Of a stretch of 64,000 nt of DNA, positions 1 to 64,000 are shown in pieces. Source of the stretch: Pseudovibrio axinellae (GTDB lineage Bacteria; Pseudomonadota; Alphaproteobacteria; Rhizobiales; Stappiaceae); NCBI RefSeq assembly GCF_900110875.1, contig NZ_FOFM01000001.1, forward strand, positions 930,001 to 994,000, given 5' to 3'. How positions within the stretch are numbered: position 1 is the stretch's first letter; each line of letters begins with the position of its first letter. Both the position numbers and the translations under genes were made by a program. The notes under the pieces were generated by a model. The model saw only the letters and a list, made by a program, of their open reading frames with translations, did no database searches and was not told the origin of the DNA.

Positions 1-92
1 GATTGCCCGCGCAAATGTTTCTGATATGTTCTCATATAGAGCATTGGCTTGCCAAAATAGCAAGCCATCTGCAAATCTCTTTTTTGGAGCAA

Positions 93-842
93 TCAGTCAA
101 ACAGAGCGTCAATATCGTCCTGTGTCACCGTACCTGCGTCTACATCCAAAGATGGGCCGTGAAGCAATGCGGCATCGTCCTCGCGCTTATTGATGGCAAG
201 GTTTTCACTGAACTCCTTGAAGCTCTCGATACCGCCCCAGATCTCAATCATACGAATGATGCGTTCTTCCACAAAAGACAGGGTGTTGACCACTTTGCTG
301 ATCCGCTGTCCTGTCAGATCCTGAAAGTTACAGGCTTCAAAGATTGAAACGACTTGTTCGTGAATATCACTAACAAGGCCTTCATGTTCTCCTGGCACCA
401 TTGGCAAAACGGTTGCAGCGTTCTGATCAATCATTTCGGCAGCAGACAGGATTTGTTCCGTTGCGCCTTCAGTACCGGAAACAATGGCATCAAGTTCCAG
501 CGTCACGCGGCCACGTTCGTCATGTTCGACGCTCGCTTTGGTGTGAAGAGCTGCTATTTCTGTTTTGGTTTCGGCGATGGCTTCATAAATTGCATCAAGC
601 TCGCGTTTGAGCTTGGCAGCCTCACCGATTTCTTCGCGAAGCTCTTCAGCAACGCGCCTGGACAGTTCCTGCGGATCGGTTCCCGGCGTCGCCAGCATCT
701 CTTTTAGGCCAGCGATTTCTTCCATGACCTGATTGTGACGAACTGCTTCACCATTGTCCTGGATCGGAGACCCCATTTCGGCGCGTGCACCATGCACTGC
801 GAATTGAGCCTCTGCACGAAAGGTTTTTCTTACAACTGACAT
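93..842 (-). CDS. cheZ: Chemotaxis phosphatase CheZ family protein
   Basis: Predicted phosphatase that removes phosphate from CheY-P in the cytoplasm. The family motif NFQDLTGQRI is present; its Asp175 and Gln179 (numbered from the start chosen here) match the catalytic Asp/Gln of E. coli CheZ. The protein is almost all helical, and it ends in an acidic peptide, DDIDALFD, like the CheY-binding tail of CheZ. I chose the ATG at 842 because GGGGTTGG precedes it closely; an upstream in-frame ATG at 920 would add 26 residues without an obvious ribosome site. No che or flagellar genes lie in the window, so the partner is not visible. Alphaproteobacterial CheZ homologues are only partly characterised, so the exact role is inferred. 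Confidence 0.85.
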   Translation of the reverse strand: MSVVRKTFRAEAQFAVHGARAEMGSPIQDNGEAVRHNQVMEEIAGLKEMLATPGTDPQELSRRVAEELREEIGEAAKLKRELDAIYEAIAETKTEIAALHTKASVEHDERGRVTLELDAIVSGTEGATEQILSAAEMIDQNAATVLPMVPGEHEGLVSDIHEQVVSIFEACNFQDLTGQRISKVVNTLSFVEERIIRMIEIWGGIESFKEFSENLAINKREDDAALLHGPSLDVDAGTVTQDDIDALFD

Positions 843-1296
843 CCCAACCCCGAACTCATAAAGCAAAAATGCTTCAGACTTTAAAGCGGATCGCGCTCCC
901 GTTAGTCCTGCGAAACGCACTTCCTATGTATTTTCTGCCTCTCCTTTACGAACTGGCACAGGTTCGCATAGGCAAGCTCTAAATTACCGATTTTAAAAAG
1001 CAATTTTGATTGCGAAATACGCTGCTTCACGCACCCTCAATCCAACTCGATTCGCATTGCTGCGCCCCGTGTCATCACTCACATACTTCTTAGAGTGTTA
1101 ATTATTAGCTTAGATTTATCTGTATCAAATTTTACCTATTTTTTTTCTAATCCAAACGCGTAGTGGGGTAATAATCGATTAACCCTAGTTCGGACTAGGC
1201 TATTTTATATCGCTAATTTTAACTATTGTTTGAGCCGCAACCCCTATTTTTCGCTAGGTAAATCGAGTCTTTGGCACGACCGAGGGGGAGCACAGC
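843..1296. other. Divergent intergenic region, cheZ / L,D-transpeptidase
   Basis: AT-rich stretch of about 450 bases between two divergently transcribed genes. It must contain both promoters. I see no open frame with a credible ribosome site, no RNA gene and no clear palindromic operator. Confidence 0.5.
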
Positions 1297-2004
1297 ATGT
1301 TCGGGGCAAACGCAAGAGGCAAGGCAAACTGGCTTGTCACATTTTTGGGTATAAGTGGAATGGTGTACGCCTGTGTGACAGCCGCTCAGGCCGAATATAA
1401 ACCCAGAGCGTCAGCTCCACCACCAATTCTCAGCCCTGACCTTTCCAATCCCTGGATTGTTCAAATCCCTCGTTCTCAAGCGCGCGCAGTTCAAAACCTT
1501 GAGCGCTCCAACAAGAAGAAGCGCGCTCAGGCACATTCTAACCGGTATAGCCGCCGCATTCCCAAGCAGTACCTGCCTGCAATTGTAAATTACAAAACCT
1601 CCCATGCGCCCGGAACCGTGGTTATCGATACCACGTCGCGATATCTGTACTTCGTACAAGGTCATGGCAAAGCACGTCGTTATGGGGTTGGTGTGGGGCG
1701 GCCAGGCTTTGAGTGGGCTGGCGTTCATAAGGTGACTCGCAAACGGGAATGGCCAGATTGGCGACCGCCTGCGGAAATGCTGAAGCGTCAGCCAAACCTG
1801 CCGCGTTTCATGCCCGGTGGACCACGGAACCCATTGGGCGCCCGTGCACTCTACCTTGGTTCCACACTCTACCGTATCCATGGGTCAAACGAGCCGTGGA
1901 CCATTGGTCAGGCTGTGTCTTCTGGCTGTATCCGCATGCGCAACGAGGATGTGGCGGAGCTGTACAACATGGTCCCTGTCGGCGCGAAAGTCTTTGTGCG
2001 CTAA
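1297..2004 (+). CDS. L,D-transpeptidase (YkuD domain), secreted
   Basis: Predicted periplasmic L,D-transpeptidase that cross-links peptidoglycan or attaches proteins to it. Residues 1 to about 33 form a signal peptide (basic start, hydrophobic core, AQA before the mature Glu). A basic proline-rich linker follows and the YkuD domain fills about residues 105-235. The catalytic signature is complete: HGSNEPW with His195 and SSGCIRM with Cys211, followed by NEDV. GGGGGAG lies just before the ATG. It is monocistronic and convergent with glcF. Hyphomicrobiales carry many such paralogues, so the specific cross-link cannot be assigned. Confidence 0.92.
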   Translation: MFGANARGKANWLVTFLGISGMVYACVTAAQAEYKPRASAPPPILSPDLSNPWIVQIPRSQARAVQNLERSNKKKRAQAHSNRYSRRIPKQYLPAIVNYKTSHAPGTVVIDTTSRYLYFVQGHGKARRYGVGVGRPGFEWAGVHKVTRKREWPDWRPPAEMLKRQPNLPRFMPGGPRNPLGARALYLGSTLYRIHGSNEPWTIGQAVSSGCIRMRNEDVAELYNMVPVGAKVFVR

Positions 2005-2056
2005 CAACGCCTCCTGTCATACAGCACTCAAGAAACGAAGTGGCTCAAATAAACGG

Positions 2057-3367
2057 TCAGCGGCCGCTTATATGCTCCGGCTTTGGGCCGCCGTAGGCCC
2101 AGTCTAGTAACTCTACTGTGTGGATGACCGGTATTTGTGTTCCGCTTGAGATTTGGGTGATGCAGCCGATGTTTCCTGTGGCGACGAGGTCGGGCTTTGT
2201 GGCTTCCAGATTATTGACCTTACGGTCCCGCAAAGTGGTCGCGATTTCTGGCTGCATGATGTTGTAGGTGCCTGCAGAACCGCAGCAAAGATGGCCTTCC
2301 TGAGGTTCTTTGACAGTGAAGCCCGCGTTTTGGAGCAGCTTCTTGGGTTGGGAGGTGATCTTTTGACCATGCTGCATGGAACATGCGGAGTGGTAGGTGA
2401 CTGTCAGTTGTTCTTTGAGCTGGGCTTCTCCCAAATCCTGCTCAATGAGAAACTCAATAATGTCCTTTGCCATTGCTGAGATCTGTTCGGCCTTTTGTGC
2501 ATATTCCGGGTCGTCACGCAGCATGAAACCGTAGTCTTTAATAGTGGTCCCGCAGCCAGAAGCTGTGATGATGACCGCATCCAGCCCCTCACCTGCCATC
2601 TCTTTCATCCATACGTCAATGTTGGCTTTGGCCTGTTCGTTGGAAGCTTCCTCTTTGCCCATATGGTGGACCAGCGCCCCGCAACAGCCCTCCCCTTTTG
2701 GGAAAACAACCTCATAGCCGATGCGGGTAAGCAGGCGCGTGGTGGCATCGTTAATAGATGGGGCCAGTACGCTTTGCGCACAGCCTTTCAGAATGGCAAC
2801 GCGTCCCTTTCGCTGCGTTTTTGGCGCAACTGTATCTTGTCCAACAAACTGAGAGGGGTGTGATGCTTTTGAAGGGGTAAGTGTCAGCATGGCACCAAGC
2901 TTGGCGAGTGTTCCGCCACATTTCTTTAAAAGACCTGCCAATGGGCGAGCATAAAATGCAGCTGCAATGGCGAGACGGAAACGGCCAGGCCGAGGCAGGA
3001 TGGCCTGTAACGCAGCTCTGAGAATCCGCTCTTGCAGAGGGCGCTTAAAAGTGCTGTCGATATGGATGCGGGCATGGTCTACCAGATGCATGTAATTTAC
3101 ACCTGATGGGCATGTGGTCATGCATGACAGACACGACAAACAGCGGTCGATATGCTTGACCGTTCTGGCATCTGCTGGCCGATCATTTTCAAGCATTTCT
3201 TTGATGAGATAAATGCGTCCTCTCGGACTATCCAATTCATCCCCTAGGAGGACAAACGTGGGACAGGTGGCTGTACAAAACCCACAATGAACGCACTTGC
3301 GCAGGATATCTTCTGAAACAGCCGTGGCACTGTCTTTGAGTTGTTCTGGCGTAAAGTTGGTTTGCAT
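2057..3367 (-). CDS. glcF: Glycolate oxidase iron-sulfur subunit GlcF
   Basis: Electron-transfer subunit of the GlcDEF complex, which oxidises glycolate to glyoxylate at the membrane. Two ferredoxin-type 4Fe-4S motifs are visible at Cys25/28/31/35 and Cys76/79/82/86, each ending in Cys-Pro. Two CCG domains follow, with GCCGALVHH in the middle and CCGSAGTYN near the C-terminus. The length of 436 is slightly above the E. coli protein. It is the last gene of glcD-glcE-glcF and starts 3 bases after the glcE stop, which indicates translational coupling. No terminator with a T-run is obvious before the convergent transpeptidase gene. Confidence 0.95.
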   Translation of the reverse strand: MQTNFTPEQLKDSATAVSEDILRKCVHCGFCTATCPTFVLLGDELDSPRGRIYLIKEMLENDRPADARTVKHIDRCLSCLSCMTTCPSGVNYMHLVDHARIHIDSTFKRPLQERILRAALQAILPRPGRFRLAIAAAFYARPLAGLLKKCGGTLAKLGAMLTLTPSKASHPSQFVGQDTVAPKTQRKGRVAILKGCAQSVLAPSINDATTRLLTRIGYEVVFPKGEGCCGALVHHMGKEEASNEQAKANIDVWMKEMAGEGLDAVIITASGCGTTIKDYGFMLRDDPEYAQKAEQISAMAKDIIEFLIEQDLGEAQLKEQLTVTYHSACSMQHGQKITSQPKKLLQNAGFTVKEPQEGHLCCGSAGTYNIMQPEIATTLRDRKVNNLEATKPDLVATGNIGCITQISSGTQIPVIHTVELLDWAYGGPKPEHISGR

Positions 3368-3370
3368 GAA

Positions 3371-4585
3371 CTAAATACTCGCGTACATACGGCCTGGGTT
3401 AAGGACACTATGCGGATCGAACTGTGCTTTGAGGCGCCGTGTAATGCCGCGCAGAGCCTCTGGCTGTTGCTGAAAGACATCAATGCTTGCACGTAGTTCC
3501 GCGCTGGCTCGCAAAAGCGTGGCATGACCGCCGCCATTGTCAGCTATAATCCGGCGTAAAGGAACATCGTGTGGTTCGTTGCCTTGCATTTCTATCCAGA
3601 TCAAACCACCGGCCCAATCTGCCATCCAGCGGATCGCAAATCTCTTTTCAAGCTCAGCAATAACCTTATGTCCTGCTGTTGGGCTGACGGAAACTTTCCA
3701 AAGTGGGTTTTTGGCACCGACAAATGGGCTTAAATCTCTAAGATTGACCCAAATATTCTTAGAGTTCTGCTTATCCAGCACGTCCTGCGATGTAAATCGT
3801 GCAAGGATACGGCGCAGCTTTTCCAGCCGATAGTCGATGGACACCGCAATCCCCTCCAGCCTGAGCAATGTTGCGGAGTTGTGGTGGGCAAGCGAACCTA
3901 TTCCTTGTGGCAGGTGCGCGGCAGAAGAGACTTCTGCAGAGGAGCCCATCGCCTCAGACATTGCGCCGGATGCCTCCTGAGCTGTCAAACCCCAAAGGAC
4001 TAAGGTGCATTCTTTGGCAGCCCGCGGAAGAACCTTTAAAGAGAAGCTGGTTGCCACAGCCAATGTGCCCCAAGAGGAGCAAAAGCCGCGTGACAAATCA
4101 TACCCGGTTACGTTTTTTACAACACGTCCGCCGGCTTTGAAGATTTCACCACGTCCCGAAACCGCCTCCAACCCCAAGACATGATCGCGCGCAGCTCCAG
4201 CCTTCAATCGCCTGGGGCCAGACAGGTTGGTGGCCAACACCCCGCCAATGGTACCCGACTGACTGGGTGTGGTGCCCAAAACAGCACTTAGGTCTGCCGG
4301 TTCGAATGGAAGTTCCTGATTGTGTTGTTTGAGTAGCTCGTTCACCTCTTGCAAAGGAGTGCCAGCCTTTACCGTCAACACCAGTTCAGCTGGGTCATAG
4401 TCGATGATGCCAGTGATCCCAGAAACGCGCAATGTGTGGGCGCTCTGTACAGCCCTTCCCCATTTGCGTTTGGACCCGTGGCCAATCACCTCCAGCGGCG
4501 TGCGCTCGGCGGCAGCCCATTTGATCACGGCTTCCAGCTCCTGAGCCGTGCCTGGGTGGAAACCCTCTCCCTTGGTTTCTTCCAT
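3371..4585 (-). CDS. glcE: Glycolate oxidase FAD-binding subunit GlcE
   Basis: Second flavoprotein subunit of glycolate oxidase. It has an N-terminal PCMH-type FAD domain with GHGSKRKWG, the GTIGGVLATNLSGPRR segment and KNVTGYDLSR, all typical of GlcE. A shorter C-terminal half lacks the full catalytic cap found in GlcD. It lies 27 bases after glcD and 3 bases before glcF in one operon. The ATG at 4585 gives the usual length for the family (about 400, against 350 in E. coli, with a slightly longer C-terminal part). Confidence 0.94.
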   Translation of the reverse strand: MEETKGEGFHPGTAQELEAVIKWAAAERTPLEVIGHGSKRKWGRAVQSAHTLRVSGITGIIDYDPAELVLTVKAGTPLQEVNELLKQHNQELPFEPADLSAVLGTTPSQSGTIGGVLATNLSGPRRLKAGAARDHVLGLEAVSGRGEIFKAGGRVVKNVTGYDLSRGFCSSWGTLAVATSFSLKVLPRAAKECTLVLWGLTAQEASGAMSEAMGSSAEVSSAAHLPQGIGSLAHHNSATLLRLEGIAVSIDYRLEKLRRILARFTSQDVLDKQNSKNIWVNLRDLSPFVGAKNPLWKVSVSPTAGHKVIAELEKRFAIRWMADWAGGLIWIEMQGNEPHDVPLRRIIADNGGGHATLLRASAELRASIDVFQQQPEALRGITRRLKAQFDPHSVLNPGRMYASI

Positions 4586-4612
4586 ATCAATTCTCTTTGT
4601 TTGGTCTGCGGC

Positions 4613-6109
4613 CTAAAAGCGCGGAATATCCGGGAATGGCAGTTGACCCTGATGCACGTGCATGATCCCCAGCTCTGCACAACGGTGCAACACAGGGAAC
4701 ACCTTGCCCGGATTAAGAAGTTGCTTTTCATCAAAAGCGCATTTAATGCGCTGCTGCTGTTTCAAGTCGTCTTCGGTGAACATTTCCGGCATGAGATCGC
4801 GCTTTTCAATACCAACACCATGCTCTCCCGTGAGCACGCCGCCGACCCTGACACACAAACGCAATATGTCTGCACCGAAGGCTTCGGCAGCAGCCAGTTC
4901 TCCGGGCTTGTTGGCATCATAAAGGATGAGTGGGTGCAGGTTTCCATCGCCTGCGTGAAACACGTTAGCGACGCGCAGGCCGTGTTTTTTGCTCAGCTCT
5001 TGCATGTCTTGCAGAACTTGCGGCAAGGCTGCGCGCGGAATGGTGCCATCCATGCACAAATAGTCCGGCGAGATACGACCAACCGCTGGAAATGCAGCCT
5101 TACGGCCTGCCCAGAAGGTGTTGCGCTCTTCCTCTGACTGAGAGACGCGCAGGTATGATGAGCCGTTTTGCTCTGCAATGGTACTGACACGCTGCAACAG
5201 GTCATCCACCTCTGCCTCAGGACCATCCAGCTCCACAATCATCAGGGCGTCCACATCTAATGGGTAACCGGCATTTACAAAGTCTTCAGCCGCCGAGATT
5301 GCGAGCTTATCCATCAGCTCCATACCACCTGGAATGATGCCTGCTGCAATGATATCAGCCACACATTTTCCCGCCTGCTCGGAGGTTGGAAAGCCGATCA
5401 AGGCTGCGCGTGCGGTCTCTGGTTTTTGCAGAACGCGCACGGTCACTTCCGTCACAACGGCGAGCAGGCCTTCTGATCCTGTGAGCAGCGCCAGCAGATC
5501 GTAACCTTCACAATCTAAATGCTTGCCGCCTAACCGGATGACCTCTCCAGTGATGAGGACTATTTCCAAACCCAGCAGGTTGTTCGTGGTCAGGCCATAT
5601 TTAAGGGAGTGCACCCCACCGGAGTTTTCAGCAATGTTGCCGCCAATTGAACAGGCGATCTGGGAGGACGGATCGGGGGCATAATAAAACCCCTCATACT
5701 CCACAGCCTTCGTTATGCCAAGGTTGGTAACACCTGGCTGTGTAACAACTGCCCGATTTTCAAAATCAATTTCCAAAATACGGTTGAACTTCATCATGGA
5801 GAGCAGCACACCGTCTTCCAAGGGCAAAGCGCCACCAGACAACGAAGTTCCAGCACCACGGGGAACCACTTTTACATCATTATCGTAACAGTATTTGAGG
5901 ACTCTTGAGACCTGATCGACACTTTCTGGCAAGACCACAACAAGAGGGAGTTGGCGGTAGGCTGTAAGAGCGTCAGTCTCATATGGGCGCATCTCGATTT
6001 CGTTGCAGATAACGCCTTCTCCGGGGACGATTTTCTGCAGATCGGCCACAATTTTTTCACGCTTTGCAAGCGTTTCCTGTGACGATTTTGGCATAGCAAT
6101 CGCTGCCAT
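4613..6109 (-). CDS. glcD: Glycolate oxidase catalytic subunit GlcD
   Basis: FAD-linked 2-hydroxyacid dehydrogenase, the catalytic subunit that oxidises glycolate (and D-lactate in some relatives). The FAD_binding_4 domain carries the PRGAGTSLSGGALP stretch and SIGGNIAENSGGVHSLKYG. The C-terminal oxidase domain has FHAGDGNLHP and LTGEHGVGIEKR. I chose the ATG at 6109: GGAGGGACGCCTG lies directly before it, and the protein is then 499 residues, the same length as E. coli GlcD. In-frame codons at 6127 and 6199 are less well supported. It is the first gene of the operon and divergent from a cytochrome c gene. Confidence 0.95.
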   Translation of the reverse strand: MAAIAMPKSSQETLAKREKIVADLQKIVPGEGVICNEIEMRPYETDALTAYRQLPLVVVLPESVDQVSRVLKYCYDNDVKVVPRGAGTSLSGGALPLEDGVLLSMMKFNRILEIDFENRAVVTQPGVTNLGITKAVEYEGFYYAPDPSSQIACSIGGNIAENSGGVHSLKYGLTTNNLLGLEIVLITGEVIRLGGKHLDCEGYDLLALLTGSEGLLAVVTEVTVRVLQKPETARAALIGFPTSEQAGKCVADIIAAGIIPGGMELMDKLAISAAEDFVNAGYPLDVDALMIVELDGPEAEVDDLLQRVSTIAEQNGSSYLRVSQSEEERNTFWAGRKAAFPAVGRISPDYLCMDGTIPRAALPQVLQDMQELSKKHGLRVANVFHAGDGNLHPLILYDANKPGELAAAEAFGADILRLCVRVGGVLTGEHGVGIEKRDLMPEMFTEDDLKQQQRIKCAFDEKQLLNPGKVFPVLHRCAELGIMHVHQGQLPFPDIPRF

Positions 6110-6448
6110 CAGGCGTCCCTCCAACATCACGGCTCGTAATTTTATTTCCAAACAACATACTTGTTTGTACTTAGTGCGCACAATGTGTGAGACTGTCATA
6201 ATTTATGCAAAGATAAAAGCCGCATTAAGTCTATTGTGCCGTAAAAACAAATGCTTCACATTCGCGTGAATTTGATCCAAGACAACAAGTCTACATTGGT
6301 TTGTGCTTATGATCACTTCAGTCCGCGACAATATGCCGTAACAATATATACGCAGGTAACGTCGAATCTATGGAAACTCTCCCATGAGTTAGACTATGTT
6401 GTTGTCTATTCGCGGTTACCTATATGATTTAGTTGAAAGGATAAAAAT
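6110..6448. other. Divergent intergenic region, glcD / cytochrome c
   Basis: About 340 bases holding the promoters of glcDEF (minus) and the cytochrome c gene (plus). No GlcC-type regulator gene is adjacent. I could not define a convincing operator; a weak FNR-like match at 6272-6285 was considered and rejected. Confidence 0.45.
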
Positions 6449-6847
6449 ATGAAGCAGTTGGGCGTCGTTGCAGCGCTAGCATTGCTGGTAAGCTCAGGTG
6501 CGGCATTCGCTGAAGGCGATGTCACTAAGGGTGCTAAAGTTTTCAAAAAGTGTAAAGCGTGTCACTCTATTGGCGAAAAAGCCAAGAACAAGGTTGGCCC
6601 ACAGCTTAACGGCATTGTTGGCGCAGGCTGGGGCGAAGTTGAAGGCTACAAGTACTCCAAACCTCTTCTGGCTGGTAAAGCAGAAGGCAAAGTTTGGGAC
6701 GTAGCTACACTGAACGCCTACCTTGAAAAGCCAAAGAAAGTTATCCCTAAAGGTAAAATGGCTTTCGCAGGTCTTAGAAAAGAAGGTCAGCGCGAAGACG
6801 TTATCGCGTACATCGCACAGTTCAATAAAGACGGTTCTGAGAAATAA
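6449..6847 (+). CDS. Periplasmic class I cytochrome c (c2/c550-like)
   Basis: Small soluble electron carrier. Residues 1-21 are a signal peptide ending in AFA. The mature protein has one haem c site, CKACH at Cys35/Cys38/His39, an LNGIVG segment and the distal ligand region KMAFAGL, followed by a C-terminal helix (EDVIAYIAQF), the layout of cytochrome c2. AAAGGA lies 7 bases before the ATG and a strong terminator follows, so it is monocistronic. It is likely to shuttle electrons between the bc1 complex and an oxidase. Its position opposite glcDEF could be chance, since glycolate oxidase usually reduces quinone. Confidence 0.93.
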   Translation: MKQLGVVAALALLVSSGAAFAEGDVTKGAKVFKKCKACHSIGEKAKNKVGPQLNGIVGAGWGEVEGYKYSKPLLAGKAEGKVWDVATLNAYLEKPKKVIPKGKMAFAGLRKEGQREDVIAYIAQFNKDGSEK

Positions 6848-6873
6848 TTTATTTCCGGATCTGCTGAAAATAA

Positions 6874-6899
6874 AGGGTCGCACGAATGCGGCCCTTTTT
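6874..6899 (+). terminator. Rho-independent terminator of the cytochrome c gene
   Basis: Stem AGGGTCGC (6874-6881) pairs with GCGGCCCT (6888-6895), with one G-T pair and a 6-base loop, followed by a run of T. It lies 27 bases after the stop codon. Confidence 0.9.
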
Positions 6900-6917
6900 C
6901 ATTTATCCAGACATGCT

Positions 6918-7370
6918 CTAGCCTGTCACACGCCGCACCATCATACTCGCTGAAACTGGAATACCGTTGTAATCCGTCATGAATTGCTTGGTAAGCGCAA
7001 ATCCAAATCGCTCATAAAGGCGTATGGCGGGCAGGTTTGAGCTGACAACGTATAGTATTGCCTCGCCTTTTATTTTGTCCAGGACATGTTGCATGAGCGT
7101 TTTGCCAATGCCGGCTCCACGGCCTTCAGGATGCACAAACAAAGCTGTGATTTCTGAGTGCTTTCGAGCGGCATATCCGACAATTTCCTGCTGCTCGTAC
7201 ACGACAATCTGTGAGGCTAACAGGCCCTTGAAACGCCTGTTGTCCTGATCAAGAGGAAGAAACTCAAACGTTTGATCCTCGAAGGTTAGTTCATCCAGTT
7301 TGGATCTGGCATAGATCTCCTGGATACGCGGAAAATCTGTTTCTCGAAAAGGTCTTATGGTCAATTGCAT
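6918..7370 (-). CDS. GNAT family N-acetyltransferase
   Basis: Acetyl-CoA-dependent acetyltransferase of about 150 residues, one GNAT domain and nothing else. Motif A is clear: ITALFVHPEGRGAGIGKTL, with the acetyl-CoA pyrophosphate loop RGAGIG. The C-terminal NLPAIRLYERFGF is the usual motif B. The substrate cannot be read from the sequence. Start choice is uncertain: AGGGGA abuts the ATG at 7370, whereas a TTG two codons later (7364) has the same AGGGGA at ideal spacing. The gene is 57 bases downstream of nfsB on the same strand. Confidence 0.85.
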   Translation of the reverse strand: MQLTIRPFRETDFPRIQEIYARSKLDELTFEDQTFEFLPLDQDNRRFKGLLASQIVVYEQQEIVGYAARKHSEITALFVHPEGRGAGIGKTLMQHVLDKIKGEAILYVVSSNLPAIRLYERFGFALTKQFMTDYNGIPVSASMMVRRVTG

Positions 7371-7427
7371 TCCCCTGAAGAAGGGCTAGAGGATACAGCC
7401 CTCCTTGTATTTGGCAATGCGGTTTGA

Positions 7428-8084
7428 TCAGGCCAGTTGTGTGATGATTTCGTCTTCTGGCAGACGTGATTTTGGCAAGGCTGCATTGAAGTCATCTTCA
7501 TGACGGTAACCAAGCGCGATCAAAGCAACAGCGCGGTAGCCCTTTTCAATCAGGCCGAATTCTTCGTTCAGAGCCTGTGCATCCACACCTTCGATTGGCA
7601 CTGCATCAATGCCCAGCGCACCTGCGCCCAGCAGCACGGTTCCCATGTTCAGGTAGACCTGCTTTTCCATCCAGTGGTCTGCGTCTTTCAGCTCGTCGCG
7701 GTGGATACCAACGAACTTGGAACGCCCTGCTTTGACGGTTTCCTTGACTGCCGGATCTGTAAAGCGTTTGTCGTTTTCTTCTGCTTCTAAAATGCGTGTC
7801 AGATACTCATCCGAAATCTCAGTTTTAACGCAGAATACGATGACGTGAGAGGAGTTGAGAACCTTGGCGTTGTTGAAGGCAAACATGCCTTGCGTGCCTT
7901 TAGAGACGCGCTCGCGCCCACCTTGCGTATCTGCGATGATAAAGTGCCATGGCTGCGTATTCACACTGGACGGGCTGAAGCGCAGCAGGGATTTGATGTG
8001 GTCGAACTGCTCAGCCGAAACGCGCTTGGTCGGGTCAAACGCCTTTGTTGAGTAGCGGCTTAGTGCAACATCTTTCACGTTCAT
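7428..8084 (-). CDS. nfsB: Oxygen-insensitive NAD(P)H nitroreductase, NfsB family
   Basis: FMN flavoprotein that reduces nitroaromatics and quinones with two-electron transfer; in related enzymes dihydropteridine is also reduced. It is 218 residues against 217 in E. coli NfsB and aligns along its whole length: RYSTKAFDPTKR and SPSSVNTQPWHFI near the N-terminus, KQVYLNMGTVLLGAGALG and DAVPIEG in the centre, and LPKSRLPEDE at the end. GGAAAA precedes the ATG. It is followed by the GNAT gene and may be co-transcribed with it. Confidence 0.94.
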   Translation of the reverse strand: MNVKDVALSRYSTKAFDPTKRVSAEQFDHIKSLLRFSPSSVNTQPWHFIIADTQGGRERVSKGTQGMFAFNNAKVLNSSHVIVFCVKTEISDEYLTRILEAEENDKRFTDPAVKETVKAGRSKFVGIHRDELKDADHWMEKQVYLNMGTVLLGAGALGIDAVPIEGVDAQALNEEFGLIEKGYRAVALIALGYRHEDDFNAALPKSRLPEDEIITQLA

Positions 8085-8307
8085 TCTTATTTTCCGATTT
8101 ATTGTCTTTTGGAGATCTTAGCTGATAAATAACAATAAGTTTTTCTTAAACAAGTATGCAGGGCGCCAATTTTTCATGTGCCATATGCACTTTATGAGCA
8201 TGGCCCTCACTGCTGAAGGAGCATTGCGGTCTGTTTAAAATTATGGCACGCAGATAACATCGATTGAAATTTTGTGTTGCTCTGAGATTACAGGATTTCC
8301 AGTATTC

Positions 8308-9123
8308 ATGGCCAAACAGAGACGCCCCAAATTTAAAAAAGACGCGCGGGTCGGTTTGTTTGTGTCGTGTACGACAAACCTGTTCCGGCCTTCCTTGATC
8401 AAAGCGGGCGTACATCTGCTTGAAAAAGCAGGATACATCGTAGAAGTTCCTCCCCTTCAAAACTGTTGTGGCCTTATCTCGCTCCGCTCCGGTGAACCGG
8501 AGGATGCAAAGGATATGGCCAAGCAGGTCATTTCTCAGTTTGGTCACTATGATTTTGTTGGCGTACTCTCGCCGTTTTGCGCTGCGGTTTTTGACCGGGC
8601 TTACCCTTCTCTCCTTGGTGAGCAATCAGAGGAACTAGCGACACACGCCAACCGGTTTCGCAAGAGCTGCTTTGAGGTATCTGACCTTGTGCTGGCATCA
8701 CCGTTTGCTTTAAAGGCCCTCTCGGAATTTACGGGTAGCATAGCGTTTCTCGATGTTTCTGGAGAACCAAATCTTTTTGGCAGTCAGGTCTCCTCACGCC
8801 TGTTACTTGGGCAAATGAAGCAGGCGCACATTGTTGATTTGCCGCAGATCTGTGCCTCGCAGGTCGACGGCGCACCAGATGGCACAATTTCACCAGAGCT
8901 TGGAAGCAAAGGTTTGGACGGTGTGCTGCGTACAGTTCGCTCTTGCGGGGCTGGCACATTGGTTTCGACAGACCTTGCGCTTTTGATGGAGCTGTCCAGC
9001 CATCTGCGCAAATTTGGATCAGCAATCGAACTGCGCCCTGTTTTGGAAGTGCTGGCCGGTGACCTAGGCTCCATGCCCATAGGAATTAGTGCGCGCGCAA
9101 TGGCTGGACAATCGCTTTTCTGA
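8308..9123 (+). CDS. Orphan LutA/YkgE-like (Fe-S)-binding CCG-domain protein, second domain degenerate
   Basis: Resembles LutA/YkgE, the CCG-domain subunit of the L-lactate oxidation complex LutABC. The first CCG domain is recognisable: FVSCTTNLFRPSL, LEKAGYIVEVPP, then NCCGL with the spacing seen in YkgE. In the second half the expected CCG motif and the paired Cys of the terminal domain are missing; where YkgE has GADVSCL this protein has STDLALL, although the final helix before EVL still aligns. No lutB or lutC lies nearby. The ATG at 8308 is preferred over a TTG at 8272. It could be a redox-inactive paralogue or a different oxidoreductase subunit. Confidence 0.72.
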   Translation: MAKQRRPKFKKDARVGLFVSCTTNLFRPSLIKAGVHLLEKAGYIVEVPPLQNCCGLISLRSGEPEDAKDMAKQVISQFGHYDFVGVLSPFCAAVFDRAYPSLLGEQSEELATHANRFRKSCFEVSDLVLASPFALKALSEFTGSIAFLDVSGEPNLFGSQVSSRLLLGQMKQAHIVDLPQICASQVDGAPDGTISPELGSKGLDGVLRTVRSCGAGTLVSTDLALLMELSSHLRKFGSAIELRPVLEVLAGDLGSMPIGISARAMAGQSLF

Positions 9124-9500
9124 TTCCCAAACATTGGTAAAATCGCGGTTTGATTTGCCCGAGAGTTTAAAACCTTGTGAAAAATACGAATTCTGCGTGA
9201 TTGGAATTACTAGGTAGGAACAGGGATTTCGTGCTTAAATCCATTAAATTAGGCAGACCAACCATAGAAATGTTGTAGTTCTGCGTATTGCTGAGTAGTG
9301 TGCGCGGCAACTGGGCAAGCCATGGTTCGGCCATGGTGCCAGTGCACATTGAGAGGCACTTCGCTTCTCACAAGCAGTTTGCCATCCAACAGGATCGTGC
9401 AGAGTGTTTGAAGCCTTTATTTTTGCGTATTCTTGAGCGAGAACCAGTGTCCACTTTTCGGGAATACGCGTTATCTGCTGTTAAACGGGAGCCTATAGAA
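9124..9500. other. Long leader region upstream of fbaA
   Basis: No convincing gene in these roughly 375 bases; an in-frame extension of fbaA upstream to 9288 lacks similarity to aldolases. The notable feature is a hairpin at 9311-9342 (listed separately). The promoter should lie in the AT-rich part before 9290. Confidence 0.5.
9311..9342 (+). repeat. Stable hairpin in the fbaA leader
   Basis: CCATGG (9320-9325) pairs with CCATGG (9331-9336) around a TTCGG loop, and the flanks GGCA/TGCC and CT/AG extend the stem with small bulges. It lies about 160 bases before the fbaA start and is not followed by a T-run, so it is a leader structure rather than a terminator. Confidence 0.5.
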
Positions 9501-10571
9501 ATGGGAAAGCTCAAGCCGGGCGTCATCTTTGGTGAAGACTATAAAACCCTGATTGAAGCATGCCGGACAGGCAAATATGCATTGCCTGCGGTAAACGTTG
9601 TTGGAACAGACTCCGTCAACGCAGTTCTTGAAGCAGCAGCTGCAAACAAAACAGATATTATCATTCAGCTTTCCAATGGTGGTGCTCAGTTCTATGCCGG
9701 TAAGGGCATCAAAGACGGCTTTCAGGCAAAAGTGCTTGGTGCCGTAGCGGCGGCACAGCATGTGCACCTGCTGGCAGAGCACTATGGTGTAGGCGTTGTG
9801 CTTCACACTGACCATGCGGACAAGAGCCTGATCCCATGGCTGGAAGAACTCATCAAGCACGGTGAAGAGTTTTACAAAGCACACGGCAAGCCTTTGTTCT
9901 CCTCTCACATGCTGGACCTTTCTGCAGAAGACATCGAGTTCAACTTGTCTGAAAGCGAACGCCTGCTGAAGATGATGGCTCCTCTTGAGATGAGCCTTGA
10001 GATCGAACTGGGCGTGACCGGTGGTGAAGAAGACGGTATCGGCTCTGATGAAGACATTGGCGCAGATAATCCTAAGCTTTACACCCAGCCAGAAGACGTT
10101 TTGCAGGCTTATGACCGCCTCAATCCGCTTGGCCACTTCTCCGTTGCAGCTTCGTTTGGTAACGTGCACGGCGTTTACAAACCGGGCAACGTAAAGCTTC
10201 GTCCAGAAATTTTGCGCGAAAGCCAGAAGCTCGTGAGCGAAACCCATAAGCTGGGTGAAAACCCGCTGGCGCTGGTGTTCCACGGTGGTTCCGGTTCTGA
10301 GAAATCCAAGATTGCAGAGAGCCTAAACTACGGTGTGTTCAAGATGAACATCGACACTGACACACAGTTCGCGTTTTCCGAGCGTGTTGGTGCCTATGTG
10401 CAAGCCAATGCGAACGCCTTCCAGTACCAGATCGACCCGGAAACCGGCGCTCCAACGAAGAAGGCTTACGACCCGCGCAAATGGCTGCGTGAAGGCGAGC
10501 TGGGCATTGTTGATCGCCTGAAGGAAGCTTGTGAAGACCTTGAGTGTATTGGCAAGAGCCTTTGCCAGTAA
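9501..10571 (+). CDS. fbaA: Class II fructose-bisphosphate aldolase, type A
   Basis: Zinc-dependent cytosolic aldolase that splits or makes fructose-1,6-bisphosphate. It aligns end to end with E. coli FbaA: KPGVIFGEDYK, LPAVNVVGTDSVNAVLE, QLSNGGAQFYAGKG, the metal-binding HTDHADK, LFSSHMLDLSAE, EIELGVTGGEEDG, SFGNVHGVYKPGN, VFHGGSGS and KMNIDTDTQ. The ATG at 9501 gives 356 residues, the family length, with GGGAG about 10 bases upstream. It is monocistronic with a strong terminator. It may also serve the amino-sugar route at the other end of the window, where no aldolase is encoded, but this is only inference. Confidence 0.96.
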   Translation: MGKLKPGVIFGEDYKTLIEACRTGKYALPAVNVVGTDSVNAVLEAAAANKTDIIIQLSNGGAQFYAGKGIKDGFQAKVLGAVAAAQHVHLLAEHYGVGVVLHTDHADKSLIPWLEELIKHGEEFYKAHGKPLFSSHMLDLSAEDIEFNLSESERLLKMMAPLEMSLEIELGVTGGEEDGIGSDEDIGADNPKLYTQPEDVLQAYDRLNPLGHFSVAASFGNVHGVYKPGNVKLRPEILRESQKLVSETHKLGENPLALVFHGGSGSEKSKIAESLNYGVFKMNIDTDTQFAFSERVGAYVQANANAFQYQIDPETGAPTKKAYDPRKWLREGELGIVDRLKEACEDLECIGKSLCQ

Positions 10572-10593
10572 GCTAAACTGCTTTTATGAGATT

Positions 10594-10626
10594 AAAGAGC
10601 CCGGTACATGTGTGCCGGGCTCTTTT
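10594..10626 (+). terminator. Rho-independent terminator of fbaA
   Basis: An 11-bp perfect stem, AAAGAGCCCGG (10594-10604) with CCGGGCTCTTT (10615-10625), encloses a 10-base loop and runs into T residues. The A-run on the 5' side makes it usable in both directions, which suits the convergent gene ending at 10650. Confidence 0.93.
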
Positions 10627-10649
10627 GTTGTGATTGGACACGTGGCAGA

Positions 10650-11630
10650 TTATCCGATCCACTCAATCGACTGACCGTGAGGCCCAGTCCATGCGCGGTG
10701 CTTGCCGTTTTCGCAAAGGAGGAAGCGGCCTGCTGGGTGGGGTTCGGCGACCTTTGCGGCGAAGCGAGGAAATACGCTGCGAGCTTCGTTGGAGATCCAA
10801 TGGGCGTTTGAGTCCAGCATCATGTTGACGAAGGCGTCGCGTTTGTCGGTGTCGCGCACATAGACGAGGACAGCGCTATGGAAGACGACTGGCGTGGTAC
10901 CAATAGGAACCTGCTCCAGCAGGGCTGGCAGATCGTCAAGAAGGTCACCTTTGATGAGCTGAGGCTTGTGTTGTTTGGCCACTGCAATGGCTTTTTGCAG
11001 GCGGTCGAGGCGCGCCTCCTGCCCCGGCCAGATGAGCGTTTGCAGCCATTGGACTGTATCGTCATCTTGAAGGTCTAACGGGTTCAGTTCCAGCCCAGCA
11101 CGCCAGACAACGTCTGGCCGCTTCATTGGCAGAGGTGCATTTCCGCCCACAGCGCATTGCAACACTGGCGTATCAGGTGCGGCAGGGTTCTGACCGAGCT
11201 GATGAACGCCGCTGTTGTAGTCGTAGGCGTAAAGATCGGGAAACAGGCAGAGACCGGCAGAGGCGCCGACTTCGATCAGTGCAAGAGGTTGAGGGAGGCG
11301 GGCCAGAAGCGGAAGCAGCGCTGCACATCGACCGGGTTCGTTGGTCTGCGTGCTGCGGTTCATCATTTCCTGCCTGATTACAGGCGCATGATTGCGCAGG
11401 GCCTCCTCTAGCTCGGAGACTTCGGGAATTCGGCCCATCACCCATCTGATCGCGGCAAAGAGCAGGTTGGGTTGTTGCTTGGCTTCCGGCAGTGCTGCAA
11501 GGAACTCGTGATACTCTGGAGACCCCGCAATATGGTGTGCCCATCGTTCATAGGTTGGCGAGTTGTCTCTAGCCTCATAGGAAGCAAAACCCAGATAACG
11601 ATGTTCAAGCGTGTGGTCTAATACTGCCAT
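10650..11630 (-). CDS. DUF2332 family protein
   Basis: A 326-residue soluble protein of the DUF2332 family, whose function is unknown. Recognisable family stretches are SPTYERW near the N-terminus, QPNLLFAAIRWVMGR, and LALIEVGASAGLCLFPD in the centre; the last resembles the glycine-rich nucleotide-binding strand of a Rossmann-like methyltransferase, so a SAM-dependent activity is conceivable but unproved. AAGGAA precedes the ATG. It is convergent with fbaA and stands alone. Confidence 0.85.
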   Translation of the reverse strand: MAVLDHTLEHRYLGFASYEARDNSPTYERWAHHIAGSPEYHEFLAALPEAKQQPNLLFAAIRWVMGRIPEVSELEEALRNHAPVIRQEMMNRSTQTNEPGRCAALLPLLARLPQPLALIEVGASAGLCLFPDLYAYDYNSGVHQLGQNPAAPDTPVLQCAVGGNAPLPMKRPDVVWRAGLELNPLDLQDDDTVQWLQTLIWPGQEARLDRLQKAIAVAKQHKPQLIKGDLLDDLPALLEQVPIGTTPVVFHSAVLVYVRDTDKRDAFVNMMLDSNAHWISNEARSVFPRFAAKVAEPHPAGRFLLCENGKHRAWTGPHGQSIEWIG

Positions 11631-11828
11631 CTCTGCAATTCCTTATCTTAAATATACTCTCTGCAATTTCTTCAGGCTGCTGAACATGTGCCCTTTGTCG
11701 CCAGAAATCTAAAATTCAATATATGATTGTTATTCAGAGCCATTGCTTCATGATATTTTACAGGTCGAATTTTTAGCAAATATACTTAAGTCTTAAGGGT
11801 TCCATAGGAATTCAGCAGAGGGGCGGAC

Positions 11829-12500
11829 ATGATTACAGTTCATAATTTGGAGAATTCTCAGAGCTTTCGCGTGATTTGGTTGCTTGAGGAGCTGGGCGTT
11901 CCCTATGAAATCAGGCAGTATAAACGAGACCCGGAAACAGGGCTTGCACCGGTCGACTATCGTGGCCTACACCCGATTGGTACTTCGCCCACTATCTCTG
12001 ATGGAGAGCTTGTTCTGGCGGAGACCAACGCAATTATAGATTACATTTTGGACAAACACCCGAGTGCAACGATGAGACCTGAAGCAGGGACACCAGAGCG
12101 GGTGCGCTACCTTTTCTGGTTTCACGCGGTACCGGGAAGTTTCACACCACTCTTAACTGATAGCCTGATTTTCAATATGATGGATTCCAAATCCCCCTTT
12201 TTCATCAGGCCCCTTGTTTCCCTGATTACGGGGAAAGTCCGTGCAAGTTTCCTTGAGCCACGCCTTGAACGGTTGTTTGCCTATATAGAGGAAGAGTTAG
12301 GGCACTCAGAATGGATCGCCGGAAGCAATTTGACCGCAGCGGATACGTTGCTGGGGCATGCTTTGATCCTATCAGAAGTTCGCATCGGCTTTGGTGACCG
12401 CTTTCCGCGCATAAAGGCCTACCTTAAGAGAGTACGGGAGCGCCCGGCCTTTCTCTCTGCGTTGGAAAGGAGTGGCGGTTTCACCCCTTTTGGGTCGTGA
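11829..12500 (+). CDS. Glutathione S-transferase family protein
   Basis: Cytosolic GST with an N-terminal thioredoxin-like domain (about residues 1-80) and an all-helical C-terminal domain. The N-terminus has NSQSFRVIWLLEELGVPYE with a Ser at the position that activates glutathione, the cis-proline region is LHPIGTSPTI, and LAETNAIIDYI is the glutathione gamma-glutamyl site. The C-terminal domain has LTAADTLLGHAL, the N-capping motif. GGGGCGG precedes the ATG. The substrate is unknown. It is convergent with an amino-acid ABC permease gene. Confidence 0.9.
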   Translation: MITVHNLENSQSFRVIWLLEELGVPYEIRQYKRDPETGLAPVDYRGLHPIGTSPTISDGELVLAETNAIIDYILDKHPSATMRPEAGTPERVRYLFWFHAVPGSFTPLLTDSLIFNMMDSKSPFFIRPLVSLITGKVRASFLEPRLERLFAYIEEELGHSEWIAGSNLTAADTLLGHALILSEVRIGFGDRFPRIKAYLKRVRERPAFLSALERSGGFTPFGS

Positions 12501-12526
12501 GACCATAGGAGCGCTCTAAGCCCCCT

Positions 12527-13351
12527 TTAAGCTTCGTTCTCAAAGGCTCTTTTCAGACGGCGCTCCAAACCACGAACGACCAGAGACAGCGAGACTGTCA
12601 TCACAAGGTAGAGATACGCAACCACGTTGTAGGTTTCAAAAAACTGGAACGTAGAGGCGGAATATATCTTGCCGAGCTGCGTGATGTCTTGCACGCCAAG
12701 CACTGAAACAAGGGCACTATCTTTAATGAGGGCAATGAAGTCATTGCCCAATGGCGGCAGTATATTCTTGAACGCCTGCGGACCAGTGATAAAGCGAAAG
12801 GTATGCCATCTGGAGATCCCCAGCGCCCGGCCTGCTTCGATCTGCCCGTCATCAACGCTTTCAATGCCTGCCCGGAAAATCTCTGCAATAAAGGCGGAAT
12901 AGCCAATGGAAAGAGCAATAATCGCCCGCCATATCATGGAGAGGTCTCGCACCCGCATCCTGTCAATGATGTCCCATTCGATCAGAGGGCTCATCACCCA
13001 ATTGTAAAGTGCAACGAGCTGGGGTGCGCCAACAAAAGCAATGTAAAAGAGCAGCACCAGCATCGGTACGCCGCGCAGTATCTCGGTATAAAACGAACTG
13101 ATTTCGCGGATAGTGCGGTGCTTGGAGCCACGGCCGATGGCAACGATAAGGCCTAAAACACTTGCAATGCTGAATGAGATAAAAGTGACAAAAAGTGTGA
13201 TACCGACCCCTTTGAAGAGGATCATAAATATCTGCCGGTAGTCACCATTTTCAGCAATCAGCCAAAGAAAAAAAACAGCAAAAACAATAGATGCCAGCAA
13301 CCACCATGGAAGCTTATCCAATCGGGATTTTGTGGCAGAACGCATGCCCAT
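12527..13351 (-). CDS. Polar amino-acid ABC transporter permease (His/Glu/Gln family)
   Basis: Inner-membrane permease of 274 residues. After a first membrane helix (about 18-35) the MetI-like domain starts with a GVGITLFVTFISFSIAS segment and ILRGVPMLVLLFYI, typical of the HisMQ/GlnP family. The ATPase-docking EAA loop is at EAGRALGISRWHTFRFI and is followed by LPPLGNDFIALIKDSALVS. AAAGGAACGACG precedes the ATG. It lies downstream of the periplasmic binding-protein gene with a 224-base gap. No ATP-binding protein gene is adjacent, so the ATPase must come from elsewhere. Confidence 0.92.
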   Translation of the reverse strand: MGMRSATKSRLDKLPWWLLASIVFAVFFLWLIAENGDYRQIFMILFKGVGITLFVTFISFSIASVLGLIVAIGRGSKHRTIREISSFYTEILRGVPMLVLLFYIAFVGAPQLVALYNWVMSPLIEWDIIDRMRVRDLSMIWRAIIALSIGYSAFIAEIFRAGIESVDDGQIEAGRALGISRWHTFRFITGPQAFKNILPPLGNDFIALIKDSALVSVLGVQDITQLGKIYSASTFQFFETYNVVAYLYLVMTVSLSLVVRGLERRLKRAFENEA

Positions 13352-13575
13352 CGTCGTTCCTTTAACTCTCTTCTTTGAAACTGCTGGTAAGGAGCTGAAA
13401 TCCAGTATCGTACCCGCAAATGAAAGAGCGGGTCATTTTCACCCGCTAAGTTCATTGGAATATGAGCCTTGAGCAATCTGCGTTTGTTTTCACGCCCGCA
13501 GCTTACTCCTGCGACTAGTAAGTAGGCATATCCTGAAGTAAAATCGGCCCATACTTTTCTGGATCTACGTTAGTT

Positions 13576-14370
13576 TTAATACTTATAGTCAACAAACCAT
13601 TTTTGGTTCAAGCGATCAATCGTGCCATCCTCATGCATGGCAGCCAGTGCAGCGTTAATTGGCTCACGCAGGTCAGAACCCGGCGTTAAAATAAAGCCGA
13701 AATCTTCCGACCAAACCGAGCTTCCAACCACTTTAAAGCTGTTTGGGGATGCACCCATGTACCCAGCAGCACTCGTTGCATCCATCAAAACCATATCCAC
13801 ATCACCAGAGTGCAGACCCATAACGGAGGCGCCGAATGTTTCGAACAGCCGGATACGCTTGTTGTTTTCATCGCCATCCAATACCGCGTAAACTGCAGTG
13901 TAGAAGTTTGTGGTCCCTGGCTGTGCGCCAATGAGAAGTTCGGGATCACTTGCAAAGGCTTTTGTGCTCTTGAAACGATTTTCATCAGCACGCACCAGCA
14001 TGAACATTTCAGAGGTCATGTAAGGATCAGTAAAGTCGATCTGCTTTTCACGTTCCTCATTGATGTTGATACCATCCATGCCAACATCAAACTGCCCCTG
14101 ACGCACCGCTTCAATCATGGTGTCCCAGGATGCCAGACGCCAATCCACCTTCAGGTTGAGGCGCTTTGCGATCTCGTTGAATGCGTCATACTCCCAACCG
14201 ATGCCCTCACCGGTTTTCGGGTTTGCAAAATTCAAAGGCGCATATGCATTTTCGGTCACCGCAACAACCGTACGTCCTTGCAGATCTGGTAGGTCTGATG
14301 CACAAACGGCTGCCCCAAAGCCTGCGGAAAGAGCAAGAGTTGCTATCGCTAGTTTAAATTTCTTCATCAT
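13576..14370 (-). CDS. Periplasmic amino-acid-binding protein of an ABC transporter
   Basis: Family 3 extracellular solute-binding protein. A signal peptide ([19 protein letters not shown], cleavage after about residue 24) precedes a domain with [32 protein letters not shown] and [19 protein letters not shown], the signature of polar amino-acid binders. I chose the ATG at 14370 since GGAGGGGA lies just before it; an ATG at 14403 would mask the signal peptide. It heads the unit whose next gene is the permease. The ligand cannot be fixed, though acidic or basic amino acids are usual. Confidence 0.92.
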
Positions 14371-14624
14371 CGGGTATGTCCCCTCCAAGGAAAATTTGGC
14401 CACCGCGCAGAAAAAACTGGCAGAATCGCACCCAGCGGATGTTGACAGCTTGCCGATCTGTGAGCAATAGGATGCGGGTGGCCGACCGGTAAAATACCTT
14501 AGTCGGCCCGATTATCTACTCCGCAAATGTAGAGGCGGTCAACGAAAGCCTTGGTATTTTGGTGACAAACTCACTGGTGTTAGACGATACGGCTAAATGT
14601 CGTGGTGAACTTTTATAGACGGAT

Positions 14625-15809
14625 ATGTCGGTGCAAAAAGATTCCCTGAACAACGACGAGCCATTTCACGACGATGAGCATCACATGCCACTCGGCATTC
14701 GTGTGCTGAACTGGATCTCCGTGGGATTCCTGATCTATTTTCTTCTTTGTGCCGTTGGCCTCATTGAAGCTGGTTTCCTCGCCGTTGGTCAAAAAACCGC
14801 TGAACAGATTTTCTCTTATGCCACCAACCCGATTGCCGGGGTCTTTGTGGGCATCTTGACCACATCGCTGGTGCAAAGCTCTTCTGTCACCACATCCATC
14901 CTGGTGGGCCTTGTTGCTGCTGGCCTTCCAATTTCCATCGCGGTTCCAATTGTCATTGGCGCTAATTTCGGGACGACCCTTACCAATACCTTCGTGAGTT
15001 TGGGGTATGCGCGAGATCGCTCAGACTTCAAGCGTGCTTTCAGTGCCGCGACCGTGCATGATGCCTTTAACCTCATTTGCCTGCTGATCTTTTTACCGCT
15101 AGAGATCGCTTTCGGGTTTCTTCAGAAAATCGCGGTCTTCGTGGGCGAATTACTGTCTGCATTTGCGCCCACAGACAGAATCCTTACAGCAAATTTTAAT
15201 TTCATCAACGCGTTGACCGACCCCTTGATTGAAGAAATCAAAGCACTGGCCTCTGGTTTAATGCAGCCCTGGAATGGGCTTATGGTCGCTGCCATTGGTT
15301 TTGTCATGCTGATTGTCAGCATCACCTTTGTCAGCCAATTGTTGAAGTTGTTGCTGGCCAATCATGCGCGCCGCCTAACTGAAAAGATGAGCACAGCAGC
15401 GCCGTCCTCCGGCATCATTACTGGCCTCTTCGCAACACTGCTGCTGCAGTCCTCATCTGCCACGACCAGCTTGCTTGTTCCACTTGCAGGTTCTGGCGTT
15501 TTGACAACCAAACAGGTTTACCCCTTCACACTGGGTGCCAATGTGGGCACTTGTCTGACTGCGATCCTTGCCGCGTTTGCTGTCACTGGTCAACGGGAGC
15601 TTGCCTTCGAGATTGCCATCGTTCATCTGGTTTATAACCTGCTCGGTGTACTGTTGATCTACAGCTTGCCATTCCTGCGGTACTTGCCGGTCCAACTTGC
15701 CGAATATGTTGGCGACCTCGGCTCGCGGCGCTTTGTTGTTGCGACCACTTATGTGATTGGCATTTTCTTCCTGGTTCCAGCTCTGGGTATCTTCCTTCTG
15801 AGCAGATAA
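14625..15809 (+). CDS. Na+/phosphate symporter family protein (NptA/SLC34-like)
   Basis: Inner-membrane sodium-dependent phosphate importer. The two inverted QSSS repeats that define the family are present, SLVQSSSVTTSILVG in the first half and LLLQSSSATTSLLVP in the second, each followed by a GANFGTTLT or GANVGTCLT loop. About eight to ten membrane helices fill the 394 residues. The PhoU-like C-terminal domain found in many bacterial relatives is absent, as in NptA of Vibrio. It is transcribed divergently from the amino-acid-binding protein and followed by a hairpin. Confidence 0.9.
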   Translation: MSVQKDSLNNDEPFHDDEHHMPLGIRVLNWISVGFLIYFLLCAVGLIEAGFLAVGQKTAEQIFSYATNPIAGVFVGILTTSLVQSSSVTTSILVGLVAAGLPISIAVPIVIGANFGTTLTNTFVSLGYARDRSDFKRAFSAATVHDAFNLICLLIFLPLEIAFGFLQKIAVFVGELLSAFAPTDRILTANFNFINALTDPLIEEIKALASGLMQPWNGLMVAAIGFVMLIVSITFVSQLLKLLLANHARRLTEKMSTAAPSSGIITGLFATLLLQSSSATTSLLVPLAGSGVLTTKQVYPFTLGANVGTCLTAILAAFAVTGQRELAFEIAIVHLVYNLLGVLLIYSLPFLRYLPVQLAEYVGDLGSRRFVVATTYVIGIFFLVPALGIFLLSR

Positions 15810-15832
15810 ACTAGGAAGAGATCTCCTAGTTT
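15808..15832 (+). terminator. Probable terminator after the Na/Pi symporter gene
   Basis: A 9-bp perfect stem, AAACTAGGA (15808-15816) with TCCTAGTTT (15824-15832), starts at the stop codon. The T-run is only the three bases inside the stem, so termination may be partial. Confidence 0.5.
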
Positions 15833-16008
15833 GGACGCCTGCCCGCATAGGGCGCGGACAACTTCTTCAGGGCACTGCCAACGCAACCGTTATGCTTCCC
15901 TGAACACATCAATATATCAAATAATTTGATGACATTTATTCATTTGATTCTTGGTGGCAACTCGTGCAGGACAGCCTTCGTATATAGATAGCATAGCGGA
16001 TATAATGC

Positions 16009-16947
16009 ATGGCAAATGCAAACCAGATCGATTCTGTGGGAGCTCTTGCACCCTCCCCACATGCGCTTAGCATGTTCGATTATTTTCTTTACGCAGTGAC
16101 CGTGTTTGCATGGGGTTTCAGTTGGTACGCCCTCAAATTGCAAGCCGTTATTGCGCCTGAGGTTGCTTTGTTCTGGCGGTTTTTATTCGCAACCTTTTTG
16201 ATGTGGGGCTGGGCCAAGTTTGGTGGCCATAAGATCGCATTCCCATTGCGCGCCCACCTTCTCTTTGCCGCACTTGGCTTCCTGCTCTTCTCATCCAACT
16301 TTCTTTTGTTCTACCATGGGTCACGCGAACTGCCGTCGGGCTTGCTTTCCGTCATCTTCTCTCTTGCTTCGGTCTTTAATATCGTGCTTGGTTTTGTGCT
16401 CTTCAGACAAAAGGTGAGCGGGGCAATCTTACTTGGTGCTTTGCTTGGATTTCTGGGAATTTGCCTGATGTTTTATCAAGAAATCGCTGGCAGCACGTGG
16501 AACATTGCCGCTCTTTGGGGGCTCGGGCTATGTGCTTTGGGGACCTTGAGTTTTTGCTTCGGCAACATCGTCTCATCGACAGCAACCTCCCAGAATATCT
16601 CGGTCATCTCCGCCAGCGCGTGGGGCATGGTCTACGGAACCGTTTTACTTGGTGTGAATGGCTATCTATCGGGTGCCAACTTTGAGGTGCCGTTTACCCC
16701 AGAGTTCCTACTAAGTCTTCTTTACATGGTAGTCGTCGGCTCCATCATTGCATTTGGTGCCTATCTCACCTTGCTCAGCCGGATCGGCTCTGCGCGGGCG
16801 GGGTATGCCACGGTGATGTTCCCAATTGTTGCGCTTGGAGTTTCCACGGTCATGGAAGGCTACGTTTGGACCATAACGTCAATTCTTGGCCTGCTCTGTG
16901 CGCTCAGCGGAAACTGGATTGTTTTGAGCCGTTCTGCCAAAAAATAG
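16009..16947 (+). CDS. EamA-type DMT superfamily transporter
   Basis: Inner-membrane protein of ten predicted helices in two EamA repeats (about residues 20-150 and 165-305). The start of the first repeat, FAWGFSWYALKLQ, and the conserved LFWRFLFATFLMWG and LPSGLLSVIFSLASVFN stretches are typical of drug/metabolite exporters. The second repeat begins at LWGLGLCALGTLSFCFGNI. Substrates of this family range from amino acids to nucleotide precursors and cannot be predicted here. The ATG at 16009 has only a weak ribosome site. It converges on a LysR regulator gene. Confidence 0.88.
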   Translation: MANANQIDSVGALAPSPHALSMFDYFLYAVTVFAWGFSWYALKLQAVIAPEVALFWRFLFATFLMWGWAKFGGHKIAFPLRAHLLFAALGFLLFSSNFLLFYHGSRELPSGLLSVIFSLASVFNIVLGFVLFRQKVSGAILLGALLGFLGICLMFYQEIAGSTWNIAALWGLGLCALGTLSFCFGNIVSSTATSQNISVISASAWGMVYGTVLLGVNGYLSGANFEVPFTPEFLLSLLYMVVVGSIIAFGAYLTLLSRIGSARAGYATVMFPIVALGVSTVMEGYVWTITSILGLLCALSGNWIVLSRSAKK

Positions 16948-16998
16948 GCCCGGTGCTTATTTGGCAGCGGACCTTATACTCTGTTGACCAGAAGCCGC

Positions 16999-17898
16999 TT
17001 ATTCTGCGGCTTCTGCTAGGGCATCATTATACTCAATCGAGACATTGCCAATCGAAGTTACGATGTGATGACAGAGTGCATCATGAACTGGTTCAATTGC
17101 CACCGGCGAGCGGATAATTGTAATGTCGCAAGGAGGAAGTGGCGGCAAACCCTCTTTCTCTCCCAAAATCCGCTGACCCTGTCGCAACGCGCTGGCAGGC
17201 AAGATCGCGATAGCGAGACCTGCATTGACTGCACCAGAAAGCGCAGCTGCGCTTGAGCTGGTATATACAACTTGATGTTGGATTTTCTGCTGATCGAGCG
17301 CCGCAATACCATCTTTCCTCCACGAACAGGTGGTTGGGCCAACAGCAAGGCGTAGAGGGCGTTGATCATGAACGATATGTTCACGCGATCCCACCCATTG
17401 CAACGGTTCGCGGCGTACAATCTGACCCGGCAGAGAAGAACAGTCACCGCTCGTTACGATACCAACATCCAGCTCTCCCTTCTGGATTCGCCGACCAATC
17501 TCATTGGAACTGGAGCATTCCACATCCAGATTAATACAAGGGTTCAACCTGTTAAATGCTGCAAGTACTTGTGGCAATAGGCGTTCTGCGTAATCGTCAG
17601 GCAAACCTAACCGAATGCGACCAGCCACCTCTGGCTCATGAAACGCAGAGAGCGTTTCGTCGTTCAAAGTAATCATTCGTCTTGCATATTCAACAAGACG
17701 TCTTCCGTGCTCGGTTATCCTAGAGTTACGTCCGTCCTTAACAAAAATCGGTTGCCCGATACGCTCTTCAAGCTTCTTCATTTGCATAGAAACAGCGGAT
17801 TGGGTTTTATGCACTGCATCCCCAGCCTTGGTAAAGCTTCCCAATTCTGCAACGGCTAGAAATGTTCTCAGCTGATCAACATCAATCGAATATGGCAT
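16999..17898 (-). CDS. LysR-type transcriptional regulator
   Basis: DNA-binding regulator of 299 residues. The winged helix-turn-helix occupies residues 1-62 (QLRTFLAVAELGSFTKAG, then SAVSMQMKKLEERIGQPIF). The effector domain spans about 90-290; GRIRLGLPDDYAERLLP is its first strand region, similar to LrhA-type regulators. GGAGGG precedes the ATG. Upstream, tandem TGATCA-type palindromes begin only 15 bases before the start codon, a good place for autorepression. It is divergent from a DUF1127 gene, a frequent pairing in Hyphomicrobiales, so that gene is a plausible target. Confidence 0.92.
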   Translation of the reverse strand: MPYSIDVDQLRTFLAVAELGSFTKAGDAVHKTQSAVSMQMKKLEERIGQPIFVKDGRNSRITEHGRRLVEYARRMITLNDETLSAFHEPEVAGRIRLGLPDDYAERLLPQVLAAFNRLNPCINLDVECSSSNEIGRRIQKGELDVGIVTSGDCSSLPGQIVRREPLQWVGSREHIVHDQRPLRLAVGPTTCSWRKDGIAALDQQKIQHQVVYTSSSAAALSGAVNAGLAIAILPASALRQGQRILGEKEGLPPLPPCDITIIRSPVAIEPVHDALCHHIVTSIGNVSIEYNDALAEAAE

Positions 17899-17912
17899 AG
17901 CTTCCCTCCGGC

Positions 17913-17938
17913 TTGATCATGATCAATTGATCACGATC
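17913..17938. promoter_or_regulatory. Overlapping GATC palindromes with a perfect FNR-type site before the lysR gene
   Basis: Positions 17913-17926 read TTGATCATGATCAA, a perfect match to the FNR/FixK half-sites TTGAT-N4-ATCAA. A second perfect palindrome, TGATCAATTGATCA, overlaps it at 17920-17933. Four GATC tetramers occur within 24 bases. The block ends 14 bases before the lysR ATG, so binding would more likely repress lysR than activate it. The binding protein could be LysR itself or an FNR/CRP-family regulator. Confidence 0.55.
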
Positions 17939-18092
17939 TTGAATGAATTTCAATCAAAAACATTCTCTTGTTTGCCTACAACTTTTAGGTGATATTTGAC
18001 TGACAGAACGAAACAGTTCCCTTTGTTTACAAACCTCTAGACCAGTTAGACCGGATAGTGTGAGCCGCTTATCCGAACGGGAGAGTAGTACC

Positions 18093-18416
18093 ATGACGCT
18101 TGCATTCCCTACCCCTTCTGAATTTCGCAATGCCAATCGCGCAAACGCAGGCACGTTTGAACCGCTTACTCTTTCGCACACCTTGCATGTGCTGGTAGCG
18201 ATCCCAATGAAGCTTTGGAAACACTATCAGGATCGCCGTGCCATGATTGAACTGGCTGGCCTTGAAGACCGGATGCTAGAGGATATTGGAATTACGCGCG
18301 CTGATGTGCACAGTGCTCTTTCTGCGAGTGATGGCCACGACCCGAGCTGGCACCTAAGCGCCCGTGCCCGCGAGCGCCGCTGTGCGGAACTCGAAAAGCG
18401 CCGCCGTCACATATAA
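18093..18416 (+). CDS. DUF1127 domain protein
   Basis: Small arginine-rich protein of 107 residues. The DUF1127 motif is in the middle: WKHYQDRRAMIELAGL followed by EDRMLEDIGITRADV. Short DUF1127 proteins of alphaproteobacteria affect RNA turnover, phosphate and carbon metabolism and sRNA maturation; this longer form carries an N-terminal extension of about 45 residues and a basic tail (RARERRCAELEKRRRH). I chose the ATG at 18093 with GGGAG upstream rather than a GTG at 18060. It is divergent from lysR and ends in a strong terminator. Confidence 0.88.
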   Translation: MTLAFPTPSEFRNANRANAGTFEPLTLSHTLHVLVAIPMKLWKHYQDRRAMIELAGLEDRMLEDIGITRADVHSALSASDGHDPSWHLSARARERRCAELEKRRRHI

Positions 18417-18488
18417 AAATTGTGGGAGCCTCTTTTTGGCAGCTCGCCCCTACTTGAACTGCCAAGATTCCATTGCCCACCACCTAAA

Positions 18489-18516
18489 AGGCCTGCATTT
18501 TTGCAGGCCTTTTTTT
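18489..18516 (+). terminator. Rho-independent terminator after the DUF1127 gene
   Basis: Stem AGGCCTGC (18489-18496) pairs perfectly with GCAGGCCT (18503-18510) around a six-base loop, followed by a run of T to 18516. The A-run on the other side makes it bidirectional, serving the convergent gene that ends at 18592. Confidence 0.93.
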
Positions 18517-18591
18517 GCTGAAAAGATCAGTTCTTCTTGGCTGGATAGACAACCAGCTCGCATCAGCCTAGAGACCTAAGGCTTGTGTGCT

Positions 18592-19203
18592 TTACACCTT
18601 ACGATGAGTGCTCGGCATGGTGCTTTGAAACGCCTTAGTCCAAAAATCCAACACAGGGTTTTCCGCTGGCATCATCTGCGACCAGAACACTTCCTGGGCA
18701 CTGCGTGTTTGATCTTCTGCATTTTTTGTTTCAGAGCCTAGATCTGGACAACCCTTTGCAAAGCCTTTGAGGAACGCTTCCATCATCACCTTTTGCGGGC
18801 CGACGAGATAATTCATAAGCATTTTGCCCTGCAATAATGCCAGTAGAACGGGCATCAACTCCATCCAACTGTCGATATTCATTGCATCTTTGCGCTTAAA
18901 GTGACGCTGCACGGCTAAACTGATGTTTTTGTCACTGGCAAGCACAGTCATAAGATATGTGAGCATTGCTTGTTGTGAACCACCCGTCATTTGCTGCCAA
19001 TTTGCAGGGTCAGTGAAATTCATATCTGGAAGCTTTGGCGTTTCACTAGCTGTTTTGGAAGGCTGTGGTGCAGGTGTTTTTTGAGGCTGCATAAATGGAA
19101 GAAAGGCATGGCCATTTTGAAAATAGTCTTGGTAGGCTTTCGCCTGATTTTGACTAAGTACTTCCATAAGAGAAAACATGTTATTATTGGAATGTTCTGT
19201 CAT
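18592..19203 (-). CDS. Hypothetical protein, Met- and Gln-rich, predicted helical
   Basis: I do not recognise this 203-residue protein. It has no signal peptide and no membrane helix longer than a short hydrophobic patch (MLTYLMTVLAS, MELMPVLLALLQGKMLMNYL). A Pro/Lys/Thr-rich linker at about residues 38-55 separates an N-terminal helix (SQNQAKAYQDYFQNGHAF) from the rest. Its amphipathic, Met- and Gln-rich helices recall phasins and other surface-coating proteins, but no signature supports this. GGGAAG precedes the ATG, and the codon use resembles its neighbours. It stands alone between the cyclase gene and the DUF1127 terminator. Confidence 0.65.
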   Translation of the reverse strand: MTEHSNNNMFSLMEVLSQNQAKAYQDYFQNGHAFLPFMQPQKTPAPQPSKTASETPKLPDMNFTDPANWQQMTGGSQQAMLTYLMTVLASDKNISLAVQRHFKRKDAMNIDSWMELMPVLLALLQGKMLMNYLVGPQKVMMEAFLKGFAKGCPDLGSETKNAEDQTRSAQEVFWSQMMPAENPVLDFWTKAFQSTMPSTHRKV

Positions 19204-19346
19204 TTGGCTTCCCGCTCACAAGCTTATGGCGGCTATTTACCACCCAATATACGTTGATTCATCTTGATCGTTTTGGATGTAATATTTGTAAATATTATGA
19301 CCATGAGTTCCATTTTATTGAAACTCCTAGCAAAGCTGAGCGTTCC

Positions 19347-21182
19347 TTAAACGATGCGGTAAACATCGACGGCTTCATCCCGCCCTCTTAACTTGAAATC
19401 ACCAAGATGTTTTACATCGGATTTGTCTTTCAGTTCCCGGACGGTTTCATCAGTGGCCAGCGCAATAACCTGCGCCTTGGGGTCAATTTTCTTGCCCAGC
19501 TCCTGAAGTCTGGCTGCAACATTGACCACATCCCCAACGACTGTGTAGTTCAGCCGCTCCACAGCGCCAATATTTCCAACAACGACCGTTCCTGTATGAA
19601 CACCAATGCGAACTCTTAGTTTTGCGAGAGGCCCTTCATCGTCTCCAAGGTCGTGTTCCAGCTTTTCTGCAATTAAGCGAACAGCATCAATGGCAGCTTC
19701 TGCATGGTCCTTCATGACTTCCGGGGCTCCCCAGAACGCCATGCACCCATCTCCGATGTATTTGTCGATTGTGCCTCGGGTCTGGCTTATGCAATCTGCA
19801 AGTTCCTGAAAATGGGTATTGAGCATCGTGGTGGTCTCCTCTGCCGTAAGCTTAGAGGCAACACTGGAAAAACCCGCAATGTCTGAAAAGAGAATAGTCA
19901 TCTCACGCAGCTCAGTGTTGCAAAGGCCATCGAAGTCTCGCTCTAACAAAACACGGACAAGATCTTTGGGCACGTATTTTGAAAAGGCACTTATGGCAAC
20001 GCTGGCTGAGTTGAAAGATTGGTTCGCATCATCAATCTCTTGCAAGCGTGAGGATGGCAGGGCTTTCAGGCCTTCCATATTTAGGTTTTTGATCGCAACC
20101 GCCTGATGAGCCAGTGCCACAATTGGGTCTGCCAGTCTGCGACCAATCAGGAACATGAGAAGCACACCAACGGCAAGAAAAGCCGCGGCACCGAGATAGA
20201 CCTTGTGCAGGCTCTCAAAGGGGCTGCTGAATTCAGAAGCCAACGTATAACTGCCGATAGTAAGAGGTAACCGGCTGCTTTCCGCCAACACATCATAAAG
20301 AAACAGATAATCGCCTTCCGGTGTTTTATCGATATGCGCATTATATGCGGTCTCAATATATTCACGGGTGGTTTTCTTATCCCAGATATAATTAAGCGGC
20401 GTTCCCTTCAAATCTGACAGTGTTGGAATTGGTTTTGCAGTACTTGGCTTAAAGTCGATGAACTTTTGCTCTGTACTTGCAAGCACCTGATCCTTACCCA
20501 GCAGAATAAAGGGGGACTGAGACTGACGCCATTTGATGCGTTCCATCAAACCGCCTAGCAACGTCACCGGATACGCCAACTCAAGGTGAGATATCGTGTT
20601 ATCGACGGGGTTGGAGATGTAAACGGACAGGTCCATATAGGTTTCGCCCGCCATGCTATCGTAATAAGGTTGGGACCAGTGCATATGCCCCTCGCGCATG
20701 TCTTGCGCATTGGGTGGGCGCACTGAGGTTTCCTTTATGGGTTCATCTGCATCATCCAACTGCGCACTGAACATCTGGCCACTGGGAAACGTATAGGCAA
20801 TCTTTTTGATGCTTGTTTCGCGTGATAGGATCGTAACCAGCTGCTCACGCAGTGTTTCTGGAGCTTCGTGCACCAGTGGGTCAGAGAGTATCTGGGCGAC
20901 CAGAAGGCCAAGCCTTTCCTCACTTTCAAAGAAGTCCTCGACAACTTCCAAGCCCCATCCCACAATAAGTGCACCGGTTTCGCGCATGATAGCGGTTGTT
21001 TGCTGGTTTGCCGCGCTGGAGACATACAGAAGGACTGTTCCGCCAATCAAAGCCAGTGAAAAGGCGGCGCCTATGCTGAAAACAGTAGAGATGGATAAGC
21101 GCCAGGCGGACCAGCCTTGGCGCTTTGAACTCTTTGACTGCGGCTTTGTTCGGGCGCGAGTGGCGTCTTCGTTCCGGTCCAT
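19347..21182 (-). CDS. Membrane-bound class III adenylate/guanylate cyclase with HAMP domain
   Basis: Sensor cyclase of 611 residues. One membrane helix at about 36-56, a periplasmic sensor region of some 270 residues (dCache/CHASE-like), a second helix at about 330-348, a HAMP segment (GRRLADPIVALAHQ), then a class III catalytic domain at about 425-611. Metal-binding Asp434 lies in LFSDIAGFS and Asp478 in DKYIGDG; the transition-state Asn/Arg pair lies in VVGDVVNVAARL, so the domain appears active. I chose the ATG at 21182, which has GGAGG five bases upstream. It follows rsmE by 23 bases, so the two are likely co-transcribed. Confidence 0.92.
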   Translation of the reverse strand: MDRNEDATRARTKPQSKSSKRQGWSAWRLSISTVFSIGAAFSLALIGGTVLLYVSSAANQQTTAIMRETGALIVGWGLEVVEDFFESEERLGLLVAQILSDPLVHEAPETLREQLVTILSRETSIKKIAYTFPSGQMFSAQLDDADEPIKETSVRPPNAQDMREGHMHWSQPYYDSMAGETYMDLSVYISNPVDNTISHLELAYPVTLLGGLMERIKWRQSQSPFILLGKDQVLASTEQKFIDFKPSTAKPIPTLSDLKGTPLNYIWDKKTTREYIETAYNAHIDKTPEGDYLFLYDVLAESSRLPLTIGSYTLASEFSSPFESLHKVYLGAAAFLAVGVLLMFLIGRRLADPIVALAHQAVAIKNLNMEGLKALPSSRLQEIDDANQSFNSASVAISAFSKYVPKDLVRVLLERDFDGLCNTELREMTILFSDIAGFSSVASKLTAEETTTMLNTHFQELADCISQTRGTIDKYIGDGCMAFWGAPEVMKDHAEAAIDAVRLIAEKLEHDLGDDEGPLAKLRVRIGVHTGTVVVGNIGAVERLNYTVVGDVVNVAARLQELGKKIDPKAQVIALATDETVRELKDKSDVKHLGDFKLRGRDEAVDVYRIV

Positions 21183-21205
21183 ACCGTCCTCCATTTGGAG
21201 GTATC

Positions 21206-21955
21206 TTAGAGCCAATCTCCCAATTTTGCCTGAACAACGGCCAAAGCAGCAACGGCTGCGGTATCAGCCCTCAAAATTCGGGGACCAAGCGGGATTGAAT
21301 GAACAAACGGCAGGCTTTGCAAGAGCTCACGCTCATCTTCTGAGAAGCCACCCTCAGGCCCGATAAGCACGGCCAGAGGTGCTTTGGGAACATCCTTGAG
21401 AGCGTCAATTGGATTCAGTGAGCCATGGCCTTCATCGCAGAAAATGATCTGGCGTTCACCTTCCTCCTGCACCCACGTGCTGAGAAGCTTCTTAAGCTGT
21501 GTTGGCTCCATCACCGATGGAATGGACAGGACACCGCACTGCTCGCACGCCTCAAGCACATTGGAGTCCATGCGCTCCTGCTTGATCTTTGGGTTTTGGG
21601 TAAACTGCGTGATTACCGGGCGCAAACGACCTGCACCCATTTCAACGGCCTTTTGAACCATGTAGTCCAGCCGGGCAAGTTTAAGCGGGGCAAATAGGTA
21701 ATCCAAATCCGGCAAAGGTGTTTGTTCACGCATTTGCTCGGTGACAATCAACTGACAGGCCTTGCGCCCGGTTGGAAGGACTTGGGCGCGCCATTCGCCA
21801 TCCCTGCCATTGAAAACGAGAACTTCTCCCCCCTCCTTCATGCGCAAAACGTTGAGGAGATAGTTGGCTTGGGCGCGGTCTGCTTGCAAATGGAAGCCAT
21901 TGCGCAGATCCTGATCAACAAATAAGCGTTGCATACGAAACTCATAGTGGGACAT
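21206..21955 (-). CDS. rsmE: 16S rRNA m3U1498 methyltransferase RsmE
   Basis: SPOUT-class methyltransferase acting on U1498 of 16S rRNA in the 30S subunit. The N-terminal PUA-like domain starts at [12 protein letters not shown] and includes [14 protein letters not shown]. The knotted C-terminal domain has the SAM-binding segments [14 protein letters not shown] and [19 protein letters not shown], both near invariant in RsmE. The 249-residue length is usual. I use the ATG at 21955 (MSHYEFRMQ), as in relatives; an ATG at 21991 is less likely. It is divergent from xseA and upstream of the cyclase. Confidence 0.95.
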
Positions 21956-22129
21956 TGAGGCACCATATGCCAAGCGCGTGACTGATACCACTTGGCCTGC
22001 ACCTATTTATTGGTGAGAACTTAAAGTCTCAACAGGAGGAAATGCGTCTTGTGGTTCCCTTTTGCAAGGGTCACGGTCTACACTAAGTAAGACTGGTTTA
22101 ATTTTGCTGCATCTGAAAGAAGCCTGACA

Positions 22130-23659
22130 TTGTCTGAACGCCCGAACATTGCTGAATATACCGTCTCCGAAATCTCCGGTGAAATCAAACACACCGTGGA
22201 AGATAAGTTTGACTATATCCGCGTACGAGGCGAGCTTGGCCGTGTCAGCCGACCGGCATCAGGACATATCTATCTGGATGTGAAGGATGATAAGGCCGTT
22301 CTTTCTGGCCTGATTTGGCGGGGCAACGCGGCACGGCTGAAAGTACAGCCAGAGCAAGGCCTTGAGGTCATCGCAACCGGTAAGATCACCACGTTCCCCG
22401 GTCAGTCGAAGTACCAGATGGTCATTGACAGTCTGGAGCCTGCTGGCGCTGGTGCATTGATGGCTTTGCTGGAAGAGCGCAAGCGGAAACTAGCGGCAGA
22501 AGGTTTATTTGCTGAAGAGCGCAAGGTTGCTCTGCCGCGCATGCCAAGAGTGATCGGCGTTGTCACCTCACCGACCGGCGCGGTTATTCGCGATATCCTT
22601 CATCGTATCAGCGACCGTTTCCCGCTGCATGTGTTGGTATGGCCTGTACGTGTGCAAGGTGAAACATGCGGCTCTGAAGTTGCAGCAGGTATCCGTGGGT
22701 TCAATGCGCTTGAAGCTGGCGGTGATATTCCTCGCCCTGACGTGCTCATCGTGGCCCGTGGTGGTGGTTCTATTGAGGACTTGTGGGGCTTTAACGACGA
22801 GGAAGTTGTGCGCGCTGCTGCTGAGTCACAAATACCCCTCATCTCAGCTGTTGGCCATGAGACAGACTGGACGCTGATTGACCTGGCGGCGGACGTGCGC
22901 GCGCCAACACCGACAGGTGCTGCAGAATTTGCCGTTCCGGTCAAAGCAGAAATGACGGCACAGGTGGATGACTTATCGCGCCGCCTCGCAACAGGTCTTT
23001 TGCGCCTTGTGCAAGCACGCCGGACAGAGTTGCGCGCCGCCAGTGCAGCCCTTCCTGCTTCCCGCGATCTGCTTGCACTGCCTCGGCAGCGGTTTGATAT
23101 GGTGGCTGGCCGTCTTGAGCATGGGTTGAAGGTAAACACCCAAATCCATCGCAATTCTCTGGCGGCCGTTTCTTCTGGCCTTCGCCCTATTACCTTGCAG
23201 CGACAGATTTCTCAGGGAGCGGAGCGCCTCCAAGTCTTAAAAGCTCGTGCGATTGCAGCCTTTTCCAATCAGGTCCAACGGCAGCGCCTGAGACTAAGCA
23301 ACTCTGCTGGTCTTTTAAATTCTTTGAGTTATGAGCGTGTAATTGATCGCGGTTATGCTGTGGTACGTGATGCAGATGGTGTTCCATTGGCAAGTGCGCA
23401 GGCGGTACAGGGCGGGCAAGTGTTGCAGCTGGAGATGAAAGGCGGGATTATCGGTGCAGTTGCCGATAGCGGCGGCGTTATGCCAACGCCACCCCCTCAC
23501 AAACCTGCTAAGGCAAGCGCACCTGAAACAGATGTGGTTCCTACACCTGCAACATCGTTGGATGAGCATGTGGCGCTAAGCAAGGCGAAGCAAGCAAAGA
23601 AACCTGTTCGCAAAAAGAAAGAACCCGCAGACCCGGGCGCACAAGGTAGCTTGTTTTAG
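22130..23659 (+). CDS. xseA: Exodeoxyribonuclease VII large subunit XseA
   Basis: Large subunit of exonuclease VII, which degrades single-stranded DNA with XseB. The OB-fold domain is at about residues 10-110 ([31 protein letters not shown]), followed by the catalytic domain with [34 protein letters not shown], and [25 protein letters not shown] helical C-terminal region and a basic tail close the protein. The start is TTG at 22130 (TTG-TCT-GAA); the N-terminus of relatives begins here and no better ATG exists. xseB is not adjacent. Confidence 0.95.
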
Positions 23660-23683
23660 AGCGATCGGGCAGCTTGCCGCTTT

Positions 23684-24577
23684 CTAAGCCAGAGCCATCT
23701 TGTTCTTTAAATCCCATGGCTCCTTCAGCAACGCCAAGTGAAAGCACCCGTTTTGTTGGTAGCCGATTGCTTCGTAAGCTTTGACTGCTGCGGCGTTGTC
23801 GGTGAACAGGACCGACTTTTGCACGCCTCTCTCTTTGGCTGCTTGCAGGGTCAAAGCAACGATTGTTCTCGCATATCCTTGACTGCGATGTTCTGGAGGC
23901 GTCCAGACTGGACCGACCTGTACAATTTCAGGGAGTGTTGCGTTAAACCCGCTTAAAGAAACCGGCTGCCCCTCATCCAGTAAAACCCACGCACTGTGGC
24001 CAGCCTGCATCTGCTTTACCCTAGTGCGAATGTGCTCCTCATGCTTTTGCGTGGGCTCTGCACCAAGGGCTTCCAGCTCGTGGTCTTTCAGCCAGGAAGA
24101 CAACAAGGACTTTTGGGCCTCAGCTGCGCTAATGAGTTTAAACCGTGCGCTTGAGGCGCCTTCAGGGAGGTGAAGTTTATCCAACTCAAGCTGATAAAGA
24201 CCTTCGCTGCGGTTGGTATTGAAGGCGTGATCAGGCAAATTGAGAGTGTTCAGAATGGGGCGGGCCTGCTCACTATCACCAAGCACTCCGGCGAGCGGAC
24301 GCTCTGCATTTGCTAAAAAATGTGTGGTCAGAGCTTGTCTTGCTTCTGGGTCTGGCGCTTGGGCCATCAGGTTTCCATTCCAGAAGTGAGCAAAAACGCC
24401 TTGTATCTCATTCGCCTTGTCATAAGCGGCCCAATACTCTCCAGAAAAGGCCTCGCCTGTATACTCAAGGCCTGCCTTGTCCATATTGCTCAGTAAGAAC
24501 ATGGAGCTAAAGGCTCGGCTCATCAAGAACGCCTCTACAGCATAGGCATCATCGTTTGATAGTTTTCTGATCTGCAT
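23684..24577 (-). CDS. GNAT family N-acetyltransferase with N-terminal extension
   Basis: A 297-residue protein with a C-terminal GNAT domain (about 160-290): motif A is VGPVWTPPEHRSQGYARTIV and the following VLFTDNAAAVKAYEAIGY is motif B. The N-terminal half (DDAYAVEAFLMSRAFSSMFLLSNM and GEYWAAYDK) resembles a second, degenerate GNAT fold, as in other two-domain members. I chose the ATG at 24577 since GGGAGCGG lies just upstream. The substrate is unknown. It is convergent with xseA, 24 bases apart. Confidence 0.85.
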   Translation of the reverse strand: MQIRKLSNDDAYAVEAFLMSRAFSSMFLLSNMDKAGLEYTGEAFSGEYWAAYDKANEIQGVFAHFWNGNLMAQAPDPEARQALTTHFLANAERPLAGVLGDSEQARPILNTLNLPDHAFNTNRSEGLYQLELDKLHLPEGASSARFKLISAAEAQKSLLSSWLKDHELEALGAEPTQKHEEHIRTRVKQMQAGHSAWVLLDEGQPVSLSGFNATLPEIVQVGPVWTPPEHRSQGYARTIVALTLQAAKERGVQKSVLFTDNAAAVKAYEAIGYQQNGCFHLALLKEPWDLKNKMALA

Positions 24578-24618
24578 TGCAACCGCTCCCATTTGAGCTG
24601 GCAAGTATGGGGAAACAA

Positions 24619-24646
24619 AAAACCCCAGTCCACTGACCGGGGTTTT
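24619..24646 (-). terminator. Terminator of the TRAP operon
   Basis: AAAACCCC (24619-24626) pairs with GGGGTTTT (24639-24646); one mismatch and two to three further pairs extend the stem to a 4-base loop. Read on the minus strand it is followed by T residues, and it lies 23 bases after the dctM stop. Confidence 0.88.
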
Positions 24647-24669
24647 CTTTTTCTCACGTTGTGTTCTGC

Positions 24670-26037
24670 TTACATCAAGGATGGCAGGAAGGTGATGATT
24701 GATGGGAACGCCACCAATACCGCCACTGTCAAAACGTCTGCCACAAAGAACGGAGTTGCACCACGGAAGACTTCCTGAACTGGAATATCAGGGCGAACAC
24801 CAGACACAACAAAGCAGTTCAGCCCTATGGGCGGTGTAATCAGGCAGAGCTCTGCCATCTTCACCACGATGATGCCGAACCAGATCGCACAAGCCGCCCC
24901 GGACATGCCAAGCGTGCTTTCTGCTGCGCTGACATCCAGCCCACCATTGAGCGCCATGATTGCCGGGAAAACAACAGGCAAAGTCAGCACCAGCATGCCA
25001 ATCGCATCCATGAACATGCCCAGCACGGCATAGCCGAGCAAGATGCAGACAATGATCATCATCGGTGGGAAATCCAACGAGACGATAAACTCACGGAATG
25101 CATCGGGAAGGCCAGCAAAACCAAGGAAGCGCACGTAAACCAGCACGCCCCAAATGAGCGTGAATATCATCACGGTCAGCTTTGCAGTTTCATGAAGCGC
25201 TAGGAAGAGCTGTTTGGTGCGCATGCCTTTGTAAAATGCGGCCAAAAGCACGACAAACGCGCCACAAGCGCCTGCTTCTGTTGGCGTTGCAAAGCCATAG
25301 TACAGGCTGCAGAAGATGATCAGGATCACGCCAATTATCGGAAATGTGCCTGGCACTGATTCAAAGCGCTGTTTCCAGCTGTAGCCGCCAATCGCGGGTG
25401 CGCCGCCGGACCATTTAGCTATGAAATAGATGATCCCAGCATAGATAAGAACGGACACAACGCCTGGTAGGAAGCCAGCCATCAGCAGTTTACCGACGCT
25501 TTCTTCCACCAAAATTGCATAGATCACGAGGATCGCACTTGGTGGAATGAGAGAGGCCAGTGTTCCCCCAGCAGCAACCACAGCAGCAGAAAGGCGTTTG
25601 GAATACCCTGCTGCCAACATCTCAGGAATAGCGACACGCGCAAAGACAGCAGATGTTGCTGTTGACGCACCAGAAACCGCAGCAAAGCCAGCTGTAGCAA
25701 AGACCGTGCCGATCGCCATGCCACCTGGCAACCAACCAAGCCAACGCTTGGCTGCCTCGAAGAGTTGCTTGGTCAGACCTGCGTAATACGCCAGAAAGCC
25801 GATCAAAATAAATGTCGGCAGAACTGAAAGCGCATAGGTGACTGACTTGGAATGAGGGATGGTGCCGGCCATTTTTGCCGCAGTCAGAACACCACGCTCA
25901 AATCCCATACGCATGGAGAAGATCGCGATCATGCCCACAATGCCGACAAAGGCGGCAGCAAATGCAACACGAACACCGATAACAACGAGGAGCAATAATA
26001 CTCCTGTCATAATAAGGCCGATATCAAACGGGGTCAT
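24670..26037 (-). CDS. dctM: TRAP transporter large permease DctM
   Basis: Large membrane subunit (455 residues, about 12 helices) of a tripartite ATP-independent transporter. It starts with the usual DctM helix pair and holds GGTLASLIPPSAILVIYAIL and GAFVVLLAAFYKG; LITPPIGLNCFVVSGV near the C-terminus is a family landmark. It acts as the sodium-coupled translocation channel with DctQ. Its start overlaps the dctQ stop by 4 bases, so the two are translationally coupled. A terminator follows. Confidence 0.95.
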   Translation of the reverse strand: MTPFDIGLIMTGVLLLLVVIGVRVAFAAAFVGIVGMIAIFSMRMGFERGVLTAAKMAGTIPHSKSVTYALSVLPTFILIGFLAYYAGLTKQLFEAAKRWLGWLPGGMAIGTVFATAGFAAVSGASTATSAVFARVAIPEMLAAGYSKRLSAAVVAAGGTLASLIPPSAILVIYAILVEESVGKLLMAGFLPGVVSVLIYAGIIYFIAKWSGGAPAIGGYSWKQRFESVPGTFPIIGVILIIFCSLYYGFATPTEAGACGAFVVLLAAFYKGMRTKQLFLALHETAKLTVMIFTLIWGVLVYVRFLGFAGLPDAFREFIVSLDFPPMMIIVCILLGYAVLGMFMDAIGMLVLTLPVVFPAIMALNGGLDVSAAESTLGMSGAACAIWFGIIVVKMAELCLITPPIGLNCFVVSGVRPDIPVQEVFRGATPFFVADVLTVAVLVAFPSIITFLPSLM

Positions 26038-26762
26038 GACGCACCTCCATGCGCGGGTGTTCCCATTTCTGGGCCCTCTTCACCATTTTCAGCAGAATGG
26101 AAGGTTTCCTCAATCTCAGCACTTGCGTGAGCTGCAGCATCCATCACGTGCGGCAGGTCCAGGACTGATGCAGTCGGGTCAATGACAAGGCGGCTGTACC
26201 CAAACAACTGAAGCACAAGGCGAAGCCATAAAAGGGCCAGCGCGCAGGGAACGACGATCTTGGACGGCCAGGTAGGGATGGAAATATCCATAGTACTGTC
26301 GCCAAAGGTCCAAGATCGGTCAAAATGCAAATACGAGCCGTAGATCAACACAGTAACAACAACAAGAACGGCAAGAACGCCGAGAACTTCAGCGATCCAT
26401 TGGGCACGGCCTTTAAAGACACCGATCACCAGCTCCATGCGGATGTGGCCGCCGACACGTTGACAATAGGCGATGCCCATAAAGGCAAACACCGCCATGG
26501 CTTGCTCTGTAATATCAATAAAACCGGGTACGGGCTGATTGAACAGATTACGTCCAACAACCTGAACGACAGCTAGCAACATCAAGACAAGAATGGATGT
26601 CGCGGCAATGAGGTTAAATAGATTTTCTATTTTCCCCAGCGCTCCATTAAAGCGAAGATAGGCCAGATCCGACGCCGGATATGTAGGGCCGTTTGGTTTG
26701 GACATTTTGGCAGCCCGTTCGTAAGAGGAATGTTTGCCATGCTCATTTTCGGAAGGGTTCAT
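26034..26762 (-). CDS. dctQ: TRAP transporter small permease DctQ
   Basis: Small membrane subunit of the TRAP transporter with four helices between about residues 50 and 195 (IAATSILVLMLLAVVQVVGRN, then FMGIAYCQRVGGHIRMELV, a DctQ signature). The N-terminal 35 and C-terminal 45 residues are hydrophilic and longer than usual (242 in total against about 170). I chose the ATG at 26762, which has GGGAGG four bases upstream; alternatives at 26780 and 26705 have no good ribosome site. It lies after dctP, separated by an attenuating hairpin. Confidence 0.92.
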   Translation of the reverse strand: MNPSENEHGKHSSYERAAKMSKPNGPTYPASDLAYLRFNGALGKIENLFNLIAATSILVLMLLAVVQVVGRNLFNQPVPGFIDITEQAMAVFAFMGIAYCQRVGGHIRMELVIGVFKGRAQWIAEVLGVLAVLVVVTVLIYGSYLHFDRSWTFGDSTMDISIPTWPSKIVVPCALALLWLRLVLQLFGYSRLVIDPTASVLDLPHVMDAAAHASAEIEETFHSAENGEEGPEMGTPAHGGAS

Positions 26763-26793
26763 GAACCCTCCCGCAAGCATTGCTCAGAAGAAC

Positions 26794-26822
26794 AAAAAGG
26801 CGCACCAAATCAGGATGCGCCT
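26794..26822 (-). terminator. Inter-cistronic attenuator between dctP and dctQ
   Basis: AGGCGCA (26798-26804) pairs with TGCGCCT (26816-26822); on the minus strand the stem is followed by five T residues. It probably ends a share of transcripts after dctP, giving an excess of binding protein over the permease subunits. Confidence 0.8.
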
Positions 26823-26834
26823 GTTCTGAGGCAA

Positions 26835-27854
26835 TTACTCGCCGGCAATTGTATTTTGAACCAGAGCCAGAAGTTCTGCAGCAGGGAGACCCTTAGCAGA
26901 CATATCTTTGACCCACTGGTCCCAAATTGGCTTACCAGCAACAGACTTGAAAGCTTCAAGTTCTTCGTCAGAGAACGTAATCTGCTTTACGCCACTTGCT
27001 TCTAGAGCCGGGTAAAACTTGTCGTAAACCTTTGCATAGGTGTCCAGGTAGTGCTGGATTGCAGGCTCGACGCTTTCGTCCAGTGCAGTTTTGAACTCTT
27101 GCGGCAAGAATTCGTAGGCATCTGTGCTCACAACAACAGGGCAGCTGACGGTGCCAGGGTTCAAGTTGGCTGTCCACCAGCTACCAGCTTCAATGGTTTT
27201 GAATGACAGATGTGCATGCGGTGCAAAAGCAACGGCCTGAACTGTACCAGAATCGATCGCCTGATACGCTTCAGCAGCCGTTACGGACGTTGGTACAGCG
27301 CCGATGGTTTTCATGGCGTTGCCAATACCACCGAGTGCACGAACGCGCATGCCTTCAAAGTCTGCCAGTTTTGCAGGCTCGTCGCCTTTACCAAGCAGGT
27401 TGTACTGCGGCATTGGCGATGGCATCAGCAGCTTCGCGTTCCAACGGCCCAAGTCTTTTTGAACAGCAGGATGGTTGTAAAGTGCAAAATCAACTTTAAC
27501 CTGGGTTTCCAGATCCGGCACGCCCAGGAACGGCAGATCAGTGGTTGTCAGGGATGGGTTTTTGTCAGCGTGGTAAGATGCGCAGAACTGAGCCATTTCG
27601 AAAGCACCGATGGCAATGCCATCCAGGTTTTCACGAGACTTAGACAGTGCTCCACCATAATGCAGTTTAATTTCAAACTTACCGTTGGTACGTGCGGCGA
27701 CCTCTTCAGAGAGCTTTTCTACGTGCTCTGTAAATGCACGACGCTTGCCCCAAAGTGATACGTTCCAAGTGACATCAGCAGCAAGAGCTTCACCAACGAA
27801 TGTGGTGCCCATTGTTGCTGCAAGTACAGCGGTTGCAACCTTAATATTTTTCAT
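26835..27854 (-). CDS. dctP: TRAP transporter substrate-binding protein DctP
   Basis: Periplasmic solute receptor of 339 residues. Signal peptide residues 1-24 (MKNIKVATAVLAATMG, then GEALA). The mature part has ENLDGIAIGAFEMAQF and the LADFEGMRVRALGG segment, whose Arg normally salt-bridges a substrate carboxylate, so an organic acid is expected. I chose the ATG at 27854 with GGGAG upstream. The long helix LQEFKTAL..IQHYLDTYAKVYDKF is usual for the fold. The ligand cannot be identified. It heads the operon dctP-dctQ-dctM. Confidence 0.93.
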   Translation of the reverse strand: MKNIKVATAVLAATMGTTFVGEALAADVTWNVSLWGKRRAFTEHVEKLSEEVAARTNGKFEIKLHYGGALSKSRENLDGIAIGAFEMAQFCASYHADKNPSLTTTDLPFLGVPDLETQVKVDFALYNHPAVQKDLGRWNAKLLMPSPMPQYNLLGKGDEPAKLADFEGMRVRALGGIGNAMKTIGAVPTSVTAAEAYQAIDSGTVQAVAFAPHAHLSFKTIEAGSWWTANLNPGTVSCPVVVSTDAYEFLPQEFKTALDESVEPAIQHYLDTYAKVYDKFYPALEASGVKQITFSDEELEAFKSVAGKPIWDQWVKDMSAKGLPAAELLALVQNTIAGE

Positions 27855-28302
27855 TATTCTACTCCCGAAAAAGAATGACCGTTCTTGAAGACAACACAAA
27901 TCCGGCCACTCCAACAACTCTGTCACCAAACAGAAATATCATAATTTACTCAGTAATAAACCTAGGATCATCGAAGATTTAGTGAATATACACATGCCGC
28001 AAGGGTTGCTAATCCAAAATATGTTTGGAGGCAGCAAGTCTATAGAATATCTATTTTTTCTCCTATAAGCGGCTCTTCTTTGTCTAAAGTATAACAACGT
28101 CAAGTATACCTTTATAGGTAGAAACTGAGCTACCTTACACCTCCTTACATGTAATATTACTGAAACTGCATTATTTTTCAGAACCTTATCCCTAAGTGTA
28201 AGGTTGACAAGGATCAAAGCGACAACTGTAATATTGGCCTAATATTTCAGTCAGGGACGACCTCCCATATCGCTTAGAGATAGAGGGCAAGGAGATAGGC
28301 TT
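27855..28302. other. Divergent intergenic region, dctP / universal stress protein
   Basis: About 450 AT-rich bases with promoters in both directions and no gene. It holds a perfect 9-bp inverted repeat, ACCTTACAC at 28132-28140 and GTGTAAGGT at 28196-28204, with a 55-base spacer, and an FNR-like site next to its right arm (separate entry). Confidence 0.55.
28204..28245 (+). promoter_or_regulatory. FNR/FixK-type site and promoter of the universal stress gene
   Basis: TTGACAAGGATCAA at 28204-28217 matches TTGAT-N4-ATCAA at nine of ten positions. A TAATAT at 28240-28245 would serve as -10 element with a start near 28252, which puts the site centre at about -41.5, the class II activation position. 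Alternatively, TTGACA (28204-28209) with TGTAAT (28227-28232) at 17-base spacing reads as an ordinary sigma-70 promoter. Low-oxygen control is common for universal stress proteins, which favours the first reading. Confidence 0.6.
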
Positions 28303-29133
28303 ATGGCAATCAAGGACATTCTTACAATCACGGATCTGAACGGCGAGCAAACAGCCTCCAAGGTCGCTGTGGAATTTGCGCGGCAGGCAGGTGCACATGC
28401 GACAGGTCTTGCGCTTGCGTTTGAGCCAATTGTACCTGGTTTTCTAGCAGCTCCAATGCCAACTGATTATCTGCAGGTTGCCAAAAATCAGGCTATCGAC
28501 GCTGCGAAGGCATCCACCGAGAAGTTCAAAAATTACTCCAAGCTGGCCGCAATCTCCACAGAAACGCGGATAGAGGAGATCATCACGGGTGGCAATCTTG
28601 ATTCAATCATGGGGCATTGCCGTCTCAGCGACATGGTTGTGATTGGGCAGGACAATCCAGACGCACCTGAGCCGATGCGCGAAATGCTTATTGAGGGCCT
28701 GCTTTTTGAATCTGGCGTGCCGACATTGATTGTCCCGTTTATTTCCAAGGGCAATTTTAAGCCAAGCAAGGTTGTTCTCGCTTGGGATGGCAGTGCAACC
28801 GCTGCACGTGCAGTGCACGCTGCACTTCCCATTCTTGAAATGGCGGAACAGGTAACAATTGTTATTATTAACAAGGGTCTACCGCTTGAGGGCGAGCCAG
28901 GTTCTGATATCGCAACGTATCTTGCAAGGCACAACCTAGAGATTAACGTTGACGTAATCAACAACCCACCAATTAGTGTCGGTGATGCTTTGCTGAACTA
29001 CGTCTCTGAGAATGCAGTCGATCTGTTGGTGATGGGCGGCTATGGCCATAGCCGTATGCGTGAATATCTGGTGGGTGGAGCAACCCGCGATATTCTCCAT
29101 TCCATGACTATTCCGGTCCTCATGGCTCATTAA
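28303..29133 (+). CDS. Universal stress protein with two tandem Usp domains
   Basis: A 276-residue cytoplasmic protein made of two Usp domains, about residues 2-140 and 148-276. The second has the full ATP-binding signature: VLAWDGSATAARAVHAA at its start and GGYGHSRMREYLVGGATRDIL at its end (G-2x-G-9x-G-S/T pattern). The first domain has a degenerate loop (MVVIGQDNPDAPEP), so only one nucleotide site is likely. AAGGAGA precedes the ATG. An FNR-like site upstream suggests induction at low oxygen. It is followed by a strong terminator and then by an acyl-CoA synthetase/acetyltransferase. Confidence 0.93.
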   Translation: MAIKDILTITDLNGEQTASKVAVEFARQAGAHATGLALAFEPIVPGFLAAPMPTDYLQVAKNQAIDAAKASTEKFKNYSKLAAISTETRIEEIITGGNLDSIMGHCRLSDMVVIGQDNPDAPEPMREMLIEGLLFESGVPTLIVPFISKGNFKPSKVVLAWDGSATAARAVHAALPILEMAEQVTIVIINKGLPLEGEPGSDIATYLARHNLEINVDVINNPPISVGDALLNYVSENAVDLLVMGGYGHSRMREYLVGGATRDILHSMTIPVLMAH

Positions 29134-29180
29134 TGCACTTGGGAGGTAAGACATCTTATCTCTCAGTCCTTGCTCTTATC

Positions 29181-29227
29181 AAAATGGAGAGAGGTGTCGC
29201 CTTGCTGTCGCACCTCTCTCCTATTTT
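29181..29227 (+). terminator. Rho-independent terminator of the universal stress gene
   Basis: GGAGAGAGGTG (29186-29196) pairs perfectly with CACCTCTCTCC (29211-29221), and AAAAT/ATTTT extends the stem past a single bulged T. Confidence 0.9.
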
Positions 29228-29331
29228 GGGTCTCAGACTTATATTTTCGATCTGTAAACGGGTCATAGATCTGAGTTGAAACCCACTCGTACAGCAACTA
29301 AAACTCAGCCGAGTTTGACGGGAATTGCGCT

Positions 29332-32049
29332 ATGACGATCTGCAATTTGGAGGGCCTGACCTCTCCACGCTCCATTGCCATTGTTGGCCCTAACAGCAAG
29401 CAGGAAATGGTCCTGCAGCGTCTCATAGACAGCCTGACGACTTGCAAGTTTACGGGGGTAAAGACACTCGTTGGGCTTCCTGAAACTGAAGCAGACGGCT
29501 TCGCCAGTGCTCCTTCCATATCCAAGGTTGACGGCAATGCAGATCTAGCAATTTTGCTTGGTGACCCGACAACCGCAGCGGAGAGTATCAACCAGCTTGG
29601 CGCGCAAGGAACGCGGGCCGTTGTCATACCTGCAAGTGGCTTTGACAGCTGGAGTGAGGTACATCTTGATGCGCTTTTAAAAGCTGCACACCCCTATAAT
29701 ATTCGGATTCTTGGTCCGGGTAGTTTGGGGTTGGCCTCGCCGTATTCCAACCTTTCAACACTTCTGACAAGCGAGCAGGCTCTTAAAGGCGATCTTGCTC
29801 TCATTTCCCGCTCTGGCACTATTTTTAACACCACCCTTTCGTGGGCCAAGGCAAACTCGATTGGTTTTTCGGGCGTGGTTTCGCTTGGCCGCAGGCTGGA
29901 TGTGGACGTCTCTGATTTATTGGATTGGTATGCTCAGGATTACAGAACCAAGGCAATCCTTGTCCACCTTGAGACCATAGCAAACCCTCGCAAGTTTATG
30001 TCTGCTGCACGTGCTGCTGCCCGCTCAAAGCCGGTGATTGTTCTTCGCAGCGGTGCAAGCCGTGACCAACATATCTCCGGAATGGCACATTCCAGCCGTC
30101 TTGCCACACGCGACTCCGTCTATGACGCTGCTTTGCAACGTGCTGGCGTTCTGCGGGTTTATGATCTTGATGAGATGTTTGAGGCAGCGGAAACCATCAC
30201 GCGGGTTGCCCCGTCGACTGGGCGGCGTCTTTCCATCATCGCGAATGGCCGCAGTCTGGCGACACTTGCTGCGGACCGCCTTGCCAAGGTTGGCGGAAAG
30301 CTGGCGCCGATCAGCAGCGAGACCAAAGAAAGCCTTTTGTCGCTGACACGTGCAGATGCAGTGGCAGACAACCCGATGGTGTTATCTGAAGCGGCCAGTC
30401 CTGAAGAGTTTAAAGAAGGCATCAGCGCCCTCCTTAAAGACCCAAACTCCGACGGCGTACTGGCGATTGCAGCACCAACAGCCTTTGTTGATTTTGAAGA
30501 GGTTGCCAAAGCCATTGCTGAAGCGGCCAAAGAAGACCGCAAGCGGTTTGGCAAACATCAAGCCTTTGTCACCACGCTTGCTGGGGGCGCGAACATACCA
30601 CGTCAATATCTCGATGAAGCGCGCGTTCCCTGTTATCCAAGTCCATCTGGCGCAATTCGCTCCTTCATGCATCTGGTGCGTTACAAAGAGGCAAAGGACC
30701 ATCTTTCAGCTGTGCCTGACAGTCTGCCAAGCGACTACAAGCCTAACCTCAGACTTGCAAAAGAGACAATTAGCGCGGCTTTAGAGAATAGGCAAAAGTG
30801 GCTCACACCTGTTCAAACCCGCGAACTGCTGCGCGCATATTCCATCAATCAGGTAGAATTGCATCTGGTTAAAACGGTGGAAGAGGCTGCCAAGGTTGCC
30901 GAAGTTATGTTCGGCAAACATAATCAGCTGGTTCTTAAAGTCAGTAGTCCAGATTTGACATTCAAGTCAGACATTGGCGGCGTCCACCTTGGTGTCGACA
31001 GTGTCGAGGATGTGAAGGCAACCTTTGAAAAAATCCTCCAGAACGTGAAACACTCGTTTCCCGATGCTGAGATTACTGGAGTTGAAATCCAACCCTTGGT
31101 CTCTCGCCGCTTTGGCCTTGAGACCTATGCGGGGCTGGCTGACGATCCGGTGTTTGGCCCTGTCGTTGTATTTGGCAAAGGCGGCACCTCGGTTGAGGTG
31201 ATTGGAGACCGGGCCATGGATCTGGTGCCCATTGATCTGAACCTTGCCAATGCGATGATCTCACGGACCAACACCTCCAAACTCCTTAAAGGTTTCCGCA
31301 ACCGACCTTCCGTGAATATTGGAGAGGTCGAGCAGTTGCTGGTTAAACTCTCGCAGATTGCTGTAGATTTTCCAGAGGTGCGCGAACTTGACCTTAATCC
31401 GGTTGTTGCAGATGAAACCGGCATTGTCGTGCTTGATGCACGTGTTGCCATTAGTGCTCCGGAAAAGCGCCCAGGCCGTCAGGGGAGATCCCGCCTTTCA
31501 ATTGTGCCCTACCCTGTTGAGTGGGAGCACACTCACAAGCTGAAAGATGGCAAGACAGTTCTTATCCGCCCTATCCGCCCAGAAGATCAGGGGATCTTGA
31601 AGAAGTTCTTTGAGAAGGTTTCCGTTGAAGACCTAAGGCTGCGTTTCTTTGCTCCGGTCAAAGAGTTTTCGCATACGTTTTTAGCCCGTCTTGTACAGCT
31701 TGATTATGCGCGGGCAATTGCTTTTGCTGCCATTGATCCTGAAACAGGGAATATTTTGGGCGTGGTGCGGCTTCACGCCAACCCAGATCACACCGAAGGC
31801 GAATATGCCGTGATGGTACAGTCCAACCTCAAAGGGTTCGGTCTAGGCTGGATCTTGATGAAGCTGATTATTCGTTACGCCAAAGTCGATGGGATTCAGA
31901 CCGTAAAAGGCGAAGTTCTGCGCGAGAATACCACTATGCTGGATATGTGTCGCAGTCTGGGGTTCCGTGTAAAACGTTCGCCTGACGATGATGCACTTGC
32001 TGATGTTGCCCTTGACGTGACAGCCCTTGACCGTGAGACCATGAGTTAG
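29332..32049 (+). CDS. ADP-forming acyl-CoA synthetase fused to a GNAT domain (Pat/PatZ architecture)
   Basis: A 905-residue protein with the layout of the lysine acetyltransferase Pat: CoA-binding domain (about 8-130, SPRSIAIVGPNSKQE), succinyl-CoA-ligase-like domain (about 140-440), ATP-grasp domain (about 480-700, LVLKVSSPDLTFKSDIGGVHLGV, then ELDLNPVV) and C-terminal GNAT (about 735-900, IRPIRPEDQG, GFGLGWILMKLII). In Pat the phosphorylated His of ADP-forming synthetases is replaced; here His253 in GMAHSSRLATRD is retained, so the synthetase half may be active. It may therefore make acyl-CoA, acetylate proteins, or do both. It lies downstream of the universal stress gene, beyond a terminator. 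Confidence 0.9.
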   Translation: MTICNLEGLTSPRSIAIVGPNSKQEMVLQRLIDSLTTCKFTGVKTLVGLPETEADGFASAPSISKVDGNADLAILLGDPTTAAESINQLGAQGTRAVVIPASGFDSWSEVHLDALLKAAHPYNIRILGPGSLGLASPYSNLSTLLTSEQALKGDLALISRSGTIFNTTLSWAKANSIGFSGVVSLGRRLDVDVSDLLDWYAQDYRTKAILVHLETIANPRKFMSAARAAARSKPVIVLRSGASRDQHISGMAHSSRLATRDSVYDAALQRAGVLRVYDLDEMFEAAETITRVAPSTGRRLSIIANGRSLATLAADRLAKVGGKLAPISSETKESLLSLTRADAVADNPMVLSEAASPEEFKEGISALLKDPNSDGVLAIAAPTAFVDFEEVAKAIAEAAKEDRKRFGKHQAFVTTLAGGANIPRQYLDEARVPCYPSPSGAIRSFMHLVRYKEAKDHLSAVPDSLPSDYKPNLRLAKETISAALENRQKWLTPVQTRELLRAYSINQVELHLVKTVEEAAKVAEVMFGKHNQLVLKVSSPDLTFKSDIGGVHLGVDSVEDVKATFEKILQNVKHSFPDAEITGVEIQPLVSRRFGLETYAGLADDPVFGPVVVFGKGGTSVEVIGDRAMDLVPIDLNLANAMISRTNTSKLLKGFRNRPSVNIGEVEQLLVKLSQIAVDFPEVRELDLNPVVADETGIVVLDARVAISAPEKRPGRQGRSRLSIVPYPVEWEHTHKLKDGKTVLIRPIRPEDQGILKKFFEKVSVEDLRLRFFAPVKEFSHTFLARLVQLDYARAIAFAAIDPETGNILGVVRLHANPDHTEGEYAVMVQSNLKGFGLGWILMKLIIRYAKVDGIQTVKGEVLRENTTMLDMCRSLGFRVKRSPDDDALADVALDVTALDRETMS

Positions 32050-32102
32050 AGCCGATTTGATCACGTCGGACGGCGATCTTTACTCCTACAAGTGTTTGAG
32101 AG

Positions 32103-32154
32103 GTTTGAGGAGCAAAGCATTCACTTTTTTAGCGGTTTGCTTTGCGCCTCAAAC
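32103..32154. terminator. Long hairpin between convergent genes, likely bidirectional terminator
   Basis: GTTTGAGG (32103-32110) and GCAAAGC (32112-32118) pair with GCTTTGC (32139-32145) and CCTCAAAC (32147-32154), one A-G mismatch between them, with a 20-base loop. There is no long T-run after either end, so the stem itself and the convergent setting are the evidence. Confidence 0.6.
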
Positions 32155-32166
32155 GTTTACAACTTA

Positions 32167-33840
32167 TTAGCCCTCAGCCAGAGACGCATCACGAATTTGC
32201 GTGAGTGAACGTGCAGGCGTGATTGCTTCCGGGTCCAGATGAAGGTGGAGAAGTGCGGGCTTGCCGCTTGCTTTTGCCGCTTCAAATGCCGGGCCAAACT
32301 CTGCTGCCGTTTTTACTGTGCTTGAATGGAACCCATAGGCTTTGGCGAGCTCTGCAAAGTTGGGATTGTGCAAAGTGGTCGCGCTAACGCGACCAGGGTA
32401 TTCGCGCTCCTGATGCATGCGGATGGTGCCGTAAATACCGTTATCGACAACGACAACGATGATGTTAGCCTCTTCCTGCGCAGCTGTACCCAGCTCCTGA
32501 ATGGTCATTTGCAGACAGCCGTCACCAGCAAAGCAAATGACATCACGCTCTGGGAATTTTAGCTTTGCAGCTACAGCTGCTGGCAGTCCGTAACCCATGG
32601 AGCCACAGGTTGGAGCCAACTGAGTGTTGTACTTGCGGAAACGATGGAAGCGGTGCACCCAAGTGGCATAATTGCCTGCGCCATTGGTGAAAATGGTGGT
32701 GTCTTCAAGATTGTTCTCAATCCACTCCATCACTCCCGCCATTTGCAGGTCGCCTGCGACCTGGGGACGGGCACCAGACCAAGCCATATAGTCTGCGTGT
32801 GCTTGGTCTGCTTGCGCTTTCCAGCCGGTTTTTTGCGCTACATCCAGTTGAGCCAGTGCATCACAAAAGCCAGTTGGGCTTGCATTTATGCCCAGTGTTG
32901 GCACGTAGATGCGGCCCAGCTCTTCTGCCCCTGGGTGGATATGAACGACCTTTTGAGCTGGTACAGGAATGTCCAGCATCGAATAGGACTGGCTGGGCAT
33001 TTCAGAAAGTATGTCGCCAAGTAAAACAATGAGATCTGAGTTCTCAATGCGCTCTTTCAGCTTCGGGTTGATGCCGATACCGACATCCCCTGCATAACAA
33101 GCGTGAGTGTTGTCAAAAAGCATCTGCCGACGGAAGGATACACCAACCGGCATGTTGTTGTTTTGCGCAAAAGCCATGAAGGTGTTGCAGGTTTCCTCTG
33201 ACCAGCGCGACCCGCCCAGGATGAAGAACGGACGCTCCGCCTCTTCCAACAAGCCTTTGAATTCTTCCATCTGCTGATTGGATGGGTGCGTTTCGATCTG
33301 ACGCATCGCAGGAACGCGTTGTGCCTCGGCCATTTCAATCAGCATATCTTCTGGTAGGGCCAAAACAACCGGGCCCGGACGGCCAGACGTTGCAACATGA
33401 TAGGCGCGGGATATCATTTCCGGGATACGGTCCGGCTGGTCAATCTCGGCGACCCACTTGGCAATACTGCCAAACATCTGACGGTAGTTAACTTCCTGAA
33501 AGGCATCGCGCTCGCGCATGTCCCTTGCGATCTGCCCGACAAACAAGATCATAGGCGTTGAATCTTGCTGAGCTACGTGAACACCAGCAGAGGCGTTGGT
33601 GGCGCCAGGTCCGCGGGTAACCATGCAGATGCCTGGCTTACCCGTCATTTTACCCCAGGCATCTGCCATCATGGCAGCTCCACCTTCCTGACGGCAAAGC
33701 GTGACCGGAATGGAAGCATCATACAACGCATCCAGCACAGCGAGATAACTCTCGCCCGGCACGCAGAAGACACGCTCTGCGCCCTGATCTTCCAGCGCAT
33801 CTACGATTAACTGACCACCGGTCCGTTTTGTCTGGCTCAT
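32167..33840 (-). CDS. Thiamine-diphosphate enzyme, acetolactate synthase-like
   Basis: A 557-residue enzyme with the three domains of the ThDP family. The N-terminal domain has CVPGESYLAVLDAL and the cofactor-activating Glu52 in CRQEGGAAMMADAWGK. The C-terminal ThDP domain has CGSMGYGLPAAVAAKL and FAGDGCLQMTIQELGTA ending in VDNG, the Mg/ThDP motif. It resembles the IlvB large subunit most, yet no ilvN regulatory gene is adjacent, and the quinone/FAD loop region differs, so it may act on another 2-oxoacid. GGAGTGAGGG precedes the ATG. It is divergent from the kinase fusion gene. Confidence 0.87.
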   Translation of the reverse strand: MSQTKRTGGQLIVDALEDQGAERVFCVPGESYLAVLDALYDASIPVTLCRQEGGAAMMADAWGKMTGKPGICMVTRGPGATNASAGVHVAQQDSTPMILFVGQIARDMRERDAFQEVNYRQMFGSIAKWVAEIDQPDRIPEMISRAYHVATSGRPGPVVLALPEDMLIEMAEAQRVPAMRQIETHPSNQQMEEFKGLLEEAERPFFILGGSRWSEETCNTFMAFAQNNNMPVGVSFRRQMLFDNTHACYAGDVGIGINPKLKERIENSDLIVLLGDILSEMPSQSYSMLDIPVPAQKVVHIHPGAEELGRIYVPTLGINASPTGFCDALAQLDVAQKTGWKAQADQAHADYMAWSGARPQVAGDLQMAGVMEWIENNLEDTTIFTNGAGNYATWVHRFHRFRKYNTQLAPTCGSMGYGLPAAVAAKLKFPERDVICFAGDGCLQMTIQELGTAAQEEANIIVVVVDNGIYGTIRMHQEREYPGRVSATTLHNPNFAELAKAYGFHSSTVKTAAEFGPAFEAAKASGKPALLHLHLDPEAITPARSLTQIRDASLAEG

Positions 33841-34105
33841 CCCTCACTCCGCTATCAATTCAATTGGGGAGAAGATACGCGGATTATCGTCCCATGAAAA
33901 TCTGCAGTATTTCCCTTTATTATTCCAGCTTGGAATGAACTGGACAAATCCTGACGGTTTTAGTGCGCGGTGCATGACATATCGGGCCATATGCAGGCGT
34001 TCTCTTCCGCCCCCCTTATAAACCTTAGCCCGATTGATTGATTGGCACTTACAATGCAAGGATGCACAAACAGCTTTAGATTTGTGCCGTTGTAATGGGG
34101 GTGTC

Positions 34106-35674
34106 ATGACCGCTAACAGTTTTGACGTTGATACCATAGAGCAAAGCGAGATTATTGACTTCTTCTCTTCTGCCGCCGCGCACAGGGGACAAGAGGTTAA
34201 ACGCATCGACACCCATGCAAATATTGCTTTTCTGGTGGGCAATGACGCTTACAAGATGAAGCGTGACGTGAAGTTTCCATTCCTGGACTATTCCAGTTTG
34301 GAGAAACGCAAAGCGGCCTGCGAAGCAGAAATACACCTCAACAGCCAATATGCGCCTCAAATCTATCGCAGCACATTGCCAATCACTCTGCAACCAGACG
34401 GTTCTTTTGAACTCGCCGGGAGAGGCCAGGCTGTGGAGTGGGTCGTTCATATGAACCGCTTCAATGAACACCTAGGCTTGGATCGTATCGCGGAAGAAAA
34501 AGGTATCAGCTCTGAGCTTGCGATTGATCTGGCTAAGCTTATGGTCAACGCTCACAGCCGCACAACCCTGCGAGAGGCACAGCCCTGGATTGATGATCTG
34601 GCATCGTATATGGACCAGAATCTGGACGCATTTTTAGAATTTCCGCAGTTCTTCCCGAAGGATCAAGTTCTAGCGCTGGATAAAGCTGCTCGCCAAGAAC
34701 ACCACACCATTGAGCCGACTATTCAGCAACGTGGTGCGTTGGGATTCGTTCGTCTGAACCATGGGGATGCGCACCTATCCAACATCGTTTTGCATGATGG
34801 CAAGCCGCTTTTGTTTGACGCCGTTGAATTTGATGATGCGATTGCAACGGGGGATGTACTTTATGACCTTGCTTTCCTGTTGCTTGACCTTTGTGAGCGC
34901 GAAGAACCGGTCGCAGCAAATATTGTGCTCAACACCTATCTCAGGCTGACACATCAACCTAAGCATCTGGAAGATATCCGTGTCCTTCGGTTTTATCTGA
35001 TGATGCGGGCTGCTATTCGAGCAAAGATCGCAGCTGCCTCCTCTCTTCATCAGGACGGGGAGACGCGTAAAAAGACCGAGCATCAGGCAAGGGCTTATTT
35101 TCAGATTTGTCGCCGTGCCCTTGAGCCAACTGCTCCAGTGCTTTGTGCAATTGGCGGACTGTCTGGGACAGGCAAAACAACGCTTGCTCAAGGCCTTGCT
35201 CCTCTTCTTGGCCGGATGCCGGGAGCAGTCCATTTGCGAACGGATGTTATACGCAAAGAACTGCTGGATATTGGCGAGACTGACAAAGCGGGGAAGGCAA
35301 CCTACACACCAGAGTTTTCTGCCAGGGTTTATGGTGAACTGTTCACGCGTGCGGGCCAGGTCCTTGCTGGCGGGCATTCTGTCATCATTGATGGTGTCTA
35401 CAGCAAAGCTGAGGAGCGCGACTCAGTTGAGAAACTGGCGGCTCAGGAAGCGGCCGAGTTTTACGGCATTTGGCTTGAGGCTGAGTTGCAAACGCTTATC
35501 AACCGCGTTGAAGCGCGACACGGCGACGCATCTGATGCAGATAGTGATGTGGTTCGAAAACAGCAAACGTACGCACTGGGTTCCATTGCGTGGCCTAAGC
35601 TGGACAGCACTGCCCCCAAAGAAGCTGTTTTAAAACAAGCTTGTAGTCGTATGGGGCTGAAACACGGAAGCTGA
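34106..35674 (+). CDS. Aminoglycoside-phosphotransferase-like / P-loop kinase fusion
   Basis: A 522-residue two-domain protein. The N-terminal part (about 1-340) has the APH/choline-kinase fold: KMKRDVKFPFLDYSSLEKR near the ATP site, then the catalytic HGDAHLSN and the metal-binding LFDAVEFDD. The C-terminal part (about 350-520) is a P-loop kinase of the AAA_33/gluconate-kinase type: GGLSGTGKTTLAQ, HLRTDVIRKELL and VIIDGVYSKAEERD. The combination is conserved in many Proteobacteria, but no substrate is known. I chose the ATG at 34106 with GGGGG upstream. It is followed by feoABC, apparently as a separate unit. Confidence 0.88.
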   Translation: MTANSFDVDTIEQSEIIDFFSSAAAHRGQEVKRIDTHANIAFLVGNDAYKMKRDVKFPFLDYSSLEKRKAACEAEIHLNSQYAPQIYRSTLPITLQPDGSFELAGRGQAVEWVVHMNRFNEHLGLDRIAEEKGISSELAIDLAKLMVNAHSRTTLREAQPWIDDLASYMDQNLDAFLEFPQFFPKDQVLALDKAARQEHHTIEPTIQQRGALGFVRLNHGDAHLSNIVLHDGKPLLFDAVEFDDAIATGDVLYDLAFLLLDLCEREEPVAANIVLNTYLRLTHQPKHLEDIRVLRFYLMMRAAIRAKIAAASSLHQDGETRKKTEHQARAYFQICRRALEPTAPVLCAIGGLSGTGKTTLAQGLAPLLGRMPGAVHLRTDVIRKELLDIGETDKAGKATYTPEFSARVYGELFTRAGQVLAGGHSVIIDGVYSKAEERDSVEKLAAQEAAEFYGIWLEAELQTLINRVEARHGDASDADSDVVRKQQTYALGSIAWPKLDSTAPKEAVLKQACSRMGLKHGS

Positions 35675-35756
35675 GATTCCGTTTTTTATAATGATTACAA
35701 AGTGATAGTCTAGGTTCGGCAACGCTCAAAGCCGCTTTAAAATTGATTGCTGTCAA

Positions 35757-35771
35757 TGCAAGTCATTCGCA
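35757..35771. promoter_or_regulatory. Fur-like box upstream of feoA
   Basis: TGCAAGTCATTCGCA is a 7-1-7 imperfect palindrome with five of seven paired positions, close to the TGMNAAT-N-ATTNKCA type of Fur site. It lies about 45 bases before the feoA start, where iron-loaded Fur (or an alphaproteobacterial relative) would block the promoter. Confidence 0.6.
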
Positions 35772-35815
35772 ATTGCATTTTATTGTCTTCAAGAACTAAG
35801 ATTTTTGGAGGCTAA

Positions 35816-36136
35816 ATGTCTTTGCAAGCCAGAGAAACATTCGAGCAGGCTCCCCATAGGGAAGTTTTTGCACCGTATCGTGAGACATTCGTTCCTCCTG
35901 TCCAGGCTGTGCCACTTACGCAAGCACGCAGCGGCGTAGAGTTAAAGGTCGTTCGCCTTGGAAGAAGCCGGGCGGATGCACTCAAACTTAGATCACTTGG
36001 GCTCACCAGTGACCGTCCCCTCACTATTTTTGAAGGCAGCGGAACGCGCGCGCGCATCCTTTCTATCGGGTCCCAGCGTGTGGCTGTTGGAGTTGACCTG
36101 GCTGGCACCATTTTGGTGGAAGAGGTTGACCAATGA
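35816..36136 (+). CDS. feoA: Ferrous iron transport protein FeoA with N-terminal extension
   Basis: SH3-like cytoplasmic partner of FeoB. The FeoA domain is at about residues 30-105: VPLTQARSG, KVVRLGRSRADALKLRSLGL, then SQRVAVGVDLAGTILV. The first 30 residues are extra and contain three spaced copies of RE-T/V-F (RETF, REVF, RETF). The start is firm: GGAGG lies four bases before the ATG, and there is no other Met in the protein. It overlaps feoB by 4 bases (ATGA). A Fur-like box is upstream. Confidence 0.93.
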   Translation: MSLQARETFEQAPHREVFAPYRETFVPPVQAVPLTQARSGVELKVVRLGRSRADALKLRSLGLTSDRPLTIFEGSGTRARILSIGSQRVAVGVDLAGTILVEEVDQ

Positions 36137-38475
36137 GCTGCCACGATACTAAGAGCTGCAGTTGTGAAGGCAAACCTCAGGTTCACCTTCTGGGGACAGC
36201 AAACTCCGGGAAGTCCAGTCTCTTTAATAAGCTTACCGGCCGCAGTCAGGTGATTGGCAACTGGCCGGGCGTGACTGTTGATCGCAAAACCGGCATTTGT
36301 GAAACGCCTGGCCTTGATCTGGCACTGATGGACTTGCCCGGCGTTGCGACGCTTTCTTCTCCAGAAGATGACCGCATTGATGAACGGATCACCCGCCAGG
36401 CCCTGCTTAATGACCGTCCTGCCGCATTGGCCGTGGTGCTTGACCCAATTGCGCTGGAGCGTTCACTTGCAATCTTGATGCAGGCGCTCGCCTTTGATGT
36501 TCCTGTCATCGCGGTTATGACGAAAGCTGATCTGTGGCCACAAGGTGTTCTTCAGGACGCAGCAGATCGTCTTTCAGCTGCTTTGGCACTTCCTGTTGTT
36601 GCTACGTCTGTTCACGATGCCCCTTCTCTGGCTGTTTTGCGAGAAGAGCTTTTAGTCGCGATCAACGAACCTCATGCCCCTTCCCGTTTGCTGACTGATC
36701 CGTTTGACCTGATCAAGCCGGTCCAGACACTTGCAGAAGACATCGCTCGATTGGCGCCTGAACTTTCTGACAGCGCATTGCCTCTTGCTCATCGCCTGAT
36801 GGAAGGGGACAAGCTTGCGCGTGAGATGGTTCCCCCCAGTGTTCTTGTTAAAGCAACGCAAATTTCCGATGAGTGCGCCGAACGTCTGCAAGACCCGACC
36901 GAACTTGTGATGGCAACAAGCTATTTCAATCGCGCCTTTTCTCTTGCGCAACTCATGGAGTTGCCTGAACCACACAATGTGCGCAGCTTTTCTGACAAGA
37001 TTGATCGCTTTGTACTTTCCAAGTGGGCCGGACCATTTGTCTTCCTTGGCATCATGTATGTCATGTTCTTCGTTGCTATCAACGTGTCCTCCTATTTCAT
37101 TGATCTATTTGACGGGCTAGGAGATGCCCTGTTCATTCAAACACCGCTCAGCTTACTGTACGCCCTTGGCCTTGAAAGCGGTGCTGCGGAGATGGTGATT
37201 ACAGCCATTGGCGGAGGTTTGCAGACTGTCGGTACGTTCGCCCCTATCGTTGGTTTGTTATTCCTCTGTCAGATTTTCCTTGAGCAAAGCGGGTATATGG
37301 CCCGTGCAGCCGTGGTTGCTGATGGCCTGATGCGCCGGATCGGACTGCCCGGACGGGCCTTCCTGCCGCTCATCCTAGGCTTTGGCTGTACTGTTCCTGC
37401 TGTGATCGCCACCCGCACGCTGGCGACTGAGCGCGAACGAGTGGTTACCTCCATGATGGCACCGTTCATGTCTTGTGGTGCGCGCTTGCCTGTTTACGCA
37501 CTGTTTGCTGCCGCTTTCTTCCCAGTTAATGGCCAGAACATTGTTTTTGCTCTGTACCTTTTGGGTGTTGGCGTTGCGATCTTTACTGGCTGGGCGTTGT
37601 CCCGATCCTTTTATAAGGGACAGTCTGCAAGCCTTGCCATCGAGCTTCCAACCTATCAAATGCCTCAGTTGTCTCAGGTTATGAAACTGGTATGGACCCG
37701 CTTAAAGATCTTCCTTTTTGGTGCAGGTAAGATCATTGTTACCGTCGTTGCGGTCCTGACAATTTTGAATTCGGTGGACTTTACAGGGAACTTCGGCAAT
37801 GAGGCCAATGGGCGGTCGGTATTGGCTGTTGTATCTAAACAAGTAACGCCGATCTTCTCTCCCATGGGGCTTAGCCAAGATGACTGGCCAGCAACAGTTG
37901 GTTTGGTCACCGGTATCTTTGCAAAGGAAGCCGTGGTTGGAACGTTGCAGACCCTTTATGTCACCACTGAGGATGAAGGCGACGCACCTGCTCCGCTGGA
38001 GACTGCCAAGGCAGCCATCGACACCTTCACAACAAGTATCGTTGACCTGACCTCGCAGATGCTTGACCCGCTTGGTGTCGATATTGGTGATATCTCCACT
38101 GTCGAAGCAGCTGCGGAAGAGCAACAAGTCGAGGTTGGTCTGTTCACTGCACTTGCTTCTCACTTTGATGGAAAAGTCGGCGCGTTTGCCTACATGATTG
38201 CTGTGTTGCTTTACATTCCATGTACTGCAGCGCTGGCGACCATCTGGCGCGAAGTTGGGCGTAACTGGGCTTTGTTTGCAGCAGGCTGGACCACGTTGCT
38301 GGCTTATTCTGGAGCCTCACTATCCTATCAGATCGGCACATTTGCCAGACATCCCGCCTCTTCAGCGGCGTGGATTGTTGGCTTGCTTGCAGCGATTGTC
38401 GGCGTGCTGTTTTATATGCGCCACAAAGCTGACAGCCCCATTGTGCCCCAGGCAACACTGGAGGCAGCAGAGTAG
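36133..38475 (+). CDS. feoB: Ferrous iron transporter FeoB
   Basis: Inner-membrane Fe(II) importer of 780 residues with a cytoplasmic G-domain at the N-terminus. G1 is GTANSGKSS (Lys27; the usual Pro before Asn is Ala), G2 lies in WPGVTVDRK, G3 is DLPG and G4 is TKAD. The two Gate repeats hold the pore Cys: GFGCTVPAVIATRTL and MSCGARLPVYALF. The N-terminus is Cys-rich (SCHDTKSCSCEG), an uncommon addition that could bind iron. A soluble insert lies between late helices. It is the middle gene of feoABC. Confidence 0.96.
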   Translation: MSCHDTKSCSCEGKPQVHLLGTANSGKSSLFNKLTGRSQVIGNWPGVTVDRKTGICETPGLDLALMDLPGVATLSSPEDDRIDERITRQALLNDRPAALAVVLDPIALERSLAILMQALAFDVPVIAVMTKADLWPQGVLQDAADRLSAALALPVVATSVHDAPSLAVLREELLVAINEPHAPSRLLTDPFDLIKPVQTLAEDIARLAPELSDSALPLAHRLMEGDKLAREMVPPSVLVKATQISDECAERLQDPTELVMATSYFNRAFSLAQLMELPEPHNVRSFSDKIDRFVLSKWAGPFVFLGIMYVMFFVAINVSSYFIDLFDGLGDALFIQTPLSLLYALGLESGAAEMVITAIGGGLQTVGTFAPIVGLLFLCQIFLEQSGYMARAAVVADGLMRRIGLPGRAFLPLILGFGCTVPAVIATRTLATERERVVTSMMAPFMSCGARLPVYALFAAAFFPVNGQNIVFALYLLGVGVAIFTGWALSRSFYKGQSASLAIELPTYQMPQLSQVMKLVWTRLKIFLFGAGKIIVTVVAVLTILNSVDFTGNFGNEANGRSVLAVVSKQVTPIFSPMGLSQDDWPATVGLVTGIFAKEAVVGTLQTLYVTTEDEGDAPAPLETAKAAIDTFTTSIVDLTSQMLDPLGVDIGDISTVEAAAEEQQVEVGLFTALASHFDGKVGAFAYMIAVLLYIPCTAALATIWREVGRNWALFAAGWTTLLAYSGASLSYQIGTFARHPASSAAWIVGLLAAIVGVLFYMRHKADSPIVPQATLEAAE

Positions 38476-38476
38476 G

Positions 38477-38710
38477 ATGTTGCAGAAAATTGAAGGTGTT
38501 TTGGCAAAGCGTGGCGGCGCGACAATCAGCGAGATAGCCCAGGATATGAACATTCCCGGCGATTTTGCAGTGGCGATGGTTTCCCAGCTCAAAGCATTAG
38601 GCCGTATTGAAGAAGTTGGATGTTCTTCCAGCGCTGCGTCCAGCAGCTGTGCAAGCTCTTGTGGGGGATGCAGTTTTGCGCCCACGGTTCAATACCGCTT
38701 GAAAGACTAG
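38477..38710 (+). CDS. feoC: FeoC-like winged-helix protein with a Cys-rich tail
   Basis: A 77-residue protein starting one base after the feoB stop. Residues 1-50 form a small winged helix (LAKRGGATISEIAQDM, MVSQLKALGRIEEVG), as in FeoC. Four Cys follow within about 16 residues (CSSSAASSSCASSCGGC), where FeoC of enterobacteria carries its iron-sulfur ligands. Known FeoC proteins stabilise FeoB against proteolysis or sense oxygen through the cluster. It completes the feo operon. Confidence 0.85.
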   Translation: MLQKIEGVLAKRGGATISEIAQDMNIPGDFAVAMVSQLKALGRIEEVGCSSSAASSSCASSCGGCSFAPTVQYRLKD

Positions 38711-38719
38711 CGTACTCAT

Positions 38720-38750
38720 GTGGGCTTGGATCAAATCTGAGCCCACTTGT
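38720..38750 (+). terminator. Probable terminator of feoABC
   Basis: GTGGGCT (38720-38726) pairs with AGCCCAC (38740-38746), 13-base loop, followed by TTGTTGT. It lies 9 bases after the feoC stop codon. The T-run is broken, so strength is uncertain. Confidence 0.6.
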
Positions 38751-38828
38751 TGTACCCCTCAAACCTGACAGGTTTGCGCCGTTGTCCATGAGCTTTACTC
38801 TCTTAGCACCGCAAGGAGGGAACAAAAC

Positions 38829-39206
38829 GTGGACTTTCAAAGCGCTGTCAGAACTTGTTTCGAAAAGTATGTCCAATTCAAAGGTCGCGCACCACGCTCA
38901 GAATACTGGTGGTGGACGCTTTTCGTTTTTATCGCGATGGTTGTTTCTCACATCATCGATAACTTTGTGATCGCACCTTTACTCGGCTTACCTGCTGGCA
39001 GTATTCAAGATGGGGCCCCTCTCAGCTCCATTTTTGGCCTTGCGTTTTTTCTACCCAACATAGCTGTCGCTGTGAGGCGCTTGCATGACGTTAATCGCTC
39101 AGGCTTCTGGCTGCTTATAGCCTTCATACCGCTCTTGGGCGGATTGCTATTGCTCTACTGGTTTGTGCAACCTTCTGACGAAGGCACAACCGAGTATGAC
39201 GCTTAG
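38829..39206 (+). CDS. DUF805 family membrane protein
   Basis: A 125-residue inner-membrane protein of the DUF805 family (function unknown). The N-terminal FKGRAPRSEYWWWTLF and RRLHDVNRSGFWLLI are the two family hallmarks; three to four membrane helices are predicted. The start is GTG at 38829, supported by GGAGGGAAC upstream. It lies between feoABC and cioAB, apparently as its own transcript. Confidence 0.88.
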   Translation: MDFQSAVRTCFEKYVQFKGRAPRSEYWWWTLFVFIAMVVSHIIDNFVIAPLLGLPAGSIQDGAPLSSIFGLAFFLPNIAVAVRRLHDVNRSGFWLLIAFIPLLGGLLLLYWFVQPSDEGTTEYDA

Positions 39207-39451
39207 AGCTGCCGCAATCAGGTTAGGCTTGGAGTGAATCAGGCATAAGCGTTCGTTATGCGACACTTTGCATAGCGGAAACTATGTAATGCAACCAGTT
39301 TTTTCAAGAAACCAGTTACTACAGCAAAGACAAGTGCTCTATCTTTTGGGGCGCACAGGTTATGAGCCCCGAAAAAAACACAATTGTTAAGAGTGTTCCG
39401 CTACGTGAAGTCATAATCTAAAATCAATACACCCCATCGACAGGTGGTCAC

Positions 39452-40873
39452 ATGGACAGTTTTGCAGACGGTTTAGCAGTTGATCTGGCTCGGTTTCAGT
39501 TTGCCTTTACAATCGCGTTCCATATCATTTTTCCAGCCTTCACCATCGGCTTAGCAAGCTTTCTTGCCGTACTGGAGGGTTTATGGCTATGGACAGGACG
39601 TGATGTTTACTTGCGGGTTTTCAAGTTCTGGCTCGTCATCTTCGCTCTCTCTTTTGCCATGGGCGTGGTTTCCGGTATCGTCATGGTATATCAATTTGGA
39701 ACCAACTGGTCTGTCTTTGCGGAGAAAACCGGTGCTGTCGTTGGCCCCCTCATGGGCTACGAGGTCCTGACTGCATTCTTCCTTGAAGCTGGCTTCCTTG
39801 GCATTATGCTTTTCGGCATGAACCGTGTTGGCAGAAAACTACACTTTTTCGCGACGGTGGTTGTTGCGCTTGGTACAGCTCTTTCTGCATTCTGGATCCT
39901 TTCCGTGAACAGCTGGATGCAAACGCCAGCCGGATACGCCATGAATGAGTTTGGCCAGTTCGTTCCTGAAGACTGGTTGCAAATCATATTTAACCCCTCC
40001 TTCCCTTATCGCCTCGTCCACATGGTGCTCGCTGCCTACCTTACCACCGCATTTGTCGTTGGTGCCGTGGGTGCTTATCACCTGCTGAGAAACCGGTTTA
40101 GTGAGGGTGCGCAAGTCATGTTTTCTATGGCGATGTGGCTCATCATTATAGTGACGCCGATGCAGATGTTTGCTGGTGACCTGCATGGTCTGAACACTCT
40201 TGAACATCAGCCAGCAAAGATCGCGGCAATGGAGGGTCACTTTGAAAATCAGGGACCAGCACCGTTGATTCTGTTTGGCTGGCCTGATGAAGAAGCAAGA
40301 GAGATGAAATATAAGGTCGAAATTCCCTACCTTTCCAGCATTATTCTAACACATAGCCTTGATGGTGTTGTGCCGGGGCTCAATGCATTCCCTCGCGAAA
40401 ACTGGCCACCTGTAGCGAAGGTATTTGTTTCTTTCCGCATCATGGTTGGTATCGGCTTCCTTATGTTATTTATCGGTTTATGGGGGCTGTGGTCTCGGCT
40501 GAGAGGTCGCCTTTACGAGAGTGACTGGCTCCACCGCGCCGTTATGGTGATGGGCCCTGCAGGCTTTATCGCGGTGATCGCAGGCTGGACTACTACCGAG
40601 GTGGGCCGACAACCTTTCACTGTATTTGGTTTGCTACGAACGGCAGATTCTATTTCACCGGTTGAAGCGCCTGCGGTTTGGGCTTCTCTGGTTCTGTTTG
40701 TTGGCGTGTACTTTATCGTCTTTGGTGTAGGAATTTTCTACATCCTGCGTTCGATGTCGAAGTCGCCAGATAATAGTCATGGACTGAAAACTGGCGTGCC
40801 CGTCAGGAGTGCAGGGATTACGCCAGCGCAAGCCCTTGAACCGAACGAGGGAGATCGTACCGATGATTCTTGA
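39452..40873 (+). CDS. cioA: Cytochrome bd-type (cyanide-insensitive) ubiquinol oxidase subunit I
   Basis: Haem-bearing subunit of a bd-type quinol oxidase that reduces oxygen to water without pumping protons. The 473-residue length reflects the short Q-loop of the CioA/bd-S subfamily. His24 in AFHIIFP is the conserved haem ligand, and LVHMVLAAYL, AGDLHGLNTLEHQPAKIAAMEG and GWTTTEVGRQPF are near invariant family segments. Roughly nine membrane helices are predicted. The ribosome site AGGTGG is moderate. It overlaps cioB by 11 bases. Insensitivity to cyanide is inferred from subfamily only. Confidence 0.93.
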   Translation: MDSFADGLAVDLARFQFAFTIAFHIIFPAFTIGLASFLAVLEGLWLWTGRDVYLRVFKFWLVIFALSFAMGVVSGIVMVYQFGTNWSVFAEKTGAVVGPLMGYEVLTAFFLEAGFLGIMLFGMNRVGRKLHFFATVVVALGTALSAFWILSVNSWMQTPAGYAMNEFGQFVPEDWLQIIFNPSFPYRLVHMVLAAYLTTAFVVGAVGAYHLLRNRFSEGAQVMFSMAMWLIIIVTPMQMFAGDLHGLNTLEHQPAKIAAMEGHFENQGPAPLILFGWPDEEAREMKYKVEIPYLSSIILTHSLDGVVPGLNAFPRENWPPVAKVFVSFRIMVGIGFLMLFIGLWGLWSRLRGRLYESDWLHRAVMVMGPAGFIAVIAGWTTTEVGRQPFTVFGLLRTADSISPVEAPAVWASLVLFVGVYFIVFGVGIFYILRSMSKSPDNSHGLKTGVPVRSAGITPAQALEPNEGDRTDDS

Positions 40874-41870
40874 TTATCCACTTATCTGGGGCTTTCTCAT
40901 TGCTGTGGCGATCTTTGCCTATGTTGTTCTGGATGGTTTCGATCTTGGTATCGGCATCCTTTATCCAACAACGAAGGACAGCGATGAACGCACCTTAATG
41001 ATGAACAGTGTTGCCCCTGTCTGGGATGGCAACGAAACCTGGCTCGTGCTTGGCGGTGGTGGCCTGTTTGCCATGTTCCCGCTGGCTTACTCAGTGATTA
41101 TGCCTGCTGTCTACGCGCCCATTATAGGCATGTTGATCGGTCTGATTTTCAGAGGTGTTGCCTTTGAATTTAGGTTCAAGTCATCGGTAGAACGGCGACC
41201 GTTCTGGGATCTTTCGTTCTTTGCAGGCTCTGTCGTGGCAGCGTTCTGTCAGGGCTTGGTACTGGGCACACTTGTGCAAGGCATTGATGTGGCTGACCGG
41301 GCATATGTCGGCGGTTGGTGGGACTGGCTCACACCGTTTTCCGTCATGACAGGTCTGGCAGTTGTCGCAGGTTATGCCTTACTGGGCGCAACCTGGCTGG
41401 TGATGAAGTTGGAAGGCGCTCCTCAGGTGCATTTCCGCCGCGTCTCCAAATACGCAGCCGTTCTTATGATTGGTTTTCTTTTGCTAGTGAGCATGTGGAT
41501 GCCATTCATCAATGTAAGCATTATGGAAAAGTGGTTCAGCTTCCCATACTTGCTTTATACGCTCCCAGTTCCGATCCTTGTTGCCGTTACAACGCTTGTG
41601 TTATGGCGCGCACTTATGAGTGACAAGGATTACACACCATTCGTTGCATCCTTGGTGTTGTTCTTGCTCACTTATGTGGGTCTTGGGATCAACATATTCC
41701 CGTATGTGGTGCCCAATGTTTACACATTGTGGGATGCTGCTGCACCCGAGAGCAGCCAGAAATTCCTACTTGTGGGCGCGGTCATCCTAATCCCGATGAT
41801 CCTGATCTACACCGGGTATGCCTACTACGTGTTCAGAGGGAAAATTAAGTCTACGGAGGGTTATCACTAA
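40863..41870 (+). CDS. cioB: Cytochrome bd-type ubiquinol oxidase subunit II
   Basis: Second membrane subunit of the CioAB oxidase, 335 residues, eight or so helices. The N-terminus ILDYPLIWGFLIAVAIFAYVV begins the CydB fold and VLDGFDLGIGIL, WDGNETWLVLGGGGLFAMFPLAYS and LIFRGVAFEFR are characteristic. I chose the ATG at 40863, inside the last codons of cioA, because it aligns with CydB N-termini; an in-frame ATG at 40809 would add 18 hydrophilic residues with no parallel. The stop overlaps the start of the small DUF2474 gene (TAATG). Confidence 0.94.
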   Translation: MILDYPLIWGFLIAVAIFAYVVLDGFDLGIGILYPTTKDSDERTLMMNSVAPVWDGNETWLVLGGGGLFAMFPLAYSVIMPAVYAPIIGMLIGLIFRGVAFEFRFKSSVERRPFWDLSFFAGSVVAAFCQGLVLGTLVQGIDVADRAYVGGWWDWLTPFSVMTGLAVVAGYALLGATWLVMKLEGAPQVHFRRVSKYAAVLMIGFLLLVSMWMPFINVSIMEKWFSFPYLLYTLPVPILVAVTTLVLWRALMSDKDYTPFVASLVLFLLTYVGLGINIFPYVVPNVYTLWDAAAPESSQKFLLVGAVILIPMILIYTGYAYYVFRGKIKSTEGYH

Positions 41871-42001
41871 TGACAACTGACAGAACTGGCGATGTTGAAC
41901 AGCCCCTGTGGAAGCGCTTGCTTTGGTTTGCCGCCCTTTGGGTCGCTGGTGTCATCTCTATAATGGTTGTTTCTTATGCACTGAGAAGCCTTATCATCTA
42001 A
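41870..42001 (+). CDS. DUF2474 small subunit of the CioAB oxidase (CydX-like)
   Basis: A 43-residue single-helix membrane protein starting at the ATG that shares its A with the cioB stop. It reads as a short hydrophilic start, PLWKRLLWFAALWVAG, and a membrane segment at about residues 17-37 ending in YALRSL. The pattern WKRL-x-WF-x(3)-W matches the DUF2474 family, which accompanies CioAB as CydX accompanies CydAB and is thought to stabilise the haems. It is too short for most gene callers. Confidence 0.85.
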   Translation: MTTDRTGDVEQPLWKRLLWFAALWVAGVISIMVVSYALRSLII

Positions 42002-42020
42002 CGAGACAAGTCCGGGTCAC

Positions 42021-42051
42021 AAAAAGGGCGTGCTATCCCCATAGCACGCCC
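42021..42051. terminator. Strong hairpin after the cio operon
   Basis: GGGCGTGCTAT (42026-42036) pairs perfectly with ATAGCACGCCC (42041-42051) around CCCC, 24 bases after the last stop. The T-run lies on the minus-strand side (five A before the stem), so on the plus strand it may act more as a 3' stabiliser than a terminator. Confidence 0.6.
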
Positions 42052-42458
42052 CGCTCCCAACGAACCGATCGCGGTTCCTCCTCCGCTACGGCTCTAAATT
42101 ACTCCGAAACGCAATGTCCATCGCCATACGCCTCTCATATTTCAGGGCTGCACTGTGATATGTATTTGGTCACCTTTCAATGCGTCAAAACCCTAGGTCT
42201 GGTTTATTTTTGAGCAAAACCGCCAAAATCCAACACATTTTATATCTGCGACTGTCCTGGCCTTATTGACTCCACCTGAAAGAGAGAAAAATCTGCCTAC
42301 GAGTTAGTGGGATACGTGCCTTGCAAGTTTGCAAGTCTCATGCAAAATTCCCCTGTTGTTTGAGGCATATAGAATATTCAGAGATTCTGTTTCTGAATGA
42401 GTAGATTCACACGCTTTGGCTTGTCGATATTTGCAAGTATCTCACCGGAGTAGCAGAC
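42052..42458. other. Intergenic region before the phosphodiesterase gene
   Basis: About 400 bases with no supportable gene; short open frames here lack ribosome sites and family resemblance. It should contain the promoter of the gene at 42459. Confidence 0.4.
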
Positions 42459-43277
42459 ATGAATTTTGCACAACTCACTGACACGCACCTGATGGCTGAT
42501 GGGCAGTTGGCCTATAGCTGCGTTGATACGGCCACGCATTTATGTGCGGCGATCGATCACCTGAACGCATTTCGTCCGCGTCTCGATTTCGTGATTATCA
42601 GTGGTGATTTGGTCGATCTTGGCGACGCGGAAGAGTACAAGCTGTTTCGGCAGAAAATTGAGCAGTTAGAGATGCCATACTACGTTATTCCTGGGAACCA
42701 TGATCATCGCGACGTGATGCGCCAGGCTTTCGCAGATCATGAGTATCTGACCAAAGACGGGGCTTTGCAGTTTTCCATCGAAAAAGAAGGTCTGCGGATC
42801 ATCGGGCTCGATACAACCATTCCTGGGGAGCATGATGGCCATTTCGACGCCAATAAACAGGCGTGGTTGCGAGAGGAGTTGTCAGCCCATAAGGAGCAGC
42901 CAACGCTGGTATTTATGCATCATCCTCCATTCCAGACGGGCATCGCTCACATGGATGAAATCATGCTAACCCGCGCTAATGAGGATTTTTGGCCGGTTCT
43001 CCAAGGGCAATCACAGGTCCGTCATATTGCTTGCGGCCATGTGCACCGCGCAATTGAAACATTTAAAGGCGGAATACCTATTAACGTCTGCCCGTCCTCA
43101 GCCCACCAAGTTACTCTTGATCTAAAGACCGTGGGAGAAGCAACTTTCATAATGGACCCACCAGCGGTGCGCATCTTTGTTTGGGATGGCGTTCACTTGA
43201 TAAATCACCTCAGTTTTATTGGTGATTATGGAAAACCGCGTTCATTTACCGATGGCGCAGAGCTGTTCGCGCTTTAG
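42459..43277 (+). CDS. GpdQ-like metallophosphoesterase (phosphodiesterase)
   Basis: Binuclear metallophosphodiesterase of 272 residues. Every metal ligand of Enterobacter GpdQ is present at nearly the same number: Asp8 and His10 (TDTH), Asp50 (SGD), Asn80-His81 (GNHD), His155 (HHPPF), His194 and His196 (CGHVH). GpdQ hydrolyses glycerophosphodiesters and a wide range of other phosphodiesters; close relatives (CpdA) cleave cyclic AMP. GGAGTAG precedes the ATG. It stands alone. A link to the adenylate cyclase at 19-21 kb is possible but unsupported. Confidence 0.9.
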   Translation: MNFAQLTDTHLMADGQLAYSCVDTATHLCAAIDHLNAFRPRLDFVIISGDLVDLGDAEEYKLFRQKIEQLEMPYYVIPGNHDHRDVMRQAFADHEYLTKDGALQFSIEKEGLRIIGLDTTIPGEHDGHFDANKQAWLREELSAHKEQPTLVFMHHPPFQTGIAHMDEIMLTRANEDFWPVLQGQSQVRHIACGHVHRAIETFKGGIPINVCPSSAHQVTLDLKTVGEATFIMDPPAVRIFVWDGVHLINHLSFIGDYGKPRSFTDGAELFAL

Positions 43278-43334
43278 GCGAGGCGCCTAACTCAGCACAA
43301 CAGCTCTCTGACAGGCTTTTTAGCAGATGAAACC

Positions 43335-44141
43335 TTAATAGGTTTCATCCACTGCAGGGAACTGTTCCCGGCGTACGTCGTCTGCATACTGTTTCACACC
43401 CGTCTCAATTTGAGACTTCAACTCTGCATATATGCGAACGAATTTTGGTGTGCGGTCAAACATGCCCAGCATGTCATCCGTAACCAGAATTTGGCCGTCG
43501 CAGTCAACAGATGCACCAATGCCGATGGTTGGAATGGGGATGCTATCTGAAATTTCGCGGGCGACTTCATCCTTCGTACCTTCAACGACAACACAGAATG
43601 CACCGGCCTCAACAACCTGCTCGGCGCATTCAAGCTGTTCCTTACGGCTTTCCTCGCTTTTACCCGCAACCTTGTAGCCGCCTTCGACATGCAGATATTG
43701 CGGGCGTAAACCGATATGGGCCACCACAGGAATCCCGCGATCGACGAGAAAACGAATGGTTTCAGGTGCCGCTGAATTGTACTCCAGTTTGACCGCCTGG
43801 CACCCGGTTTCCTGCATCACACGCAATGCGTTGCGATAGGCAGCTTGCGGGCTTTCTTCAAAAGAACCAAATGGCATATCGACAACAACGAGTGCATTTT
43901 GAGAGCCGCGCATCACTGCTTTGCCATGCATGATCATCATGTCCAAAGTAACTGCGGTTGTGTCCGGCAGGCCATGAAGCACCATACCAACGCTGTCCCC
44001 TACCAGCAGCAGATCACAATGCTCATCTAGGATCTGTGCAACTGGTGCTGTGTACGCGGTTAAACAAACCAGCTTGTGGTGCCCTTTCGCCTTCAAAATG
44101 TCTTTGACGGTTTTTCGGCGAATTGCAGCGGTATGAGACAT
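43335..44141 (-). CDS. panB: 3-methyl-2-oxobutanoate hydroxymethyltransferase PanB
   Basis: First committed enzyme of pantothenate synthesis, which transfers a hydroxymethyl group from methylene-THF to 2-oxoisovalerate. Family stretches: LTAYTAPVAQILDEH, LLLVGDSVGMVLHGLPDT, AVKLEYN, VVAHIGLRPQ, VEGTKDEVA and IPTIGIGASVDCDGQILVTDDMLG. I chose the ATG at 44141 (268 residues, as usual), as the ATG at 44195 adds an unconserved tail; the ribosome site is weak. panC, which often follows, is not adjacent. Confidence 0.95.
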   Translation of the reverse strand: MSHTAAIRRKTVKDILKAKGHHKLVCLTAYTAPVAQILDEHCDLLLVGDSVGMVLHGLPDTTAVTLDMMIMHGKAVMRGSQNALVVVDMPFGSFEESPQAAYRNALRVMQETGCQAVKLEYNSAAPETIRFLVDRGIPVVAHIGLRPQYLHVEGGYKVAGKSEESRKEQLECAEQVVEAGAFCVVVEGTKDEVAREISDSIPIPTIGIGASVDCDGQILVTDDMLGMFDRTPKFVRIYAELKSQIETGVKQYADDVRREQFPAVDETY

Positions 44142-44631
44142 GGTATTTGGTACCCGTTTCGTTTCTTCAAAGCAGCCTGCCCTAATTCCGGTCAATCCGA
44201 CTGCTTTAAGCCTTCGTTATCTCGCGCACTCTGCGAGGAATCCCATTCAGCGCTTATGGGAGTGCGCTTTATTATTGCGAGGTTTCTTAGGTTCTCGACA
44301 TTTTCAACGCAAGAACCCTGCCCCTGTGCGCCTTAATAGCGACTTTTATGAGAATATGAAATAACGCTGAGATACCCAATGGAACTTTTGGTGCGGTATG
44401 CGCCACTCACAGTTGATCCGCTGGTGTTTTAAACCACGATTAACTCCTAGCGTGCGGCCCCCACTAGGCGCGGACAAATAAGAGACTGCCGGAATTTCAG
44501 TGCTTTCTTTCGCGATTCAGCAGAGTTAGCTGCATGATGCGGGCATTTTTGTCTGCCGACATCCATAAATATCCTTTTAATCCTACCAATGATTACCGTA
44601 AGGTTAGTTTTCACAGTTCAGGGAGGGGACG
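44142..44631. other. Divergent intergenic region, panB / flavin monooxygenase
   Basis: About 490 bases without a supportable gene. Promoters of both neighbours should lie here. I found no clear operator or structured RNA. Confidence 0.4.
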
Positions 44632-46014
44632 GTGGATATTATTGATAGGGGTGATGCGGTCTGTATTGCAGGTGCGGGGCCAGCGGGGCTCGTTATGGCT
44701 CGCGCCCTACAGCACAATGGCCTTGCTTGGGATCAGTTTGACCCTAACCCAGACGTGGGCGGTTTATGGGATATCAAACACGAAGGCACGGCGATCTATG
44801 AGAGTGCGCATTTCATAAGTTCTCGCAGTCTTTCTGGGTTTGCAGATTTTCCTATGCCAAAGCAGTTTGCAGATTACCCCAAGCACAGCGAGATCAGAAA
44901 ATACCTTCGTGACTTTGCGCGGGCGTATGGCTTGCGGGAGAAAATCCAGTTTTCAACCAGCATCGTGAAGCTGACCAAGACGGATCGCGAGCGCTGGCAG
45001 GTCCATCTCTCCAACGGGCAGTGCCGGGAGTACAAGGCTATTGTTTGTGCAACAGGCTCGCAATGGCAGGCCAACATGCCCGATCTAAAAGGCACATTTG
45101 ACGGTGAGATCCGTCACAGCCAGACCTACAAGCACATGAGGGAACTTGATGGAAAACGTGTGCTTGTGATCGGCGCTGGCAACTCCGGTTGCGATATTGC
45201 CTGTGACGCGGGAAGTATAGGCAAACAAGCCTTCCTTTCCATGCGCCGGGGCTATCATATTGTTCCCAAACACGTATTTGGTATGCCAGCTGATGTCTTT
45301 GCCGATAACGGTCCTAACTTGCCGATTTGGATGATGCGGCCACTTTTTACGTTTTTGCTACACTTGCTGAATGGCAACCTACAGCGGCTTGGTATTGAGA
45401 AGCCAGATCACAAGCTGTTTGAAACACACCCGATCTTAAACACCCAACTCGTGCATTCCTTGCAACATGGAGATGTGAAGATAAAGCCTGATGTGGAGCG
45501 GTTGGACGGCAAGTATGTTGTCTTTAAAGATGGCAGTCGGGAAGAGATTGATTTGATCTTATGTGCGACCGGATACAACCAGTGTGTGGATTTTGCTGGC
45601 GATCTCTTCAGTTACCAAGGAGGCAGACCTGAGCTGTTTATTCAAGCAGCCTCGCGTGAGCATAAAAACCTGTTTGGGATCAGCTATATCGAGACGAATG
45701 CTGGCGCGTATAAAAGGTTTGACTACATGGCGGGTCTGGTCGCCAACTACCTAAAGGACCAGGAAGAGACCCCGGAACGCGCTGCCAAAATGGAAGCAAT
45801 CATCCAAACTGAAAAGCCAGATCTGACGGGAGGCATTCGTTTCCAGGAGACAGGGCGACATGCTGGTTATTGTGATGCCAAATCGCATAGTAAATATGTC
45901 GCGAAACTCTATAAGCGCCTAGGTTGGACGCTTCCGCAGGATATCAGCTTTAAACAGGTTACCAGCGCGGCCGAAGAGGCTGACAGCTTTAAAAAAGAAA
46001 CGTCGGCCGCCTGA
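44632..46014 (+). CDS. Flavin-containing monooxygenase (FMO family)
   Basis: FAD- and NADPH-dependent monooxygenase of 460 residues. The FAD Rossmann motif GAGPAG is at residues 14-19, the FMO signature F-x-G-x3-H-x3-Y at 156-166 (FDGEIRHSQTY) and the NADP motif GAGNSG at 181-186; ATGY near residue 315 is the usual linker. The start is GTG at 44632 with GGGAGGGGA upstream. The C-terminal 40 residues are charged and Ala/Glu-rich. It does not closely match trimethylamine monooxygenase, so an N-, S- or ketone substrate cannot be chosen. It is convergent with puuB. Confidence 0.88.
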   Translation: MDIIDRGDAVCIAGAGPAGLVMARALQHNGLAWDQFDPNPDVGGLWDIKHEGTAIYESAHFISSRSLSGFADFPMPKQFADYPKHSEIRKYLRDFARAYGLREKIQFSTSIVKLTKTDRERWQVHLSNGQCREYKAIVCATGSQWQANMPDLKGTFDGEIRHSQTYKHMRELDGKRVLVIGAGNSGCDIACDAGSIGKQAFLSMRRGYHIVPKHVFGMPADVFADNGPNLPIWMMRPLFTFLLHLLNGNLQRLGIEKPDHKLFETHPILNTQLVHSLQHGDVKIKPDVERLDGKYVVFKDGSREEIDLILCATGYNQCVDFAGDLFSYQGGRPELFIQAASREHKNLFGISYIETNAGAYKRFDYMAGLVANYLKDQEETPERAAKMEAIIQTEKPDLTGGIRFQETGRHAGYCDAKSHSKYVAKLYKRLGWTLPQDISFKQVTSAAEEADSFKKETSAA

Positions 46015-46038
46015 GTGTCTTTGCATTCTTAAAGACAC
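46015..46038. terminator. Hairpin between the convergent FMO and puuB genes
   Basis: GTGTCTTT (46015-46022) pairs perfectly with AAAGACAC (46031-46038), 8-base loop, directly after the FMO stop. It lacks a T-run, so termination is only likely. Confidence 0.45.
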
Positions 46039-46059
46039 AAAAGCCAGTTTCAACAAGCG

Positions 46060-47373
46060 TTAGAACCTGTCTCGCAGGCTGTAATAGAGCATACCCAGTA
46101 CCATGAGCGGCCATCTCAAGTGACGGCCACCGGGAAACGCGCGGGTTGGAAAATTCTCCATCACATCAAACCGGCTGGCCTGTCCGTCAATCGCCTCAGC
46201 CATGAGTTTGCCGGCGAAGGTGGCCATTGCAACACCATGGCCTGAAAAGCCGCTGGCGTTGAGCATATTTGGCGAGAGCTTTGCAAAATATGGCATGCGG
46301 TTGAGGGTGATACCCAGCGTTCCGCCCCAAGCAAAGTCAATCTGCGTCTCTTGAAGCTGCGGATAGACCTCGAGCATCGGTTTGCGAACAAAGGCTTTGA
46401 TGTCATCGGGGAACTGGAAACTGTAACTTTCGCCGCCTCCAAACAAAAGTCGATTGTCTGCCGATAAGCGGAAATAATTGACTACAAACCTTGAATCGGC
46501 CACGGCCACATCATCTCTGATCAAAGACTTCGCCATGTCCTCCCCTAAAGGCTCCGTGGCAATGATGTAATTGTTGATGGGCATCACCCGCGCCGCAACC
46601 TTGGGCTCCAATGTATCAATGTAGCCATTGCAGGCAAAAATCACATAGCGAGCACGAACCTGAGCCTTTGCAAGCTTCAGCAGTGCAGGCTCTCCTTTCT
46701 GGATTTCCAGCACCTCAGAGTTTTCAAAGATTTCGACGCCCGCCGACACGCAAGCCTGCGCTAAGCCCAGTACAAAATTCAATGGATGCAGGTGGGCAGC
46801 TCCCCTATCCAACGTTCCACCATGATACGCCTGTGTATCAAGCATCTCTTGTATCTCAGCGTTGTCTACGAACCTGATTTGTTCGTAGTCATAGTTTTTC
46901 GCCAGCTTCTCCGCATAGGCCTTGCTGTGGCTGACATAGCTTTGCTTATGGTCTGCGTGAAGAATGCCCGGTTTCAAGTCACAGTGAATCTTGTGTTTGT
47001 CGATGAGGTTTTTGGTCAGGGATTTGGCGGCTTCAGACAGATCCCAAAGCTCTCTGGCCCGGGTTTGACCGACAAGGGTTTCCAGATCATCCTGATCCAT
47101 CCTTTGTCCGCTGCCAAGCTGCCCGCCGTTGCGTCCAGATGCGCCCCAACCAACACGGTGCGCCTCCAGAACTTGCACCTTGTAACCGCGCTCCGCCAAA
47201 TGAAGAGCTGAGGACAGGCCTGCGTAACCTGCACCAATCACACACACATCACAGCTGCTTTCGCCTTCCAGTTTGGGAAAGTCGAGTTGCTTGTTGGCTG
47301 TTGCACAGTAATACGACGGCGGATATGTTCCGGCCTTATCATTGGCATGGAGGAATCTTTGGGAAATAGCCAT
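46060..47373 (-). CDS. puuB: Gamma-glutamylputrescine oxidase-like FAD oxidoreductase PuuB
   Basis: DAO-type flavoenzyme of 437 residues. It follows E. coli PuuB closely from end to end: SYYCATANKQLDFP, CDVCVIGAGYAGLSSALHLAE, VGWGASGRNGGQLGSG, AHLHPLNFVLGLA, YFRLSADNRLLFGGGESY, ASGFSGHGVAMATFAGKL and the closing YYSLRDRF. PuuB oxidises gamma-glutamylputrescine to the aldehyde with release of peroxide. AAGGA precedes the ATG. A glutamine amidotransferase gene lies just upstream on the same strand. PuuA and PuuC are not in the window, so the physiological amine is inferred. Confidence 0.9.
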   Translation of the reverse strand: MAISQRFLHANDKAGTYPPSYYCATANKQLDFPKLEGESSCDVCVIGAGYAGLSSALHLAERGYKVQVLEAHRVGWGASGRNGGQLGSGQRMDQDDLETLVGQTRARELWDLSEAAKSLTKNLIDKHKIHCDLKPGILHADHKQSYVSHSKAYAEKLAKNYDYEQIRFVDNAEIQEMLDTQAYHGGTLDRGAAHLHPLNFVLGLAQACVSAGVEIFENSEVLEIQKGEPALLKLAKAQVRARYVIFACNGYIDTLEPKVAARVMPINNYIIATEPLGEDMAKSLIRDDVAVADSRFVVNYFRLSADNRLLFGGGESYSFQFPDDIKAFVRKPMLEVYPQLQETQIDFAWGGTLGITLNRMPYFAKLSPNMLNASGFSGHGVAMATFAGKLMAEAIDGQASRFDVMENFPTRAFPGGRHLRWPLMVLGMLYYSLRDRF

Positions 47374-47514
47374 TTACATCCTTGGAGAGGCTTACTGTTA
47401 CTCCCAAAAGCCCCTGAACCTACACTGAGCACTCGCGCTTGAACTGGGTATCGGGCTCAGGACAGATTGTCTGTCGCCACCGATATTCAAGCTTACACGT
47501 TAAGCGGGACCACT

Positions 47515-48255
47515 TTAAACCTCGTGCCTTTTTTCCCGCACTGCAGCTTGCTGAATAAAGCTCACAATCATATGGGCGACTTGGCCAGATTGCGTGGGTG
47601 CCTTCGAAGATTCGATCGCATGGTCAGCAATTTCTTCTGGCAAGGAGACACCGCGCCGCTCCTTAAACAGTGCCACCGAATAATCCTCGCCGAACTCTGG
47701 GTGGCCCTGGAATGAGAGGGCTCTGCCATTGTAGTCGATTGCTGCAAACTCGCAAAAGTCTGAGGACGCAATGACTTCTCCATCCTCTGGAAGCCTGACG
47801 ACCTGATCTTGATGATAAGCCTCAATCGAGAAGCTTGTCACACCTTCCGGCATCCATTGCGGGCTCTGCAATACATAATAAGTAAAGACCCCGCAGCCCC
47901 AGCCTTTTTCGGATTTCTCGGCCTTACCGCCCAGCGCTTCAGCCAAAATCTGATGCCCGAAGCAAATACCAATGATAGGCACATGCTGGTCGTAGGCATC
48001 TTTCAAAAACTCTTTGAGCTGCTCGATCCATTCAAGCTTGTCGTAAACGCCATGCTTGGAGCCTGTAATCAACCAGCAATCGCAGCTATGGACAGATTGT
48101 GGCAGTTTGCCATCCATCACAGGGTAGGAAACATAGTTCCAGTTTGCCCCCTGATCTCTGAGCAAACTCTCAAACATTGAGGGGTAATCGCCGAATGTCT
48201 TGCCCAGATTTTCGGGTGGACGGCCTACTTCCAGAATTCCAAGGTTAAAAGTCAA
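47515..48255 (-). CDS. Class I glutamine amidotransferase-like protein
   Basis: A 246-residue triad-type amidotransferase. The nucleophile elbow GICFGHQ holds Cys98, and FQGHPEF provides the His and Glu. NLGILEVGRPPENL at the start and WLITGSKHGVYD are typical of the stand-alone proteins related to GMP-synthase GATase. I chose a TTG start at 48255: TTGGAG lies six bases upstream and the N-terminus then fits the family; an ATG at 48291 gives a poor extension. It precedes puuB by 141 bases. A role as gamma-glutamyl hydrolase in polyamine breakdown, replacing PuuD, is an inference. Confidence 0.85.
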   Translation of the reverse strand: MTFNLGILEVGRPPENLGKTFGDYPSMFESLLRDQGANWNYVSYPVMDGKLPQSVHSCDCWLITGSKHGVYDKLEWIEQLKEFLKDAYDQHVPIIGICFGHQILAEALGGKAEKSEKGWGCGVFTYYVLQSPQWMPEGVTSFSIEAYHQDQVVRLPEDGEVIASSDFCEFAAIDYNGRALSFQGHPEFGEDYSVALFKERRGVSLPEEIADHAIESSKAPTQSGQVAHMIVSFIQQAAVREKRHEV

Positions 48256-48969
48256 AGAGCACTCCAAAATTCCAAGATGCAAAAGCCACATAAAGTGTCA
48301 GGACCGAATACTCAATTATAGGCTGCCAACTTCACCTGTGTAAACTCTTGCAGCCTGTGTCCGACCAATTCCCTTAGCGCTTTTATATATTGGTTCAGCA
48401 GGTCTTAAGCGTTCACTTTCAATACAGGTGAGTGAGTCAATGCTTATCGGGTTGTTCGCCTGCCGGCCTTACCTCAAAATCTCCTCCCAAGATGGCAGCA
48501 CCAAGATCACCATTGCGAATTCATAGCCCCTCAAAAATCACGGAGCATTCTTCCCCTACGTCATTTACCCCGCAATCCCCATAGAGATCTTCCGGTTTCC
48601 TAAAACTTTTGGTTATGTTGAACTAGAGATAGACGCTGGATTCGCTAAGAAACGAAGGTTTCTGCCTAACTAATTTTACCGGCGCAGATTCTATAGGCAA
48701 TTCTCTACCAATAACATTCCCGCAATTTTTGCCCCCTTATTTGACGGTACAACTTCCCTAGATTGCCACATTTTACTCAGGGTGTTTTCTTAGGTCCTAC
48801 AAGAACGCTGAGGCTTTCTTGCAAAAACAGAGAGACAAGCAAAATAGATGTAATGCGTTGTATTTGCTTGTTTTTCTGTCTTCTGTGAGAAGACCTTACA
48901 AAGCGTGGCCCCTCAAATTATCACGATCATATAATTAGAAATTGCTTTCAATAATCAAGGGTACACGCT
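48256..48969. other. Long intergenic region upstream of the type I secretion operon
   Basis: About 700 AT-rich bases between divergent genes. I see no credible gene. An imperfect inverted repeat, ACAAGCAAAATA (48835-48846) and TATTTGCTTGT (48861-48871), one extra A in the left arm, lies about 100 bases before the secretion genes. The length suggests complex regulation or a decayed gene. Confidence 0.5.
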
Positions 48970-51189
48970 GTGAGTAATTTTCGATTGTCCAGCCCTCATG
49001 CCCTCAATACCGAGGAAGGTAGCCATCCAATGCGTGAGGTGCTGGACGCTCTGGTTGAGAGCATCGCGTATATTTGCCGAGCTCACGGTAACTTCCTTAG
49101 CAAAACCGCAATTACAGCGGCCCTGCCTCTTACAGGAGGCAAGTTGCAATTCTCACAGGTTGAAAAAGCATCAGAGAATTGCGGGTTGTTGGCTCAAAAA
49201 AAGCAAATTGTGCTGAGTGAAATTTCCAGTAGCAACCTTCCATGCTTACTCGTGCTTCATGACAATTCACTGCGCCTGCTCGTCGGTTATGACGGGTCGA
49301 CACGCCAAGCCCATTTGCTTGATCCGCTGGACCAGCAGAAGCCGCAGTATCTCAGCTTGGATATTCTGCAGCGCATCTATTCTGGTCATGCAATCTTGTT
49401 TTCCTCTTTACATGCACGAGACAGCAGCGGGCAAATTCAAGACAAAAGCAAACATTGGTTTTGGTCCGAGTTCATTCAGTTCTGGCCAGACTATTCAACA
49501 GTTGCAGCAGGCACACTGTTCATTAACGGCCTTGCTCTGGCATCGCCGCTGTTCATCATGAATGTCTATGACCGTATCCTGCCAAACTTTGCCGTTGCTT
49601 CCCTGTGGGCACTCACAGTCGGCGTGGTGCTCGCCCTGACAGGGGACAGTGCTTTGAAGCTGGCACGCGCTTCCATCCTCGATAGCCTCGGCAAAAAGGC
49701 CGACCAGAAATTGGCATCGAAGATCTTCTCTCACATGCAAAACATAGATTTTTCGACCAAAACAAAAAGTGCTGGAGAATATGCAGGCACGGTTCATGAA
49801 TATGAGAAGCTGCGCGAGTTTTTCAGTTCAACAGCTTTGATTGCATTTCTAGATTTCTGTTTCATTGGTGTTTTCATTTGCATTTTGTTTTTCATTGTTG
49901 GCCCCATCGCCTGGATACCTTTGCTTGCTGTCCCGCTTGTTTGCCTCATAAATCTCGCGGCTCAATTGCCCCTTGAGCGCACGGTGCAAACAGCAAGTAC
50001 TGAGGGAAACAAAAGACAAAACATACTGATGGAAACCCTGTGTGGTCATGAAACGGTACGCGCGTTAAACGCTGAGGCCCACATGCAGGCTCGCTGGGAA
50101 AAGTCTGTTGAGAAAAGCAGCGAGATTTTGCGCCAAAGCCGACACTGGTCCAACCTTGCCATGGTTGGAACCGGGCATGTACAGGCGATGGTTTCGGTGC
50201 TCATCATCGTGTGGGGTGTTTACCGGGTAGAAGCTGGGGCGGTTAACATGGGTGGTTTGATTGCCGCCATGATGCTGTCTACGCGTGTGCTTGCGCCAAT
50301 CTCATCCATCGCCAATGCTTTAGTGCGTTTACGGCAAGTCCTTCACAGTTACCGCCAGCTGAGCGACCTTCTTAAGCAGCCGACTGAACGCAAGGCTGGC
50401 CGGGCAACATCAAACCTGCACAGTTGCAACGGCAAGATACAGTTTCAAAATGTCAGTTTCTCCTATCCACTCAGTGAGAAACCCAGCCTGCTCTACTGCT
50501 CTTTTACGGTAGAGCCCGGCAGCACTGTCGGTCTGATCGGATCTGTTGGTTCTGGAAAATCAACGGTTGGTCGCCTGATCAACGGTCTGCGATACCCAAG
50601 CGAGGGTGCCGTTCTTATCGATGGTATTGATACCCGCCAGTTCGACCCAACAGACTTACGCAGGTTCGCAGGCTACATGTCTCAGGACAATATGCTGTTC
50701 CAGGGGAGCTTGCGAGATAATCTGTGCCTTGGCCTTCCGCACCTTTCAGACAAAGATATCGAAGAGGTCTGTATCGTGACGGGTCTTGACCGTCTGATCA
50801 ACCGACACCCGTCAGGCTATAACCTGATTGTGGGCGAGAATGGCAATGCCTTATCAGGAGGTCAGCGACAGTGCATTGCATTGGCTCGCATATTACTGCG
50901 CAAGCCAAAAATCCTGTTCCTTGACGAGCCCTCCAGTCATCTCGACCTGTCTTCTGAACGGCGGTTATTGGAGGGGTTGCAGCACTATAACAACGGGGCA
51001 CTAACACTCATCATCAGCACGCACCGCCCTTCCCTCCTAAAACTAACAGATCGCCTTATCGCGCTGGACCAAGGACGCATCGTGGCGGACGGTCCACGAG
51101 ATGACGTAAAAGAGCTGACGCAAAAAACGCGCCTGCGCCAAGTTCAAACCCCTAAGACAGTTCCCATCGAGGAGAGGCTGAGAGCATGA
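48970..51189 (+). CDS. Type I secretion ABC transporter with peptidase-like N-terminal domain (LapB/HlyB type)
   Basis: Inner-membrane export ATPase of 739 residues. Residues about 20-150 form a C39-like domain: no Cys follows the position of the catalytic residue, so it should bind rather than cleave substrates, as in HlyB/LapB. Five to six membrane helices follow (about 175-430) and then the ATPase: GSVGSGKST at about 525 (Walker A), LSGGQRQ and ILFLDEPSSHLD. The start GTG at 48970 has AAGGG upstream; an ATG at 49030 is an alternative. It overlaps the HlyD-type gene by 4 bases. No TolC partner or RTX substrate is in the window. Confidence 0.9.
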   Translation: MSNFRLSSPHALNTEEGSHPMREVLDALVESIAYICRAHGNFLSKTAITAALPLTGGKLQFSQVEKASENCGLLAQKKQIVLSEISSSNLPCLLVLHDNSLRLLVGYDGSTRQAHLLDPLDQQKPQYLSLDILQRIYSGHAILFSSLHARDSSGQIQDKSKHWFWSEFIQFWPDYSTVAAGTLFINGLALASPLFIMNVYDRILPNFAVASLWALTVGVVLALTGDSALKLARASILDSLGKKADQKLASKIFSHMQNIDFSTKTKSAGEYAGTVHEYEKLREFFSSTALIAFLDFCFIGVFICILFFIVGPIAWIPLLAVPLVCLINLAAQLPLERTVQTASTEGNKRQNILMETLCGHETVRALNAEAHMQARWEKSVEKSSEILRQSRHWSNLAMVGTGHVQAMVSVLIIVWGVYRVEAGAVNMGGLIAAMMLSTRVLAPISSIANALVRLRQVLHSYRQLSDLLKQPTERKAGRATSNLHSCNGKIQFQNVSFSYPLSEKPSLLYCSFTVEPGSTVGLIGSVGSGKSTVGRLINGLRYPSEGAVLIDGIDTRQFDPTDLRRFAGYMSQDNMLFQGSLRDNLCLGLPHLSDKDIEEVCIVTGLDRLINRHPSGYNLIVGENGNALSGGQRQCIALARILLRKPKILFLDEPSSHLDLSSERRLLEGLQHYNNGALTLIISTHRPSLLKLTDRLIALDQGRIVADGPRDDVKELTQKTRLRQVQTPKTVPIEERLRA

Positions 51190-52496
51190 GCCGCGCAAAG
51201 CCTTCATCCACCCACTTGCATCTGCCCAGATTTCACAGCCCCAAACAAGCCCGCGGTCTGATTGCCACCTGTGCAGTGGTCTTCTCGCTGATGTTTATCT
51301 GGGCAGCCATTGCACAGGTCGATGAAGTTACACGCGGAGAAGGGCGCATCATCCCTTCCCGACAAATGCAAATTGTGCAGGCTCCTGAACGGGGGATCGT
51401 CTCCGCGCTGTATTATTATGAAGGCGAGATCGTGGAACAGGGCGCTGTTTTGGTAAAACTGGACAATACTGGCTTTAGCACTCAGCTGGGAGAGCTGAAG
51501 CAGAAGAAATACGCCTTGCAAGCACGTTTGGCGCGCTTAACAGCTGAATCCACACAGGCCCGCATACAGCTGGACCAAACAGGTGTTCCGCCTGACATCT
51601 CGGTCTTTTTTGAGCGTGAGCTTGAAGTGTACGAAGCGCAGAAAAACCAACTGAGCGCCGAGGTTGCGGTGCTTAACAGCCAGTACGCCCAGAAGGAGCA
51701 AGCGCACAAACAACTGGAGGCAGAAGCAATTATGCTGTCTTCCAACCTTTCCATTGTATCGCGGGAGCTGGAAATCAATCAGAAACTGTTTGAACGCGGG
51801 GTCCTGCCAGAAATCGAGTTATTGCGCCTCAAACGTCAGTACACGACTCTCAACGGAGAGCGCCAAATGCTCTCTGCGTCCCTTGCCAGTGCGATCTCTG
51901 CCAAGAACGAGGCCATACAGCGCATTATCTCTACACAAACAGCCTTTACCTCAAAAGCCCAGTCTGATCTGGCTGCAACCAAGGCTGAACTTGCCGTGAT
52001 TGAAGAACGGCTGCGTGGTGCTGCTGATCGCGTTGACCGCAGTGCTCTGGTGGCACCGATGCGTGGTGTCATCAACAAACTCAGTGTCAGCACCATTGGG
52101 GCCGTCGTTCAAGCAGGCGAACCGCTCGTTGAAATTGTTCCTTTGGAGGACACATTACTGGTCTCAGCCCAAATCCAGCCTCAGCATGTTGCGTTTCTTC
52201 ACCCTGGCCAAAATGTAAGTGTGAAAGTGACGGCCTATGACTATTCCATTTACGGAGGACTGGAGGGCGTGCTTGAGCGCATAAGCCCTGACACACGTGA
52301 GGATGAGCGTGGCAAAGTGTTTTTCAAGGTGATTGTGAGAACAAAGCGCAACTATCTGGGGCCCGTGCACAACCCGCTTCCAATTACGCCGGGCATGACC
52401 GCAAGCATAGACATTTTGACAGGCAAAAAAAGCGTTCTTAGTTACATTGCCAAACCGCTTATCAAGGTCAAAGCAGAGGCCTTCAGGGAGCGATAG
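51186..52496 (+). CDS. HlyD/LapC-type periplasmic adaptor of type I secretion
   Basis: Membrane fusion protein of 436 residues that links the ABC exporter to an outer-membrane channel. One membrane helix lies at about 24-45 (GLIATCAVVFSLMFIWAAIAQ), followed by GEGRIIPSRQMQIVQAPERG, the start of the lipoyl-like domain. A long coiled coil spans about 95-295 with a turn near the middle. The C-terminal beta-barrel has APMRGVINKLSVSTIGAVV, GQNVSVKVTAYDYSIYGGL and the closing PLPITPGMTASIDILTGKKS, all typical of HlyD. The ATGA overlap with the ABC gene shows coupled translation. Confidence 0.93.
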   Translation: MSRAKPSSTHLHLPRFHSPKQARGLIATCAVVFSLMFIWAAIAQVDEVTRGEGRIIPSRQMQIVQAPERGIVSALYYYEGEIVEQGAVLVKLDNTGFSTQLGELKQKKYALQARLARLTAESTQARIQLDQTGVPPDISVFFERELEVYEAQKNQLSAEVAVLNSQYAQKEQAHKQLEAEAIMLSSNLSIVSRELEINQKLFERGVLPEIELLRLKRQYTTLNGERQMLSASLASAISAKNEAIQRIISTQTAFTSKAQSDLAATKAELAVIEERLRGAADRVDRSALVAPMRGVINKLSVSTIGAVVQAGEPLVEIVPLEDTLLVSAQIQPQHVAFLHPGQNVSVKVTAYDYSIYGGLEGVLERISPDTREDERGKVFFKVIVRTKRNYLGPVHNPLPITPGMTASIDILTGKKSVLSYIAKPLIKVKAEAFRER

Positions 52497-52535
52497 TCTG
52501 CATTTTAGCTCAGCACTAATCCGCTGCGCTCATGA

Positions 52536-53687
52536 TTACGCCGAAAGGAACGAGACTGATTTGTAGTCATTTGCAATCAGCAAAACATTTGACAGATCAG
52601 CGCCTTGCAGTCTGGCGACTGGCTGCTCGAGCCCCATTAGTTTTGCTGGGTTGGACAGCGTCATGCGCAGCGCTTCTTCAGTGGGGCGCTCCAGCACGTT
52701 CACCACGTGGGCGAGCGAGTCAAACATGGTTGTATGTGCACCAGCCAAGGACCCTTCGCTGTTGACCAACTTACCTGCATCTAAGCGGATATTCTGGCCG
52801 TAAAGATCAAAGGCGTCTGGTCCGCCGACAGTTGGCATTGCATCACTGATAATAATCATATGATCTTTCACCGGACGCGCGCGCATGGCCAGCAACAACA
52901 TATCATCGGCCACATGATGCCCATCAACAATGAGTGAGCAATAAGCGGTGGAGTTGATACCCGTTCCGACGGCACCCGGTTCGCGGTTAGCCATCTGAGA
53001 CATGCCATTGAACAAATGCGTGAAAAGGGTCGCCCCCTCTTCCAATGCCGGTTTGATCTGCGCTGCGCCCACATCTGTGTGACCGATGGACACAACAACA
53101 CCCATCTCAACCAGTTTGGCAATATCTCCCTTGGCAACACCCTCTGGAGCTACGGTCATCAGCACGGGAATGTTTCGGTCACGCAGGTCGCGGACCAGCT
53201 TAAGGCTGTTTGGATTAAGCTGGCAGACCCAACTGGCTTCGTGGGTGCCTTTACGCGCAACGCTGATGTGGGGGCCTTCAATGTGAATGCCCTGAATGCC
53301 CTGCTTGCCAAAGGCGTCTTTCATCGCTTCAGCAGCCTCCTCCAGAACATGAGGAGCATCTGTGATCACGGTTGGCAACAAAGCTGTTGTGCCATACTGG
53401 CGGTGCGCAGCAGCAATGGTAAAGAGACCTTCTGGCGTCGGTGAGGTGTTGTATAAAACACCACCACCGCCATTGATCTGAATATCGAAGAAACCGGGAG
53501 TGAGAAGGCCGGGCACCTTATGGACCAATGCACCGTGCGGAACGGCATCCGTCGCAGACAAGGCGGTAACTTTTCCATTAACACAACAAACAGCAGTGCC
53601 GTGCATCAGGTTTTGGCCATCAAATACCTGATCTGGATACAGCCATGTATCACTGTTATCTGTCCGGTTGCCCAAAGCAGTGCTCAT
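52536..53687 (-). CDS. nagA: N-acetylhexosamine-6-phosphate deacetylase (NagA/AgaA)
   Basis: Metal-dependent amidohydrolase (383 residues) that deacetylates GlcNAc-6-P or GalNAc-6-P. Landmarks: GFFDIQINGGGGV, GIHIEGPHIS with the metal-binding Glu, SIGHTDVGA, THLFNGMS, VDGHHVADD and IIISDAMPTVG with the catalytic Asp. It is the last gene of the amino-sugar operon and overlaps agaZ by 4 bases. The neighbours agaS and agaZ point to GalNAc-6-P as substrate, the NagB-II-like gene to GlcNAc-6-P; the enzyme may serve both. Confidence 0.93.
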   Translation of the reverse strand: MSTALGNRTDNSDTWLYPDQVFDGQNLMHGTAVCCVNGKVTALSATDAVPHGALVHKVPGLLTPGFFDIQINGGGGVLYNTSPTPEGLFTIAAAHRQYGTTALLPTVITDAPHVLEEAAEAMKDAFGKQGIQGIHIEGPHISVARKGTHEASWVCQLNPNSLKLVRDLRDRNIPVLMTVAPEGVAKGDIAKLVEMGVVVSIGHTDVGAAQIKPALEEGATLFTHLFNGMSQMANREPGAVGTGINSTAYCSLIVDGHHVADDMLLLAMRARPVKDHMIIISDAMPTVGGPDAFDLYGQNIRLDAGKLVNSEGSLAGAHTTMFDSLAHVVNVLERPTEEALRMTLSNPAKLMGLEQPVARLQGADLSNVLLIANDYKSVSFLSA

Positions 53688-54994
53688 AGAGTCTCCTCAA
53701 GCTGAGGTGTCTCAACTCTTTCAAAGTAATAAGGGTCTAATGCCTGCTGAATTTGGGCAAGCACAAGCGCCTTCTCTATGCCAAAACCATGCCGCTGCAA
53801 AGCCCGTGCACGTTTTACAACACAAGATGCAAACAGTTGAAGTAACAGTGTTTCTGGAATGGTGTGGGTTGCAAGGGAGGCAAAGACTGCCTTCAAGGCA
53901 GACTGTACCCTCTCTTGTGGCCAGTAATAGCGCACCCGGTCTGAATAGCTGAAGTGCCTGAGCAGGCGCAATTCCTGATCCGTACCGTGATAATGCGAGC
54001 GCCAGTATGTAGGCTGCGCCAGCATTTCAGCTTCCAGCACAGCTGGAATTTTTGGAGCTGTTCGTCGGTCTTCTTCGAGCCAGTCCAGCAGCTGGTCCAA
54101 TGCGTAGATTGCTTGTCTGTAGGCAAAGGTCAGGGCCGGGCCTACTTTTTGGATCGCAAAGCCCATGGAGGCCAAACGTGGATAAGCGCTGTCGTGCTGG
54201 TAGTCCGTGCTGTGTGCTTCAAAAACCACATTCTTGTAAGGGTCCAGTATCGCACGCAATGCTTTGCCCTCACCAGTGGGAAGGTGGTCGACGTGGAAGG
54301 GGGAGAACTCAACACCGGGCTGCACGACCAGCGCACAAATGCGCCCTTTTGCGGCTTCAAGGCCCAGCTCATCAAACTTTTGATAATGCATAAGTAAGGT
54401 CGCCCGCGCACGTGCGGGAGGTGTGGGTTCAATCGCGTGTGCGTCCTCCTTGCGAGCGCCTCCCGGGGGAGGCACTTCAGTGCCAATGATGTAACTGAGC
54501 TTGTCTGGATCGGGAGCATAGGCCTCGCAAACAGCGGCAAGCTCTGCTGCGCGGCTTGCGCTGGTCTCATCATCCACCTGTGCCTCTTCGCCAACACAGC
54601 CTTGCGAGCAGTCCAGATGGATTTTGGTAAACCCGGCTTCCACGTATGCCCTCATCAGATCTCTGGATTTTGCCATAGCCTTATCAGCAGGCATTGTCCG
54701 CCATGCTTGTGGACCTAGATGATCGCCTCCCAAAAGCAGAGAGGTATCGGGCAAGCCGGCCTCAGCACAAATGCCTTTGACATACCCCACAAAGTCATCG
54801 GGTTTCATTCCGGTGTAGCCACCATCCTGGTTGACCTGATTGCTGGTTGCTTCCAACAGCAGAACCTGCCCCTTTTCTGCAGCCAGAAGTGCAGAGGCAA
54901 GGATCACACCTGGTTGCGCAGAGCAAATGGACGGCATGGCGATGCCTGTTCCCGCCCGGTTCTCTGCAATCAGCTCCAGCAATGGATTGCTCAT
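53684..54994 (-). CDS. agaZ: AgaZ/KbaZ/GatZ-family protein
   Basis: A 436-residue member of the GatZ/KbaZ family. Recognisable stretches: AMPSICSAQPGVILASALL, LLLEATSNQVNQDGGYTGM, LLLGGDHLGPQAW, KIHLDCSQGC, VFEAHSTDYQ, KVGPALTFAYRQAIYAL and FSYSDRVRYYW. In enterobacteria it is the chaperone-like subunit of tagatose-1,6-bisphosphate aldolase. In Shewanella and other bacteria comparative genomics reassigned it as tagatose-6-phosphate kinase. No catalytic subunit KbaY/GatY is here, which favours the kinase role. It overlaps both neighbours by 4 bases. Confidence 0.88.
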   Translation of the reverse strand: MSNPLLELIAENRAGTGIAMPSICSAQPGVILASALLAAEKGQVLLLEATSNQVNQDGGYTGMKPDDFVGYVKGICAEAGLPDTSLLLGGDHLGPQAWRTMPADKAMAKSRDLMRAYVEAGFTKIHLDCSQGCVGEEAQVDDETSASRAAELAAVCEAYAPDPDKLSYIIGTEVPPPGGARKEDAHAIEPTPPARARATLLMHYQKFDELGLEAAKGRICALVVQPGVEFSPFHVDHLPTGEGKALRAILDPYKNVVFEAHSTDYQHDSAYPRLASMGFAIQKVGPALTFAYRQAIYALDQLLDWLEEDRRTAPKIPAVLEAEMLAQPTYWRSHYHGTDQELRLLRHFSYSDRVRYYWPQERVQSALKAVFASLATHTIPETLLLQLFASCVVKRARALQRHGFGIEKALVLAQIQQALDPYYFERVETPQLEETL

Positions 54995-55926
54995 AGGCCC
55001 TCTCCCAGATGCTCGCAGTCCTGCAAGGCAGCCAGTGCTGCACCGCGTGTGCCGCTGCTGTCCCCAAACTGGGCAACGCAGATCATAGGCGGTTCTGTGT
55101 GATTGAGCAGTTTGCCCGGCAATGCCTGCGCAATGGTTCGCTCAATATTCGGTATTTTAGAAAGGCCTCCGCCAAGGACAATGCAATCGGGGTCCAAACT
55201 GCATTGCAGGGCAGCAACCAGCTCGGCGGCGAGCTGAGACCACAGGCGCATGACCTCCTGCATTGGCACGTCGCCAGCAGCGGCAGCTTTTGTAATTGTT
55301 TGAGCATCTACGGCCTTGCCGGTGACATGGTTGGCCAAGCGGCTGATGCCCGGACCGGCAAGGTAGGTTTCAAAACACCCTGTGCGTCCACACCCGCACT
55401 TCAGCGGCTCCAGCCCCAGCTTTGTCATCGCAGCGTATGGAATGCCAAGGTGACCGTATTCACCCGCCGCCCCGTTCAGGCCGGAAACAGTATGACCATT
55501 GGAACAACACCCGCCCCCAACCCCAGTACCAAGGATCAAGCCGAAGACGGTGTCGTAACTTCGCCCTGCACCCAGCACAGCTTCAGATAAAGCAAAGCAG
55601 TTGCAGTCGTTTTCAAAGGTAACCGCCCTGCCCAACTTGCTGATGATATCGTCATGCAGTGTGCGACCTGATGCTGGGAGGTTGGCAGTTAGAAATTTGC
55701 CTGTCCGCTTGGAGTAGAAACCGGGAATTCCAACACCAATGGGCAGGTCTTTGTTACCGGAGACCTCTTCCAGCCAATGGATCATTTCACAAAGAGCATC
55801 CACCAAACCCTCATAGGTCTCTTTTGGCGTGGCGATACGTTTGCTCTCAACCACGGCCCAGGCTTCATCAAAGGCCGTTGCTTCGATTTTGGTTCCGCCC
55901 AGATCAATTCCGCCCGCTGTTACCAT
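54991..55926 (-). CDS. ROK family amino-sugar kinase
   Basis: Sugar kinase of 311 residues. The ATP loop is GGIDLGGTKIEATAF, the central segment FENDCNCFALSEA holds the base Asp, then LGTGVGGGC, GLNGAAGEYGHLGI and the zinc motif CGCGRTGCFETYLAGPG, all ROK signatures. It probably phosphorylates the imported N-acetylhexosamine (NagK or AgaK role). I chose the ATG at 55926, one base after the agaS stop; the ATG at 55968 would lie inside agaS. It overlaps agaZ by 4 bases. Confidence 0.92.
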   Translation of the reverse strand: MVTAGGIDLGGTKIEATAFDEAWAVVESKRIATPKETYEGLVDALCEMIHWLEEVSGNKDLPIGVGIPGFYSKRTGKFLTANLPASGRTLHDDIISKLGRAVTFENDCNCFALSEAVLGAGRSYDTVFGLILGTGVGGGCCSNGHTVSGLNGAAGEYGHLGIPYAAMTKLGLEPLKCGCGRTGCFETYLAGPGISRLANHVTGKAVDAQTITKAAAAGDVPMQEVMRLWSQLAAELVAALQCSLDPDCIVLGGGLSKIPNIERTIAQALPGKLLNHTEPPMICVAQFGDSSGTRGAALAALQDCEHLGEGL

Positions 55927-55927
55927 G

Positions 55928-57034
55928 TCAGACCTCTTCCAGCGCATAGAGTTTGACACCGCTGACAACGCGCGTCAGTGTGCCCTGCCCTTCAAACGGA
56001 TTGTCGACATTCAACCCAAGTTCCTCGGCCCAAAAAATACCCAGCCACTGAGCCACCAGAACGTTTAGAACCGAGGTCCAGCCATCATCAAGCAGGCATG
56101 GAATGCGTATATCCGCGTCATTGGTGTTGCCGATGGTCAGAAGGGTGTCCTTCCCAAACTGAGCTTTGATTTCAGCTGCCAGATCCAGATCGTACTTTCG
56201 AGAATGAGGGTTGTTGGAAATAAACAGGAAGACTTTGGTTCCCGCCGTCACAAAAGACTTGGGGCCGTGGCGAAAGCCCAGCGAGCTTTCCCAGATTGCA
56301 GGAATTTGCCCCGCTGCCAGCTCCATCACCTTCAACGCACTTTCACGCGCCACAAACATAAGTGGTCCTGAACCGACAAATACGGCGCGTTGCGGTGCTG
56401 TCAGTTGCTGCGCCAGATGGTCACTTGCTGCAATCACCATCTCTGCTGCCTGGCCCAGCTCCTCCATATTTTTCGCAATTTTTTCGGGGTTTTCCTGCCC
56501 AAACACGCAGAGCGCGGTCAGTACCATGGTTGTGAAACTGGAGGTCATGGCAAAGCCGCTATCGTGGCATTGCTCCGGTAAGATGATCGTCTTTTGAGCC
56601 GCTCCAGATGCTGGTTTCCGGGTCGCCAGAGCGCTATCTTTATTGCAGGTGATGTTCAGGCGCGGGGCATTTTGGAACACAGCATCGAGCAGGTCCAAGG
56701 TGCCGATACTTTCCGTTGAATTTCCACTACGCCCGAAGGAAACAACGAGAGGGACGACGCCTTTGCGCTGAAAGGCCTGCGGTGCACTGACAAGGTCTGT
56801 TGAGGGAACAGAGCGCAATGGCAGGACCGAAGTGGCGTCCAACGCGCGGCTGACCACATCGCCAATATAGGCTGAGGTTCCAGCTCCACAGAACCAAACT
56901 TGTGTTGCACCAGATGCCATAACCCACTCACGCAACTCCTCAATGGAGTTTGAGAGGTGATTGCCCCAGTTGGTCCAGATTTCCCGCTGCGCCTGAATTT
57001 CACGCGTAGTGGCCCATTTGGTCAGATCGACCAT
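55928..57034 (-). CDS. agaS: AgaS: galactosamine-6-phosphate deaminase/isomerase (SIS domain)
   Basis: Two-SIS-domain protein of 368 residues. It follows E. coli AgaS throughout: WFCGAGTSAYIGDVVSRAL, VPSTDLVSAPQAF, VVSFGRSGNSTESIGTLDL, NITCNKDSALA, CHDSGFAMTSSFTTMVL, SALKVMELAAGQIPA and GFRHGPKSFV. AgaS converts GalN-6-P to tagatose-6-P with loss of ammonia. AAGGGAA precedes the ATG. It sits between a second, unrelated-type SIS gene and the ROK kinase. Its presence is the best evidence that the cluster handles galactosamine sugars. Confidence 0.93.
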   Translation of the reverse strand: MVDLTKWATTREIQAQREIWTNWGNHLSNSIEELREWVMASGATQVWFCGAGTSAYIGDVVSRALDATSVLPLRSVPSTDLVSAPQAFQRKGVVPLVVSFGRSGNSTESIGTLDLLDAVFQNAPRLNITCNKDSALATRKPASGAAQKTIILPEQCHDSGFAMTSSFTTMVLTALCVFGQENPEKIAKNMEELGQAAEMVIAASDHLAQQLTAPQRAVFVGSGPLMFVARESALKVMELAAGQIPAIWESSLGFRHGPKSFVTAGTKVFLFISNNPHSRKYDLDLAAEIKAQFGKDTLLTIGNTNDADIRIPCLLDDGWTSVLNVLVAQWLGIFWAEELGLNVDNPFEGQGTLTRVVSGVKLYALEEV

Positions 57035-57054
57035 TAAGACATTCCCTTGTATAT

Positions 57055-58068
57055 TTAGATAGTTACAGTCGTTTTAGAAAGAGTTTCAGGCTGGTCGGGG
57101 TCTAACCCCATTTGAAGCGCAATTTCTAAAATAACCGGATACATAATTCTTAGCAGCATAGCGGCACTTGCAGCTGGCGTTAGTCCCTGTGCCCCGATAT
57201 CACCCGGAGTAAGGCGGAACACATTTGCCCCCACCGCTTTAAAACAGGTTTGTGCAACGCTCAGGCTTTCCAGACTCACATCTTCGCCCGTATCCAGAAT
57301 GATTACGGTCAGCGGTTTGGTTGCCAGTTGCAATGGACCATGAAGCACCTCTGCGGCTGAATAGGCCTCTGCATGGATTACTGCGGTCTCTTTCAGCTTG
57401 AGCGCCACCTCATGAGCAGCCCCCAAACCACATCCGCGCCCGATGACATAAACATTCTGGGTTTCCTTCAAGGCTTCAACCAGAAGATCGCCTTGCGTGG
57501 ATTTTGCATTGGCGCTTGCAAGCATTGCTTTTGCAGCCGTTTCGCATTCCTGCGCATACTCTGGTTTGAGAGCGGCTAGCAAAGCCATACTAGTTGCAAC
57601 GGTGCACAGGACCGTTTTGGTCGCCGGAACCGCTTGTTCAATTCCGGCATTGATGTTGATGCAAGCATCCGTTTCGTCAGCCAATGGGGAGTTGGCTGTA
57701 TTGGTGATGGCAATTGTTTTTCCGCCCCCTGCCCTGAACCCGATTGCGGCACGGATTAGATCCTTGCTTGCGCCAGATTGAGAGACAATAAGGGCTGCTA
57801 CATTCCCCAGCTGCAACCCACTGCCCAAACTGAAAACGGAGGGCGGCAGCGTTGTGACTGGCTTATTTAACTGCGCCATAAACTCATAGGAAATCAGATT
57901 GGCGGCGGCATCAGAGCTGCCACGGGCGATGGTGTAAAACGCATCGACGGCAGACAGGTCTACAGCCTGTGCAACTTCTACAAGTGTTTGTCGCAAGCCC
58001 GCCGCAAAAGCAGGGATTGCCTGATCAATTTCTGCGCGCATCAACGCGCCCGGGTGTTTTGTTGTCAT
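57055..58068 (-). CDS. SIS-domain aminosugar-6-phosphate deaminase (NagB-II/GlmS isomerase-like)
   Basis: A 337-residue protein with two SIS domains like the isomerase half of GlmS. Signatures: FYTIARGSSDAAANLISYEF, LIVSQSGASKDLI, TKTVLCTVATSMALL, VIGRGCGLGAAHEVALKLKETAVIHAEAYSAAEVLHGPL (residues about 215-255). It has no glutaminase domain, so it should deaminate GlcN-6-P to fructose-6-P, as NagB-II of Shewanella does. Agmenellin-type or fructoselysine deglycase relatives cannot be excluded. It overlaps the upstream Gfo/Idh gene by 4 bases. Confidence 0.88.
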   Translation of the reverse strand: MTTKHPGALMRAEIDQAIPAFAAGLRQTLVEVAQAVDLSAVDAFYTIARGSSDAAANLISYEFMAQLNKPVTTLPPSVFSLGSGLQLGNVAALIVSQSGASKDLIRAAIGFRAGGGKTIAITNTANSPLADETDACININAGIEQAVPATKTVLCTVATSMALLAALKPEYAQECETAAKAMLASANAKSTQGDLLVEALKETQNVYVIGRGCGLGAAHEVALKLKETAVIHAEAYSAAEVLHGPLQLATKPLTVIILDTGEDVSLESLSVAQTCFKAVGANVFRLTPGDIGAQGLTPAASAAMLLRIMYPVILEIALQMGLDPDQPETLSKTTVTI

Positions 58069-59246
58069 ACCGCTTCCGCCGTGTTTGTTGCCGCTGTACC
58101 TCCACGCAGATTGAAACTGTCAAACTTCTCCCAGTATGACGTGAGGTCGACAACTTGTTTGCTCATGCGCGCCTGATCCAGCGCAAGCGCTGCGACGCCT
58201 GCTTCCAATGCATCGACAACAGAAACTGGCAGGCTTTTCAATTCACCACGCAAATAAGCACAAAGGTCCTGGCACATCATATCATCTGCGCCGTAGTGAG
58301 CGCCGGGACGGTCTATAGATTTGGTGTAGTCCTCATCTACCACTGTGTTGCGACTATGAGCCTGAGTTACTTTTAGGTAGCCGCGTACGTAGTCCCCTTC
58401 AGCCATGCCTTTGGTTCCCATCACGCAAAACCGGCGCTGCTCATCGGGCACATTCATGTTGGTATGGAACGCCATGGACGCGCCGCTCTCGTATTCCAAG
58501 ATTGCCGTCTGGTGGTCGACAATGTCACCATCGGATAAGAACGGGTCCTGCGTTGCCTCCCAGATGGATTCTTTTTGGTGATACACCTGCGTATCGACAT
58601 CTCTTGCTGGAGCATTGTCTGGTATAAAGGATTTTCGGCCTCCAAAGCTGGCGACGCGGATCGGGCGAGAGCCAGTTACCATGTTGTAGATATCTAGATC
58701 GTGACAACATTTTTCCAGCATAAAACCGCCCGAATACTTGGTGTACCGACGCCAGTCGCGCATGAAGAACGCCCCGTGATAGGGCGCGATATGCTCATTG
58801 GCCTCTATGGAAACAACCTCTCCGATCAGCCCAGCAGCTTGTGCAGCTCGTAAATCTCTTGCATGTTGTGCGTAGCGTAGCACCAAGCCGACTAATACCT
58901 GATCTGCGCCATGCTTGGAGAGCAGCTGCGCCAGTTCCATGGTTTCATCCATGGAGATAACGACAGGCTTTTCTGCAAAGATGCGAATGCCAGCATTCAA
59001 GCCAGTGCGGATGTGATCCAGATGCAAGTGGTTAGGAGAGCCGACAAACAGCAGATCAGCTTCCTCATTTGCCAGCATGTCCTCAAGAGTGTCATAGGCT
59101 TTGAGAGCCTCGTGATTTTTATGAGTGGTCTTCTGGTAGGGGGTTGGGTCTACATAGGCCACCACTTCCGCCTCCGGCATATGAGCCTGCAGACGTTCTA
59201 AAACACTGACAGCACGCAATCCTAAACCAACGGTGACGATCCGCAT
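58065..59246 (-). CDS. Gfo/Idh/MocA family NAD(P)-dependent protein of unknown substrate
   Basis: A 393-residue protein with an N-terminal Rossmann fold (IVTVGLGLRAVSVLERL; LLFVGSPNHLHLDHI; FAEKPV with the catalytic Lys of the family) and an alpha/beta C-terminal domain (GGFMLEKCCHDLDIYN, in which the His/Asp pair is the usual catalytic element). Members oxidise sugars, reduce ketosugars, or act as NAD-dependent glycosidases (GH109 alpha-N-acetylgalactosaminidase). GGAGGAATGCG precedes the ATG. It lies between the ATPase and the SIS genes, so it should act on the imported sugar, before or after phosphorylation. Confidence 0.85.
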   Translation of the reverse strand: MRIVTVGLGLRAVSVLERLQAHMPEAEVVAYVDPTPYQKTTHKNHEALKAYDTLEDMLANEEADLLFVGSPNHLHLDHIRTGLNAGIRIFAEKPVVISMDETMELAQLLSKHGADQVLVGLVLRYAQHARDLRAAQAAGLIGEVVSIEANEHIAPYHGAFFMRDWRRYTKYSGGFMLEKCCHDLDIYNMVTGSRPIRVASFGGRKSFIPDNAPARDVDTQVYHQKESIWEATQDPFLSDGDIVDHQTAILEYESGASMAFHTNMNVPDEQRRFCVMGTKGMAEGDYVRGYLKVTQAHSRNTVVDEDYTKSIDRPGAHYGADDMMCQDLCAYLRGELKSLPVSVVDALEAGVAALALDQARMSKQVVDLTSYWEKFDSFNLRGGTAATNTAEAV

Positions 59247-59256
59247 CGCATTCCTC

Positions 59257-60357
59257 CTAGGCCAGTTCCAGCACAGTCAAACGCTTTTGTGCTTCACCCT
59301 TGCTGTTAAAGACGTAGGCATCCTCCGGCTTTACACTCAGATTAATCGTGGAGTTTTCCTTTATATCTGCCAAGCCCGGCAAACTTGCGCAAAACGTGGT
59401 GTTGCTTTGCACTTTTCCGTAGGCAATGGAGGATGCACCAAGGCGCTCCAATACGTCCACTTCCATGCTTATTGGCCCGCTCTCATCCAGCTGCACATGC
59501 TCAGGACGGATGCCAACATCGACATTGTCGCCAGCCATAAGGCCCGTGGTCTCAATGGCGATGCTCATGGTGCCACCATCTTTGAGCTGCACATGAAGCA
59601 TGTGTGCCTCAACGCGGCTGACGATGGCGGGGATGAAGTTCATTTTGGGATGGCCAATAAAACCGGCGACGAATTTGTTGCGTGGGTGCAAGTATAGGTC
59701 CATCGGGGTGCCGCACTGCTCAACAACACCGCCGTTCAGCACCACAATGCGATCAGCCATGGTCATGGCTTCTACCTGATCGTGTGTCACGTAGATCATA
59801 GTGGTGTCGAGGCTTCTGTGTAGTTTTGAAAGCTCAACGCGCATGTCACCGCGCAAGGCCGCGTCCAGATTAGACAGCGGCTCATCAAACAGGAACACCT
59901 TTGGGTTGCGCACAATGGAGCGACCAATGGCGACACGCTGGCGCTGCCCACCTGAAAGCTGGCCAGGTTTGAACTGCAGGCGCTCTTCCAGCTGCAAGAT
60001 GGATGCGGCTTTGTTCACGCGTTCCTTAATTTCGGCTTCCGGGCGTTTTGCGACACGCAGCGGGAAGGCAATGTTTTCATAGACAGTAAGGTGCGGATAA
60101 AGTGCATAGCTCTGAAATACCATGGAAATTCCACGGTCGATTGGATGGGCATACGAGACATCTTCGTCATCAATCAGAATGGAGCCTTGTGTTGCCTCTT
60201 CCAGACCAGCCACGATCCGCAACAATGTTGTCTTTCCGCAGCCAGAGGGGCCAACAAATACAACAAATTCCTTATCCTCAATTGCCAGATTGACGTCTTT
60301 GAGGACAGTTGTTGGTCCAAATGATTTTACAATATTTTTGAGCTGAAGCGTGGCCAT
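59257..60357 (-). CDS. Sugar ABC transporter ATP-binding protein (UgpC/MsmK type)
   Basis: ATPase of 366 residues energising the sugar importer. Walker A is GPSGCGKTT, the signature LSGGQRQR, Walker B VFLFDEPLSNLDA with the H-loop in YVTHDQVEAMT. The C-terminal regulatory region (about 240-366) has the TOBE/OB features FIGHPKMNFIPA and VGIRPEHV of the MalK/UgpC subfamily. It begins 58 bases after the binding-protein gene; a hairpin lies between. The ATG has a weak ribosome site. Confidence 0.95.
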   Translation of the reverse strand: MATLQLKNIVKSFGPTTVLKDVNLAIEDKEFVVFVGPSGCGKTTLLRIVAGLEEATQGSILIDDEDVSYAHPIDRGISMVFQSYALYPHLTVYENIAFPLRVAKRPEAEIKERVNKAASILQLEERLQFKPGQLSGGQRQRVAIGRSIVRNPKVFLFDEPLSNLDAALRGDMRVELSKLHRSLDTTMIYVTHDQVEAMTMADRIVVLNGGVVEQCGTPMDLYLHPRNKFVAGFIGHPKMNFIPAIVSRVEAHMLHVQLKDGGTMSIAIETTGLMAGDNVDVGIRPEHVQLDESGPISMEVDVLERLGASSIAYGKVQSNTTFCASLPGLADIKENSTINLSVKPEDAYVFNSKGEAQKRLTVLELA

Positions 60358-60383
60358 ATCTATCTTCTTGTACTGATGAACAG

Positions 60384-60407
60384 GGAGAGGCTGTCACCAG
60401 CCTCTCC
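60384..60407 (-). repeat. Inter-cistronic hairpin after the sugar-binding-protein gene
   Basis: GGAGAGGCTG (60384-60393) pairs perfectly with CAGCCTCTCC (60398-60407), 4-base loop. No T-run follows on the minus strand, so it likely protects the binding-protein mRNA 3' end rather than ending transcription. Confidence 0.75.
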
Positions 60408-60415
60408 GGGTTTCT

Positions 60416-61636
60416 CTATTTGAACTCTTCAAGTTCTTCAGCAGCGATAGCCACCAGGTTTTCAGCCGTATCGTCATTCAGGAGGATGCCCTGAATCATC
60501 GTGTTCATGACAGACTGCATTGCTTTGTAATCAACAAAGAGCGGCTCAGGACCACCGTTTGGAATGGATTCGATAAAGACCGCCCAATATGGGTCATCCA
60601 TGTAGTATGGCTTTTCAACACCGAGCTCTTCGTATTTCAGGATTGGTGTCAGGCCCCAACCTTCAGGCTTATCAAGAGAGTACTGGCTCTCACCAGTGGT
60701 CATCATGCGCGCAAACTCCATCGCCAGATCTTCATGACCGGAGCCTTTGAAGACTGCGAGGGAGTCGGTGATGAGGAGTGTACCACTTACGCCGCTTGGT
60801 CCAGCAGGAACTGGCGCAACTTTCGTATTGATGCCTTCCTTGTGCTGACCACGACCCCAAGGTCCGTCAATGTACATGGCAACCTTGTTGTCGTTGAACA
60901 GGTCGCGCACCTGTGTACGTTCAAACGCGGTTGGGCCATCCTGAGAAACATCTACCAGTTTGCCGTAGAATTTAAGCGTTTCCAGTGTATTTTTGGAATC
61001 CAGCGTAATCTCGTTGGTGGACGGATCAATCACCTGACCACCGTTGGAATACAGGTAGATCAGGAACTGGTGCATGGTGCTGTCGAAGTCTTTGCCAGTG
61101 AGGCCAACGCCAGCCTTACCGGTTTTGTCCTTGATGATCTTCGCAGCCGCGTACATGTCATCCCATGTTTTTGGTGCTTCACACGCAAGTCCCGCTTCTT
61201 CAAAAACATCGCAGTTCAAGAACAAAGCTTTGGTTGAAAACGCACGCGGGAAGCCCCAGAACTTTTCACGGTAGCTTACGGTGTTCAAAACACCCGGCTG
61301 ATAGGCTTTTTGCTGTTCTTCAGAGATCTTAGCATCAACGATCAGGTTGTTGTCAGCCAACTGCTTGAGCGTACGTGAACCCATATAGGACACGGAAGGC
61401 GGGCTACCCGTAGATGCTAATTTCAGCGATTTGTCCTGACACGTGCCCCATGGAAGGCTTTCCATGTTTACCGTTGTACCGGGATTAGCGGCCTCGAATG
61501 CGGCAACAACTTTTCGATCTGCATCCAGACCGTCGTCCCCACAGCGGATGAAATGAAGTTCTGCTGATTGTGCAGAAGATGCGGTAATCAGTGCAGCTGC
61601 TCCAGCAGCCATTGCAAATAGCAGTTTAGTTCTCAT
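60416..61636 (-). CDS. Sugar ABC transporter substrate-binding protein (family 1)
   Basis: Periplasmic receptor of 406 residues. Signal peptide residues 1-28 (MRTKLLFAMAAGAAALITAS, then AQSA). The mature protein shows the family 1 layout: VVAAFEAANPGTTVNMESLPW, YMGSRTLKQLADNNLIVDA, FWGFPRAFSTKALFLNCDVF, KVAMYIDGPWG and the C-terminal GWGLTPILKYEEL. GGGAGG precedes the ATG. It is third in the operon after two permeases. The ligand is presumably an N-acetylhexosamine or a glycoside of one. Confidence 0.93.
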   Translation of the reverse strand: MRTKLLFAMAAGAAALITASSAQSAELHFIRCGDDGLDADRKVVAAFEAANPGTTVNMESLPWGTCQDKSLKLASTGSPPSVSYMGSRTLKQLADNNLIVDAKISEEQQKAYQPGVLNTVSYREKFWGFPRAFSTKALFLNCDVFEEAGLACEAPKTWDDMYAAAKIIKDKTGKAGVGLTGKDFDSTMHQFLIYLYSNGGQVIDPSTNEITLDSKNTLETLKFYGKLVDVSQDGPTAFERTQVRDLFNDNKVAMYIDGPWGRGQHKEGINTKVAPVPAGPSGVSGTLLITDSLAVFKGSGHEDLAMEFARMMTTGESQYSLDKPEGWGLTPILKYEELGVEKPYYMDDPYWAVFIESIPNGGPEPLFVDYKAMQSVMNTMIQGILLNDDTAENLVAIAAEELEEFK

Positions 61637-61672
61637 GGTTTATCCTCCCAGTAACCAATGATATTTCAAAAA

Positions 61673-62515
61673 TCACTCCTTGATTGCACCAGCTGTAAGG
61701 CCAGCGACCAGGTAGCGTTGCAAAAACAAGAAAATGACAAGTACGGGCAGTATTCCAACGATGCTTGCTGCCATCATCTCATTCCATTTGACTGACTGAT
61801 AGCCAATAAACTCAAGGATGCCCGCTGGCAGAGGCATGTAGTCTTTGACGGAGTTGAATGTGATTGCAAACAGGAACTGTTGTGCGTAGGCAGACAGGAA
61901 CACAGCCACCCCGACCACAATCAGGCCCGGCACGGCTAATGGCAGCACGACGCGGCGCAGGGTGTAAAGGCGGCTTGCGCCATCCATAAACGCTGCTTCT
62001 TCCAGTTCACGCGGGATCTTTTCCAGATACGATTTAAGCAGCCAGATCCCCATAGGGACCAGAAAAGCTGCCCCTGGAACAATCATTGCAAAATATGTAT
62101 TCAGCAGGCCGTAATTTCTCAGCAGCTTGTAGAGCGGAATAAGCAGGACCGCACCGGAAAACATGTTTACAGCCAAAAAGATGCCGAGGCTGATGGACTT
62201 GCCTTTAAAATCAAACCGGGCATAGGCGTAGGCTGCGGGAATGATGAAAAGCAAGGCCAGTGCTGTGACCGACAGGGAGATAAACATGCTGTTGGCGATG
62301 TAGCGCGGCAGCATGGGAACAGTCTCCCACATCTGGGCATAGGCCCTGAACGAAAAGTCATCTGACCAGAACTGATAGGGCGAGCGGAACAGGTGCTCCA
62401 AAGGCCTCAAAGAGGTCATGAACATCTCAAAGAAAGGCAGCAGAATGAAACCAAGGAAGATTGCAACGCAGATGTAGAGAAACACCTTATGTGGCAGTGA
62501 GTAGCGATCCATCAT
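61673..62515 (-). CDS. Sugar ABC transporter permease (MalG type)
   Basis: Inner-membrane permease of about 280 residues, six helices. The first helix is at about 10-32, and the EAA loop is at EEAAFMDGASRLYTLRRVVLPLAVPG, the docking site for the ATPase. The C-terminus LQRYLVAGLTAGAIKE is the signature of MalG-type subunits. I chose the ATG at 62515, immediately after the stop of the previous permease (TAAGATG); extending to 62599 would overlap it and add a tail with no parallel. Confidence 0.93.
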   Translation of the reverse strand: MMDRYSLPHKVFLYICVAIFLGFILLPFFEMFMTSLRPLEHLFRSPYQFWSDDFSFRAYAQMWETVPMLPRYIANSMFISLSVTALALLFIIPAAYAYARFDFKGKSISLGIFLAVNMFSGAVLLIPLYKLLRNYGLLNTYFAMIVPGAAFLVPMGIWLLKSYLEKIPRELEEAAFMDGASRLYTLRRVVLPLAVPGLIVVGVAVFLSAYAQQFLFAITFNSVKDYMPLPAGILEFIGYQSVKWNEMMAASIVGILPVLVIFLFLQRYLVAGLTAGAIKE

Positions 62516-62516
62516 C

Positions 62517-63482
62517 TTAAACTGCCCCAAAGCGTTTTTTGATCTGGTGGAGTGCAAACAGGTAGACCAGTGAGAATACCGAGAGCAGAGACACAACAAT
62601 CACGGCACGGGCAGCACCCTGCCCGAACTTGAAGTTTGCAATTGCCATCTTGTAGGTGTCGATGATCAGCGTTGTGGTTGCGCTGCGCGGCCCACCCTCG
62701 GTCAGAATCCAGATAATCTCGAAGGAATTGAACGTCCAGATGATCGAAAGGATCGACATGGTGATGATCACTGGCAGGATTTGCGGAATAGTGATGCGGC
62801 GGAAACGATACCAGCGCGATGCGCCATCCACGTAAGCTGCCTCATACAAATCTCGCGGCACGCCCTGCATCGCGGCCAGCATGAAGATGGTGACCATTGG
62901 CAGGCCAACCCATACATCCGTTATAACAGCAGAGTAGAATGCGCTGTTTTTGTAGGCGAGGAACTCAAAGGGTCCATCCAGAATGCCTACATATTGCAGC
63001 ATACCAGAAATTATGCCGAAGTGGCCGTTATAGAGCCAGAGCCAGCCAAAACAACCAATCGCAATGGGAACAATCCATGGCGGCATCACCAGCATGCGGA
63101 AGATTGCGCGCCCTGGGATCGCTGCATTGAGCAAGGTCGCGCCGATTAGACCAAAAATGATCTTGAAAGAGACGGACAGGAACATCCAGTAGAACGTTCT
63201 GGAAACTGTCTGGCTGAACTTGCGAGAGCTGAGCAGTTTCTCGTAGTTGGCTGTGCCGATGTAGCTTTCACCGCCGATGTTGGCGTTGGTAAAGGACAAG
63301 CGGATTGTTTCTACCAGCGGCCATGCAACGATCATCATCAGATATAAAGCTGCTGGAGCAATCAACATCCATGCGAAGAATGCTTGTGAGCGTAACAGCC
63401 CTTTGAGCATCCCTTGTTTTTGTTTTGTGGAACCACCGCTCGCGCCTTCATACGGCAGCAGCTCACCTGACGCAGTCGTCAT
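62517..63482 (-). CDS. Sugar ABC transporter permease (MalF/UgpA type)
   Basis: Inner-membrane permease of 321 residues, the first gene of the operon. Six helices; AFFAWMLIAPAALYLMMIVAWP starts the membrane part and YEAAYVDGASRWYRFRRITIPQI is the EAA loop. The N-terminal 40 residues are hydrophilic. I chose the ATG at 63482 with GGGGAG upstream; an ATG at 63542 adds an unlikely tail. It faces the gntR-type gene across a 308-base region with a predicted promoter and operator repeats. Confidence 0.93.
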   Translation of the reverse strand: MTTASGELLPYEGASGGSTKQKQGMLKGLLRSQAFFAWMLIAPAALYLMMIVAWPLVETIRLSFTNANIGGESYIGTANYEKLLSSRKFSQTVSRTFYWMFLSVSFKIIFGLIGATLLNAAIPGRAIFRMLVMPPWIVPIAIGCFGWLWLYNGHFGIISGMLQYVGILDGPFEFLAYKNSAFYSAVITDVWVGLPMVTIFMLAAMQGVPRDLYEAAYVDGASRWYRFRRITIPQILPVIITMSILSIIWTFNSFEIIWILTEGGPRSATTTLIIDTYKMAIANFKFGQGAARAVIVVSLLSVFSLVYLFALHQIKKRFGAV

Positions 63483-63588
63483 GCGCTCTCCCCAATTCCT
63501 GCAAAGTACAGGTCCCCACCTCGCACTTACGCTTTCATGCACTCACCCCCCGGATTAATGCATGACGTAATTTAACGAGCTCCCAAAA

Positions 63589-63616
63589 ATAATACCAAAA
63601 CAATTCCATTTGTCCA
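63589..63616 (-). promoter_or_regulatory. Predicted promoter of the amino-sugar operon
   Basis: On the minus strand TGGACA (63611-63616) and TATTAT (63589-63594) are 16 bases apart, each five of six to the sigma-70 consensus. A GGTAT half-site (63592-63596, minus strand) overlaps the -10 element, the same pentamer as in the nearby repeats. Confidence 0.55.
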
Positions 63617-63709
63617 CATACTAACCACTGTCTGTGAAATATTTCTAATTTCAGCGCTCAAGCCGTGCAAATTTGGGTTTATTCCTAGTAAAACAGATGT
63701 GCGCTTTAC

Positions 63710-63755
63710 ATTGGTATTCAATAGGTATGTTTTTGCATTGGTATCAAAAAGGTAT
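63710..63755. promoter_or_regulatory. Tandem 19-bp operator-like direct repeats (GGTAT-N6-GGTAT)
   Basis: Two copies of ATTGGTAT-N2-AA-N-AGGTAT at 63710-63728 and 63737-63755, 27 bases apart. GGTAT starts at 63713, 63724, 63740 and 63751, so within each copy the pentamers are 11 bases apart, one helical turn. They lie between the sugar operon and the gntR-type gene and are the likely target of that regulator. Confidence 0.7.
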
Positions 63756-63790
63756 TATAGATATCTGGAATTCGGATAAAGATAAGCAGA

Positions 63791-64000
63791 ATGAGCGCAC
63801 AAGACGACAATCAGACAGACCTGTTCTCAGCAACATCTTGGCAACAGCGCAGTGGTGGACCTCGGTATTTACAGCTTTACCGCCACCTTGAAGCTGCCAT
63901 TAAAGATGGCCGTCTGGCAGCTGCAACAACGCTGCCTGCCGAGCGGGAGCTGGCAACGCTTACCGGTTTGTCACGCGTGACTGTGCGAAAAGCGATCTCT
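63791..64000 (+). CDS. GntR-family (HutC/NagR-type) regulator, truncated by window end
   Basis: The first 70 residues of a transcription regulator; the frame stays open to the window edge. After a hydrophilic start, residues 26-70 form the GntR winged helix: YLQLYRHLEAAIKDGRL, LPAERELATLTGLSRVTVRKAIS. The LPAERELA and SRVTVRKA pieces are typical of HutC-type members, which sense amino sugar phosphates in NagR. It is divergent from the amino-sugar operon, so it most likely controls it. The effector domain is outside the window. Confidence 0.9.
   Translation, partial: MSAQDDNQTDLFSATSWQQRSGGPRYLQLYRHLEAAIKDGRLAAATTLPAERELATLTGLSRVTVRKAIS

Follow-up and report, generated by a model that had tools for sequence, protein, structure and literature searches.

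Organisation of the locus

Ten open reading frames (ORFs), all on the minus strand, lie at positions 52536-63542 of the window (the whole 64,000-nucleotide stretch of Pseudovibrio axinellae DNA analysed here), and with the likelier start codons they clearly form a tightly packed operon at 52536-63482. In the direction of transcription they encode two permeases, a binding protein, an ATPase, a Gfo/Idh/MocA protein, a NagB-II-like and an AgaS-like SIS protein, a ROK kinase, AgaZ and a NagA-like protein. The best Pfam and NCBIfam matches of all ten, several of them below the NCBIfam curated cut-offs, agree with the families that the original prediction assigned to its amino-sugar operon, and, as that prediction had it, no aldolase catalytic subunit (GatY/KbaY) is found among them.

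The ORF of ABC permease 1 (MalF/UgpA-like, PF00528; 62517-63482) opens at GTG 63542, the likelier start read from the sequence being ATG 63482. The ORFs of permease 2 (MalG-like, PF00528; 61673-62515) and the ROK kinase (PF00480; 54991-55926) open at TTG 62599 and TTG 55968, and these early alternative starts create apparent overlaps of 83 and 41 bases; the likelier starts, ATG 62515 and ATG 55926, each lie one base past the preceding stop. In ORF coordinates, four-base overlaps occur at three of the nine junctions (Gfo/NagB-II, ROK/AgaZ and AgaZ/NagA) and four junctions are gaps of 10, 20, 36 and 58 bases. The tight packing described in the original prediction therefore stands, but its overlaps at many junctions were somewhat overstated.

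A GntR-UTRA regulator gene (PF00392, PF07702) is divergent from the operon; its 5' part occupies 63791-64000 on the plus strand and the gene continues past the window edge (3791-4558 of locus stretch L004). An operator-like element, TTGGTATTAT..., lies upstream of permease 1 at 63580-63598 on the minus strand. Among 44 intergenic regions between the GntR and permease genes, its 8-mer AATACCAA is present in 40, against a mean of 0.82 and a maximum of 4 in dinucleotide shuffles, and further plus-strand copies of TTGGTAT are present near the GntR start at 63711-63717 and 63738-63744. A gene for a GH20 hexosaminidase is located about 2.3 kb beyond the window edge.

The exact ten-gene order was found in at least 40 loci among the best 80 named relatives listed, mostly alphaproteobacterial by title, and the divergent GntR gene accompanies it in all 40. 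Recurrence in 40 of the best 80 named loci indicates that the arrangement is more than chance. A GlcN-6-P deaminase bait was unmatched nearby in 16 of the 56 loci with full flanks, so the pairing of two deaminases is common and not universal. PF08013 neighbourhoods were taken from all but five of 53 places, the five being our own, two on contigs shorter than 4.1 kb and two partial matches.

The Escherichia coli aga/kba cluster likewise combines a PF08013 protein (KbaZ), AgaS and an AgaA gene, agaA and agaW being pseudogenes in K-12. It differs in using PTS uptake and a linked KbaY aldolase, whereas the operon here has ABC uptake, a ROK kinase, a NagB-II-like deaminase and no KbaY. Plasmid clusters of Paracoccus seriniphilus and P. 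saliphilus share AgaS-ROK-AgaZ-NagA together with ABC transporter and Gfo/Idh/MocA genes, and that of P. seriniphilus includes GH20, but both are arranged as two divergent transcripts with CutC and contain no NagB-II-like match. The P. saliphilus cluster also has a DeoR-type regulator and a classical NagB gene, the last in the divergent transcript for the transporter, so that in this species the set is joined by a GlcN-6-P deaminase from a different family.

Transporter and amino-sugar enzymes

The sugar-binding protein (60416-61636; PF01547/PF13416) has an apparent N-terminal signal sequence, and the solved chains closest to it are diverse sugar-binding proteins, uninformative as to ligand. 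The MalK/UgpC-like ATPase (59257-60357; PF00005) scores 454.8 bits on NF008653, above the cut-off of 432. A likeness can be drawn to nagTUVW of the marine alphaproteobacterium Ruegeria pomeroyi, described as an experimentally verified GlcNAc ABC transporter (PMC10130141); N-acetylhexosamine uptake is the predicted role here.

The SIS, ROK, NagA-like and AgaZ proteins all score below the NCBIfam curated cut-offs for their named functions. For the NagB-II-like protein (57055-58068), a predicted GlcN-6-P deaminase, the best model is NF046059 (186.7 bits, cut-off 430), followed by GlmS models at 130-134 bits; in the PDB it matches the GlcN-6-P deaminase 8eol (E 1.1e-37), its top chain, 7kqa, bearing an uninformative name. 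The AgaS-like protein (55928-57034), a predicted GalN-6-P deaminase, is best matched by TIGR02815 (274.7 bits, cut-off 529.2), and its nearest chains, 3odp, 3c3j and 3i0z, are all labelled putative tagatose-6-phosphate ketose/aldose isomerase. Cross-scores of 25.0 bits for the NagB-II-like protein on TIGR02815 and 23.0 bits for the AgaS-like protein on NF046059 place the two in separate subfamilies, as originally proposed. PF01182 has no match in the genome, and the operon's NagB-II-like protein is the only stand-alone match of its kind there, the other being GlmS. The ROK protein, a predicted GlcNAc/GalNAc 6-kinase, scores 271.2 bits on the N-acetylglucosamine kinase model NF009835 (cut-off 380) and matches the GlcNAc kinase 7p7i (E 5.2e-62). 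The NagA/AgaA-like amidohydrolase (52536-53687), a predicted N-acetylhexosamine-6-P deacetylase, falls just under the TIGR00221 cut-off (222.2 against 225.65 bits) and matches NagA 3egj (E 1.5e-53).

The Gfo/Idh/MocA protein (58065-59246; PF01408) is the least understood member of the operon. Its closest solved relatives by sequence and fold are the NAD-dependent sulfoquinovosidases 8qc2 and 8qc3, glycosidases of a family that we take to be GH188; 8qc2 was the top match in phmmer, profile and Foldseek searches alike, and both share with it a GG..(L/V)EKCCH..D stretch. Identity to them is, however, about 21%, and no sulfosugar gene was recognised in the operon. Inositol dehydrogenases, RgNanOx and YjhC come next and score almost as well (for YjhC the same TM, 0.74), and the GH109 enzyme 2ixa lies far down the match list. 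The best NCBIfam model, inositol 2-dehydrogenase, is far below its cut-off.

Family, active-site residues and predicted fold of AgaZ

AgaZ (53684-54994) is a predicted D-tagatose-6-P 4-epimerase on the evidence of its family, residues and modelled fold. It is a full-length match to PF08013 (488.8 bits, cut-off 26.7) and the only such protein found in the whole genome. An Agrobacterium D-tagatose-6-P 4-epimerase of PF08013 was reportedly described by Wichelecki in 2015. Our literature search found no paper for the terms tagatose-6-phosphate epimerase or PF08013 with epimerase, a result that holds for those terms only. E. coli GatZ and KbaZ, with which AgaZ shares Pfam family, active-site residues and predicted fold, are presented in PMC11907403 as C4 epimerases in vivo, converting fructose-6-P to tagatose-6-P; the same paper terms their activity low and states that fbaA, kbaY or gatY did not restore the conversion. 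It names C20, E44, D87, H88, E171, H257 and K279 of GatZ for C4 epimerisation, as a computed proposal that awaits mutagenesis. All seven are kept in AgaZ, in 54 of 54 PF08013 proteins and in all 81 rows of a second set (80 loci plus the window); being invariant in every PF08013 protein examined, they speak for catalysis at the level of the family and not for the particular substrate of AgaZ. AgaZ differs from GatZ and KbaZ in lying among amino-sugar genes and in its own clade (nine rows, support 100/100), which includes neither of the E. coli proteins and has the window row on a long branch.

The AgaZ model is a class II aldolase-like barrel. The five closest solved chains among the top 50 fold matches are all PF08013 proteins (2fiq/3txv: TM to query 0.82-0.84), and the remaining 45 are, by title, fructose-, tagatose- or sulfofructose-type aldolases and one tagatose 4-epimerase; no kinase fold was found among these 50. 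One of the aldolase-type matches is titled as an ALF-ACNA model.

Aldolases and sugar-phosphate kinases in the genome

A GatY/KbaY gene elsewhere in the genome was sought and rejected: the search for class II aldolases yielded just two, each a class IIA enzyme of the FbaA type. One lies outside the operon in the same window (9540-10568, plus strand), scoring 445.8 bits on TIGR01520 (cut-off 347.7) and 75.1 on TIGR01858 (cut-off 443.55). The second (C68) adjoins a PfkB gene, and the two were considered as a candidate pair of tagatose-6-P kinase and aldolase. At a listing limit of E 1e-20 the sole model matched by this PfkB was ribokinase, at a weak 75.9 bits (cut-off 299.65), and the 14-kb stretch around another copy of it, 99% identical, gave no match to the FbaA bait. 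Nine PfkB-family matches are present in the genome; classification covered the five distinct better ones, three weak ones aside, and none of the five exceeds 100.5 bits on TIGR03168, the LacC/FruK-type model (cut-off 216.4). PF00365 has no match in the genome. Of two matches to the DeoC family, one is DeoC itself and the other a DhnA/LsrF-type protein that stays under its cut-offs. At C53, near 1.05 Mb, a PTS was considered as a GlcNAc system; it is presumably of the glucose type, resembling a glucose enzyme IIBC by eye.

No protein exceeded the TIGR01858 cut-off in any of the 30 genomes searched, our own included. Weaker class II aldolase matches occur in 25 of the 30, those classified being the two of our own genome. 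A GatY/KbaY bait was unmatched at E 1e-10 in all 51 alphaproteobacterial PF08013 stretches, some of them short, although it did match at the two E. coli loci, and at E 1e-8 it was unmatched in 79 of the best 80 named loci. The exception, a class II aldolase-like ORF in L151 with a KbaY-like match of 33% identity, was not counted as a partner. It lies roughly 1.9 kb beyond NagA, on the other strand and beside another Gfo/Idh/MocA fragment.

Proposed pathway and alternatives

We infer from the protein families that the operon quite probably serves uptake and cytoplasmic breakdown of both GlcNAc and GalNAc, both arms leading to fructose-6-P by way of an AgaZ epimerase. The ABC transporter would import the sugars, free or as small glycosides, the ROK kinase would phosphorylate them at C6, and the NagA/AgaA-like protein would remove the acetyl group. 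The NagB-II-like protein would then convert GlcN-6-P to fructose-6-P and AgaS GalN-6-P to tagatose-6-P, which AgaZ would turn into fructose-6-P by flipping C4 in a metal-dependent retro-aldol/aldol reaction, with the GntR protein putatively controlling the operon through TTGGTATTAT-type repeats. Since both arms would meet at fructose-6-P, neither a tagatose-6-P kinase nor a tagatose-bisphosphate aldolase would be needed. The convergence in the original prediction thus survives in that two SIS subfamilies could bring epimeric amino sugars together, but its kinase route is not supported. The chondroitin-derived disaccharide offered there as a substrate finds no direct support; the GH20 neighbour, and possibly the Gfo/Idh/MocA protein, suggests N-acetylhexosaminides more generally.

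It is unlikely that the operon acts mainly on one sugar, GlcNAc, GalNAc or another amino sugar, with SIS proteins that lack separate physiological substrates. The operon of Pseudovibrio japonicus, which has no NagB-II bait match while a 347-bit NagB-II-like match lies elsewhere in that genome, is in keeping with such a role, but the two SIS proteins here belong to different subfamilies by their TIGR02815 and NF046059 scores, and AgaS occurs with a NagB-II or NagB match in 53 of the best 80 named loci.

The absence of KbaY had been taken to favour AgaZ as the tagatose-6-P kinase, a role that a review proposes and that persists in the PDB entry titles of 2FIQ and 3TXV. We find this unsupported: its predicted fold and active-site residues match a metal-dependent aldolase/epimerase, its relatives act as C4 epimerases, and the product of a kinase would still have to be cleaved by an aldolase, so that the lack of one counts just as much against the kinase reading. 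AgaZ was rejected as a kinase on these grounds. That AgaZ is a kinase whose product either FbaA-type aldolase would cleave is highly improbable, even with one of their genes adjoining a PfkB gene; on the model for tagatose-bisphosphate aldolase both FbaA proteins reach 75-85 bits. Nor is AgaZ at all likely to be a non-catalytic stabiliser of an unlinked aldolase in a KbaYZ-type complex. Its best NCBIfam model, TIGR02810, is so named (465 bits, below the 568.8 cut-off), a match of 290.7 bits away from the operon in genome G299 is the strongest of the weaker aldolase matches, and E. coli KbaZ and GatZ are described in PMC10101011 and PMC3668189 as raising aldolase activity and being required for full GatY/KbaY activity; the genome and neighbourhood surveys above, in which GatY/KbaY exceeded its cut-off in none of 30 genomes and was missing next to PF08013 at all 51 loci of one set and 79 of 80 in the other, argue against it.

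An epimerase step by AgaZ would replace the kinase-plus-aldolase view, still met with in a review and in database titles, in an operon common to many Alphaproteobacteria. If so, we would expect many genes now annotated 'D-tagatose-bisphosphate aldolase, class II, non-catalytic subunit' to encode catalysts themselves, and a bacterium without a PF00365 phosphofructokinase could use GalNAc via fructose-6-P. More speculatively, the Gfo/Idh/MocA protein may be a cytoplasmic, NAD-dependent redox-type N-acetylhexosaminidase that acts alongside GH20 on imported alpha- or beta-linked GlcNAc/GalNAc glycosides and feeds an aldolase-free pathway in which the PF08013 clade funnels GalNAc carbon to fructose-6-P. 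Were this tentative suggestion true, the two together would make up a pathway, widely distributed in Alphaproteobacteria, for the use of mixed amino-sugar glycans.

Organisation of the operon and its surroundings

As defined by open reading frames and Pfam and NCBIfam matches, the operon occupies the minus strand from a likely start at 63482 down to 52536, with its ten genes in the order permease, permease, binding protein, ATPase, Gfo/Idh/MocA protein, NagB-II-like SIS protein, AgaS-like SIS protein, ROK protein, AgaZ (PF08013; 53684-54994) and NagA-like protein. Three of the nine junctions are 4-base overlaps, two others become 1-base gaps once the likelier starts are taken, and the remaining four are spaced by 10 to 58 bases. 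The divergently oriented gene for a GntR-UTRA protein begins at 63791 and continues beyond the window edge. It is followed, in stretch L004, by an AraC-type gene (L004 5493-6314) and a minus-strand GH20 hexosaminidase gene (L004 6321-8240), whose product has no signal peptide apparent by eye. Two minus-strand pieces at L004 4600-4865 (64600-64865 in window numbering, outside the window) are 90-93% identical to GH20 residues 546-639 and look, from their sequence, like what is left of another GH20 copy, lying between the genes for GntR and the AraC-type protein. Adjoining the operon on the opposite strand (48970-52496) are genes for an ABC exporter that carries a C39-like domain and for an adaptor of the HlyD type, by look a type I secretion pair.

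Conservation among relatives

PF08013 was present in 45 of 297 genomes of the same order, the genome under study counted, in a listing where 232 PF08013-negative genomes are not itemised; the 11 other genomes of the same family among those listed all lack it. Named genomes were scanned using eight aligned AgaZ proteins as the query, and the best 80 of at least 484 confirmed candidates were kept and their loci compared by tblastn (E 1e-8). By title, most of these best 80 are alphaproteobacterial, two are given only as Proteobacteria and one as Holophagaceae; the closest AgaZ proteins among the matches listed are from Pseudovibrio (75-80%), and on this protein identity the organism of the window looks Pseudovibrio-like. 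The exact ten-gene order recurs in 40 of the 80, each with a divergent GntR gene, and flanks are full for 56 of the 80, including 33 of those 40. Of the same 80 loci, 59 have AgaS-ROK-AgaZ-NagA as consecutive genes, 53 combine AgaS with a match to NagB-II or NagB, 52 have a Gfo/Idh/MocA match and 43 a GH20 match. The operon is real and conserved, and its anatomy was correctly described in the original prediction. In 20 of these best 80 loci (L150, L151, L152 and L183 among them), NagA or Gfo/Idh/MocA has a CutC-like gene downstream of it, so CutC may contribute to the use of amino sugars.

The GntR-permease intergenic region also carries a shared element. The 8-mer AATACCAA, counted on either strand, is found in 40 of 44 such regions (43 relatives and our own); in 100 dinucleotide-shuffled sets this count averaged 0.82 and was 4 at most, and the commonest 8-mer of any shuffled set reached up to 10. 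The extended consensus is approximately TTGGTATTATnTTGGTAGC, from which our own copy deviates in the second half. We infer that the GntR protein binds a AATACCAA-type element, with TTGGTATTAT as its putative site, and part of the signal may reflect relatedness because the intergenic regions share descent.

The SIS and Gfo/Idh/MocA proteins

Each SIS protein prefers its own subfamily model, with 274.7 bits versus 23.0 for the AgaS-like protein and 186.7 versus 25.0 for the NagB-II-like protein, which additionally scores 130-134 bits on GlmS models. Lys/Glu and His-Gly-Pro positions are kept in the second SIS half of 77 AgaS-like and 48 NagB-II-like sequences. Both proteins score under the curated cut-offs, so we infer their deaminase substrates. 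In the Pseudovibrio japonicus operon (L116), no NagB-II match was found between Gfo/Idh/MocA and AgaS, which are 20 bases apart; this species has a separate NagB-II-like gene (347 bits) elsewhere in its genome. All 12 genomes searched have a stand-alone NagB-II-like or PF01182 match in addition to AgaS, and some PF01182 members can be 6-phosphogluconolactonases. The genome under study has no PF01182 match, and its only stand-alone NagB-II-like match is the operon's, the other being GlmS.

For the Gfo/Idh/MocA protein (model pLDDT 84.9), NAD-dependent sulfoquinovosidases ranked first by single-sequence, profile and fold searches. A GG..(L/V)EKCCH..D stretch is common to 27 aligned family members and the two sulfoquinovosidases shown, whereas two inositol dehydrogenases in the same alignment output have aspartate and no CC there. 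Against this likeness, identity is about 21%, RgNanOx, YjhC and inositol dehydrogenases come next with fold scores nearly equal to those of the sulfoquinovosidases, and the best NCBIfam model for all 27 members is inositol 2-dehydrogenase, far below its cut-off. We regard the sulfoquinovosidase likeness as a lead rather than as family membership.

AgaZ as a predicted epimerase

In the original prediction AgaZ was taken as a tagatose-6-P kinase, a proposal that also appears in a review citing Leyn 2012, and the closest fold matches to its AlphaFold model (pLDDT 88.2), 2fiq and 3txv, are titled 'putative' or 'probable tagatose 6-phosphate kinase'. These are followed by class II-type aldolases, and no kinase fold is among the model's top 50 matches; with its aldolase-type fold, AgaZ does not fit the kinase assignment. 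In a tree of 54 proteins the amino-sugar AgaZ proteins form a single clade (9 rows, 100/100) separate from E. coli GatZ and KbaZ, with our AgaZ on a long branch; one clade member, L085, lacks the neighbouring genes. Wichelecki 2015 reportedly described an Agrobacterium tagatose-6-P 4-epimerase belonging to PF08013.

PMC11907403 reports conversion of fructose-6-P to tagatose-6-P in E. coli by GatZ and KbaZ, an activity that it terms low; production was not restored by fbaA, kbaY or gatY. The paper treats the mechanism as hypothetical and cites a fructose-6-P 4-epimerase (Caldilinea) and a C4 epimerase (Sinorhizobium). Two alignments, of 54 and of 81 proteins, retain the residues proposed there for GatZ (metal ligands H88, E171 and H257, base D87, and K279, E44 and C20) in every member. 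Because all PF08013 proteins examined share them equally, these residues are evidence of catalysis, not of one substrate. FbaA might act as the epimerase instead, since 4-epimerisation of phosphate sugars by FbaA is described in the abstract of PMC5434028; we consider this a weak alternative to AgaZ.

Other routes from tagatose-6-P were sought nearby and genome-wide. At E 1e-10, 51 stretches (48 of 53 PF08013 places and three plasmid loci, some ending at contig ends) yielded no GatY/KbaY-like gene, and both E. coli control loci were recovered. One of the best 80 of at least 484 loci has a KbaY-like gene, on the opposite strand and 33% identical. The tagatose-bisphosphate aldolase model TIGR01858 was over cut-off in none of 30 whole genomes, with weaker matches in 25, and in E. 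coli alone among 14 control genomes. The genome with the Pseudovibrio denitrificans locus L115 (G299) encodes a GatY/KbaY-like aldolase (G299:C9:145567-146409, in L194; 290.7 bits, below the cut-off of 443.55) on a different contig from the operon NagB-II.

The genome under study has a single PF08013 match, AgaZ. Both class II aldolases found in it belong to the class IIA fructose-bisphosphate type (one inside the window), and its two matches to the DeoC family comprise DeoC and a DhnA/LsrF-type protein under its cut-offs. There is no PF00365 phosphofructokinase match and there are nine PfkB-family matches, of which the five distinct better ones were classified; of the other four, one is a 99% copy of a classified one and three are the weakest. 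The top score of the five on the 1-phosphofructokinase/LacC-type model was 100.5 versus a cut-off of 216.4, from a protein scoring above the ribokinase cut-off. From this survey, AgaZ is the only obvious nearby-encoded exit for tagatose-6-P, if it is made. Two PfkB-family genes (L109 8613-9518 and L111 7414-8322) are 99% identical on separate contigs, and one directly adjoins the second FbaA gene, whose product is 78% identical to the window's FbaA.

In the proposed pathway the two deaminases would converge on fructose-6-P via an epimerase. Epimerase chemistry is already known within the PF08013 family and is predicted for the clade of the operon AgaZ; the likely design, with two deaminases and an epimerase step to fructose-6-P, amounts to a variant of known amino-sugar catabolism.
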